From Desulfobacula sp. (lineage in GTDB: Bacteria; Desulfobacterota; Desulfobacteria; Desulfobacterales; Desulfobacteraceae): a DNA stretch of 40,498 nucleotides. Shown here piece after piece: positions 1 to 40,498 of this stretch. The stretch is from positions 1-40,498 of the forward strand of contig JAKIUJ010000014.1 of NCBI GenBank assembly GCA_021647625.1. The letters run 5' to 3'. Numbering within the stretch: the first letter of the stretch is position 1; every line of letters begins with the position of its first letter. A program made the position numbers and the translations under genes. The notes under the pieces were generated by a model, which saw nothing but the letters and a program-made list of their open reading frames with translations, was not told the origin of the DNA and made no database searches.

Positions 1-130
1 TGATTTTTCAATATACTGCAAATTTAACCTTAAAAAAACCATCAGTTGAAAAAAAGCGTGAAATCTTTAAATATATGGTTTAATAACATGTGTTTTTGGC
101 AAAGAATCAAAAGGGCTTGTTTTTATAGAT

Positions 131-2428
131 ATGAAGGAAAATGAAATTAAAAATAGTATTAAAAACCGGGTTGAACCGGACGTACTTGAAAAAATCAGCC
201 AATCATTTTTTCAAACATTTGGAACGCGCAATCTGCTTGGTAACCTTTTTTTTAATTCTTTGGCAATAAAAAACCGGCAGATTGTATTTGAAGACCTGAT
301 TAACACCTGTGGTTACCAAAATAATATAGAAGGCTTTTTTCAAAATCTTACATCTAAAATTTTTACAGAAAAAAAAATCCAAATCACCATTAACAGGATC
401 ATCATTCCTCCCCTTTACCTGTATCATATATTAGAAGCCATCCTGCCCGGAAACCGCCTTTATGCCATTAAAAATATTGATGATCTGAAAAAAAATGCCC
501 GTGTTTTTGTCAACGATCCTGACAAATTGCAACAGGTCATGGATCAATTCCCGGTTCGTTTGTCGGACCATGTGATTCGTCAGGCTCTTGTTTCCTGCGG
601 GGTGGCAAAACAGTATTTGCCATTTATCGAAGAATTAGATCCCACAGGCGACACCATCACCTTTGACGGGCATTTTAAACACGGCGTGTTGGAGCAGATG
701 TATGAAAACCGGGTGATCTTTCTCTTGGATATGCATTGCCCTGTTTATTGCAGATTTTGTTTTCGAAAGCATAAAGCCACAAGAAAAGAAAAGACACCCG
801 GGCCATCCGATGTCATGGCTGCTGTGGACCATGTTAAGAATCATTCTGCCATCAAGGAGATTCTTATCACCGGTGGAGACCCCCTGCTCAATCGACCCAG
901 TCTTGATGCGGCCCTGAACGGCTTAAAGGACATCGCCCATGTGAATGTGATCCGGATTGCCACCCGGTCAATCGCTTATTATCCACAACTGTTTTTAAAA
1001 GGAAATCGGGAATATATTCACTATCTTATTGAACAAAATGACCAATTGAAAAGCCATGGAAAACGGATTGAAATCGGGATGCATTTTGTTCACCCGGACG
1101 AGGTATCGATCCAAAGTCTTGATATTATATCTGATCTTGTAAAAAATGGTGTCCAGGTCTATGTCCAGACACCCTTTTTAAATGGATTGAACACTGAAGG
1201 TAAAACCCTTGGCCGATTGTTCTCTCTGTTGAGAAACGCCGGTGCGAAAATTTATTATATTTTTACCCCATGCAGCCCCATTCACGGCACAAAACCATAT
1301 TGGGCACCGATTTCAAAGGCAATTAAAGCCATTGATTATCTGCGGGACAATTTTTCCGACCGTGTCGTGCCAAAACTTTGTACGGCCACACCCCTGGGAA
1401 AAATCGAATGGCATACCAGTGGCTGGGCTGTTCAGCAGGATGAAAAGGATTCTAATTTTATCTGGATCAGAACCCCGTATACAAAGGCGTATTATCAACA
1501 ATTTGTTTTAAGTAAAAAGGATATGCCTGTTTACCGGGAAAATGATGAAGGCACACTGGATGCAAGATTCAGGGTGGATATGGGGGATAAAGCATTATTT
1601 GCCGGCAACAGGCCAAGCACACAAAAGATTCAATTGACCCAATTAAACGATCGCTCTTTAATTATCTCAAATGTCCGTACGAAATTATTACAGACGTCCC
1701 CATTAAGGTCGTCTGTTGAGGATATTCCTATTGCCGGCATGTCACGGATACACAAAAGCTGTGTAGAGATGAGCATTCCGGTCAATGAAAAAGCACTTGA
1801 GTATTTGGCAAACCAATATTTAGCAGACCAAGGCTCTGTCAGCGATGTCATACTGCATTTGGATGATAAGGCGTTATTGGCACCAAAAAGACTTAAAGAC
1901 GTTCTTATACAAATAAAAAAAAGTCCACACATTACCTGTATCCGGTTGTGTTGCCGCCAGTTCAATGACCGTCCACATCTTATTACACCAGAGCTGATAC
2001 ATGTACTTACCGGTGTCTGTGATTTTTCAATTGCTCATCCGTTCAGGGTTGAGGTGGAAACCTGGGTGTTGCTGCCAAAAGATATTGAACAAACACATAA
2101 GGAACTTGCAGCAAAGATGATTAAAAAAGGAATTCACATATATGCCAATGCTCCTTTAATACAGGGCGTTAATGATGATCCGGATACCATCATCCAATTG
2201 GCCCATAGGCTGAGGCACACCGGCATCGAGTTTCATCACCTTTACGTTGGGGGGCTTGCCATACAAAAAAACTTTAATAGCGGTGAAACCATAGATCCAA
2301 AATTGTTGATCGATATCGCATCAAAGATCCGAACATCCTGTTCAGGGAGAGAAATTCCTTTATACATTATCCGGACTCCTGATGGGGATGAACAAATTGA
2401 CTTAACTGATTTTTTTAAATTTATGTAA
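131..2428 (+). CDS. KamA-family radical SAM protein with degenerate second KamA-like half
   Basis: The N-terminal ~500 residues resemble the lysine 2,3-aminomutase (KamA) family. A CxxxCxxC cluster motif at C203/C207/C210 would hold the radical SAM 4Fe-4S cluster, and an ITGGDPLL motif follows. K424 in a TPLGK context sits where lysine aminomutases have the PLP lysine, but the usual glycine-rich PGGGGK is not preserved, so aminomutase activity is uncertain. Residues ~540-765 align by eye with the first radical SAM barrel (SDVILHLDDKALL against KEILITGGDPLL; IYANAPLIQGVND against VYVQTPFLNGLNT) but lack the three cysteines. At 765 residues it is well above the ~400-470 usual for KamA. No strong ribosome binding site is visible before the ATG. 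The next gene lies 187 bp away, so it is probably transcribed alone. The family call is firm; the substrate is unknown. Confidence 0.85.
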   Translation: MKENEIKNSIKNRVEPDVLEKISQSFFQTFGTRNLLGNLFFNSLAIKNRQIVFEDLINTCGYQNNIEGFFQNLTSKIFTEKKIQITINRIIIPPLYLYHILEAILPGNRLYAIKNIDDLKKNARVFVNDPDKLQQVMDQFPVRLSDHVIRQALVSCGVAKQYLPFIEELDPTGDTITFDGHFKHGVLEQMYENRVIFLLDMHCPVYCRFCFRKHKATRKEKTPGPSDVMAAVDHVKNHSAIKEILITGGDPLLNRPSLDAALNGLKDIAHVNVIRIATRSIAYYPQLFLKGNREYIHYLIEQNDQLKSHGKRIEIGMHFVHPDEVSIQSLDIISDLVKNGVQVYVQTPFLNGLNTEGKTLGRLFSLLRNAGAKIYYIFTPCSPIHGTKPYWAPISKAIKAIDYLRDNFSDRVVPKLCTATPLGKIEWHTSGWAVQQDEKDSNFIWIRTPYTKAYYQQFVLSKKDMPVYRENDEGTLDARFRVDMGDKALFAGNRPSTQKIQLTQLNDRSLIISNVRTKLLQTSPLRSSVEDIPIAGMSRIHKSCVEMSIPVNEKALEYLANQYLADQGSVSDVILHLDDKALLAPKRLKDVLIQIKKSPHITCIRLCCRQFNDRPHLITPELIHVLTGVCDFSIAHPFRVEVETWVLLPKDIEQTHKELAAKMIKKGIHIYANAPLIQGVNDDPDTIIQLAHRLRHTGIEFHHLYVGGLAIQKNFNSGETIDPKLLIDIASKIRTSCSGREIPLYIIRTPDGDEQIDLTDFFKFM

Positions 2429-2480
2429 TAAACACCCTGTTTTTAAGGATCAGGCGGTGGATTTGGGAAAAGAATTTGGG

Positions 2481-2509
2481 TTGACAAACAGTTTTTGACT
2501 CTTTTAAAT
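2481..2509 (+). promoter_or_regulatory. Possible sigma-70 promoter for the molybdopterin oxidoreductase
   Basis: A consensus -35 TTGACA at 2481-2486 is followed after 17 bp by TTAAAT (4 of 6 matches to the -10 consensus) at 2504-2509. It lies about 107 bp before the ATG at 2616, leaving a fairly long leader. Moderate support only; AT-rich DNA gives such matches by chance. Confidence 0.4.
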
Positions 2510-2615
2510 AGTGGGTGAGTTTTAGTTCAAACACTGAATAGGAAAAAATAATAAGCCGCCTATTGGGAGTTTTTCCTTAAAAAAGGCGATAGCGATCCAT
2601 GAGGAATTCTGAAAA

Positions 2616-4703
2616 ATGAATATCAGCCGTAGACCATATGATGATAAAATAGTGAAATCTACCTGCGGGATGTGTTTTTCCTGCTGTGGCATCCTTGTTC
2701 ATGTTAAAAATAACAGAGTTATAAGAATATCCGGTGATCCGGACAGCCCGGTAAACACAGGAACGCTATGTTTAAAGGGAAAGTCAGCTTTGGAGATGCT
2801 CTACCACCCTCAAAGATTGATCTCACCTCTAAAAAGAGCTGGTGTGAGAGGAGAGGGGAAATGGGAGAAAATATCATGGGAAGAGGCTTTGGATATTACA
2901 GCAGCAAAGCTTCAGGCATCAAAATTGAAATTTGGCCCCGAAAGTGTTGCATTTCTCCAGGGAACGACCAAAGGCCTGATTGATGTCTATGTGGAAAGAC
3001 TTGTTAATGCCTTTGGGTCTCCGAATATTGCCACATCGGGACATGTCTGTTTCTTGCCCAGATTATTTGCCTCAAAAGTGACAAACGGATTTTTCCCCGT
3101 TCCCGATTACCAGGGGAACCCTGAGTATATCATCCTCTGGGGTGCTGATTTTTTAAACACCAGGATTGGTGAACATAAAAAAATAATCCATTTAAAAAAA
3201 AAGGGCACAAAAGTTATTGTCATTGATCCTGCAACACCTTTGATAGCCCGAAAGGCCGATCTGCATGCTAAAATCTGGCCTGGAACAGATCTTGTTCTTG
3301 CTTTGGGTATGATTTATATCATTATACAGGATCAATTATATGATAAAAAATTTGTAACAAAATATTGTATTGGTTTTGATGAACTAAAAGCCCATGTGGC
3401 GGACTATCCACTGGAAAAGGTATCAAGGTTAACCCATATCCCGGCAGAAGAAATAGACCGTATCGCAAAAATTTATGCCTCTGCCAAAAAGGCCGTGATT
3501 CAGTGGGGGAATGCTATCGAGCATGGTGTCAACAGCTTCCAAACGGCACGAGCGATCTCGATATTAAGAGCGATAACCGGAAAATTAGATAAAAAAGGGT
3601 GCGATATTGAACCCTTATATCCGGTGACCGGAGCAGGTATGGCAAATATAACGCTTAGCAACAGGATGACGGATGACTCTTGGGAAAAACGACTCTACAG
3701 TGGGACGCCAATGCTTCCCTGGTTTAAACGGGTTCTTCCGGCGGATATTGTTCACTCCCTTAACACAGCAGACCCTTACAAGCTTTCCTGTGTCTATATT
3801 ATGGGAGCCAATCCTCTTTTGACTTTCAGTAATGCTAAAAATACAGAGACTGCCTTGAAAAAGGCTGATTTCATAGCGGTTTCAGACAGATTTATGACAC
3901 CCACAGCACACCTTGCAGATATCATTCTTCCCCCATCAACATTTCTTGAATATGACAGCGTTATCGCACCGCCGTATTATGCCTACGCTGGAATTCAGCG
4001 CAAGGCTGTTGATATTAAGGGGTCTCTTTCAGACTATGACATAACCACCAGGCTTGCTGAAAGATTAGGCCTTGGACACGACTTTTACCCTGATATTTCT
4101 GACTTCTTTGACCTTGTATTGAATCCCTCCGGTCTAACATTCAAAGACTTCAAAAAATTGGGGGTTCTTTCAGGGAAAAGAAAAGAAAAAAAATATAGAG
4201 AAAACGGATTTAAAACACCAAGCGGGAAAGTTGAATTATTCTCCAGACAATTGAAAGATTCCGGTTTTTCTCCACTGCCTTCTTATATTGGAACCCATGA
4301 ACCTTCAAAGCAATACCCTGTTGTTCTTACCAGTGGAAAATCTTCATTTTTCAGGCATTCTGATAATCGTCAATTACCAACACTTAGAAAGGCACATCCG
4401 GAACCGGTTATAAAAATGAATCCGGTTACAGCAAAGTCCTTTCATATTAACGAGAATGACAATGTCTGTATCGAAACGGCAAATGGAAAGATTGTGCAAA
4501 AAGCAATGGTTACAAAGGACATTATGCCAGGTGTTGTGTTTGCTGATTTTGGCTGGTGGTTTCCTGAAGACGAAAACAGTCATAATACCTGGGAAACATC
4601 TAATATAAACATCCTGACCAGTGACACCCCGCCCTTCAGTCTTGAAACCGGGTCTGTTAATTTTCGAGGGATTATGTGCAAAATAGCACCTGTTAAAATT
4701 TAA
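2616..4703 (+). CDS. Molybdopterin (Mo/W-bisPGD) oxidoreductase, DMSO reductase superfamily
   Basis: This is a catalytic subunit of the DMSO-reductase superfamily. The N-terminus carries the 4Fe-4S motif C17-x2-C20-x3-C24 with the fourth ligand at C52 (LCLKGK). C145, in a GHVCFLPR context, is a good candidate for the protein ligand to Mo or W. The C-terminal region from ~residue 560 has the molybdopterin dinucleotide-binding fold (VVLTSGKSSFFRHSDNRQ). There is no twin-arginine leader, so it should be cytoplasmic. No electron-transfer Fe-S subunit or membrane anchor is adjacent, unlike phs/psr/dms operons. The single-subunit, cytoplasmic form resembles acetylene hydratase and its relatives, but the sequence does not fix the substrate. 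The ATG follows a GAGGAATTC stretch that can act as ribosome binding site. A terminator hairpin lies downstream at 4833. Confidence 0.88.
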   Translation: MNISRRPYDDKIVKSTCGMCFSCCGILVHVKNNRVIRISGDPDSPVNTGTLCLKGKSALEMLYHPQRLISPLKRAGVRGEGKWEKISWEEALDITAAKLQASKLKFGPESVAFLQGTTKGLIDVYVERLVNAFGSPNIATSGHVCFLPRLFASKVTNGFFPVPDYQGNPEYIILWGADFLNTRIGEHKKIIHLKKKGTKVIVIDPATPLIARKADLHAKIWPGTDLVLALGMIYIIIQDQLYDKKFVTKYCIGFDELKAHVADYPLEKVSRLTHIPAEEIDRIAKIYASAKKAVIQWGNAIEHGVNSFQTARAISILRAITGKLDKKGCDIEPLYPVTGAGMANITLSNRMTDDSWEKRLYSGTPMLPWFKRVLPADIVHSLNTADPYKLSCVYIMGANPLLTFSNAKNTETALKKADFIAVSDRFMTPTAHLADIILPPSTFLEYDSVIAPPYYAYAGIQRKAVDIKGSLSDYDITTRLAERLGLGHDFYPDISDFFDLVLNPSGLTFKDFKKLGVLSGKRKEKKYRENGFKTPSGKVELFSRQLKDSGFSPLPSYIGTHEPSKQYPVVLTSGKSSFFRHSDNRQLPTLRKAHPEPVIKMNPVTAKSFHINENDNVCIETANGKIVQKAMVTKDIMPGVVFADFGWWFPEDENSHNTWETSNINILTSDTPPFSLETGSVNFRGIMCKIAPVKI

Positions 4704-4832
4704 GGAATTTATATTGGGCGTATCTTTATAATCACTGATATCAATTTGACTTTATGCAGTGATTTTATGCTTGTCTATTTCTTTTTGATATGTTTTAATT
4801 TTGCTCGTTGTTTTAGTCCGACATGGAAACCC

Positions 4833-4855
4833 TGGCCCTCTGGGCCATGATTTTT
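4833..4855 (+). terminator. Intrinsic terminator after the molybdopterin oxidoreductase
   Basis: TGGCCC (4833-4838) pairs perfectly with GGGCCA (4842-4847) across a TCT loop, and is followed by TGATTTTT. It separates the oxidoreductase from the GntR regulator. Confidence 0.6.
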
Positions 4856-4929
4856 ACTTAACTATTGCATTTTTTATTTAAAAAAACGTGGAAAATAACT
4901 TCATTGTGTAAAAAATTATTAGAATAATA

Positions 4930-5580
4930 ATGACATCATCACAAAAAAATAATTTTGAGCGGGTCCTTGAAATTCTTGAGTATAAAATAATATCAGGCAT
5001 TCTGAAACCGCGGGAACGACTAATCGAGAGAGAGCTCACAGAAGAATACAAAATAACCACGGGAACGGTCAGAAATATTCTAAAAGAACTAACTGTTAAA
5101 AATCTCATTAACCATATGTCCAACCGGGGAGCTGTCGTTGCTGAACCCACCCCAAAAGAAGTAGAAGATATTTACCACACCCGGGTATTATTGGAAAGTT
5201 ATGCCATTGGCTTTGTTGTGGCGAATATGGATAAGATTCAATTAAAAAAAGTTGTAGCGCATGAGACTGCTTTTGAAAAATATTCAAAAGAAAAAAATTT
5301 ACGAGGAATTTTAAATCACAATCGATTGTTCCACCAATCAATGTTTGAAGTGTGTGGCAACCAGATTGCTTCAGACCTGATTGACCAACTAAGGAATCGT
5401 TCCCGAATCTGGTATCACTATATTCGCGGAAATGCTCAGCACCGCGAAAACAGCATCAAAGATCATCTGTCCATGATTGACTGCCTTGGTTCCAAAGATG
5501 CATCCAAGCTTAAAGAAATCAATACACGCCATTTAACTGTGGGATATACTAATTATATAGAACAATTAACGGCAATTTAA
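4930..5580 (+). CDS. GntR-family transcriptional regulator with FCD ligand-binding domain
   Basis: A DNA-binding regulator of the FadR (FCD) branch of the GntR family. Residues ~10-70 form the winged helix-turn-helix (RERLIERELTEEYKITTGTV then a wing ending NRGAVVAEP). Residues ~80-205 are all-helical FCD, with histidines in NHNRLFHQ, KDHLSMID and NTRHLTVG at the places where FCD domains bind a metal and a carboxylate ligand. The length of 216 residues is typical. It lies directly upstream of, and co-oriented with, the flavoprotein/transporter string. The perfect inverted repeat at 5679-5708, overlapping that string's promoter, is its likely operator, which would make it a local repressor relieved by the imported organic acid or a product of it. 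That regulatory link is inference. Confidence 0.88.
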   Translation: MTSSQKNNFERVLEILEYKIISGILKPRERLIERELTEEYKITTGTVRNILKELTVKNLINHMSNRGAVVAEPTPKEVEDIYHTRVLLESYAIGFVVANMDKIQLKKVVAHETAFEKYSKEKNLRGILNHNRLFHQSMFEVCGNQIASDLIDQLRNRSRIWYHYIRGNAQHRENSIKDHLSMIDCLGSKDASKLKEINTRHLTVGYTNYIEQLTAI

Positions 5581-5592
5581 CCCTTTGTTTCT

Positions 5593-5647
5593 AAAAGCTG
5601 TTTTTCCTTTGCCGGCAACCTTCTAACAGGCTTTTTAAAAAAGCATT
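5593..5647 (+). terminator. Probable terminator after the GntR regulator gene
   Basis: AAAAGC-TGTT (5593-5602) pairs with AACAGGCTTTT (5635-5645) with one bulged base; a GCCGGC palindrome lies in the loop, and a short T-run closes the right arm. It lies just before the next promoter. Confidence 0.4.
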
Positions 5648-5674
5648 GACAATCATTGGTCCTATTTCTATTAT
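5646..5674 (+). promoter_or_regulatory. Sigma-70-type promoter of the flavoprotein-transporter-sulfotransferase operon
   Basis: A perfect -35 TTGACA at 5646-5651 is followed after exactly 17 bp by TATTAT at 5669-5674 (5 of 6 to consensus). The predicted start site near 5681 lies inside the inverted repeat at 5679-5708. This is the best promoter match noticed in the window. Confidence 0.7.
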
Positions 5675-5678
5675 CCTG

Positions 5679-5708
5679 TAAATCATTAATAATATCATTA
5701 ATGATTTA
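5679..5708. promoter_or_regulatory. Perfect 12-bp inverted repeat, likely operator for the GntR/FCD regulator
   Basis: TAAATCATTAAT (5679-5690) and ATTAATGATTTA (5697-5708) are perfect inverted copies separated by AATATC. The repeat begins 4 bp after the -10 box and covers the predicted transcription start. Binding there would block initiation or escape, as expected of a repressor. The assignment to the adjacent regulator is inferred from position. Confidence 0.65.
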
Positions 5709-5785
5709 GTGTGGCAGATACGTGTGGTAATTTTGTTCTACTATACATCTGAATACAAAAATACTATCGGGTAAGGAGAGCTATA

Positions 5786-7423
5786 ATGATAGAGGAACGA
5801 ATCAAGGCCGATGTTTTGTGTATTGGAGGAGGGATAGCCGGTTTGATGGCTGCTATCCGGGCCGCAGAATTAGGTGCCAGTGTTGTTGTGGCTGAAAAGG
5901 GGAATGTACAATACAGTGGTTGCGGCCGCATGGGAAATGATCATTTTGAAACATACATCCCGAAAATTCACGGTGCGGACAAAGATGCATGGATTGAAGA
6001 GTTATTGAGAACCGCCAAAGGGGAGATACTGATTGGTAAAGACCTCCTTCGAGCCCAGTTCATGAAGGCGTACGATATTGTAAAATTGTGGGATGACTGG
6101 GGAATTCCCATGAAATACAAAGGCCGCTGGGAATTTTCAGGGCACTCTTTTCCGGATCATCCCATGACCCACATAAAATATGAAGGTCGTTTCCAGAAAA
6201 AAATATTGACAAGCCAGGCAAAAAAAAGAGGCGTTAAGATAATAAACCGAGTAATGATGCTTGATCTAATTCGGGATAACAACAAGGTTATTGGAGCTGT
6301 TGGCGTCCATACCAGAGAAGACAGATTATTGATATTTGAAGCAAAATCTGTTGTTCTGGGTACGGGTAAATGTTCACGACTGTATCCGCCGTTGACGCCC
6401 GGATGGCTGTCCAATGATCCCCATGGCGGTTCTCAATCCGGTGATGGACGGGCAATGGCTTATCGGGCTGGAGCAGAGCTTCAAAATCTAGAAATGCCTC
6501 AACGGCACATCGGTCCAAAATATTTTACCCGATTTGGTCAGGGGACCTGGGTTGGGGTTGTAAAAGACTGGTATGGGAAATCGGCTGGAACCTTTGTCGA
6601 TAAACCGGACCTCCGGTATGGCGATATGATTTGTGAAGTGAACAAACTGGCTCCTGAGCAATATACTCAGGCAGGCAAAGGCCCTCTTTACATGGACTGT
6701 ACCGATATGACGGACGAGGATCATGAGTACATGATGCACTGGATGAAGAATGAAGGGTATCCTGCCATGACAGAGTACATGGCGGCTGAAGGAATTGATC
6801 TCAGGAAGCATCCCATCGAATTTATGACCTATCCGATTCGGGGAGGCGGGCTTATCGTGGCTAATGAAAAAGCGGAAACTTCATTAAAAGGATTATATGC
6901 AGCCGGGGACGAATCCTATGGGGATATATCAGCCGCAGCAACTTTCGGATATCTGGGGGGAGAAAACGCAGCTATTTATGTTCAGAGCATTAAGCAGGTC
7001 GCCATTGAGAAAAACAACCCGGTAATTCAAAAAATACAAAAGCTGATCGATGACATCAAGGGGCATGAAAACGGACCGGACTGGGAGGAAACAAGCGTTG
7101 CCTTACAGCAAACCATGTCGGATTATGTAGGAAAGGTTCGAAATGAGTCCCTCCTTTTGCAAGGTCTTCAACATTTTAGAAGAATCAGGCAAAAAACGCG
7201 TGACACATTGATGGCCAAAAATCCACATGAAGTCGCACGGTGCCTGGAAGTGTTCAACCTGCTGGAAATTGGGGAACTTACTTTTTTAATGGCACTCAAC
7301 CGGAAAGAGACGCGGGGTCTTCATAACAGACCGGATTATCCGTTTACAGATCCACGGCTTAATCAGGCGCACATTATTCGAAAGAGCAAGAATGATAACA
7401 TTTTGGATTGGAAATCATATTAA
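5786..7423 (+). CDS. AprA-like FAD-dependent oxidoreductase (fumarate reductase/adenylylsulfate reductase alpha-like flavoprotein)
   Basis: The flavoprotein begins with an FAD dinucleotide-binding motif (GGGIAGLMAAIRAAELGA, residues ~12-30) and ends its FAD domain with the typical GLYAAGDESYGDISAAATF segment. Between these is a capping domain like that of fumarate reductase, aspartate oxidase and APS reductase alpha subunits. A helical C-terminal region (~430-545) follows. It has no signal peptide, so it acts in the cytoplasm. The ferredoxin gene starts 12 bp downstream, the same pairing as AprA with AprB, so electrons probably pass through that partner. A clear AAGGAGAG precedes the ATG. The genome's true AprA, if any, is not expected to sit in such a transporter context, so this is more likely a specialised paralogue reducing or oxidising an imported organic compound. 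Confidence 0.85.
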   Translation: MIEERIKADVLCIGGGIAGLMAAIRAAELGASVVVAEKGNVQYSGCGRMGNDHFETYIPKIHGADKDAWIEELLRTAKGEILIGKDLLRAQFMKAYDIVKLWDDWGIPMKYKGRWEFSGHSFPDHPMTHIKYEGRFQKKILTSQAKKRGVKIINRVMMLDLIRDNNKVIGAVGVHTREDRLLIFEAKSVVLGTGKCSRLYPPLTPGWLSNDPHGGSQSGDGRAMAYRAGAELQNLEMPQRHIGPKYFTRFGQGTWVGVVKDWYGKSAGTFVDKPDLRYGDMICEVNKLAPEQYTQAGKGPLYMDCTDMTDEDHEYMMHWMKNEGYPAMTEYMAAEGIDLRKHPIEFMTYPIRGGGLIVANEKAETSLKGLYAAGDESYGDISAAATFGYLGGENAAIYVQSIKQVAIEKNNPVIQKIQKLIDDIKGHENGPDWEETSVALQQTMSDYVGKVRNESLLLQGLQHFRRIRQKTRDTLMAKNPHEVARCLEVFNLLEIGELTFLMALNRKETRGLHNRPDYPFTDPRLNQAHIIRKSKNDNILDWKSY

Positions 7424-7435
7424 AAAGGAAAAATT

Positions 7436-7666
7436 ATGCCGCCGATAATTAATTCAGATGACTGTATAAAATGCAACACATGTGTTGAGATATGCTCGGA
7501 AGATGTTTTTTACGGATCAAAAAAAGGAGAGGTCCCTCATGTGGCCTACCCTAAAGAGTGTGTTCATTTCAATGGTTGTGTGTCGGTATGCCCGGTCCCC
7601 GGTGCCATACGGCTTCGAATTCCCTTACCCATGCAATTGGTATATAAGGAGGAAGAAACAAGCTAA
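7436..7666 (+). CDS. Small ferredoxin, partner of the AprA-like flavoprotein
   Basis: A 76-residue ferredoxin-like protein. The first motif is complete (C10-x2-C13-x2-C16-x3-C20). The second is unusual: C42-x5-C48-x3-C52-P, lacking the usual middle cysteine of CxxCxxCxxxCP. By standard ferredoxin topology cluster I (C10, C13, C16, C52) is complete and cluster II would have only C20, C42 and C48, so it may be a 3Fe-4S cluster, use another ligand, or be absent. It starts 12 bp after the flavoprotein and is much shorter than AprB of dissimilatory APS reductase. It probably carries electrons to or from the flavoprotein. Confidence 0.8.
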   Translation: MPPIINSDDCIKCNTCVEICSEDVFYGSKKGEVPHVAYPKECVHFNGCVSVCPVPGAIRLRIPLPMQLVYKEEETS

Positions 7667-7718
7667 ATCACGGTTAACACATTTAAGTAATTCAATGTTT
7701 CATTTAACAAAAAGGAAA

Positions 7719-8672
7719 ATGAAAATGAGAAATCTATTAGTCGCTATCATAGTCGCATGTATGATGATGGTACCCGTTTTTGCCCAGGCACAGGACTGGT
7801 CACCCAAGAGCTCAATCAAGCTCCAAATTGGTTTTGGTGCAGGGGGTTCCACAGATATTATGGGACGTTTGATTGCATCGGGGGTTGAAGAAATGACAGG
7901 ATGGAATATCGTTGTGGAAAACAAACCCGGCGGTGGCGGTGTTGCCATGTTTTCTACTCTCATGAATAAAAAACCCGATGGTTTAACTTTGGGGGTGGGT
8001 GTGAATGTACCCATATTGTTGAATCTGGCTCTGCGAGGAGATAAACTGCCTTTTAAAATTGACAGTTTTGATTATATTGCAACAATTATCAAAGGGGAGA
8101 ATGCGCTCGTGGTTAAGGCAGATGCACCCTATGACAATTTTAAAGAATTTATAGCATACGCCAAAACTAAGGATGCTATTGCAGTGGGATACGATGCTAA
8201 GCCTCAACAAATGATAATAAATGCCGTCAGTAAGCAGTCCGGGATAAAATTTAAACTTATCAAACACAAAAGCGGTGCAGAACAGATTCAAAGTCTTCTT
8301 GGTGGTCATATCACCCTGGCCTGCCTTGCCGGCGCACACATTAAATATCTTAAGAGCGGTGATCTGAAAATGATCGGGGTTTATAATAAAGATCGTCATT
8401 CGTACGCACTTAACGTAAAGACCTTGATTGAGGAAGGCTACAATTATTATATTGATCCTTATTTTTATATCGCAGCACCTAAGGGATTGCCTGGTAATAT
8501 TAAATCTGCACTGGCCAAGGCGTTTGACAAAGCCATATATTCTGAAAAAGTAAAATTAGCCCTTTATAATACATTAAAAGCCAAACCTTATAATTTGGGA
8601 TCAGACGGAACTAAGGAAATGATGACGAATGGGGAAACAGATGTTAAAGCTCTCATAGAAGCTGGTAAATAA
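7719..8672 (+). CDS. Tripartite tricarboxylate transporter substrate-binding protein (TctC/Bug family)
   Basis: A periplasmic solute-binding protein of the TTT family. The open frame extends upstream to 7482 over the ferredoxin gene, but the signal peptide (RNLLVAIIVACMMMVPVF, cleaved near AQAQ-D) and the AAAAAGGA ribosome binding site place the start at ATG 7719 or 7725. The mature protein opens with the family hallmark KLQIGFGAGGSTDIMGRLIA and has VVENKPGGGGV shortly after. TTT binding proteins capture tri- or dicarboxylates, aromatic acids and similar anions; the ligand here is not readable. The genes for the small and large membrane components follow directly in C-B-A order. Confidence 0.88.
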   Translation: MKMRNLLVAIIVACMMMVPVFAQAQDWSPKSSIKLQIGFGAGGSTDIMGRLIASGVEEMTGWNIVVENKPGGGGVAMFSTLMNKKPDGLTLGVGVNVPILLNLALRGDKLPFKIDSFDYIATIIKGENALVVKADAPYDNFKEFIAYAKTKDAIAVGYDAKPQQMIINAVSKQSGIKFKLIKHKSGAEQIQSLLGGHITLACLAGAHIKYLKSGDLKMIGVYNKDRHSYALNVKTLIEEGYNYYIDPYFYIAAPKGLPGNIKSALAKAFDKAIYSEKVKLALYNTLKAKPYNLGSDGTKEMMTNGETDVKALIEAGK

Positions 8673-8743
8673 AACCTTCATTAAAGATGGCCCCGACGGT
8701 TTGACCGCTTTGGGTCATCTCACCCATAGTAAGGATACTTAAA

Positions 8744-9163
8744 ATGACGCTGAATCGCCTGTCAGGGCTTGTCGTAGCCATCATGGGACTTAGCCTGCTG
8801 TTCTGGATAATACCACATCAAACTGAAATTGTAGATTCCGGCTGGCTAAAGCCGGCAACCCTGCCGAAAATCACTTCAATTTTTATTATCATTGCGGGCA
8901 TGTTACATTTTATTTTTCCTACTGGAAAAGCCGAGTTCGATATTGAGTTTTCCCTGCGCGTTGGCCTTTTTTTTGTGATCAGTACCATTGGGCTATACCT
9001 GATGAACCTTATTGGATTTATTATGGCAACACCGATACTGATATCGGTGATTATGGCAATGATTAAAGAACGACGCCCGTTTTGGCTTATCGCAGGAATT
9101 TTGCTGTTACCGGCATCGATCTGGTTCTGTGTTGATTTTTTGCTGAACAAGCCACTTCCCTAA
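8744..9163 (+). CDS. Tripartite tricarboxylate transporter small membrane subunit (TctB family)
   Basis: A 139-residue membrane protein with about four predicted hydrophobic segments (residues ~9-25, ~45-60, ~75-105 in two blocks, ~113-132) and the FP.......F-like spacing seen in TctB proteins. Family identity rests mainly on size, hydrophobicity and position between the TctC- and TctA-type genes. It pairs with TctA to form the secondary transporter. It begins 71 bp after the binding protein and ends 20 bp before the large subunit, so all are co-transcribed. Confidence 0.8.
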   Translation: MTLNRLSGLVVAIMGLSLLFWIIPHQTEIVDSGWLKPATLPKITSIFIIIAGMLHFIFPTGKAEFDIEFSLRVGLFFVISTIGLYLMNLIGFIMATPILISVIMAMIKERRPFWLIAGILLLPASIWFCVDFLLNKPLP

Positions 9164-9183
9164 CAAAAAAGGTCCTTATTATT

Positions 9184-10683
9184 ATGATTGATTTTGCTAT
9201 TATACTTGGGGGTTTTGCTGACGCACTAACCCTATACAACCTTTTTTTTGTGCTTTGTGGTGTTGTGCTTGGCCAATTTGTAGGCGCTGTACCAGGGGTA
9301 GGCCCTGTGACTGCCATGGCCATTGCAATCCCATTTACCTTTGCACTTGATCCTCTCCCGGCCATCGCCTTTCTGATAGGCGTCAACAAGGGTGGATTGG
9401 TTGGAGGTGCTGTTCCCGCCATCTTGATTAATACTCCTGGAACACCCGATGCCGCTGCCACTACGCTGGATGGCTATCCAATGACAAAGAACGGGAAACC
9501 TGAAAAAGCGTTAAAAATGGCACTCTATTCATCAGTGACAGGTGATGCTTTCAGTGATGTCGTACTGATTACAGTCGCCCCTCTGATTGCTATGGTCGCC
9601 TTGAAAATGGGTCCCATTGAAATATTTGCCTTGATGGTCTTTGCCTTCTCTATTATTGCAGGCCTTGTTGGAGACTCTATGTCCAAGGGGATTGCTGCTG
9701 CTGCATTCGGACTGTTTTTTGCGACCGTGGGACTGGACCCGGAAAACAGCACTCCCCGTTTTATATTTGGACACTTTGAATTGTATGACGGCCTGCCGCT
9801 TGTCTCTGTGGCTCTGGGCATGCTGGCTGTTCCCGAAATTTTTCGCAGGCTTTCAATGATACGTGGCAAGAGCATGGCCGCCGTTACGATTTCTAAAACA
9901 CAAAAAAAAGAAGACCGTCGAGTTAGCTGGGCCGAATACTGGTCCTGCCGTTATACTATATTGAGAGGGTCAGTGATTGGCACCATTTTAGGCGCTATCC
10001 CCGGGCTTGATTCATCGGCTGCAGCATTTATGAGTTATGCAACTGCCAAGCAGACATCCAGAGATCCGGACAGTTTTGGGAAGGGAAATATTCATGGCAT
10101 TGCAGCGACAGAATCGGCCAACAGCGCTGTTTCAGGGGCCAATTTAATCCCAATGCTGACGCTGGGGATACCTGGTAATATTGCGGCCGCTCTTATTATT
10201 ACTGCTTTAATGATACATGGGGTCCAACCCGGGCCACTTCTTTTCCATGAACAGGGACGCCTGATTTATGGCCTTTTCGGTACATTGCTTATGGCAAACA
10301 TTTTGAACCTTTTTACCGGACTTTTAGGTTTGCGTCTCTGGGCAAAAATAATTGGAGCGCCGGAATCATTTATATTTTCAACAGCGCTTTTACTTTGTAT
10401 CGTTGGTGTTTACATTTCAACCGGCGGGTTGTTTGGTGTGGGGGTGATGTTCTTTTTTGCCCTATTGGGATACTTTATGAACGCATTTGGGTATTCCATT
10501 ATTGTGTTTGTTATTGCTTTTTTTCTTGGGGAAAGATTCGAGTTGTCCTTATCTCAATCACTTAATATTCTTGATGGCGATTACGCTATATTGTTGACTC
10601 GTCCGGTGGCACTTGTTTTATTCGGCCTTGCAATTGTTTCTGTGTATTGGTTTGGGATTCGCACAAATAAAAAAAAGGAGTAA
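9184..10683 (+). CDS. Tripartite tricarboxylate transporter large permease (TctA family)
   Basis: A 499-residue polytopic permease. It shows the TctA signatures GAVPGVGPVTAMAIAIPFTF near residue 37 and the related GAIPGLDSSAAAFMSYATAK in the second half, reflecting the internal repeat of this family, plus LTLGIPGNIAAAL. About 11-12 hydrophobic segments are visible. It is the transport pore that takes ligand from the TctC-type protein, driven by an ion gradient. The arylsulfotransferase-like gene starts 3 bp after its stop, indicating tight co-translation. Confidence 0.9.
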   Translation: MIDFAIILGGFADALTLYNLFFVLCGVVLGQFVGAVPGVGPVTAMAIAIPFTFALDPLPAIAFLIGVNKGGLVGGAVPAILINTPGTPDAAATTLDGYPMTKNGKPEKALKMALYSSVTGDAFSDVVLITVAPLIAMVALKMGPIEIFALMVFAFSIIAGLVGDSMSKGIAAAAFGLFFATVGLDPENSTPRFIFGHFELYDGLPLVSVALGMLAVPEIFRRLSMIRGKSMAAVTISKTQKKEDRRVSWAEYWSCRYTILRGSVIGTILGAIPGLDSSAAAFMSYATAKQTSRDPDSFGKGNIHGIAATESANSAVSGANLIPMLTLGIPGNIAAALIITALMIHGVQPGPLLFHEQGRLIYGLFGTLLMANILNLFTGLLGLRLWAKIIGAPESFIFSTALLLCIVGVYISTGGLFGVGVMFFFALLGYFMNAFGYSIIVFVIAFFLGERFELSLSQSLNILDGDYAILLTRPVALVLFGLAIVSVYWFGIRTNKKKE

Positions 10684-10686
10684 GCA

Positions 10687-12123
10687 ATGGGTTATCCAAC
10701 CATCTACCCGACAGGGGTTACCATCTACAACCCGGAAAAATGCTGGAACGGGTATACTGTTTTTCAAGCCAAAGATATTGGCGCCACTATCATTGATATG
10801 AATGGTACTGTTGTCAGGCAAATAAAAAACCTTCACGGATTTCCTAATAAATTACTTCCGGGCGGGTACCTGATGGGGCACTCAGGTCGTCGAAATGAAA
10901 AATTTGGTTATCAAGATCAAAAAGACCTGGTCCAGGTTGACTGGGATGGCAATATCGTCTGGACGTTTGATCAATGGGAATTTATTGAAGACCCTGGTAA
11001 AAAACCGTGCTGGATGGCCCGGCAGCACCACGATTACCAAAGGGAAGGAAATTGTGTAGGGTACTATGTCCCTGGCATGGAGCCGGAAACAGACAAGGGT
11101 AATACGCTTATTCTTCTCCATAAAAATATATATAATCCAAAAATCACAGATAAGCTGCTTTGTGATGATGTTATGATAGAAGTTGACTGGGAAGGAAATA
11201 TTATCTGGGAGTGGCGTTGCAGTGATCATTTTGATGAATTAAATTTCAGTGAAGAAGCTAAAAATACCTTGTACCGTAATCCCAATTTTCATCCGGAGGT
11301 CGGTGAGGGAGTGGCTGACTGGATGCATATCAATTCCATGTCGGTGCTGGGACCTAATCAATGGTTTGATAATGGTGATAAGCGTTTTCATCCGGATAAT
11401 ATTATCTGGGGTGGACGAATTACCAATATCATGGCAATCACCGATAAAAAATCAGGGAAAATTGTCTGGCAGGTCGGGCCGGATTATAATACGAGTGATG
11501 CTTTAAAAAAACTGGGTTGGATAATTGGACAGCATCATAACCACATGATACCCAGAGGACTTCCCGGTGAGGGCAATATTCTTGTTTTTGATAATGGTGG
11601 CTGGGCCGGCTATGGTGCGCCTAATCCAGGTTCTCCCAACGGGATGCATAATGCTCAAAGAGATTGTTCCCGGGTGCTTGAATTTAATCCGATAACGCTT
11701 GAAATTGTCTGGCAATATACACCGGTTGAAGCGGGTTTTGTGCCTCTGGCAGATAATTATAAATTCTATAGCGGCTATATCAGCAGCGCCCAGCGGTTGC
11801 CCAATGGGAATACCTTAATTACAGAGGGAGCCGATGGCCGTTTGTTCGAAGTGACATCTGATTATGAAATCGTCTGGGAATATGTGAGTCCCTATTTTGC
11901 AAAAAAATCCGATACAAACTATCTTTATCGAGCGTATCGTTACCCGTATGATTATATCCCTCAATTAACGCTTCCAAAAGAAAATGCGGTTCCAAGGATT
12001 CGCCGGTCAACTTTCAGAGTGCCGGGCAACAAAGAATGCCGGCAACAGAATGTAACAACCTTTGAAGCAGGAGAGTCTTACGACACTGAGGCTCAGGTTT
12101 GCATTATATCAAATAAAAATTAG
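10687..12123 (+). CDS. Arylsulfotransferase (ASST)-like beta-propeller protein, no signal peptide
   Basis: A 478-residue protein of the arylsulfate sulfotransferase family. Propeller-blade repeats are seen as D-x-x-G-x-I/V-V/I-W: VDWDGNIVWTFDQWE, VDWEGNIIWEWRCSDHFDE, KKSGKIVWQVGPDY, FNPITLEIVWQYTP, VTSDYEIVWEYV, with NGNTLITEG and EGNILVFDNGG strands. Histidine-rich turns (RQHHDYQ, GQHHNHMIPRG) are candidate catalytic positions; classical ASST uses a histidine that becomes sulfated. Unlike E. coli-type ASST, which is periplasmic, this one has no leader and begins MGYPTIYPTG, so it should be cytoplasmic. It starts 3 bp after the permease. It may move a sulfuryl group from or to the imported compound; other propeller enzymes remain possible. 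Confidence 0.75.
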   Translation: MGYPTIYPTGVTIYNPEKCWNGYTVFQAKDIGATIIDMNGTVVRQIKNLHGFPNKLLPGGYLMGHSGRRNEKFGYQDQKDLVQVDWDGNIVWTFDQWEFIEDPGKKPCWMARQHHDYQREGNCVGYYVPGMEPETDKGNTLILLHKNIYNPKITDKLLCDDVMIEVDWEGNIIWEWRCSDHFDELNFSEEAKNTLYRNPNFHPEVGEGVADWMHINSMSVLGPNQWFDNGDKRFHPDNIIWGGRITNIMAITDKKSGKIVWQVGPDYNTSDALKKLGWIIGQHHNHMIPRGLPGEGNILVFDNGGWAGYGAPNPGSPNGMHNAQRDCSRVLEFNPITLEIVWQYTPVEAGFVPLADNYKFYSGYISSAQRLPNGNTLITEGADGRLFEVTSDYEIVWEYVSPYFAKKSDTNYLYRAYRYPYDYIPQLTLPKENAVPRIRRSTFRVPGNKECRQQNVTTFEAGESYDTEAQVCIISNKN

Positions 12124-12188
12124 GAATATGATACATCCCCATTTAGAAAGGTGTAAAAGGATAATAAAAAAGGAGATACCCAAATAAT

Positions 12189-12637
12189 ATGCCCTATTCA
12201 GTTTATCCAACCGGTACAACAATTTACTTTCCGGATAAAGCGTATAATAGTTATGTGCTTTTTGACGGGAGGGACGGACGTTCTCACATCATCGATATGA
12301 ATGGAAACGTGGTTAATTCATGGCCGTATACAGGATTTCCCGTGGAAATGATCGATCCGGCTATTAATGGAGGCAAGACCGGTCATATCATCTGTCAAAA
12401 AGAACCGGAAATATATTCATGCGAAACGCTTTTAATAACAGACTGGGATTCAAATGTAATTTGGGAATGGGGAAAAAAAGGCCCCTGGAGGCAAAGCAAG
12501 GCAGAACCATGACCTTTCACGCTTGCCCAATGGCAATATGCTGGTTATCACTTTTATCGATAGTTTAATCCCTGAAGTTTCAGATGATCCCGAAAGGGTT
12601 GCCGGGAGCAGGGAATGTAATGGTATTTGATAGATAA
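12189..12637 (+). pseudogene. Decayed second copy of the arylsulfotransferase-like gene
   Basis: The first 107 codons (to the stop at 12510-12512) match the start of the preceding gene: YPTGTTIYFPDKAYNSYVLF against YPTGVTIYNPEKCWNGYTVF, and IIDMNGNVV against IIDMNGTVV. Homology then continues in the +1 frame (HDLSRLPNGNMLVIT from 12508) and again in the +2 frame (GLPGAGNVMVFD, ~12596-12631, matching GLPGEGNILVFD), where the spacing shows a large internal deletion. A strong ribosome binding site (AAAGGAG) still precedes the ATG, so a truncated 107-residue product might be made. It records a tandem duplication that later broke down. Confidence 0.75.
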
Positions 12638-12772
12638 GACAGAGGTGTGTTTGTTTAACTTTTATGAATAAGTATGTCTATAATCCCATAAAAAAAGCAA
12701 CCCAATTGTCTAAAAAGATACTCCCGAGTGTTATATAAAACGGATTGATAAAATTAAAATATTGGGAATATT

Positions 12773-13372
12773 ATGGTGCAGATAAACAAGATGTTAATAG
12801 AACTGGCTGAGAAGCGAAAAACAACACGAAAATTCACACAGGAAAAACCAAGCTTAAAAAAAATACTTGATGTATTGGAAATAGCACGCCACGCACCTTC
12901 AGGGTCTAATAAACAACCCTGGCGATTCATTGTGATTAACGATTCTAAGGTGAAAGCCTTGATTCGTGAGGCTTCAGAAAAAGGGGAGAAAAAATTTTAT
13001 AAGACAATTAGTAAAAAGCGGAGGCTCGCTTATAAAGCCATGGGCAATACCTGGCAAAAACCTATGCTCGAGAAGGCCCCTATTCTTGTTGCAGTAATCT
13101 CTGATACCAAAGCGCCTAATTATAGACCTTCTGTGTGGCTTTCCATAGGATACATAATTCTTTCCATTGAAGCCGCCGGACTCAGTACCGTCACCTATAC
13201 ACCTTCGGACCCCGACATTGTCAGAAAAGCACTCGAGATACCTGATTTTTTTCAAATTGAAACAATTCTGCCTATTGGTTTTTCTGCTGATCCAAAAAGA
13301 AAAAAACCACGAAAATCGCTGAATGAGCTGGTTTTCAAAAATCAATGGAACAAGCTACTCGCCAAACAATAG
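12773..13372 (+). CDS. Nitroreductase-family protein
   Basis: A 199-residue FMN-dependent nitroreductase-fold protein. The N-terminal FMN phosphate-binding signature is clear (RKTTRKFTQEKPS, then EIARHAPSGSNKQPWRFIVI), and LSIGYIILSIEAAGLSTVTYTP is the usual helix near the flavin. The C-terminus (PIGFSADPKRKKPRKSLNELV) is typical of small family members. It lies about 135 bp after the decayed sulfotransferase copy and is convergent with the flavodoxin-like gene 18 bp away. Such enzymes reduce nitroaromatics, quinones or other electron-poor compounds; the physiological substrate is not evident. Confidence 0.85.
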   Translation: MVQINKMLIELAEKRKTTRKFTQEKPSLKKILDVLEIARHAPSGSNKQPWRFIVINDSKVKALIREASEKGEKKFYKTISKKRRLAYKAMGNTWQKPMLEKAPILVAVISDTKAPNYRPSVWLSIGYIILSIEAAGLSTVTYTPSDPDIVRKALEIPDFFQIETILPIGFSADPKRKKPRKSLNELVFKNQWNKLLAKQ

Positions 13373-13390
13373 TTTTCGGTCAGGCACTGA

Positions 13391-13957
13391 TTATGAAACA
13401 ATCTTTCTGGCAAATTCAACAGCCTGCTGCTGAACTAAATCTCCTAAAGCATCAGGTGTTGTGCATGACCCAATAAAAAGTTCCCCTGCATTAATAGCCT
13501 TGTGATATTTTTGCATGCGCCCAAAAGCCGCAACCATGCCTTCCGCATTATCTTTATAGGGCCCGGCACCTGTCGTAATGAGTGCTTGACGCTGACCATC
13601 AACAAGGGATGCGTGGTCCGGTTGGTTGGCATTGGTATAAAGACTATATGTTCTGTCAATTACCGCCTTTATTTGGGCAGAAAACCCCCAGAAATATAAA
13701 GGTGAACTAAAAATGACCAATTGTGAATCAATCATTTTTTCCAAAATTTCAGGTACATCATCTTTTTGTACACACCCAATGGTATCAATTTTTTCTTTGC
13801 ACTTACCACAACCCATACACCCTTTTAAATTTTTAGAATGAAGATAAATATTATCAACATCATGACCCAGGACGGTCAATTCATCTTCTACCCAATTTAA
13901 TATTCTGGCTGTATTTCCTTTCTTTCTAGCACTTCCCTGTAATATAGTGGTTTTCAT
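13391..13957 (-). CDS. NAD(P)H-dependent FMN reductase / iron-sulfur flavoprotein-like flavodoxin-fold protein
   Basis: A 188-residue flavodoxin-fold protein of the NADPH-dependent FMN reductase family. The FMN phosphate loop is GSARKKGNTARILNW (residues ~8-22). A GCMGCGKCKEK motif with a further cysteine (IGCVQKDD) resembles the compact cysteine motif of iron-sulfur flavoproteins that can hold a 4Fe-4S cluster. The SSPLYFWGFSAQIKAVIDRT segment is the second FMN-contacting loop. It is cytoplasmic and convergent with the nitroreductase, so the two are not co-transcribed, but their pairing suggests shared redox function. Confidence 0.85.
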   Translation of the reverse strand: MKTTILQGSARKKGNTARILNWVEDELTVLGHDVDNIYLHSKNLKGCMGCGKCKEKIDTIGCVQKDDVPEILEKMIDSQLVIFSSPLYFWGFSAQIKAVIDRTYSLYTNANQPDHASLVDGQRQALITTGAGPYKDNAEGMVAAFGRMQKYHKAINAGELFIGSCTTPDALGDLVQQQAVEFARKIVS

Positions 13958-14163
13958 TTTAACCTCTTAATTTAATGTCATTTTTCAAAGTGGTATCATC
14001 TGAACTGAACAATTTATATTAACCGACCGTATTTTACAAACAAAAAACTTTGGTACTAAAGATTAAAAAATATCATCCTTATTGGAGATAAGGGCTCACT
14101 CAAAAATTAATTACCAATTTTGTGAGTTGAATCGCCTGACCGGAAAGGTGTGGAAACTAAGGC

Positions 14164-14194
14164 ACGGGAATTAAATAAGGAACGGGAATTAAAT
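14164..14194. repeat. 13-bp direct repeat, 18-bp period
   Basis: ACGGGAATTAAAT occurs at 14164-14176 and again at 14182-14194, separated by AAGGA. Short tandem motifs of this kind are often seen near REP-type elements, but nothing else identifies it. Confidence 0.6.
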
Positions 14195-14216
14195 TAAGAG
14201 CCCATAATTAGCAGAA

Positions 14217-14300
14217 GTTTTTGTCGTATTCAAGGCGCGAGGAGGAAGCTAAACGAGCTATGTGCCCAACGAGAAACGCAGAAGACGGCGAAAAAAGCAT
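14217..14300. repeat. Candidate dispersed intergenic repeat with imperfect inverted ends
   Basis: The segment starts with TTTTTGTCGTATTC and ends with GAAGACGGCGAAAAA, which are near-inverted copies with one indel and two mismatches. Its interior is GC-richer than its surroundings (AAGGCGCGAGGAGG, GTGCCCAACGAG). It has no sustained reading frame. It looks like a mobile intergenic element, but there is only one copy in the window. Confidence 0.3.
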
Positions 14301-14442
14301 TTACTGGTACCTTTTTTATTCTTAGCCAATTTTTACGTTTAGTGCCGAAATTTTCTATTTGCTATAATATCAATGATATTATGATCTCCCACAAACAATC
14401 TCACAATGCTGCTGCTCGACCTGATTTAAGCCGATAAATGGC

Positions 14443-16410
14443 TCAAGCACTTGCCATAATGCCCGGTTCAATAATGCTGCCATGGGTTTCTTTCAGTATT
14501 AAAAGTGCTTCTTTTTGACGCCCCAGGATATCAAACAAAATCGGCGGAACCCCTTTTTCATTCGCATATGCATTCTGCTGTAAATCAATCCGGTTCATGA
14601 TGTTATCTAAATAAAGAGAAAATTGTTTAAGATAAAGATCTTTTCTATATTCTTTATTGATAATCTGTTTAAACAGTTTTTTTAAATCATCATATTTTGG
14701 AAGATTTCCAATGGGTGTCATCAAATACCCTACTTCATGGTGAGCATATCGCTCAAGCCAGGACAGCCAGACTTTTACATCTCTTTTTTCTCCAATAAGT
14801 TTTGAAGAATTTCCACCTCGTGCCTTATCGGTTAAAAAGTAGTTCAGGCCCGCCATTACAGGCATATTTTCTTGTTTTATTTGATCATTTCCAAAAAATT
14901 TAAACTGACAATCCATATAATCGCCAAGGGAGCCGGGTATAAAAGGCGCATTTGCCCAAGGCGCTCTTTTAACACCCGTGACACCAACTTCAGTTGCTGT
15001 GGCAGCTGAGACAATACAGGCCCCGATAACAACTCCGGCGTTAGAGTCTTCAGCCACCCAGACCGGTGGCATGGTATCGGCATCTCTTCCAGAGTAAGTA
15101 AACACGCGGGTAAGAACACCCTTTGGATTTTCAGCTTCATAAGAATAATTATCCAGACAATCAGACCGAACCGTACAACGGGAATTGGGATGAGATAAAG
15201 GAACCGGCTTATTGTTTTCATCGGTTTTCCCTTCAAACCACTCCCCTTGAAAGTTAATCCCTCTATCGGGAGTGGGTTCGTTGTTCCCCACCCAGTGAGG
15301 AATATTGTTATCATCAACAAGAACATTGGACCAGATAACTTCTTTGCCGGGTTGTCTCAATATTTTCATCAACATGGGGTCTCCCTCCAGATTGACATCT
15401 TCAACGATCCCAAAAATACCTGCCTCGGGATTTACAGACCGGATACTGCCATCATCGGCAATCCACATCTGGGCCAGATCATCTCCTATAAAAACATTCC
15501 CGGCCATTGCCGTTGTGGTTTTTCCACATCCGCTTGGCGCTGCGCCTGCAAACCAGGTAACACGATTGTCTGGTCCGTTGATCCCGGTAATAAACATATG
15601 TTCAGACAGTTCTTGCCCTGGATTCTCATATACTGCCTTATCTACAGCAAACCTGTGATTTCCCTTTTTAAGCAATAAAGTGTTACCCGCATAGGTGCAT
15701 TTCCAGGAGTAGGTGGTTCTGAACTTTCGATCCATTAGCACCCTGGCATCGGGAAGATCTTCCTGGCGATTTAAGCCCTCACTATGAATATTGGTAAAAA
15801 AGTGCCCCCTATGTTCAATTTCATTATCAAACTCAGCATATGCATTCCTATAAAGCAATTCCGCACTGTGACAAACATATGCAGAACTTGTAATTTCAAG
15901 AGCAGGGTTTGAAACAGGAGAGCCTATTGGGCCTCGCATGTAAAAACCAACAATCATGGTCTTATTCTGCATGATACCCCACATGTTGGACCGAACCTGT
16001 TCAAGGGCTGTTGACCTGTCCATTCGGTTGGCAAGAGTGCTGATTTCATCTTCCGGGTTGGCAATGTAATATGTTCTATTAACAATCCTGCCCTGCTCCT
16101 GGGCCAAATCAAAATGAATAGTATGCTCCGGCATCGATAAAGGTTTTTCATCACCATTTTCTATTGCCAGATTTTTGATCCATGCTTTATCTTGAAGAGA
16201 ACTGGTATTAATAAAGACAGAAGACGGGTTACAAACTACGATGGCATCAGCGATTTTTTTTAAAACCTCTGGGTGCTTGATTGCTAATATTCGCGTCATA
16301 TGATCATCATTTAGATATTTTCTAAAAATAGCAGTGGCACTGTCTTCACTGTCAATTTTCCCCAATTCATGGATAATATCGATGTCATTTACAGTCTTAA
16401 GCATATTCAT
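14443..16410 (-). CDS. pckG: Phosphoenolpyruvate carboxykinase (GTP)
   Basis: Converts oxaloacetate and GTP to phosphoenolpyruvate and CO2, or the reverse, linking the C4 and C3 pools. The sequence has the GTP-class signatures: YVCHSAELLYRNAYAEFDNE, the kinase-1a P-loop APSGCGKTTTAM (residues ~288-299), the kinase-2-type segment IGDDLAQMW, and a C-terminal guanine-binding region with APWANAPFIPGSLGDYMD and FGNDQI. The P-loop departs from the common FPSACGKTN form and is closer to the SGxGKTT form of archaeal-like members. The length of 655 is slightly above the usual ~600-620. The ATG follows AGGAGGCAGAGG, a strong ribosome binding site. It appears monocistronic; the palindrome at 14364-14382 lies just past its stop. 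Confidence 0.95.
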   Translation of the reverse strand: MNMLKTVNDIDIIHELGKIDSEDSATAIFRKYLNDDHMTRILAIKHPEVLKKIADAIVVCNPSSVFINTSSLQDKAWIKNLAIENGDEKPLSMPEHTIHFDLAQEQGRIVNRTYYIANPEDEISTLANRMDRSTALEQVRSNMWGIMQNKTMIVGFYMRGPIGSPVSNPALEITSSAYVCHSAELLYRNAYAEFDNEIEHRGHFFTNIHSEGLNRQEDLPDARVLMDRKFRTTYSWKCTYAGNTLLLKKGNHRFAVDKAVYENPGQELSEHMFITGINGPDNRVTWFAGAAPSGCGKTTTAMAGNVFIGDDLAQMWIADDGSIRSVNPEAGIFGIVEDVNLEGDPMLMKILRQPGKEVIWSNVLVDDNNIPHWVGNNEPTPDRGINFQGEWFEGKTDENNKPVPLSHPNSRCTVRSDCLDNYSYEAENPKGVLTRVFTYSGRDADTMPPVWVAEDSNAGVVIGACIVSAATATEVGVTGVKRAPWANAPFIPGSLGDYMDCQFKFFGNDQIKQENMPVMAGLNYFLTDKARGGNSSKLIGEKRDVKVWLSWLERYAHHEVGYLMTPIGNLPKYDDLKKLFKQIINKEYRKDLYLKQFSLYLDNIMNRIDLQQNAYANEKGVPPILFDILGRQKEALLILKETHGSIIEPGIMASA

Positions 16411-16585
16411 CCTCTGCCTCCTGTTAATGGTTGAAAAAAATAACTTGCATGCGCGGTTTTAAAAAAAAATAAAAGAACGGGTGACTCTCCTTTATATGAA
16501 TATTTTAAAATAGGGGTCAAGACTGTAAAACAAGTGAGATAACAATGAGATAAAACCACCATTTATGATAATCTAAAATTTATAG

Positions 16586-16801
16586 AGCGTCGCCTATTCT
16601 GAATCTCAAATTTATATTTTAGAAAAGATAAAGGATAGAGTTCGTAAAAATTTTTCTAAAGAGTCTAACTGTGCAGATTGTATACTGGAAGCATTTTCAG
16701 CAACCATTGATACAGGTTTGCCCAATGAGGTGCAAGAAGTTGCTACCGGTTTTGGTGGAGCATGTCCTACACAGGCCGGGGAAACAATTAATCCGGAATA
16801 A
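16586..16801 (+). pseudogene. Fragment of a C_GCAxxG_C_C-family-like redox protein gene
   Basis: The open frame from 16586 to the TAA at 16799-16801 reads ILEKIKDRVRKNFSKESNCA then DCILEAFSATIDTGLP and VATGFGG. This resembles the N-terminal half of the C_GCAxxG_C_C family, where NCAxC-x-LxAF is followed by a helix and ATGFGGG. After GFGG the sequence departs (ACPTQAGETINPE) and stops, missing the later cysteines. There is no ATG or ribosome binding site in frame after the upstream TAG at 16583. It is therefore a relic, overlapping the end of the minus-strand hypothetical gene by 14 bases. Family assignment is tentative. Confidence 0.4.
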
Positions 16802-17381
16802 CCGGTGGTGGGGTTTTTGCCCGCAAGGCAGTTTCAGCGGCTTTCAGGTCTTTCGCCCGGGCCAGCTCGGAAATAATTGGATTTTTGATGCTGTTTTCAG
16901 GATTATAATCAAGGTAAAATTCTTTTCTTTGGGCCATATCCAGATCGCCCGGAACATTATCTACAGACAATGTGTGATACTGTTTTTTTGTTGCCCTGTT
17001 TAATTCATTCCAGTCAATATGCTTATCAAAGTGATCAGCCAATGCTTGACGGTGTCCGTGCGCTCCCATTCTGCCATTATACTGGTCAGGTATGGCCGGA
17101 TTCAAAGATGCAGGGTCGTCAACTGCCTTCTGAAGAGCGCGTGCGTATTCTGATGGTTTTCCACCGGTATTATTCATTGGTACGATACCGCCAGGATCAA
17201 TAACCATTAAAACCCATTTATCAGCTTCGGGGGAGGTGCCTTTCTTTCTGATAAATGTATAATTGTCTCCTTTATTGTCCAGCCAGTGCTGCCGTAAGAC
17301 TATACCCATAAAATCAGCTATAAGGCGGTTTTTGATCAGGCGTGCCTGTTTTCTGACAGTTTCAGGGTTGCTGTTTTGCAA
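16788..17381 (-). CDS. Hypothetical protein downstream of the RND permease
   Basis: I do not recognise this 197-residue protein. It has no signal peptide or membrane segment, is rich in charged residues, and includes DKWVLMVIDPGGIVPMNNTG, a histidine-rich stretch (GAHGHRQALADHFDKH) and a proline-rich end (KTPPPVIPD). The start given is TTG 17 bases after the permease stop, with no obvious ribosome binding site; an internal ATG at residue 25 (17309) is an alternative. Its position at the end of the regulator-adaptor-permease unit suggests co-transcription. Its true 5' end and function are uncertain. Confidence 0.55.
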   Translation of the reverse strand: MQNSNPETVRKQARLIKNRLIADFMGIVLRQHWLDNKGDNYTFIRKKGTSPEADKWVLMVIDPGGIVPMNNTGGKPSEYARALQKAVDDPASLNPAIPDQYNGRMGAHGHRQALADHFDKHIDWNELNRATKKQYHTLSVDNVPGDLDMAQRKEFYLDYNPENSIKNPIISELARAKDLKAAETALRAKTPPPVIPD

Positions 17382-17398
17382 AATGTTATCAATAACAA

Positions 17399-20300
17399 TT
17401 ATTGTTCATATGACTTCCGGTATACAGCATAATAGGTGACCGGGATAATCAGCAATGTAAACAGGGTAGATGCAAAAAGTCCGAAAATCAAAGCCCAGGC
17501 GAGCCCGGAGAACACAGGATCAAAGGTGATGGGGAATGCACCGATAGCTGTGGTCATGGCGGTTAACAGGATGGGACGCATTCGGACCACCCCACTTTTT
17601 AAAATGGCATCCTTAAAGGTTTCACCCGATTTGACAGCATCCTGAATAAATTCAATCAGGACAAGGGCGTTTCGGATGACAATGCCGCCAAGGGCGATCA
17701 TACCAATCATGCTGGTAGCTGTAAAAAATATCGGATCATTAAATCCGCCGACACTCTGGGTAAACAGGTTTAAAATAAAAAATCCAGGCATGATCCCCAG
17801 TACGGTTAAGGGAATGGCCACCATGATCAGCAGGGGCAAAAAATATGACCCCGTATTAATGACCAGGATAAAATAGATGCCAAAAAGCGCGGCAGCAAAT
17901 GCAAGACCCATATCCCTGAACACCCTCAGGGTAATTTTCCATTCCCCTTCACCGGCCCATTTAACCTGGATACCCTCGTTTATCGGATTATTTTTTAGGG
18001 TTTTCATCATATCTAAGACCGCTTCTCCAGGGGCCTGGCCTGCCATTTCACCGATCACATAAACAACCGGTGTCAGGTTTTTATGATAGATGGGTTTATG
18101 GTTCTTGGTTTCATTTACCTTGACGAGTTCGGCTAAGGGGATCATTTTACCATTGGCCGAGCGGATGGGGATATGGGAGATGGAGATGATGTCGGAGCGT
18201 TTGTCCCTTGGTAAAATAACTTTTATCCATAAAGGGTTACGTTCGGTATTCAGATGGAGAGTTGCCGGTGTGATGCCACTTACCGCGCTTTTTAGTGCAT
18301 TCAAAATCGTAAGGGTATCAATACCGTGCAGAGCTGCTTTTTCCCGGTCAACAACAATATCCAGACGTTGGCTGTTTTCTTCGGTCATGATCCGGACATC
18401 TTTGACATTGACCTCTTTTTCCATAATGGCTTTTATGTGTTTGGCACCCTCAAGCAGTTCTTCATATGTTTTGTCGTGGTCGCCATAGATTTCAGCCACA
18501 AGCGTGGACAACACCGGCGGGCCGGGCGGGACTTCCACCAATTGAATCCGGGCTTTGCTGTCTTTGGCAATTTTTTCAAGATCGTTTCTCAGACGTAGTA
18601 AAATGGTATGGCTTTTTTGTTCTCGTTTGGATTTATGGGCCAGATTAACCCGGATATCGGCCAGATGACTTCCGTTTCGGATAAAATAGTGTCGCACCAT
18701 GCCGTTGAAATCCATGGGTGAGGCAATCCCGGTATAGGAAACATAGCTTACTACCTCATTGACAGTTTTTAAATAGGCCTCAAATTCACGAACCACACGA
18801 TCCGTGGATTCAAGTGAGGTGCCTTCGGGCAAATCAATAAGGATCTGAAATTCATTTTTATTGTCAAAGGGCAACAGTTTTAAAGGGACCTGGCGGAACA
18901 GGGCAAGGGCACAGGAACCGGCCAGCATTATCAGGATGAGGACCAGCAGGAGCCAGCGCATATATCCCTTGTTCAAGAACGGGGTGAGAATAAATTTATA
19001 AAATCTTGCCAGGTATTTTCTGGATTCTTTTTTTGATCTTGTTTTGCGGTTTTTGGATTTTAAGAGGTGATAGGATATCCAGGGAACAATGGTCAGGGCG
19101 CAGACCGTAGAAAAGGTAACCGTTAAAGGCACATTGATTGCCATGGGTGCCATATAGGGGCCCATCATGCCTGTGATGAAAAAAAGTGGTGTAAAGCAGA
19201 CAATGATGGCAATGGTGGACATGATCACCGGCGGTAACACTTCCTGGACAGCAAAAAGGGTGGCTTCAAACGGTTCATAGACATTTTCTTTGATATGGCG
19301 CTGGATATTGTCCACATTGGTGATGGGATCGTCCACCACCAGGCCCAGGGAAAGGATAAGGGCGAACAGGGTCACCCGGTTGATGGTATAACCAAATATA
19401 TAGTTCATGAACAAGGCCAGGGAAAATGAAATGGGAACCGCAAGTGCCACCACGGCTGCCTCACGCCAGCCAAGCGTAAACGCAAGCAAAATAACCACAC
19501 TGACAATGGCAAAGGCAAGGGAGCTGAGCAGTTCATTCACCTTTTCGCTGGCTGTTTGTCCATAGTTTCTTGTCACTTCTATATGAATATTGTCCGGAAT
19601 AATCGATTGTTTAAGTATGTCTACTTCTTTTAATATATCTTGTGCCACCTTAACCGCATTGGTGCCTTTTTTCTTTGAAAAGGCCAGTGTCACACACGGA
19701 TTGGACGATGGTGAAATAGATGATGCCGGATTAGACGATGCTTGGGTTTGCATTTTTGGATGATTTTTTTTATAGGTGTTGGAAAACCCGATCCGGCAAT
19801 AGGCCTTGGCCTCTTCAGGTCCATCGTAAATAATAGCCACATCTTCAAGATAGACAGGTTTTGCGTCCCTACCCGAAATCACAAGGCGTTTCACCTCATC
19901 AATGCTGCTTAAAAAAGAACTGCTGGTCAGGGTGATCCGGGTATTATTCTTATTGAAAAAACCGGCCAGAACAGAGACATCCGCTCCTTTTAAGGCCGTC
20001 TCAATATCGCGGATGGACACGGAAAACCCCTTCATTTGCAAGGGGTCCAATTCAACCCGGATTTCTCTTTTACGACCACCGAAAATGGTGGATCGTGAAA
20101 TATTTTCAAGCCGGGACAACCGGGTCATCAGTTCTTCACCCACCCGCTCCAGTTCATGATCGCTGTAAGTGTCCGAATAAAGGGTCAGGGTTAAAATGGG
20201 AACATCATCAATTTCCACAGGCTTTACCAGCCATTTGGTGACAATGGGAGGCACCCGGTCCAGGCTCATTTGGATTTTATTATGCAGTTTTACAATGGAG

Positions 20301-20653
20301 TCTTCCCGGTCTTCACCCACAAAAAAACGAACAGTGACAATGGCTTTTTCCCTGGTGGACATGGAGTAGACATACTCCACCCCGTCAATTTCCCAAAGAA
20401 TCTTTTCAAGGGGGGCTGCAACCAGTTTTTCAATCTCTTCGGGACTTGCTCCCGGTGCCTCAACATAGATATCTGCCATTGGAACAACAATTTGAGGCTC
20501 TTCTTCCTTTGGTGTGACATAAATACTGAAGGCCCCCAGGCACAAAGCAATAATTATCAGCATAATCGATAACTGGGAGGTTAAAAAGAGTCGGACAATC
20601 CGGGTCAGGATAGATTCGTTTTCCATTTTATTCATTGTATCCAATGGTTTCAT
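17399..20653 (-). CDS. RND-family efflux permease (AcrB/HAE-like)
   Basis: An inner-membrane proton-driven efflux permease of about 1084 residues with the RND layout: TM1 near residues 28-48, a large periplasmic loop, TM2-6, a second periplasmic loop and TM7-12. The TM4 proton-relay motif is present as LGLVVDDPITNVDNIQRHI with D441 and D442. The second half contains FTATSMIGMIALGGIVIRNALVLIEF, the matching conserved segment. The given start overlaps the adaptor gene by 26 bases; ATGs at residues 7 and 10 (8-base overlap, or 1 base after the adaptor stop) are equally plausible. It works with the adjacent adaptor; no outer-membrane TolC-like channel is encoded here, so it may use one from elsewhere. 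Confidence 0.92.
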   Translation of the reverse strand: MKPLDTMNKMENESILTRIVRLFLTSQLSIMLIIIALCLGAFSIYVTPKEEEPQIVVPMADIYVEAPGASPEEIEKLVAAPLEKILWEIDGVEYVYSMSTREKAIVTVRFFVGEDREDSIVKLHNKIQMSLDRVPPIVTKWLVKPVEIDDVPILTLTLYSDTYSDHELERVGEELMTRLSRLENISRSTIFGGRKREIRVELDPLQMKGFSVSIRDIETALKGADVSVLAGFFNKNNTRITLTSSSFLSSIDEVKRLVISGRDAKPVYLEDVAIIYDGPEEAKAYCRIGFSNTYKKNHPKMQTQASSNPASSISPSSNPCVTLAFSKKKGTNAVKVAQDILKEVDILKQSIIPDNIHIEVTRNYGQTASEKVNELLSSLAFAIVSVVILLAFTLGWREAAVVALAVPISFSLALFMNYIFGYTINRVTLFALILSLGLVVDDPITNVDNIQRHIKENVYEPFEATLFAVQEVLPPVIMSTIAIIVCFTPLFFITGMMGPYMAPMAINVPLTVTFSTVCALTIVPWISYHLLKSKNRKTRSKKESRKYLARFYKFILTPFLNKGYMRWLLLVLILIMLAGSCALALFRQVPLKLLPFDNKNEFQILIDLPEGTSLESTDRVVREFEAYLKTVNEVVSYVSYTGIASPMDFNGMVRHYFIRNGSHLADIRVNLAHKSKREQKSHTILLRLRNDLEKIAKDSKARIQLVEVPPGPPVLSTLVAEIYGDHDKTYEELLEGAKHIKAIMEKEVNVKDVRIMTEENSQRLDIVVDREKAALHGIDTLTILNALKSAVSGITPATLHLNTERNPLWIKVILPRDKRSDIISISHIPIRSANGKMIPLAELVKVNETKNHKPIYHKNLTPVVYVIGEMAGQAPGEAVLDMMKTLKNNPINEGIQVKWAGEGEWKITLRVFRDMGLAFAAALFGIYFILVINTGSYFLPLLIMVAIPLTVLGIMPGFFILNLFTQSVGGFNDPIFFTATSMIGMIALGGIVIRNALVLIEFIQDAVKSGETFKDAILKSGVVRMRPILLTAMTTAIGAFPITFDPVFSGLAWALIFGLFASTLFTLLIIPVTYYAVYRKSYEQ

Positions 20654-21743
20654 TTCCAGTTAGTCCTGCCAGCACTTCTATTTTATTATCAAATTGCTTG
20701 CCTGTTTTTATATAAACAGACTGCCATGTCCCCTTTTGCTTCACAAGGATCAGTTCGAGCTGCCCCACCCTTCGGACGGCTTTTGTCGGAATGAGAAGGG
20801 TTTGTTCTTTCTCAACCGGGATTAAAAGACGGCCGAACATACCCGGATAAACCCCTGGTGTGCGGGGAAGAGATGCCTTTACAAGAAAGGTTCGTGTGGT
20901 GGGATCTGCATAGGGGACAATTTCTTGTATTGTCGTGGAAATCATTTTTCTCAGGATTTCAATCTTTACCTGATATGTCTGGCCCAAGCGAATTTTATTG
21001 ATCAAGCCTTCTCGGACATTGGCTTCTAGTCGCAATGCACCACTGGTCTGGATAACCATCAAGGGTTTGCCTGGTACGGCAAGGTCTCCCGGATCAATCA
21101 TTCTTTTGGCAACAATACCATCGGCAGGTGATGTGATCTTAGAATATCCAAAGGCGATGTCGGCTTCCTGGACGATTTGTTGTGCCTGACGGATGGAGGC
21201 TTTGGCAGACAGCTCAGCTTCCTGGGATTTTTCAAATCTGGCTTTTGCCTGTAAAAATATAGATTTATCAATTTCAAGTTTCTGGGAGGGAACAATATCA
21301 GCGGCAAACAACTTCTTGGTCCTTTTATAGGCAGCCCGGGCCTGGTCTCGTCCGGCCTTTGCTTCATCCATACTCTTATTGGTCTGTTTCAGGTTGTTTC
21401 TTGCGACAGAAAGACCCTCTTTTGCCTGTTTTAGCCGGGTGTTAAGACGCCGTGCATCCAGTTGAATCAACACCTGTCCTTTTTTCACTGCTTTGCCCGG
21501 AACAAAAGAGACGGATACAACTTTTGCACTGACCTGGGATTCAATCACCGATTCCGTTAATGGGCGGATGGTACCCACCGCTTCATACATCTGGCTGATA
21601 TTTTTTTGCTCTACCTCGACAATATGCTGTGGTGTTTTTACCAACTCATCGTCGGCGCTTGTGAAGCCGGGAGAGATGTTGTCATTCCGGCAGGAAAAAA
21701 CAAGGGTGGGAAGAAACAATATAAAAAGAATAATTTTTTTCAT
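20628..21743 (-). CDS. RND efflux periplasmic adaptor (membrane fusion protein), probable lipoprotein
   Basis: A 371-residue membrane fusion protein. A leader ending PTLVFSC gives a lipobox-like site at C18, so it is probably lipid-anchored. The biotinyl-lipoyl-like half motif VIESQVSAKVVSVSFVPGKA (residues ~65-84) is followed by VLIQLDARRLNTRLKQA, then a helical hairpin rich in A, K and Q (~105-195), a second lipoyl half (ITSPADGIVAKRMIDPGD) and beta-barrel segments including YADPTTRTFLVKASLP. It links the permease to an outer-membrane channel. The gene overlaps the permease gene and follows the sigma-54 activator by 35 bp. Confidence 0.92.
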   Translation of the reverse strand: MKKIILFILFLPTLVFSCRNDNISPGFTSADDELVKTPQHIVEVEQKNISQMYEAVGTIRPLTESVIESQVSAKVVSVSFVPGKAVKKGQVLIQLDARRLNTRLKQAKEGLSVARNNLKQTNKSMDEAKAGRDQARAAYKRTKKLFAADIVPSQKLEIDKSIFLQAKARFEKSQEAELSAKASIRQAQQIVQEADIAFGYSKITSPADGIVAKRMIDPGDLAVPGKPLMVIQTSGALRLEANVREGLINKIRLGQTYQVKIEILRKMISTTIQEIVPYADPTTRTFLVKASLPRTPGVYPGMFGRLLIPVEKEQTLLIPTKAVRRVGQLELILVKQKGTWQSVYIKTGKQFDNKIEVLAGLTGNETIGYNE

Positions 21744-21778
21744 GATAAGACTCTTTTAAAGTGTTTTAGGGGAGGTGT

Positions 21779-23299
21779 TTATCTATAATCTTTATATTTA
21801 ATTTGGTATCTATCTGCCTTATAAGAAAATTTTCTAACAGTGATCCCGATCAATTTAGCGGCTTTTTTAATGTTGCCTTTAGTGTTTTTAAGCGAATCCA
21901 TTAGGATCTCTTTTTCAAGATTACCCACAGCACCTTCAAGGGAGAGCGGCATGGTTTTTGTCTTGGTGCCGGTCTGAAGAGTGGCTGGTAAATGGTAACT
22001 GTGGATGGCACCTTCGTTGCAGAGCAGACTGGCTCTTTCCATGCAGTTTTCAAGCTCCCTGACATTGCCGGGCCAGTGGTATTCCATCATCATATCTATG
22101 GCAGGAGTTGTGATTCGTTTTATGTCCTTTTTATGCTCTTTTCTGTATTTTTCAAGAAAATGATCCGCCAGCAGGATAATATCGGTTTTGCGCATGCGTA
22201 AACTGGGAATATAGATGGGGAAAACATTCAGCCTGAAATACAGATCATCCCGGAATTTTCCCTGCTGTACCATTTCTTCAAGGTTTGAATTTGTTGCAGC
22301 AACAATTCTGACATCGCTTTTTATGGGTCTGTATCCCCCCACCCGCTCAAATTCTTTTTCCTGTAGAACACGGAGCAGTTTGACCTGGGCTGAAAGATCC
22401 ATATTGCCGATTTCATCAAGGAAGATGGTGCCGTGATCTGCCATTTCAAATTTACCTTTTTTCAGGCGGGAGGCCCCTGTAAAAGCACCTTTCTCATGGC
22501 CGAACAATTCACTTTCAATCAGGTTTTCAGGAATGGCTGCACAATTGATTTTAATAAAGGGTTTATGGTTTCTATCGCTGTTGTAGTGGATGGCATTGGC
22601 CACAAGCTCCTTGCCTGTTCCACTCTCTCCCCGGATTAAGACGGTTGCGGAAGATTCCGACACCTGGGCAATCATCTGGAGAACTTCTCTCATTTTATTG
22701 GAGTTGCCAATGATATTGGTAAAACTGTACTTGTTTTCCAGTTCTGACCTCAGGCGGATGTTTTCGGTTTTCAGTTGCTCTTTTTCCACCCGGATTGTCT
22801 CTATATTGATGACATGGTGGGCCACCATGGTGGCTACGACGGAGAGAAGTTTTTCTCCCTGTTCAAGACTTTTTTTGCCTTCAAAAGGACGATCCGCACT
22901 AATGGCACCGACAACTCTGTTGCCTTTTTTTATGGGAACACAGATATAGGAATAATCGTGTCCGTCGGTAATTTCCCTGGAATGAGTTTTGTCCAGAAAA
23001 AGCGGTTCTTCACTGATCCGGGGTACAACAGCCGACTCGCCGCTTTGGACGACCCGGCCGATAATGCCTTCACCAGGCAGATATTTGATTTGTCGAATGG
23101 TTTCTTCGGAAATACCATGGGCGATTTCAATTCGTATTTCACCGCTTTCAGAGTTGGTTAAAAAAATGATACCTCTGACTAGATTTAAAGATTCAGACAG
23201 AACACTCAACACTTTAAACAGAGATTTTTTCATGTCCATATGCTGATTTAATGTTTCGCTGATTTCATACAACAAAGAGATTTTTTCGAACGACTTCAT
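21779..23299 (-). CDS. Sigma-54-dependent transcriptional activator with GAF domain (NifA-like architecture)
   Basis: A 506-residue activator with three parts. A GAF sensor domain covers residues ~15-165 (LPGEGIIGRVVQSGES, VVGAISADRPF). The AAA+ domain, ~195-425, carries Walker A GESGTGKE (~224), the sigma-54 contact loop GAFTGA, Walker B GTIFLDEIG and the NVREL motif. A Fis-type helix-turn-helix lies at ~475-500 (GNIKKAAKLIGITVRKFSYK). It lies 35 bp before the RND adaptor on the same strand and so may control that efflux unit, although I found no canonical -24/-12 promoter in that 35-bp gap. The GAF ligand is unknown. It is divergent from the GAF-PAS-HisKA gene. Confidence 0.92.
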   Translation of the reverse strand: MKSFEKISLLYEISETLNQHMDMKKSLFKVLSVLSESLNLVRGIIFLTNSESGEIRIEIAHGISEETIRQIKYLPGEGIIGRVVQSGESAVVPRISEEPLFLDKTHSREITDGHDYSYICVPIKKGNRVVGAISADRPFEGKKSLEQGEKLLSVVATMVAHHVINIETIRVEKEQLKTENIRLRSELENKYSFTNIIGNSNKMREVLQMIAQVSESSATVLIRGESGTGKELVANAIHYNSDRNHKPFIKINCAAIPENLIESELFGHEKGAFTGASRLKKGKFEMADHGTIFLDEIGNMDLSAQVKLLRVLQEKEFERVGGYRPIKSDVRIVAATNSNLEEMVQQGKFRDDLYFRLNVFPIYIPSLRMRKTDIILLADHFLEKYRKEHKKDIKRITTPAIDMMMEYHWPGNVRELENCMERASLLCNEGAIHSYHLPATLQTGTKTKTMPLSLEGAVGNLEKEILMDSLKNTKGNIKKAAKLIGITVRKFSYKADRYQIKYKDYR

Positions 23300-23422
23300 T
23301 AAAAATTATCCACAAAAAAATTATAAAGTTTATACTGTCTTCCCGCCGGTATTCCCATTAAATAGATTATGGGTTGATATTATTGCATAAAACAGGAAAT
23401 ATAAACAAGATTTAATATAAAC

Positions 23423-23458
23423 CTTTATCAATACAGGCACGATTATGCCTTGATAAAG
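23423..23458. promoter_or_regulatory. Two-part dyad in the divergent promoter region
   Basis: CTTTATCA (23423-23430) pairs with TGATAAAG (23451-23458), and inside it AGGCA (23435-23439) pairs with TGCCT (23446-23450) around CGATTA. The only asymmetry is an ATAC bulge on the left. It lies 45 bp before the histidine-kinase-like gene and 124 bp before the sigma-54 activator gene. It may be an operator or an RNA hairpin in the leader; no T-run follows it. Confidence 0.45.
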
Positions 23459-23502
23459 TTAAGGTTTAGTGGAATAATACATTCCTTTTTTAGAACTATT
23501 TA

Positions 23503-24738
23503 ATGACAAATAAAAATTTACAGGTTTGTATGGGCAACGATCAATTGAAAAAAATTGAGAAAAAGAGAGATCCTGGAAAGACCATAGAGGTGTTGTTTAA
23601 GATTTCCGATGCCGTCAGTAAAACCCGGAATTTAAATGAATTGTATAAGGTAATCCACGAGAGCCTGGATGAAATTTTAAATGTAGATAATTTTTATATT
23701 GCCCTGCATCATAAAGAAAACGATTCCATCACCTTTCCCTACCATGTGGATGCAGTGGATGAAAATGCTGAGGAAATTTTTAATTTCAGCAGGCAGCCAT
23801 CTATCACTGGAAAAGTGATTTATAACAGAAAACCCATGATTTTCTACGAGCAGGATATTAAAGACCTGGCCAGTGAATTCGGCGAAAAGGTCATTGGCAC
23901 GGTGAGTAAAATATGGTTGGGAGCCCCCTTAATTGTCAATAATAAGACAAAGGGAGCCATTGTCATTCAAAGCTATACATCGGCAACAGCATATCAAAAA
24001 GAAGATCTTGATCTGTTAAATTCAGTTTCCCAGCACATTGCCCTTGCCATTGAGAGAAAAGAATCCAGAGAAGCCATGCATGAGCAGGATAAAATTTTAA
24101 GAAAAATATTAGAGTCATCACCCGTCGGCATAGCGCTTGTCCGGAATCGGATCTTCAAATGGGTGAACAATGAAATGGTCCGCATGTTTGGGTATGAATC
24201 AAAAAAAGATTTCGAAAACCAGAGCACTCGAATGGTTTATGCGGATGATGTTGATTTTGATATGACTGGTGACACCATTTATACAAGCTTGATCACTACA
24301 GCCACGGCAGATTATGAAATTGAGCTGGTAAAAAAAGATATGAGTCTTTTTCCGGGGCATATCCGCTTGAGTTGTGATGATATCAACCATCCCCTGGAAT
24401 GGACCATTGCCACGTTTACAGATATTTCCCAGCGAAAAATCGGGGAGAAAGAAAAATTTGAAAAAGAGCGTCTTCAAGGGGTTCTGGAAATGGCAGGAGC
24501 GATTTGCCATGAAATAAACCAGCCGCTCCAGGCTATCTTGGGCTATTCTGAACTTTTATTGATGGATGAAAAGCTGGGGGCAGGCGAAGACAATATTCAT
24601 TCCATAAAATCCCAGGCATCAAGGCTTGGGCGTATCACACGCAAGCTTTCCAACATTACCCATTATCGCACAGTAAATTATCCTGGAAATACGAAGATTG
24701 TTGATATCTGGGGTGCCGGTAGCGATATTGAACATTAA
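23503..24738 (+). CDS. GAF-PAS-HisKA signalling protein lacking a histidine-kinase ATPase domain
   Basis: A 411-residue cytoplasmic sensor. Residues ~30-185 form a GAF domain (TLNELYKVIHESLDEIL-like start, FGEKVIGTVSKIWLGAPLIV). Residues ~200-315 form a PAS domain (ESSPVGIALVRNRIFKWVNN, then ATFTDISQRKI). Residues ~325-390 are the HisKA dimerisation helices with the H-box AGAICHEINQPLQAILGYSE, phosphoacceptor H336. The protein ends 75 residues after H336 and no HATPase_c N, G1 or G2 boxes follow in any frame before the next gene. It is either a kinase that lost its catalytic domain or a phosphoacceptor served by another kinase. It is divergent from the sigma-54 activator. Confidence 0.85.
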   Translation: MTNKNLQVCMGNDQLKKIEKKRDPGKTIEVLFKISDAVSKTRNLNELYKVIHESLDEILNVDNFYIALHHKENDSITFPYHVDAVDENAEEIFNFSRQPSITGKVIYNRKPMIFYEQDIKDLASEFGEKVIGTVSKIWLGAPLIVNNKTKGAIVIQSYTSATAYQKEDLDLLNSVSQHIALAIERKESREAMHEQDKILRKILESSPVGIALVRNRIFKWVNNEMVRMFGYESKKDFENQSTRMVYADDVDFDMTGDTIYTSLITTATADYEIELVKKDMSLFPGHIRLSCDDINHPLEWTIATFTDISQRKIGEKEKFEKERLQGVLEMAGAICHEINQPLQAILGYSELLLMDEKLGAGEDNIHSIKSQASRLGRITRKLSNITHYRTVNYPGNTKIVDIWGAGSDIEH

Positions 24739-24763
24739 TTTTTTTTAAACACAGTGTTTTCGA

Positions 24764-25042
24764 TCAGGCTTGAAATGTTGTTTCCTGTTTTTGGGCAAGA
24801 CAGTCCAGGTGGTTTTCAACAAAGGCTCTCAAGTTTCTGTCTGGATCTAGTTTATCAGAATGGTAGTTTAACACCCACCACAGATTGTTCAACTTATCTA
24901 CATCATCCTGCCACCATGAAACCGATTCTTTGATGGAATCAGGCGTATCAAATTCCGAGTTGATTTTTAAATAAAAATCACGACACATCGTCCGGGTGAC
25001 CGGTTTAAGGTTTAGTACCTTGACGGTTTTTCGGTTTATCAT
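24764..25042 (-). CDS. Small hypothetical protein, tryptophan-rich
   Basis: A 92-residue protein I do not recognise. It has no signal peptide or membrane segment. The middle is rich in aromatic residues (SVSWWQDDVDKLNNLWWVLN) with alternating charges, which suggests a small helical protein. A GGGGGC stretch lies shortly before the ATG on the coding strand and may act as a weak ribosome binding site. It converges with the preceding signalling gene, 25 bp away, and is divergent from the cobamide operon. Confidence 0.55.
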   Translation of the reverse strand: MINRKTVKVLNLKPVTRTMCRDFYLKINSEFDTPDSIKESVSWWQDDVDKLNNLWWVLNYHSDKLDPDRNLRAFVENHLDCLAQKQETTFQA

Positions 25043-25231
25043 TGCGCCCCCTTAATTTGGGTTTAAGCTAAACGGTATTTATTTAATAAAACACCTACAG
25101 CAATGTCACTATAATGTAAAGCCAAATTATAAATGCCACTTATTTTTACTATATAAATTCAATCTGTTAAAGAAAGAATCCGCAATTTTAAATAACACTG
25201 GAATAGTTACGGATTAAAAGGAGCATCAAAG

Positions 25232-25327
25232 ATGATTTTTTTAAGTTGCCAAGCCTTTGGGGGATGGGTTAAGTTGGGGCGATATTTAACTGAATTGTTC
25301 TTTAATAGGGGTGGTTTGAAATTGTGA
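25232..25327 (+). CDS. Possible 31-codon leader ORF translationally coupled to cobU
   Basis: An ATG at 25232 preceded by AAAAGGAG at ideal spacing opens a 31-residue frame (MIFLSCQAFGG, then WVKLGRYLTELFF, ending GLKL). Its TGA at 25325-25327 overlaps the GTG start of cobU in a GTGA arrangement, the classic sign of translational coupling. The cobU GTG has only a weaker G-rich stretch of its own. It may be a leader peptide or just a translated leader; no homology is recognised. Confidence 0.4.
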   Translation: MIFLSCQAFGGWVKLGRYLTELFFNRGGLKL

Positions 25328-25863
25328 AACATGAAGTGACATTTGTAATCGGTGGGTGCAGGAGTGGTAAAAGCTCCTATGCACTGAATCAGGCCGACAA
25401 AATAGCAGGGAAAAATAAATATTTTATCGCCACATCTGTGCCCACGGATATGGAAATGGAAGAACGGGTACACACCCATCAAAAAGAACGGGGTGAGGAC
25501 TGGAACACGATAGAGGAGCCTGTCCTGATTCAAAAGACAATAAGCCGGCTTTCCCAACATGCCGATGTGATTCTAGTGGACTGCCTGACCTTGTGGCTGT
25601 CAAATTTAATGCTGGCATCAACATCGAAAAAAGACCTTGAGATTGCGGTTTCCCACTTGGAGGATGCTCTTAAAAAAAGTGTGTGCCCCATTTTTCTGGT
25701 TTCAAATGAGGTGGGGTTTGGCATTGTACCTGAAAACAAACTGGCCCGGAAGTTCCGGGATTTTGCCGGGTTGGTTAATCAAAGGGTGGCAGCGACAGCA
25801 GACCGTGTTGTTATAACGGTGGCAGGGATTGATGTCCAGATAAAGCCAAGGGGTATCGTTTAA
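25324..25863 (+). CDS. cobU: Adenosylcobinamide kinase / adenosylcobinamide-phosphate guanylyltransferase
   Basis: Phosphorylates adenosylcobinamide and then transfers GMP to it, giving AdoCbi-GDP, the activated corrinoid for nucleotide-loop assembly. The P-loop GGCRSGKS lies at residues 10-17, followed by YFIATSVPTDMEMEERVHTHQKERG, which includes the region holding the guanylylated histidine, and VDCLTLWLSNLM, the Walker-B-like segment. The ending VVITVAGIDVQIKP is typical. The length of 179 is normal. It starts with GTG and leads the cobamide operon; the radical SAM gene starts 20 bp downstream. No cobalamin riboswitch was recognised upstream. Confidence 0.93.
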   Translation: MKHEVTFVIGGCRSGKSSYALNQADKIAGKNKYFIATSVPTDMEMEERVHTHQKERGEDWNTIEEPVLIQKTISRLSQHADVILVDCLTLWLSNLMLASTSKKDLEIAVSHLEDALKKSVCPIFLVSNEVGFGIVPENKLARKFRDFAGLVNQRVAATADRVVITVAGIDVQIKPRGIV

Positions 25864-25883
25864 AAAAGTTTAAGGATTAAATC

Positions 25884-26834
25884 ATGTCGTATCATCATAT
25901 ATTCGGCCCTGTGCTTTCCAGACGATTGGGCGTCTCTTTGGGGGTGGATCTTGTCACCCATAAGATATGCAGTATGGATTGCATTTATTGCGAATGCGGG
26001 AAAACCACGCAAAAAACCTGTGAACGAAAAGAGTATGTCCCTTTTGACAGCGTTATCAAAGAGCTGGATCATTATTTTGAAAATCATCCGGACCCGGATT
26101 ACATCACATTTTCAGGTTCCGGAGAGCCGACCTTGAACAGCTGTCTGGGTCGGGTCATTGATCATATAAAAGACAAAAGACCGGAAGTAAACGTGGCTGT
26201 GTTAACCAACGCAAGCCTTTTTTCAGACCAGAAAGTCACAAAGCAATTGTTTAAGGCAAATCTTGTTGTTCCCTCACTAGATGCAGTCACGAAAAAGGCC
26301 TTTTTAAAAATCAACCGGCCATGTGCGACCATAGATGTTGCCCAAATCGTTAGTGGGATGGTTGATTTTGCGGCAGTTTACAAGGGAAAGATCCGGCTTG
26401 AGGTGTTTATACTTCCGGGGATCAATGATGAAAGGGCAGATCTTGAAATGTTAAAGGGCGTGATCAGGCAAATCAATCCGGATCGGGTTCAGTTGAACAC
26501 ATTGGATCGACCGGGAACATTATCAAACATTCGACCCGCCACAGGTCAGGAACTTTCCCGTGTGATAAAGATTCTTGATTATCAGCCCATTGAAATCATT
26601 GCAAAAGTTCAAAAAACCGTTCGGACAATAATTAAAAGAAATGATATACCAAAAGCCATTTTGGAGACCATCCATAGAAGACCCTGCACAAAAACCGATC
26701 TGCAAACAATTCTTGGTGTTGAGCAGGCCCGGATTGAGGATTGTATTTTATTGCTTGAAAAAGAGAAAAAAATTGAGGGTTCTCAACAGGAAAGGGGTAT
26801 GTTTTACCAGACCATAAAAGAGGCAGGCAAATGA
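25884..26834 (+). CDS. Radical SAM protein with C-terminal winged-helix domain, in cobamide operon
   Basis: A radical SAM protein of the COG0731-like group of Fe-S oxidoreductases. The cluster motif is C29-x3-C33-x2-C36 (KICSMDCIYCECGK), followed by YITFSGSGEPTLN, the SAM-contacting strand, and NVAVLTNASLF. The C-terminal ~65 residues (AILETIHRRPCTKTDLQTIL to GMFYQTI) look like a winged helix, unusual for an enzyme of central metabolism. It lies between cobU and cobS and overlaps cobS by 4 bases (ATGA), so it belongs to the operon. No role in cobamide synthesis is established to my knowledge. Confidence 0.85.
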   Translation: MSYHHIFGPVLSRRLGVSLGVDLVTHKICSMDCIYCECGKTTQKTCERKEYVPFDSVIKELDHYFENHPDPDYITFSGSGEPTLNSCLGRVIDHIKDKRPEVNVAVLTNASLFSDQKVTKQLFKANLVVPSLDAVTKKAFLKINRPCATIDVAQIVSGMVDFAAVYKGKIRLEVFILPGINDERADLEMLKGVIRQINPDRVQLNTLDRPGTLSNIRPATGQELSRVIKILDYQPIEIIAKVQKTVRTIIKRNDIPKAILETIHRRPCTKTDLQTILGVEQARIEDCILLLEKEKKIEGSQQERGMFYQTIKEAGK

Positions 26835-27583
26835 AAACAATGTTCCAGGATTTTTTGTGTGCCCTGGGGTTTATCAGCATCCTTCCGGCGGGTAAAGAGG
26901 TGAGGTGGTCACCCATTGGTATGATTAAATTTTTCCCTGTGATCGGATTAATATTAGGTGGTCTTCTTGTTGCCTTTGATGCTGTGGCTTCACTTTTTTT
27001 CCCGGGGGCTGTTGTTGCTGTTATTGATGTGATTTTTCTGCTCAGCTTAACCGGCGCCTTTCATATCGATGGGTTAGGAGATGCAGCAGACGGGATCTTC
27101 AGCCATAGGCCCAAAGAAAGGGTGATGGAAATCATGAAGGACAGCCGAATAGGCATGATGGGGCTTGTGGCTGTTTTTAGTGTTCTTGCAATAAAAATTG
27201 CAGGGGTGTACTGCGTTAAAACCGCCTCTACTTCTTTTCAGATTCCTGGTATCCTTTTGATTGTTCCTTCCTATGCCCGGGCCTCCATGCTGCTGGGTAT
27301 CCGTTTTTTAAAATACGGCAGAAAAGGGACTGGTACAGGTCTGGACTTATTTGAACGGCCTCTCGGGTTTAAGGATTTTTCATTTGTATGGATTCCTTTG
27401 GTAATTTCTTTGTTTTTAGGCTATAAAGGCCTGGTTTTAAACGCTGTCTTTGCTGTTAGTGTGGCAGGAATACTGATATTTTATAAAAGAAAATTGAATT
27501 GTATTACAGGTGATATGCTGGGTGCCATGACGGAAATAGTAGAGGCGTTGTTGTTTCTGGCGGCCGGCGCAGTCCTGTTGTAG
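26831..27583 (+). CDS. cobS: Adenosylcobinamide-GDP ribazoletransferase (cobalamin synthase)
   Basis: Joins AdoCbi-GDP to alpha-ribazole (or its phosphate) to make the complete cobamide; an integral membrane enzyme. The family opening ALGFISILPAG is present, followed by the Mg-binding signature GAFHIDGLGDAADGIFSHRP (residues ~77-96) and IMKDSRIGMMGLVAVFSVL. Six or so hydrophobic segments are visible across 250 residues, the usual length. The start overlaps the radical SAM gene by 4 bases. The gene for CobT, which makes the ribazole phosphate, is not in the window. Confidence 0.93.
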   Translation: MKTMFQDFLCALGFISILPAGKEVRWSPIGMIKFFPVIGLILGGLLVAFDAVASLFFPGAVVAVIDVIFLLSLTGAFHIDGLGDAADGIFSHRPKERVMEIMKDSRIGMMGLVAVFSVLAIKIAGVYCVKTASTSFQIPGILLIVPSYARASMLLGIRFLKYGRKGTGTGLDLFERPLGFKDFSFVWIPLVISLFLGYKGLVLNAVFAVSVAGILIFYKRKLNCITGDMLGAMTEIVEALLFLAAGAVLL

Positions 27584-27613
27584 ATACATATAGGGTGTAA
27601 AGGAAAAAAATGT

Positions 27614-28699
27614 ATGATTATCGGTCATGGTGGAAATAAGCAGAACCTGGCTGCGAGTTTGGGTTGCTCCGCAGATGAAATTATTGATATGAGCAGCAAT
27701 TTAAATCCGTTAGGACCGCCCGAACAGATAAGCCAGGTGATTTGCGATAACCTTTTGAAGATCAAATCCCTTCCCGAACCTGATGCCACATCCATGCGCC
27801 GGGGGTTTGCAAAATATCACGGCATTGATGAAAAAAATGTTGTGGCCGGAAATGGTACCACATGGTTTATTTATACGATCCCCAAAGCCCTGGATGCTAA
27901 AAAAATATTAATTGTCGGGCCAACCTATTCAGATTATAAAGATGCCTGCATCATGCATGGGATTCAATTTGAACATTTTTTCACCACCCCTGAGAATGAT
28001 TTTGAACTGGATATTGAAAAATTATCACAAGCGACAAAAAATGCAGATATGATCTTTATCTGCAATCCCAACAATCCCACCGGATCATTGATATCCAAAG
28101 AAAAATTAACTTGGCTGCTGGAGAATCACAAAAACACCTTTTTTATTGTGGATGAATCCTATCTGCCTTTTGTTGACCAGGCTCAAGAGATATCATTTGT
28201 GTCTGATACTAAGTACAATAACCTTATTGTTCTGTCATCCATGTCAAAGATTTTCACCATTCCAGGGCTTCGGACCGGATTTTTAAGTGCTGCCGAGCCC
28301 ATCTGTGAAAAAATCATGAATTATTATCAGCCCTGGAGTGTCAATGCACTGGCACAGGCTGTTATCGTGGATATATTTGATCATCCTGAAAAAATCGATC
28401 CTTTTTACCGGCAGACAAGGGAATATATCCAAAAAGAAAAACAGAAATTTCTGGATAGCCTTGAGGGCGTAAAAGAGATCACCTGCTTTTCAACAAGCAC
28501 CTATTTTGTGCTGGCCCGGCTTACGGGACAGGTTCGAGCAAAAAAAATTTGTCGCAGGATCGGTGAACACAAAATATTGATCCGGGATTGTGCCAATTTT
28601 ATAGGATTATCAGATGAGTATGTCCGGTTTTCTTTAAAACAACGAAAGACAAACCTTCTCCTTGCGAATTTGATTAAAGAGGTGCTGGGACATGTTTGA
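27614..28699 (+). CDS. cobD: PLP-dependent aminotransferase-fold enzyme, probable threonine-phosphate decarboxylase
   Basis: A 361-residue fold-type I PLP enzyme resembling histidinol-phosphate aminotransferase. The opening HGGNKQNLAASLGCSADEIIDMSSNLNP-type pattern, the FICNPNNPTGSLIS segment and K212 in SSMSKIFTIPGLRTGF, which would hold PLP, are all characteristic of CobD. CobD decarboxylates L-threonine O-3-phosphate to (R)-1-amino-2-propanol O-2-phosphate, the linker used by CbiB. The location between cobS and cbiB, overlapping cbiB by 8 bases, supports CobD over a histidine-pathway enzyme. Confidence 0.88.
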   Translation: MIIGHGGNKQNLAASLGCSADEIIDMSSNLNPLGPPEQISQVICDNLLKIKSLPEPDATSMRRGFAKYHGIDEKNVVAGNGTTWFIYTIPKALDAKKILIVGPTYSDYKDACIMHGIQFEHFFTTPENDFELDIEKLSQATKNADMIFICNPNNPTGSLISKEKLTWLLENHKNTFFIVDESYLPFVDQAQEISFVSDTKYNNLIVLSSMSKIFTIPGLRTGFLSAAEPICEKIMNYYQPWSVNALAQAVIVDIFDHPEKIDPFYRQTREYIQKEKQKFLDSLEGVKEITCFSTSTYFVLARLTGQVRAKKICRRIGEHKILIRDCANFIGLSDEYVRFSLKQRKTNLLLANLIKEVLGHV

Positions 28700-29663
28700 G
28701 ATTCAATGGACTATTCTTTTTGCCGCGTTTATTCTTGATTTTTTCTTAGGCGATCCAGTATTTTTGCCCCATCCTGTTATCTATATGGGAAATGCCATTT
28801 CATTTTTTGAACCCAGGTTTAGAAAAATCATTAAAAATGTATTTTTAGCAGGCCTCTTTTTTGCAATTTTTTTAATTTTCTCAACCTGGGCCATATCTTT
28901 TGTAATTCTCAAACTGGCCTTCATGATCCACCCGATGGTTTTTGCCGGTGTCCAGGTTGTATTGTTATTTTTTTGTTTTTCATCCAAAAGCCTTGAAAAG
29001 GCAGCCATGGCGGTCTATGTGGCATTGAAAGAAAATAACATACATGAAGCCAGAAAAAAACTGGCCATGATTGTAGGTCGCCAAACCGAAAGTCTGGATG
29101 AAGCCGCAATTACCCGGGCAAGTGTGGAAACCGTGGCTGAAAATTTTGTAGATGGATTCTTATCTCCCCTGTTTTTTGCCTTGATCGGTGGTGTACCATT
29201 GGCGCTGGCCTACAAAATGGTGAATACACTGGACTCCATGGTCGGGTATAAAAATGACAACTATCTTTTTTTTGGCAGAGCATCTGCCCGGATTGACGAT
29301 GCCGCCAATTTTATTCCCGCCCGGTTGTCTGTGATGGTAATTTCTATCAGCGTGGTTTGCTTTTCATTTATAAAAGCGCTCAGTGCATTCAAGACAGGTT
29401 TTAAAGAGGGGCGCTTCCACAAGAGCCCGAATGCCGGTTTTCCCGAAGCTTCTTTTGCCGGCGCACTTGGTGTACGATTAGGGGGGCCGAACGTATACCA
29501 TGGAAATCTTGTTGAAAAACCATTTATCGGAAAAGCATTTAAGGATCCCGGCAAAGAAAAAATTAAACAGGCCTGTGATTTGATGATGGCGAGCTCTTTT
29601 GCCGCCACATTAATTTCATGTTTTATGGCTTTTGTATCTCAAGTTATTATAAACACTTTTTAA
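28692..29663 (+). CDS. cbiB: Adenosylcobinamide-phosphate synthase
   Basis: Attaches aminopropanol (phosphate) to the adenosylcobyric acid side chain to give adenosylcobinamide (phosphate). An integral membrane protein of 323 residues with the family hallmarks LDFFLGDPVFLPHPVIYMG (residues ~15-33), AKKKLAMIVGRQT-like ARKKLAMIVGRQTESLDEAA, TVAENFVDGFLSPLFFALIG, NTLDSMVGYKNDNYLFFGRA and ARLDD-like SARIDDAANFIPARLS, and GRFHKSPNAGFPEASFAGAL near the end. It overlaps cobD and is followed 16 bp later by cbiR. Confidence 0.95.
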   Translation: MFEIQWTILFAAFILDFFLGDPVFLPHPVIYMGNAISFFEPRFRKIIKNVFLAGLFFAIFLIFSTWAISFVILKLAFMIHPMVFAGVQVVLLFFCFSSKSLEKAAMAVYVALKENNIHEARKKLAMIVGRQTESLDEAAITRASVETVAENFVDGFLSPLFFALIGGVPLALAYKMVNTLDSMVGYKNDNYLFFGRASARIDDAANFIPARLSVMVISISVVCFSFIKALSAFKTGFKEGRFHKSPNAGFPEASFAGALGVRLGGPNVYHGNLVEKPFIGKAFKDPGKEKIKQACDLMMASSFAATLISCFMAFVSQVIINTF

Positions 29664-29679
29664 CGGCAAATCCAAAGCG

Positions 29680-30495
29680 ATGAAAAGACAATTCAAACTT
29701 GGAACCACCTCTTTTATTGTTCCTGATCATATTATTCCAAACGTGGAAAAATTGGGTCCCTACCTTGATGAAATCGAACTGCTTGTTTTTGAATCCACAC
29801 CCGATGATGTTGTGCCGTCAAAGGCGGATGTCATGCATCTGTATCATTTGTCGCAGGAATATAATCTGACCTATAATGTTCATCTGCCCACGGATGTGAG
29901 TGTATCAAGCTTTAAAAAAACCAAGCAACAGCAGGCCTGTGACAGGCTTTTATCGGTGATCGACCGGTTTTCTCCTTTGCTTCCCACAACCCATACGCTG
30001 CATCTTGACATGCCAAAGCGGATAAGAAATTCAGCAGATAGTTCCAATGATCTTAAAAACTGGAAAGCCAACACGCATCGGGGACTTGAGATGCTGTTAT
30101 CCGGTTTGATTGATCCGGGTATGATTTCCATAGAAACCCTAAATTATTCTTTTAACCATGTTGAACCAATGGTAAAGGAGTTTAACCTTCAGGTCTGTAT
30201 TGATGCAGGCCATCAGATTAAATACAGCCATAATCTGTTAGAGACGTTCACAAGGCATAAACAAAGGACACCGCTCATCCATCTGCATGGAGTGGATTTT
30301 TCAACTGACTCTATAAAAGATCACACATCACTGGACAGATCCCCCCCAATGGCGCTTAAAGACTGCTTAACCATTCTTGAAAAATTCACCGGCGTTGTCA
30401 GTATCGAAGTGTTTAATCTTAATAATTTGAACGGGTCCCTGGCCCAACTTTCAAAATGGTTTGATAATATTCCACAAAATATTGGTATGAGGTAA
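29680..30495 (+). CDS. cbiR: Probable cobamide-remodelling phosphodiesterase of the AP endonuclease 2 / sugar isomerase superfamily
   Basis: A 271-residue TIM-barrel protein of the xylose isomerase-like / AP endonuclease 2 superfamily. The opening LGTTSFIVPDHIIPNVEKLG and the metal-ligand-type segments NVHLPTDV, THTLHLDMP, ISIETLNYS, CIDAGHQIKY, LIHLHGVD and VSIEVFNL fit CbiR, which was described in Akkermansia muciniphila as hydrolysing the phosphoester bond of cobamides so that the lower ligand can be replaced. Its position as last gene of a cobU-cobS-cobD-cbiB operon strongly supports this. Assignment rests on remembered family features and context, not an alignment. Confidence 0.8.
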   Translation: MKRQFKLGTTSFIVPDHIIPNVEKLGPYLDEIELLVFESTPDDVVPSKADVMHLYHLSQEYNLTYNVHLPTDVSVSSFKKTKQQQACDRLLSVIDRFSPLLPTTHTLHLDMPKRIRNSADSSNDLKNWKANTHRGLEMLLSGLIDPGMISIETLNYSFNHVEPMVKEFNLQVCIDAGHQIKYSHNLLETFTRHKQRTPLIHLHGVDFSTDSIKDHTSLDRSPPMALKDCLTILEKFTGVVSIEVFNLNNLNGSLAQLSKWFDNIPQNIGMR

Positions 30496-30514
30496 AGAAA
30501 ATCATAAGTTTATC

Positions 30515-30555
30515 AAGCTGTTGCCTTGAATTAAGGCCACAGCTTTGTTATTTAG
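30515..30555 (+). terminator. Intrinsic terminator of the cobamide operon
   Basis: AAGCTGT (30515-30521) pairs with ACAGCTT (30539-30545) and GCCTT (30523-30527) with AAGGC (30533-30537), separated by a T/C mismatch and closed by a GAATT loop. The T-rich TTGTTATTT follows. It lies 20 bp after the cbiR stop. Confidence 0.75.
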
Positions 30556-30570
30556 TGTCAGAACGACAGC

Positions 30571-30607
30571 ATGAAAGAATCTGCTTCGGTGTGCACAGTT
30601 CTTTCAT
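30571..30607. other. Inverted repeat with 9-bp arms upstream of ispG
   Basis: ATGAAAGAA (30571-30579) and TTCTTTCAT (30599-30607) are perfect inverted copies around 19 bases. There is no T-run. It lies between the cobamide terminator and the second hairpin before ispG; role unknown. Confidence 0.4.
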
Positions 30608-30653
30608 ATAAAAGAATGAGAGTGTATCAAAGCAGGACGAAGGTTTGTTTTTC

Positions 30654-30697
30654 AGCTTACAGTCTAAATTAAGTTGCTGTAAGCTTTTAATTTTTTT
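30654..30697 (+). other. Hairpin with T-rich tail just before ispG (leader attenuator or terminator)
   Basis: AGCTTACAG (30654-30662) pairs perfectly with CTGTAAGCT (30677-30685) around 14 bases, followed by TTTAATTTTTTT. It ends about 20 bp before the ispG ATG, so if it terminates transcription it would do so in the ispG leader. Confidence 0.45.
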
Positions 30698-30717
30698 AAT
30701 GCACAGGGAAAAAAATC

Positions 30718-31794
30718 ATGTCTTTAGTTCAGCAACGGCGCATCACCCGACAGATTCGTATTGGAAGTGTTAAAGTCGGTTCCGATGCCCCGATAACGGT
30801 TCAATCCATGACCAATACCCAGACCCAGAATGTAACGGCAACGGTCAACCAGATTTTGTCACTCGAAAAGGCCGGCTGTGAGATCATCCGGGTGGCGGTA
30901 CCTGATATGGAAGCAGCCCTGGCCATAGAAAGAATCAAAAAACAGATCCGCATTCCCCTTATTGCAGATATCCATTTTGACTTCAGGCTGGCCCTGGCAT
31001 CGGCTAAAGCAGGTGCAGATGCCTTAAGAATTAATCCAGGCAATATTGGAGAAAAAAAAAAGATCCAGGCGGTCGTGGACTGTGCAAAAAAACATCAAAT
31101 TCCCATCAGAATTGGTGTGAATGCAGGTTCTCTTGAAAAAAAAATTGAACAGCGGCTGGGCCGGACAGCCAAGGCCATGGTGGAGAGCGCACTGACCAAT
31201 ATCAAAATTCTTGAAGATTTAAATTTTTTTAACATTAAGGTTTCATTAAAAGCATCTGATGTTGCAAGAACCGTTAAAGCCTATCGGATGCTGGCTGCAA
31301 AAACCGATGTGCCTTTTCATGTAGGCGTTACCGAAGCCGGCGGGCTGTTCGCCGGTATTACCAAATCAGCCATCGGCATCGGCATGCTCCTGTCTGAAGG
31401 GCTTGGTGACACGTTGCGGGTGTCCCTCACCCGGGACCCGGTGGAAGAAATTAGAACCGGATATGAAATTTTAAGGGCTCTGGAAATACGAAGTCACGGG
31501 CCGGAACTGATCTCCTGCCCTACTTGCGGCCGGTGCAAAATGAATCTTTTTAAAATTGCTGAACAGACAGAAAAAGCTTTACTTGAACGCTCCACCCGGA
31601 TTAAAGTTGCAATTATGGGTTGTGCAGTGAACGGCCCGGGGGAAGCAAAAGAAGCAGATATCGGCATTGCCTGCGGTGACGGCAAAGGCATATTGTTTAA
31701 AAAAGGCAAAGTAATTCGAAAAATTGACCAGGACGAACTTGTGGATCAGTTGCTGGATGAAATTGATAAAATGACAAAAAATTCGAAAGGATAA
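30718..31794 (+). CDS. ispG: 4-hydroxy-3-methylbut-2-en-1-yl diphosphate synthase
   Basis: Reductively converts MEcPP to HMBPP in the methylerythritol phosphate route to isoprenoids, using a 4Fe-4S cluster. The N-terminal TIM barrel begins ITRQIRIGSVKVGSDAPITVQSMTNT, and the cluster ligands C267 and C270 (ISCPTCGRC) and C302 (IMGCAVNGPGEAKEADIG) are all present, as is the conserved NGPGE loop. The length of 358 matches the short bacterial form. The stop is 2 bases from the proS ATG, so the two are co-transcribed and probably co-translated. Confidence 0.96.
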   Translation: MSLVQQRRITRQIRIGSVKVGSDAPITVQSMTNTQTQNVTATVNQILSLEKAGCEIIRVAVPDMEAALAIERIKKQIRIPLIADIHFDFRLALASAKAGADALRINPGNIGEKKKIQAVVDCAKKHQIPIRIGVNAGSLEKKIEQRLGRTAKAMVESALTNIKILEDLNFFNIKVSLKASDVARTVKAYRMLAAKTDVPFHVGVTEAGGLFAGITKSAIGIGMLLSEGLGDTLRVSLTRDPVEEIRTGYEILRALEIRSHGPELISCPTCGRCKMNLFKIAEQTEKALLERSTRIKVAIMGCAVNGPGEAKEADIGIACGDGKGILFKKGKVIRKIDQDELVDQLLDEIDKMTKNSKG

Positions 31795-31796
31795 TA

Positions 31797-33305
31797 ATGG
31801 GAAAAAAGAATAAAACGGCAATCACTCCAACAAGGGAAGATGATTACCCGGCCTGGTATCAGGAAGTTATAAAAGCATCGGACATGGCAGAAAACTCCCC
31901 GGTAAGAGGGTGTATGGTGATCAAACCCTGGGGATATGCGATCTGGGAAAATATCGTGCGACAAATGGATATAATGTTCAAAGAAACCGGTGTTAAAAAT
32001 GCCTATTTCCCCTTATTTATTCCTTTAAGCTATCTTGAAAAAGAAGCGGAACATGTGGAAGGGTTTGCTAAAGAATGTGCGGTTGTCACCCATCATAAAC
32101 TTGAGCCGGATAAAGAAAACGGTGGTTTGAAACCCGCAGGAAAACTTGCCGAACCTCTGATTGTCAGGCCCACATCAGAAACCATCATTGGTGAGTCCAT
32201 GGCAAAATGGACATCCAGCTATCGGGATCTGCCCATTTTGTTGAACCAATGGGCCAATGTTGTTCGCTGGGAGATGCGGACCCGGATGTTTTTAAGAACC
32301 AGTGAATTTTTATGGCAGGAGGGGCACACTGCCCATGCCACCGAGCAGGAAGCAAAAAAAAGAACCCTGCTTATGCTCGATGTTTATACAAAGTTTGTTG
32401 AAGAATATCTGGCCATGCCGGTTATTCGCGGTCGCAAAACGCCCTCTGAACGGTTTCCCGGTGCAGAAGACACCACCTGTATTGAAGCCATGATGCAGGA
32501 TAAAAGAGCACTGCAGGCCGGAACCTCCCATTTTCTGGGCCAGAATTTTGCTAAAGGCTCCAATATTACTTTTCAGAATGAAGAAGGCAAAGAAGCCTTT
32601 GCGTGGACAACCTCCTGGGGAACATCCACACGCATGGTGGGTGGAATGATCATGACCCACTCCGATGATGATGGTCTGGTGGTGCCGCCACGGATTGCAC
32701 CGGCCCATGTGGTGATTCTGCCCATTTTGAAAAAAGGCAGTGATAATCGCGAGGTTTTAGACAGCGCCCAGAGCCTTAAAGATGCACTGGAGCAAAAGCA
32801 ATTTCATGAAAGGCATGTAGAGGTAGAGATTGATAATCGGGATATCGGTGGTGCCCGGGGCTGGGATTGGGTGAAAAAAGGCATTCCGGTTCGTGTTGAG
32901 CTGGGGCCAAGGGATATTGAAAAAAACTGTGTTTTTATGGCCAGAAGAGATGAATCAAAAAAGCAATCCATGAATCGGGAAGAGTTCATCGACCAGATCA
33001 CAGATGTTTTAGACAATATGCAGGACAATCTGTTTAACCGGGCAGTGAACCGCAGAAAAGAAAATACCTTTGAAATTGATGATAAGGATCAATTCTACCA
33101 ATTATACAAAAAATCCAAAGGATTTAACAACGGAGCATTTGTCATGTCGCACTGGTGCGGGTCTGATCAATGTGAAACCGATATTAAAAAAGATCTTTCC
33201 GTAACCATACGGTGCATTCCGTTTGACAGCCCGACAGAAGACGGCCACTGTATTTGTTGTGGTAATGCAAGTTCGCGACGGGTTCTTTTTGCTAAAGCAT
33301 ATTAA
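31797..33305 (+). CDS. proS: Prolyl-tRNA synthetase, archaeal/eukaryotic type
   Basis: Charges tRNA-Pro with proline. The N-terminus (YPAWYQEVIKASDMAENSPV, then RGCMVIKPWGYAIWENI) and the short C-terminal zinc-binding-like end (MSHWCGSDQCETDI, with CICCGNASS) are those of the archaeal/eukaryotic ProRS type rather than the longer E. coli type with an editing insertion. Class II motifs are visible: motif 2 around RWEMRTRMFLRTSEFLWQEGHTAH and motif 3 in GGMIMTHSDDDGLVVPPRIAP. The length of 502 fits. It lies in an ispG-proS-rel string. A GGATAATA ribosome binding site overlaps the ispG stop. Confidence 0.95.
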   Translation: MGKKNKTAITPTREDDYPAWYQEVIKASDMAENSPVRGCMVIKPWGYAIWENIVRQMDIMFKETGVKNAYFPLFIPLSYLEKEAEHVEGFAKECAVVTHHKLEPDKENGGLKPAGKLAEPLIVRPTSETIIGESMAKWTSSYRDLPILLNQWANVVRWEMRTRMFLRTSEFLWQEGHTAHATEQEAKKRTLLMLDVYTKFVEEYLAMPVIRGRKTPSERFPGAEDTTCIEAMMQDKRALQAGTSHFLGQNFAKGSNITFQNEEGKEAFAWTTSWGTSTRMVGGMIMTHSDDDGLVVPPRIAPAHVVILPILKKGSDNREVLDSAQSLKDALEQKQFHERHVEVEIDNRDIGGARGWDWVKKGIPVRVELGPRDIEKNCVFMARRDESKKQSMNREEFIDQITDVLDNMQDNLFNRAVNRRKENTFEIDDKDQFYQLYKKSKGFNNGAFVMSHWCGSDQCETDIKKDLSVTIRCIPFDSPTEDGHCICCGNASSRRVLFAKAY

Positions 33306-33326
33306 GTTTAAGGTGTTGAACGGGGT

Positions 33327-35480
33327 ATGATCAGAATAACGGACATATTGGAAAAAATCTGGGAATATAACCCGGAAGGCGATACCGATGTCATAGACCG
33401 GGCCTATATCTATTCGGCTCAGGTTCATGACGGTCAGATGCGATTGTCCGGAGAACCCTATCTGTCTCACCCCCTGGAAGTGGCCGATATCCTGGCAGAC
33501 ATGCGTCTGGATGCCGATAGTATTGCCGCAGCGCTTTTGCATGACGTTATTGAGGATACCCCTGCCACTAAAGAAGATATTGAAAATATGTTCGGGCCGA
33601 GTGTAGCGCATATTGTGTCCGGAGTAACAAAACTGTCTGCCCTGCCGTCCACCACCAAGATTTCCCAACAGGCCGAATCCTTAAGAAAAATGATTTTGGC
33701 CATGGCCGATGACATCCGTGTGGTCTTAATTAAGCTTGCTGACAGGCTGCATAACATGCGGACGCTTAACTACCACAGAAGTCCCAAAAAACAGGCCGGC
33801 ATTGCCCAGGAAACCTTGGATATTTATGCTCCCATTGCTGCCCGCCTTGGGATTTTCTGGATAAAACACGAACTTGAGGAAATTGCTTTTTACTATACCA
33901 TGCGGGATGAATACGAGCGTATTCACGCTATGGTGAACCGGGCAAAAGATGAAAAAGAGAATTATATCCAGGAAGTGAATGAAAAACTTTTAAAAAAAAT
34001 GAAAGAAATGGATCTTACCTGCGATATTAAAGGACGGTATAAACAGCATTACAGTATCTATCAAAAGATGATGTCCCAGAGCCTGGAGTTTAATGAGGTC
34101 TATGATATCGTTGCCTTCAGGATTATCCTGGATTCCGTTCCCCAATGCTATGCAGCCATGGGGGCCATTCATTCCCTGTGGAAACCGATCTATTATAAAA
34201 TTAAAGATTATATTGGCAATCCCAAACCCAACATGTACCAGTCCATCCATACAACCGTTGTGGGACCCAGAGGTGAACGTGTGGAGATCCAGATAAGAAC
34301 CAGTGACATGGACCAGATTGCAGAGTCAGGTATTGCTGCTCACTGGAGCTATAAAGAGGGCACCAAGGTAGATGAAAGTACCGGAGAACTCTTTGCCTGG
34401 ATCAGAAAGCTTGTTGAAAATCAGGAAAATTACAATGATCCGGATGAGTTTTTAGAAAATGTTCGAATTGATTTATATCCGGATGAAATTTATGTGTTTA
34501 CACCCCAGGGTGAAATTAAAATTCTGCCTAAACAAGCCACACCGGTGGACTTTGCTTACCTGATCCACACCGAGGTGGGTGCCCAATGTACGGGTGCCAA
34601 AGTGAATGGAAAACTTGTTCCGCTCACACAACTCCTTAAAACCGGTGATAAAGTATCCATCATTACAACAAAAGATCATAACCCAAGCCCTGACTGGCTC
34701 AATTTTGTCAAGACTGTAAAGGCCAAGACTAAAATCCGTGCCTGGATAAATGCCCAGGAAAAAGAAAGAAGTTATTCTCTAGGTCGGGAAATGTGTGAAA
34801 AAACCTTTAGAAAGAAAAACCAGAGTTTTAATGCACTTGTTAAATCAGGGGAAATGATGCGGGTGGCAGAGATCTTTGGATTTAAATCGGTTGATGATCT
34901 GATAGCCAATGTCGGATTTGGAAAATTGACCCCGCTACAGGTACTTAGTAAAGCCAAACCCGAACTTGAAAAGCAGGAAGAAAAGAAAGAAAGTATTATT
35001 TCAAAAATCGTTGGGCGGCGAAAGAAAAAATCAACCAATGGTATTATTGTGGAAGGCCTCAACGATATTCTGGTTAGATTTTCAAAGTGCTGTAATCCAT
35101 TACCCGGCGATTCCATCATCGGATATATCACCCAGGGTCAGGGCGTGACCATTCACAGAAAAAACTGCCTCAATGTCATGAAAATGAGTGATGAGAGACA
35201 GATTGAAGTCCAGTGGAGCGATAATTTTACAGAATCCTACCCTGCCAGTATCAAAGTCCGTACAGATGACCGTTTTGGTCTTCTGGCTGATATTGCATCC
35301 GTCATCAGTAAATATAAATCCAATATCCTAATCGCAAAAACAGAAACCAAGGAGACGGGTGTGGGACTTTTTTATTTTACCATTCTGGTGGGAAGCACGG
35401 ACCAGCTTCGAAAAATTATGACCGATATCCGTAAAGTCAAAAAAGTCATGGATGTGAAGCGGATCGTTAAAAACGATTAA
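33327..35480 (+). CDS. RelA/SpoT-family (p)ppGpp synthetase/hydrolase (long Rsh)
   Basis: Makes and degrades the stringent-response alarmone. The HD hydrolase domain has intact LLHDVIEDTP (H72, D73, E76, D77) and VLIKLADRLHNMRTL, so hydrolase should be active. The synthetase domain includes YKIKDYIGNPKPNMYQSIHTT and the GERVEIQIRT strand. TGS follows (IYVFTPQGEIKILPKQATPVDFAYLIHTEVG), then a region with CCNPLPGDSIIGYITQGQGVTIHRKNC, and a C-terminal ACT domain (~645-717). At 717 residues it is a complete bifunctional Rsh. It ends 8 bases from the convergent phosphatase gene. I leave the symbol blank because relA, spoT and rsh are all used. Confidence 0.95.
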   Translation: MIRITDILEKIWEYNPEGDTDVIDRAYIYSAQVHDGQMRLSGEPYLSHPLEVADILADMRLDADSIAAALLHDVIEDTPATKEDIENMFGPSVAHIVSGVTKLSALPSTTKISQQAESLRKMILAMADDIRVVLIKLADRLHNMRTLNYHRSPKKQAGIAQETLDIYAPIAARLGIFWIKHELEEIAFYYTMRDEYERIHAMVNRAKDEKENYIQEVNEKLLKKMKEMDLTCDIKGRYKQHYSIYQKMMSQSLEFNEVYDIVAFRIILDSVPQCYAAMGAIHSLWKPIYYKIKDYIGNPKPNMYQSIHTTVVGPRGERVEIQIRTSDMDQIAESGIAAHWSYKEGTKVDESTGELFAWIRKLVENQENYNDPDEFLENVRIDLYPDEIYVFTPQGEIKILPKQATPVDFAYLIHTEVGAQCTGAKVNGKLVPLTQLLKTGDKVSIITTKDHNPSPDWLNFVKTVKAKTKIRAWINAQEKERSYSLGREMCEKTFRKKNQSFNALVKSGEMMRVAEIFGFKSVDDLIANVGFGKLTPLQVLSKAKPELEKQEEKKESIISKIVGRRKKKSTNGIIVEGLNDILVRFSKCCNPLPGDSIIGYITQGQGVTIHRKNCLNVMKMSDERQIEVQWSDNFTESYPASIKVRTDDRFGLLADIASVISKYKSNILIAKTETKETGVGLFYFTILVGSTDQLRKIMTDIRKVKKVMDVKRIVKND

Positions 35481-35488
35481 ATTCAACC

Positions 35489-36205
35489 CTAAAAAGTTTT
35501 GACTATAACTGTTACATTGTCAGTGCCGCCCATCTTTAAAGCCAGGCTTATTAAATTTTGACATGCTGTCTTGGCTGAATTTGTTTTTAATATTGATTCT
35601 ATCTGCAAATCTGAAAGGTGGGCGGTAAGACCGTCAGAACATAGCAGCAGCCGATCATTTTTTTCAACCTCAAAAATTCCGGTGTCCGGTTGAACTTTGT
35701 CACATCCCAGGCATTGGTCTAACATATTTTTTAAAGGATGTTTTTTTGCCTGGTCCAGGGTCAGGGTGCCGTCATCAATCAAATCCTGAATAAAAGTGTG
35801 ATCCGTTGTGATTTTCCTGATTTTTTTCTTGTGCAGCAGGTACATCCTGCTGTCACCAATATGAATCCAGAAAACCTTATTCATATACAAAACCGCAGCG
35901 GTTAGTGTTGTTCCCATATTATCTAAGTCAGGGTTGTCATCAATTTTACGGTGGATTTGCTTTTCTGCGATTTTTAAAACTGTGTCAAGATCTTTTTCAA
36001 GGGCTTCTTTTGAGAAGCTGTATTCCTGGAACACATCGATAGCTGTTTGTGCGGCCATATCTCCCCCGGGACTACCACCTACGCCGTCAGCGACTGCAAG
36101 GGTAATGCATTCCGATGACTTTTTTATCAGATACCTGTCCTCATTTTGTTTTCGCCTGTGTCCGGTATGGCTTTCGCCCCAGACATCAATTTTATTTTGA
36201 ATCAT
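35489..36205 (-). CDS. PP2C-family Ser/Thr protein phosphatase
   Basis: A 238-residue metal-dependent phosphatase of the bacterial PrpC/Stp type. The conserved motifs occur in order: EDRYLI, VADGVGGSPGGDMAAQ, NMGTTLTAAVL, IHIGDSRMYLL, DHTFIQDLIDDG, LLCSDGLTAHLSD and GGTDNVTVIV. The metal-binding aspartates in these are present. There is no membrane segment. It overlaps the end of the kinase gene by 14 bases, so the two form a translationally coupled kinase-phosphatase pair, and the phosphatase probably reverses that kinase. Confidence 0.93.
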   Translation of the reverse strand: MIQNKIDVWGESHTGHRRKQNEDRYLIKKSSECITLAVADGVGGSPGGDMAAQTAIDVFQEYSFSKEALEKDLDTVLKIAEKQIHRKIDDNPDLDNMGTTLTAAVLYMNKVFWIHIGDSRMYLLHKKKIRKITTDHTFIQDLIDDGTLTLDQAKKHPLKNMLDQCLGCDKVQPDTGIFEVEKNDRLLLCSDGLTAHLSDLQIESILKTNSAKTACQNLISLALKMGGTDNVTVIVKTF

Positions 36206-38138
36206 TTTGTTCTTTCAATTCTAAAATTGTCCTGAATCCAACACTGGCAAAGGCTTCCCAGGGCTGACGTTCAAGATAGGATTCTTTTTGATTCAGTTCG
36301 CCAATACCACCATGAATGTGAAATTTAGGCGTGCCTTCAGTAGAAATGCTCGTGGTCCATTCGTTCACGTTCTGCCCCAATCCATGAATGCCGGCTGTGT
36401 TGGCAGTTGTACGGGTGACAGGTTCAATACTGGATTTTTTGTTTTTGGTCAAAGGCTCAGGCCTGGATTCCTGACCATGCATCATCCCATTTTCATTCCA
36501 GCCCCACATTTGGGGTCTTGAAACGGGTGACGGCATCCCAACAGCAGTTTGATTATGGCCTGCTTGAACAGCAAGCCACCATTGTTCCATCCGGGGGAGA
36601 GATTTTCCATAGAACTGTGCATACGCAACAGCCCCTAAAGGTGTCACTCGAACCACAGGTTTTGATACAGACTCAGGCTTTACCCTGAATTTTTTATTTT
36701 CAAAGGTGATCGGATTATAGCCTTCTTGAACTTCTCCAAGGAGAAGAAGGAGTTTTCCATTCAAGGTTACCGATTTGTTCTTTACTTCAATGCCTTCAAC
36801 CTCATTTAAAAACTGGGCGTACAGATGATTTGTAATTTTTGTTTTGTCCATATAAAATCTTTTTACATGCAATGTTTTTTTTGCATGTTCTCCCTCGGCC
36901 ACTGGGTCATCAAGCGGCATAAATACCTCTGCCCCCTTCAATAGAATCATTGTCATGTTATCACTGGCCAATAAAGATCCTGGTAAATTTAAAGATTTGT
37001 CAATGATGGGAGAAGGTGTTGGTTGAGAATTTTTGAATTTGAATTTCGATCCGGCTGAATAAACAGATTCAAGTTCAATGCCATTTATTTGATTATTACC
37101 GGTTGTTACATTGGGGTTTGCAGTTGGACTTCCAAAATAGTGGTGTATTAAAAGAGCACCCACAATGATGAAGATGAGGATAATACTTGCACTAAATAAG
37201 AATTTCCAATATCTGTAACGCTTTTTTCCCGCTGCCCCCTGTATTTTATCAGCATCAAAAACAAGCTCTTCTAAAGAATCATAAAGTGAGTTAACAGAGG
37301 GTGTTCTTTGATTACGATTTTTAACAGTAGCCTGTTGTATTATCCTGTCAAGGGTTTTAAAAAACTTACCTGAAGGGTTGTTAAGAGCAACACTGTTAAA
37401 AGGCTTATCCCGGCCTTTTTTCATTTTCCCGTCAACAACTTCATAGATAATTTTCCCAAGGGCATAGACATCAACACGTACGTCTGTCAATGCCAGGTCT
37501 ATGAATTGTTCTTCAGGCATATAAGTTATTGTTCCCACCATATGATGGGTTTGGGTAACATTCTTGAAGTTGTGACCGCCGGCTATTCCGAAATCCATAA
37601 TTTTGGGCGGTCCATCATCAACAAGGACATTTTCAGGTTTCATGTCTCGATGTATCACGCCTTTATCATGTACAACTTTCATACCTTCAAGGATTGGTAA
37701 AAAATATTTTTTTATCCAGGTTTTTACTTTATCTTCATCATATCCCAACCCTTCTTTGGGCATTTTTTCACGCAATGTTGGCCCAGGAACATATTCCATT
37801 ACAATATAATCCAATTCCATGTCATTTATTTGGAACTGATCAAAATCGTAGACCTGGAGAATATTAGGGTGCTGCATCCGTGCCATGACCTGGACTTCCC
37901 GGTGGAAGCGCTGGGTTTCGGAATTAATTTCCTCTTCATCACCTTCCAGGCTCTTGATGAATTCCCGGGACATGATTTTCAGCGCAACCTGTCGGTTCAG
38001 ATTAAGCTGACGGGCCAGGTAAACCTCGCCTTTGCCTCCTTTGGCAATGAAATTGAGTATTTCCCATTTACCGTTAACAATGATGCCTTCTTCCAGAAGG
38101 TAATCAGGGTCGGAATTAGTTGTTTGTTTGTTTGTCAT
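36192..38138 (-). CDS. Membrane Ser/Thr protein kinase with extracytoplasmic formylglycine-generating-enzyme-like domain
   Basis: A 648-residue transmembrane kinase. The kinase domain (~residues 25-290) has a glycine loop (IAKGGKGEVYLA), K54, the catalytic loop VIHRDMKPENVL with D165, and MDFGIAG. One membrane helix at ~309-332 (SASIILIFIIVGALLIHH) is followed by a polar linker. Residues ~390-645 resemble the FGE-sulfatase / SUMF1 fold (MILLKGAEVFMPLDD, FYMDKTKITNHLYAQFLNEV, GLGQNVNEWTTS, GFRTILE). The whole protein contains no cysteine, so this domain cannot act as a thiol- or copper-dependent formylglycine enzyme and more likely binds a ligand outside the membrane. It forms an overlapping pair with the PP2C phosphatase. 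Confidence 0.9.
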   Translation of the reverse strand: MTNKQTTNSDPDYLLEEGIIVNGKWEILNFIAKGGKGEVYLARQLNLNRQVALKIMSREFIKSLEGDEEEINSETQRFHREVQVMARMQHPNILQVYDFDQFQINDMELDYIVMEYVPGPTLREKMPKEGLGYDEDKVKTWIKKYFLPILEGMKVVHDKGVIHRDMKPENVLVDDGPPKIMDFGIAGGHNFKNVTQTHHMVGTITYMPEEQFIDLALTDVRVDVYALGKIIYEVVDGKMKKGRDKPFNSVALNNPSGKFFKTLDRIIQQATVKNRNQRTPSVNSLYDSLEELVFDADKIQGAAGKKRYRYWKFLFSASIILIFIIVGALLIHHYFGSPTANPNVTTGNNQINGIELESVYSAGSKFKFKNSQPTPSPIIDKSLNLPGSLLASDNMTMILLKGAEVFMPLDDPVAEGEHAKKTLHVKRFYMDKTKITNHLYAQFLNEVEGIEVKNKSVTLNGKLLLLLGEVQEGYNPITFENKKFRVKPESVSKPVVRVTPLGAVAYAQFYGKSLPRMEQWWLAVQAGHNQTAVGMPSPVSRPQMWGWNENGMMHGQESRPEPLTKNKKSSIEPVTRTTANTAGIHGLGQNVNEWTTSISTEGTPKFHIHGGIGELNQKESYLERQPWEAFASVGFRTILELKEQNDSK

Positions 38139-38617
38139 ATCACTCCGAGGTGTGTCTTAATTTATATACTTTATAAAACAAAAAAAATATGATCCATATT
38201 TATACAAAGGGTTTCTTAATTTTAAATAAACAAAAAGAACAGCTATAGAAAATATTGATAAAATAGCATTGACATTATTTTTTTACAAGCGTTATCCCAA
38301 GATCCACCAGGGTAAATACAGCCTTGTTAAGGGGTTTGATTCGGTTGTAATAACGGCAATGCGCAGCTTTGCCTGCAAGCAATTGCGCAAAAAACCAGGG
38401 GTTTTGACAAAACATGAAATATCAGACTGATTTTGAAGATTATTTCATATAAACTTTTCATTATCATGTGGTTTGACAGTGGCAGGGGAGGCAATCCCTA
38501 CCACTGTCGCTTTGGTAACAATAAATACTATGACCGCAAATGGCCGTTGGCAAGAAGTAACTCCTTACAATCATTTGCTTAAAAATCCATCACTTATCAA
38601 ATTATGAAGTATATGAA
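38139..38617. other. Intergenic stretch next to a decayed IS, with one strong hairpin
   Basis: No convincing gene lies here. One frame is open from about 38231 to 38430 (including KRYPKIHQGKYSLVKGFDSV), but it has no start codon near its beginning, no ribosome binding site, and no family I recognise; it could be a relic. A perfect hairpin lies at 38475-38508. The kinase promoter should be near 38139-38200 on the minus strand. Confidence 0.5.
38475..38508. repeat. Perfect hairpin, 8+4 bp stem
   Basis: GACAGTGG (38475-38482) pairs with CCACTGTC (38501-38508), and AGGG (38484-38487) with CCCT (38496-38499), separated by a C/A mismatch, with GAGGCAAT as loop. No T-run follows on either strand, so it is not a standard terminator. 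It may be an insertion-sequence end or a REP-like element. Confidence 0.55.
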
Positions 38618-39160
38618 GTGGCAAAGAAGCTGCTTCTCCCCATTATCTGCCTTTTTACCCTGAAAATAATATCACAGTATTTTCAGGGTGGATTGAATCT
38701 GAAAAACAGGACCAAATCCTACCCCAAAATTCTTGAAATGATCCGGCGACTTCGGGAAAAATATCCGAAAGCCTCAAAACTTTATGATATTGAGGTGGTC
38801 CCGGAATCCGGGACCCATAAGAATATCAAGGCCACAGCAATCCTGTGGAATAAACGTGACAAGTATAAAGAGATCAATAAATTTGATGGTTGTTATGTCT
38901 TGAGGACAGACCGTCTTGATCTATCTGATAAAGAGATCTGGGAAACCTATATCATGCTGACCCGAATAGAAGGGGCTTTTAGATCCATGAAGTCATACCT
39001 GGGTTTAAGACCCATTTTTCATCAAAATGAAAAAAGTGCCAATGCGCATCTGTTGATCTCTGTGCTTGCATATCATATCCTCCACTCGATTGAGTATAAA
39101 TTGTTGTTGGGGCTGAAAGAAAATCCGCTACCGAGAAATTTATATGATTCAAATACGTAG
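38618..39160 (+). pseudogene. Truncated IS1634-like (IS4-group) transposase remnant
   Basis: The frame holds the C-terminal third of a DDE transposase of the IS1634 type. Recognisable parts are REKYPKASKLYDIEV, VLRTDRLDLSDKEIWETYIM, LTRIEGAFRSMKSYLGLRPI (with the catalytic-region E and the R/K-rich helix) and KSANAHLLISVLAYHILHSI. Homology starts near GGLNLKNRTKSY at about 38687; the ~23 residues before it look unrelated. The N-terminal two thirds and the usual C-terminal end are missing. It is therefore a relic and not an active transposase. Confidence 0.8.
38657..38689. repeat. Perfect 12-bp inverted repeat at the 5' boundary of transposase homology
   Basis: ACCCTGAAAATA (38657-38668) and TATTTTCAGGGT (38678-38689) are perfect inverted copies around a 9-base loop. 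The right arm ends where transposase-like sequence begins, so it may mark a deletion or insertion junction. No T-run follows on either strand. Confidence 0.55.
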
Positions 39161-39283
39161 TGACCATAAAAAATATCTGACTCACGAACCACGGGCATTT
39201 GCTATTTATTATGACGAACCTGGGCTAAACCTCAACATTGTCCAAGACTTTAAAAGCAGCACAATCATTATATGCCAATTAAA

Positions 39284-39328
39284 CCAAATAACTCAGTCCT
39301 AATGAAAGATGAAGACTGAGTTATTTGG
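39284..39328. repeat. Perfect 15-bp inverted repeat downstream of the transposase remnant
   Basis: CCAAATAACTCAGTC (39284-39298) and GACTGAGTTATTTGG (39314-39328) are perfect inverted copies separated by 15 bases. It is the longest perfect stem noticed in the window. No T-run follows. The sequence could be abutted terminal inverted repeats left by an IS, or an RNA hairpin. Confidence 0.6.
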
Positions 39329-39448
39329 TGAGCAATGTGGCCCTTTTGATTTCACGTTCAATAGGGGTATGGCACAAACATGTTTCTTATTTATTGCAAA
39401 TGAGTTAGCAAAATAAATTTGACGAACTGAAAGCAGAAGAGGCTTCCC

Positions 39449-39811
39449 TTATTGACAGTCCCTTCTGTAAAGACGATCCATGTTAGAGACAACACTATCT
39501 AAGGCAAGTCCAAATTTCTCGCCATCCATTTTGTCATATGCATCTGTAAGACTGTTTACTGCATCAGTCACATGGCGTTCATCTTCAGCTTCTGAAATCA
39601 AGTATAGAGCGTCAACAATTTCACCAAGGGCAACATCAACTGCATCTCCCTCCTCGATTGTTCCTGCATCGGAGAAAGCAGCAGAAATTTCATCTAAAGC
39701 ATCTGCAATTTGGGTAAGATCTTCACAGGTCGGCTTCTCTGCTGCGATTGCGGAAAAGCCAGTCATGGTAAAAAAAAAGATAATGCCCAGGGTAAAAAAA
39801 CATTTCTTCAT
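39449..39811 (-). CDS. Small secreted acidic helical protein of unknown function
   Basis: A 120-residue protein with a clear Sec signal peptide (KKCFFTLGIIFFFTMTGF, cleavage after AIAA, residue 24). The mature ~96 residues are acidic and look all-helical, with heptad-like spacing (LTQIADALDEISAAF, EIVDALYLISEAE, ALDSVVSNMDRLY). One cysteine lies near each end (C29 and C119), fit for a disulfide closing a helical bundle in the periplasm. An AAGGAG ribosome binding site lies 8 bases before the ATG. I recognise no family. It stands alone next to the IS remnant. Confidence 0.7.
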   Translation of the reverse strand: MKKCFFTLGIIFFFTMTGFSAIAAEKPTCEDLTQIADALDEISAAFSDAGTIEEGDAVDVALGEIVDALYLISEAEDERHVTDAVNSLTDAYDKMDGEKFGLALDSVVSNMDRLYRRDCQ

Positions 39812-40098
39812 ACATGTACTCCTTTTTGTTGTTGTAGTTTTATCTATTTAGTCTTAGTTTTTCCATTAATAAATTCAATTACTATTTCTGGTGACCTATT
39901 AATTAATAGCTTTAAGCTTTTATTCAGTGATGTCATATTCATAACACCAAAATAACCGGTGAAATCCGGTTCTTTTTTTAGTTGGATTATAATAAACCCT
40001 ATGAAGCTGTCGATATCTCATTAATTAATCAGTTCTTTTTTTGTTAATTCTTTAAGATGCTATTCAAGTCACAAATTTTCATCCATTGTCCTCAATAT

Positions 40099-40498
40099 TT
40101 ATTTTCCCATTTCAATGCTTTGGATCAGTTCATGCGCTATACTGCTGCTTTCAAGTCGCATGATACTTTCTTCAGAATATCCGAAACTTAAAAGATTGAT
40201 GCTGCCGTACCAAGTAATTTTTTTATCAATAATTGCAAATTTTTGGTGGATATTGGATTTGAGAATCAGACTAATACCGGCAGTATCAATCATTGAAAAA
40301 AGTTTTTCCAATGTGGCTCTTCTGTCTTTTTTGAATTCATCGGTTGGCCTGGTTATGATTGTTATTTTCACCTGCCTTTTAAGAGCTTCTCTAAAATATT
40401 CCATCATTTGGAGCATCCGTTTTTTGGTGACAAAAGGACTAACGATCAACAGGTGTTTTGATGCAACGGTAATGTCCTGTAAGTAAACAGAAAAAAAG
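40099..40498 (-). CDS. Phospholipase D-like domain protein (partial, 5' end beyond the window)
   Basis: The frame is open from the window edge to the stop at 40099. It reads YLQDITVASKHLLIVSPFVT then a helix, VKITIITRP, and the HKD-type motif H-x-K-x4-D in NIHQKFAIIDKKITWYGSIN, followed by LLSFGYSEESIMRLES. That is the second half of a phospholipase D/nuclease-like domain, with one HKD motif visible. Many such proteins are helicase- or nuclease-associated, so the missing N-terminal part could be a larger enzyme. The internal TTG at 40449 is not a real start. Confidence 0.8.
   Translation of the reverse strand, partial: FFSVYLQDITVASKHLLIVSPFVTKKRMLQMMEYFREALKRQVKITIITRPTDEFKKDRRATLEKLFSMIDTAGISLILKSNIHQKFAIIDKKITWYGSINLLSFGYSEESIMRLESSSIAHELIQSIEMGK

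Follow-up and report, generated by a model that had tools for sequence, protein, structure and literature searches.

What might a sulfate reducer do with a transcription unit in which a flavoprotein of the FrdA/AprA superfamily and a ferredoxin are followed by a TTT importer and a cytoplasmic arylsulfotransferase-like protein (ASST)? The unit lies in a window of 40,498 nucleotides (the whole stretch of DNA analyzed), and the host genome is that of a Desulfobacula-like sulfate reducer in which DsrA is present. We propose, with a confidence a little short of even, that the operon imports a sulfated, carboxylated organic compound, that the cytoplasmic ASST desulfates it via a thiol to give sulfite, and that the flavoprotein-ferredoxin pair works on the desulfated acid.

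Layout of the regulated locus

The earlier note on this DNA described a regulator gene, a strong promoter with an overlapping operator, and six co-oriented, tightly spaced genes, and every one of these elements is found on the plus strand: a GntR regulator, a promoter with a palindrome, and then six close-packed genes (Table 1). The intergenic gaps from the flavoprotein to the ASST-like gene are 12, 52, 71, 20, and 3 nt, the last placing the start of the ASST-like gene 3 nt past TctA. TctA, TctB, and TctC are encoded together, with PF01970, PF07331, and PF03401 all over cut-off. The predicted promoter is the top-scoring of 29 promoter-like sites between positions 4700 and 12800; because shuffled sequences gave 21.2 +/- 4.9 such sites, its score is notable, whereas the number of sites is not. 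The palindrome starts 4 nt 3' of the -10 box and would therefore span the expected transcription start. A search tolerating three mismatches or fewer finds its core, AAATCATTAAT-N6-ATTAATGATTT, a single time in the window and in none of 100 shuffles. As judged from sequence, the palindrome is likely to be the operator of the GntR protein. In another genome (G408, contig L127), inverted repeats of the ATTAATGAT type likewise precede the flavoprotein gene, as does a TTGACA box. A second, broken ASST copy falls inside the interval covered by the earlier note, where it was not named; its 107 residues are followed by a stop and by short matching pieces in other frames, with 41% identity to an ASST over 95 residues, and a further piece, in a different frame, matches at 82% across 17 residues.

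Table 1. Features of the locus, with positions in the window
Feature	Position	Strand	Basis
Molybdopterin oxidoreductase, 5' of regulator	2616..4703	+	PF00384, PF01568, PF04879
GntR/FCD-type transcriptional regulator	4930..5580	+	PF00392, PF07729 over cut-off; 68% relative, equal position, in G408
Sigma-70-type promoter TTGACA-17-TATTAT, predicted	5646..5674	+	11/12 consensus matches
Palindrome, putative operator of GntR protein	5679..5708	.	15-nt arms, 93% complementary
FAD flavoprotein, FrdA/AprA superfamily, 545 aa, not APS reductase	5786..7423	+	PF00890, PF02910
Ferredoxin, two [4Fe-4S] motifs, 76 aa	7436..7666	+	PF14697 over cut-off
TctC-type periplasmic binding protein	7719..8672	+	PF03401 E 7e-34
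TctB-type small membrane subunit	8744..9163	+	PF07331 E 4e-10
TctA-type large membrane subunit	9184..10683	+	PF01970 E 2e-136; 80% TctA adjoins ASST in L035
Cytoplasmic arylsulfotransferase-like protein (ASST), 478 aa	10687..12123	+	PF05935 E 2e-23
Decayed second ASST copy	12189..~12631	+	N-terminal 107 residues, then fragments, other frames

Two modules joined in one unit

The six genes had been taken for one pathway, with a gene-neighborhood search for the order flavoprotein-ferredoxin-TctCBA-ASST as the test. Searches via the flavoprotein covered 86 genomes of the family (E <= 1e-60), 345 of the phylum (E <= 1e-80), and 340 of the order (E <= 1e-100), three overlapping sets that each contain the window genome. 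The exact order did not turn up a second time, which weakens the pathway claim, and the six-gene order was rejected as a conserved operon. The unit joins two modules, a flavoprotein-ferredoxin module that usually comes with an importer and an ASST-importer module. The former is present in nine genomes, mostly with an importer, and ASST adjoins it in one of the nine; the eight other genomes all have a ferredoxin relative (53-85%), four have amidohydrolase_2 genes near the flavoprotein, and none has ASST beside it, three of these contigs being shorter than 9 kb. In contig L127, for example, GntR (68%), flavoprotein (81%), ferredoxin (85%), and TctC (63%) follow the order of the window, the match running to the end of the 5.4-kb contig. 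The molybdopterin oxidoreductase, which lies outside the transcription unit, is a possible member of this module, and relatives of it (53, 44, and 28%) occur near the flavoprotein in three of the eight genomes. Moorella sulfitireducens (L036) offers a looser analogue, in which ASST is accompanied by a ferredoxin (42%), a binding protein of the TRAP type, and a flavoprotein (27%) that is distant from that of the window but belongs to the same broad family, and its ASST locus adjoins a gene for a pyrogallol-transhydroxylase-like enzyme. The suggested coupling of sulfuryl handling with a flavin/Fe-S step is supported in part, with a parallel in the Moorella combination but none in the eight genomes.

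The ASST-importer module is far from confined to this genome. A TTT, TRAP, DASS, or ABC importer lies within 6 kb of ASST in 62 of 79 named loci. For the near/far count of importers, the reference proteins were partly drawn from near neighbors, a choice that biases that count to near matches. The labels TTT, DASS, NMT1, GcvH, and lipoamide dehydrogenase were assigned by Pfam or NCBIfam; TRAP, TAXI, and SsuC-type are putative labels, given partly by eye. All family counts rest on these 79 named loci, because loci under genome handles repeat some of them (L112 and L132 are from the genome of L032, and L003 and L136 match L038). In a Desulfosarcina MAG (L035), a TTT system (TctA 80%) adjoins ASST (70%) without the flavoprotein. 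Organic-anion import beside sulfuryl chemistry, as first read from the window, is borne out by these loci, and the importer-ASST link is unaffected by the six-gene order being seen in one genome only.

These distributions bear on the possibility that two unrelated modules share the unit by chance, one of them a GntR-flavoprotein-ferredoxin-TTT set that would handle an ordinary carboxylic acid, the other an ASST that remains of a tandem pair in decay. We regard such an arrangement as unlikely but not far-fetched. It would account for flavoprotein and ferredoxin occurring without ASST in all eight other genomes, for GntR and TctC keeping the same order once (L127) without ASST, and for the broken second ASST copy, the decay of which means that the locus may be losing function and which counts against our preferred explanation. 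The same holds for the dedicated redoxin discussed below, of which the window genome (92.9% complete) has none at E <= 1e-15. On the other hand, a chance union sits poorly with L035, where the same TTT adjoins ASST, with L036, where ASST, flavoprotein, and ferredoxin are found together, and with the remaining window ASST, which is intact, carries all clade residues, and follows TctA so closely.

An apparently cytoplasmic ASST clade linked to thiol redox proteins

The window ASST scores 83.2 bits against PF05935 (cut-off 24.2), and its predicted model (mean pLDDT 86.3; residues 468-478 below 50) has 9kf6 and 9kf4 (Cpz4; E 4e-17) and 3ets (EcAST; 1e-9) as best Foldseek matches, at moderate TM-scores of 0.48-0.55 and with the propeller fold of EcAST/Cpz4. 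The active-site set comprises H214, N216, R244, and H283, together with H114/H115, assigned to EcAST numbers by spacing and by the Cpz4 and Pfam matches (the profile search missed 3ELQ by sequence). H214-x-N216, R244, and H283 are found in 84/84 clade rows; the 18 distant ASSTs all keep N216, R244, and H283, and 17 of them keep H214. By alignment and spacing, H283 is the candidate nucleophile. The alignment started from 145 matches and, once those below 330 aa and exact duplicates were dropped, has 140 rows including the window ASST twice, and the tree, from which rows below 300 bits were dropped beforehand, has 129. The tail cysteine C472 is present in the window copy and in 82 of 84 clade rows, its absence from the other two counting against our explanation, and C178 in 75 of 84; neither occurs in the 18 distant ASSTs. 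C472 is a candidate acceptor cysteine in what the model suggests is a mobile tail. By a crude N-terminal hydropathy measure, 81 of 84 clade rows fall below the leader threshold and the remaining three start at the same native methionine, whereas 13 of 18 distant ASSTs lie above it. Enterobacterial and E. coli ASSTs are periplasmic and Dsb-linked according to a 2026 review, which also notes that little is understood of what bacterial arylsulfotransferases do physiologically (PMC13426309); the present clade, by contrast, appears to be cytoplasmic. The PAPS-independent ASSTs (EcAST 3ELQ/3ETS, DhAST, Cpz4 9kf4/9kf6) share with it the Pfam family, the propeller fold, and, by alignment, the catalytic His/Asn/Arg, but the clade differs in having no leader by this test, C472 and C178, fused thioredoxin or redoxin neighbors, and linkage to importers.

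A thioredoxin domain is fused to ASST in 20 of the 79 loci, CxxC being present in 21/21 thioredoxin-fused ASST proteins, and a CxxC redoxin lies near ASST in 26 loci and elsewhere in the genome or bin in 11 more; the searches made found neither fusion nor redoxin in 22, a result against our explanation. Ten of the 345 phylum genomes and 14 of the 86 family genomes carry the redoxin, and all 24 also have a close ASST. Fisher tests of this co-occurrence gave p 5e-17 (phylum) and 1.5e-13 (family), or 1.4e-7 and 0.003 by genus, the ASST-positive class of the phylum test (E <= 1e-200, 13/345) having been chosen after the scores were known; at E <= 1e-20 the class grows to 24/345, and all 10 redoxin genomes are still included. 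No dedicated redoxin was found in the 10 fusion genomes searched, as expected if fusion and redoxin are alternatives. Lipoamide dehydrogenase is near ASST in 10 of 79 loci, with redoxin present every time, and GcvH in 12, with redoxin in 11 of these; given such counts, the idea that all members need this pair was dropped. A thiol protein is the redox partner traveling with the ASST clade, something that one window could not reveal. Precedents for the chemistry are NrdH and Grx1, which free sulfite from S-sulfocysteine (PMC3528435), and plant APS reductase, in which a fused thioredoxin-fold domain frees sulfite from a thiosulfonate intermediate (PMC6827007). By titles and abstract starts, none of the open-access matches listed describes an ASST with a thiol as acceptor or one fused to thioredoxin, and the word "cysteine" is absent from a 2024 paper on five ASSTs (PMC11576661).

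Two other roles for the protein have to be weighed here. A classical ASST working inside the cell could transfer sulfuryl groups from phenol to phenol, thioredoxin or redoxin merely keeping the enzyme cysteines reduced. Known ASSTs use phenol acceptors (PMC13426309), the conserved cysteines could be structural, and 22 of 79 members are without a dedicated thiol partner by the searches made. However, moving the sulfuryl group of an imported organosulfate from phenol to phenol would not benefit the cell on balance and leaves the dedicated redoxin, the lipoamide dehydrogenase, and the presence of ASST in all 24 redoxin genomes unexplained, making this reading improbable. The thioredoxin fusions, CxxC redoxin, and lipoamide dehydrogenase are equally unexplained by a plain sulfatase with water as acceptor, for which the importers would simply bring sulfur or carbon; a fungal PAPS-independent-type enzyme does act as a sulfatase without acceptor (PMC13426309), and we consider this the least probable of the readings weighed.

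The flavoprotein and a proposed route to sulfite

An AprA-like part for the flavoprotein in reducing the sulfuryl group found no support. The flavoprotein scores 74.7-86 bits against the aprA model, the cut-off being 641.75, and it has no conserved counterparts of Asn74 and Trp234 (A. fulgidus AprA numbers), which we take to be APS-binding residues, the aligned columns varying among six relatives. The aprB model is absent from the 23 NCBIfam matches of the window ferredoxin (E <= 0.001), and a true AprA is encoded elsewhere in the genome, apart from the operon. Like the window, AprAB and the archaeal PAPS reductase (8a8o) pair a flavoprotein with a small ferredoxin, and the nearest solved relatives of the flavoprotein are MtPAPSR alpha (8a8o; E 3.5e-61 with profile) and AprA. 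Together with its place in one unit with ASST, this kinship speaks for a sulfuryl reductase as in APS reductase, which would take SO3 from ASST or cleave the organosulfate itself. Such an APS or PAPS reductase was rejected on score and residues and is retained as a very unlikely rival, the true AprA and the eight genomes with flavoprotein but no ASST, four of them with amidohydrolase_2 genes nearby, also arguing against it. We consider the desulfated organic acid the most likely substrate of the flavoprotein-ferredoxin pair.

We infer the following route. The TTT system would bring in an organic compound that is both sulfated and carboxylated, in all likelihood an aryl sulfate, and His283 of the cytoplasmic ASST would accept the SO3 group. 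A thiol, that of Cys472 in the tail and/or one on a thioredoxin-type protein, would receive the group next, before a second thiol liberates sulfite, the net reaction being R-O-SO3(-) + dithiol -> R-OH + sulfite + disulfide. Sulfite could then be respired through DsrAB with no ATP spent on activating sulfate or, across the clade, feed sulfite respiration or assimilation, while the flavoprotein-ferredoxin pair would process the desulfated acid. With no dedicated redoxin in its genome, the window ASST would depend on a general thioredoxin. The SftR regulon of Pseudomonas putida S-313, reportedly a sulfate ester assimilation system with a LysR regulator and ABC uptake, resembles the enterobacterial ASST loci. 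Plant APR and bacterial CysH with thioredoxin may share the same logic, a sulfuryl group on cysteine with sulfite freed by a thioredoxin-fold protein, fused or separate (PMC6827007), but there the fold is unrelated to ASST and the donor is APS/PAPS, whereas here it would be an organosulfate with a histidine intermediate first. Organosulfonate respiration in Bilophila and relatives (isethionate sulfite-lyase) would, according to two abstracts, likewise deliver organic sulfur as sulfite to Dsr (PMC6386719, PMC6453916), but a glycyl radical enzyme cuts a C-S bond there, whereas an O-S bond would be broken by sulfuryl transfer here.

Together, the thioredoxin-fused or redoxin-adjoining ASST relatives suggest that organic sulfates can be turned directly into sulfite by a route not described before. 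It is nearly an even call, tilting toward doubt, whether anaerobes and enterobacteria share such an undescribed organosulfate:thiol sulfuryl transfer with sulfite release, carried out by cytoplasmic ASSTs of one clade, either fused to thioredoxin or served by an NrdH-like redoxin with a cluster-less radical-SAM-type barrel, sometimes recharged via lipoyl-GcvH and lipoamide dehydrogenase; aryl sulfates would then be electron acceptors for sulfite respirers, in the window joined with import and carbon-skeleton breakdown. If this is true, the cytoplasmic, thioredoxin-joined ASST clade would have a direct role, the making of sulfite from organic sulfates. Sulfate activation costs ATP, which sulfite respirers would be spared, and, because the ASST clade is also present in Mailhella and Desulfovibrio bins, aryl sulfate turnover would be tied to sulfide formation in guts as well.

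Operon layout and genome context

The regulator gene, promoter, palindrome and six co-oriented genes described in the earlier note are all at the positions it claimed, and the feature is real; the promoter matches 11 of 12 consensus positions, the palindrome core occurs once in the window and in none of 100 shuffles, and the gaps across the six operon genes are 12, 52, 71, 20, and 3 nt. A decayed second copy of the arylsulfotransferase-like (ASST) gene follows the run (see table), and the congeneric genome G393 has a tandem pair of ASST genes, both intact (L132). The genome holding the window (4.27 Mb in 332 contigs, 92.9% complete, the window being contig C223) encodes a genuine AprA (949 bits) as well as DsrA (589 bits), both over cut-off; therefore, by gene content, the organism reduces sulfate and sulfite. 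The window operon is a new variant.

Coordinates of features in the window and in related loci (L-numbers)
Feature	Location	Strand	Remark
Decayed second ASST copy	12189-12631	+	after the six-gene run
Redoxin-barrel fusion genes	L032:13314-14156; L039:13388-14242; 23 further loci		
Run with ASST and redoxin	L036:622-14127		Moorella sulfitireducens
Flavoprotein	L044:564-2309		Bacillota MAG; 31% identical to the window's; with Fe-S protein, ~7.7 kb from a clade ASST
Lysine-2,3-aminomutase-like radical SAM protein	131-2428	+	765 aa; Pfam finds one radical SAM stretch, second half similar by eye
Molybdopterin oxidoreductase	2616-4703		
Nitroreductase (PF00881)	12773-13372	+	just past the operon
NADPH-dependent FMN reductase (PF03358)	13391-13957	-	just past the operon
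Late cobalamin synthesis genes	25324-30495	+	named by eye; interval includes the barrel protein that follows them
AP_endonuc_2 barrel protein	29680-30495	+	follows the cobalamin genes
Phosphatase-like gene	35489-36205		by eye; adjoins the kinase-FGE gene
Ser/Thr protein kinase fused to FGE-sulfatase-type domain (PF03781)	36192-38138	-	
Transposase C-terminal remnant	38618-39160	+	by eye; no Pfam match at E <= 0.001

A clade of arylsulfotransferase-like proteins with thiol partners

The window ASST scores over the cut-offs of PF05935 and PF14269, and its model (mean pLDDT 86.3) matches Streptomyces Cpz4 first among PDB entries and then the E. coli ASST (EcAST). The EcAST residues named in a review (His252, His356, Asn358, Arg374, and His436; PMC13426309) have probable counterparts in H114/H115, H214, N216, R244, and H283 (window numbering), all six of which are invariant in 84/84 aligned clade sequences; among 18 distant ASSTs, N216, R244, and H283 are kept in every one and H114, H115, and H214 in 17. 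H283 is the candidate nucleophile, as assigned through alignment and spacing via Cpz4.

Three traits separate the clade from the 18 distant sequences, namely the lack of a leader, two cysteines, and a thiol partner. By a crude hydropathy test, 81 of the 84 clade sequences have no leader, and 13/18 distant ones are leader-like; C178 is present in 75/84 clade sequences and C472, in a low-confidence tail, in 82/84, as against 0/18 distant sequences for both. Relatives 59-76% identical were found in Desulfobacterota, SAR324, Bacillota, Enterobacterales, Cetobacterium, and others by one pattern-based scan of genome contigs, the 79 loci counted here coming from the best 80 of 185 confirmed stretches. 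Within these best 80, the ASST frame continues into a thioredoxin domain in 20/79 loci (PF00085 over cut-off in 4/4 examined; CxxC in 21/21 fused proteins), a separate redoxin gene lies at the same locus in 26 (25 by profile, plus L095, whose redoxin is cut off by the contig end), a redoxin is encoded at another site of the genome or bin for 11 more (among them L034, L050, and L056 through L033's bin and L057 through L041's), and 22 have neither fusion nor redoxin. The window ASST belongs with the 22, a search of its 92.9% complete genome for a dedicated redoxin having found none. Lipoamide dehydrogenase is encoded near 10 of the 79 loci, each time with redoxin, and GcvH near 12, with redoxin at 11 (again best 80 of 185). 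One SAR324 bin (PL23b_bin.69, ~7.8 Mb) holds L033, L034, L048, L050, and L056, with clade ASSTs on each contig and differing importers; this bin may be mixed.

The redoxin has an N-terminal NrdH-like part with CxxC in 25/25, followed by a barrel similar to radical-SAM enzymes by both profile and model, with CxxxCxxC in 0/25. It is present in 10/345 phylum and 14/86 family genomes, with a close ASST in every one (Fisher p by genome 5e-17 and 1.5e-13, respectively); because genomes are not independent, the genus-level figures of 1.4e-7 and 0.003 are fairer. By coordinates, 15/15 redoxin genes in the family set are <2 kb from an ASST and 10/10 in the phylum set no more than 10.4 kb away, and ASST occurs without redoxin in 3/17 family genomes (G000, G362, and G383). 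A search outside the loci covered 47 genomes (8 controls, 29 without an adjacent redoxin, and 10 with fusions; L090 was left out), detecting redoxin in 8/8 controls, 7/29 genomes without an adjacent one, and 0/10 fusion genomes. In an ASST tree built by a quick method, in which several forks are weak, redoxin-linked ASSTs fall on several branches, the fused ones require two changes of state, and the window ASST groups with L035, L033, L034, and the redoxin-linked L032/L112 (support 99).

Importers, flavoprotein, and the nature of the substrate

At least one importer lies within 6 kb of the ASST in 62/79 loci (TTT in 14, TRAP in 8, DASS in 14, and NMT1/SsuC-type ABC in 27; best 80 of 185 stretches), and importer genes make up 103/501 ORFs within 3 kb of the ASST versus 2/318 at 6-9 kb. 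Such varied importers around one constant ASST argue that they deliver the ASST substrate. The window-type TTT also accompanies an ASST in L035 (TctA 80%), as does a more distant one (48%) in L050.

Across overlapping sets of family (86), phylum (345), and order (340) genomes, each of which contains the window's genome, close flavoprotein relatives occur in 9 genomes altogether, that of the window included. All 8 others encode, within the fetched stretch, a ferredoxin sharing 53-85% identity with that of the window; it adjoins the flavoprotein gene in 6 genomes and lies 0.7 kb off in G168 and 3.8 kb off in G396. A clear TTT, TAXI, or TRAP importer is found in 6/8, that of G516 being a weak fragment at the contig end and none being recognized in the fetched stretch of G480. 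Amidohydrolase_2-type genes lie nearby in 4/8 (two via Pfam, two via 29% similarity to those) and relatives of the window's molybdopterin oxidoreductase in 3/8 (53, 44, and 28%). An ASST adjoins the flavoprotein in 0/8, three of these loci lying on short contigs (5.4 kb in G408, 4.3 kb in G516, and 8.9 kb in G168); G408 keeps the window order GntR-flavoprotein-ferredoxin-TctC as far as its contig end, and its sole ASST match is on a different contig. The nearest solved relatives are the PAPS reductase alpha subunit (8a8o) and AprA. Identification as AprA was rejected, the score being far under the aprA cut-off and the columns at the APS-binding AprA residues Asn74 and Trp234 not being conserved. 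We read the flavoprotein as a probable redox enzyme of organic acid catabolism. The pathway proposed in the earlier note, in which organic anion import joins sulfuryl handling to a flavin/Fe-S step, is partly right, but it gave the sulfuryl chemistry to the wrong redox partner; the one that accompanies the clade is a thiol protein.

At the M. sulfitireducens locus L036, one run of genes encodes ASST, redoxin, a flavoprotein and a ferredoxin (27% and 42% identical, respectively, to their window counterparts), an Fe-S protein, an amidohydrolase_2, a TRAP-type binding protein, and a protein like pyrogallol transhydroxylase (PF21423, E 5e-33); PRK08275 is the best NCBIfam model for both flavoproteins, below cut-off in each case. 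This run looks like one for the use of sulfated phenolics, and its gene content points to phenolic sulfates as donors. It is one loose second case of an ASST with flavoprotein and ferredoxin, and the flavoprotein-ASST link, resting on one genome plus this loose analogue, is a weak point.

A proposed route from organosulfate to sulfite

EcAST is described as passing through a sulfo-histidine (PMC13426309), sulfite release from an S-sulfo thiol is reported for E. coli NrdH and Grx1 (PMC3528435), and in plant APS reductase the enzyme that forms the thiosulfonate is joined to a domain of thioredoxin fold (PMC6827007). From these analogies, we propose that clade enzymes may catalyze organosulfate + dithiol -> alcohol + sulfite + disulfide, although the lack of a dedicated redoxin in the window's own genome counts as a weak point. 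In this organism, the TTT would import a sulfated acid, the ASST would set sulfite free for DsrAB, and the flavoprotein and ferredoxin would process the remainder of the molecule. It is the thiol-linked ASST clade that constitutes the finding worth following.
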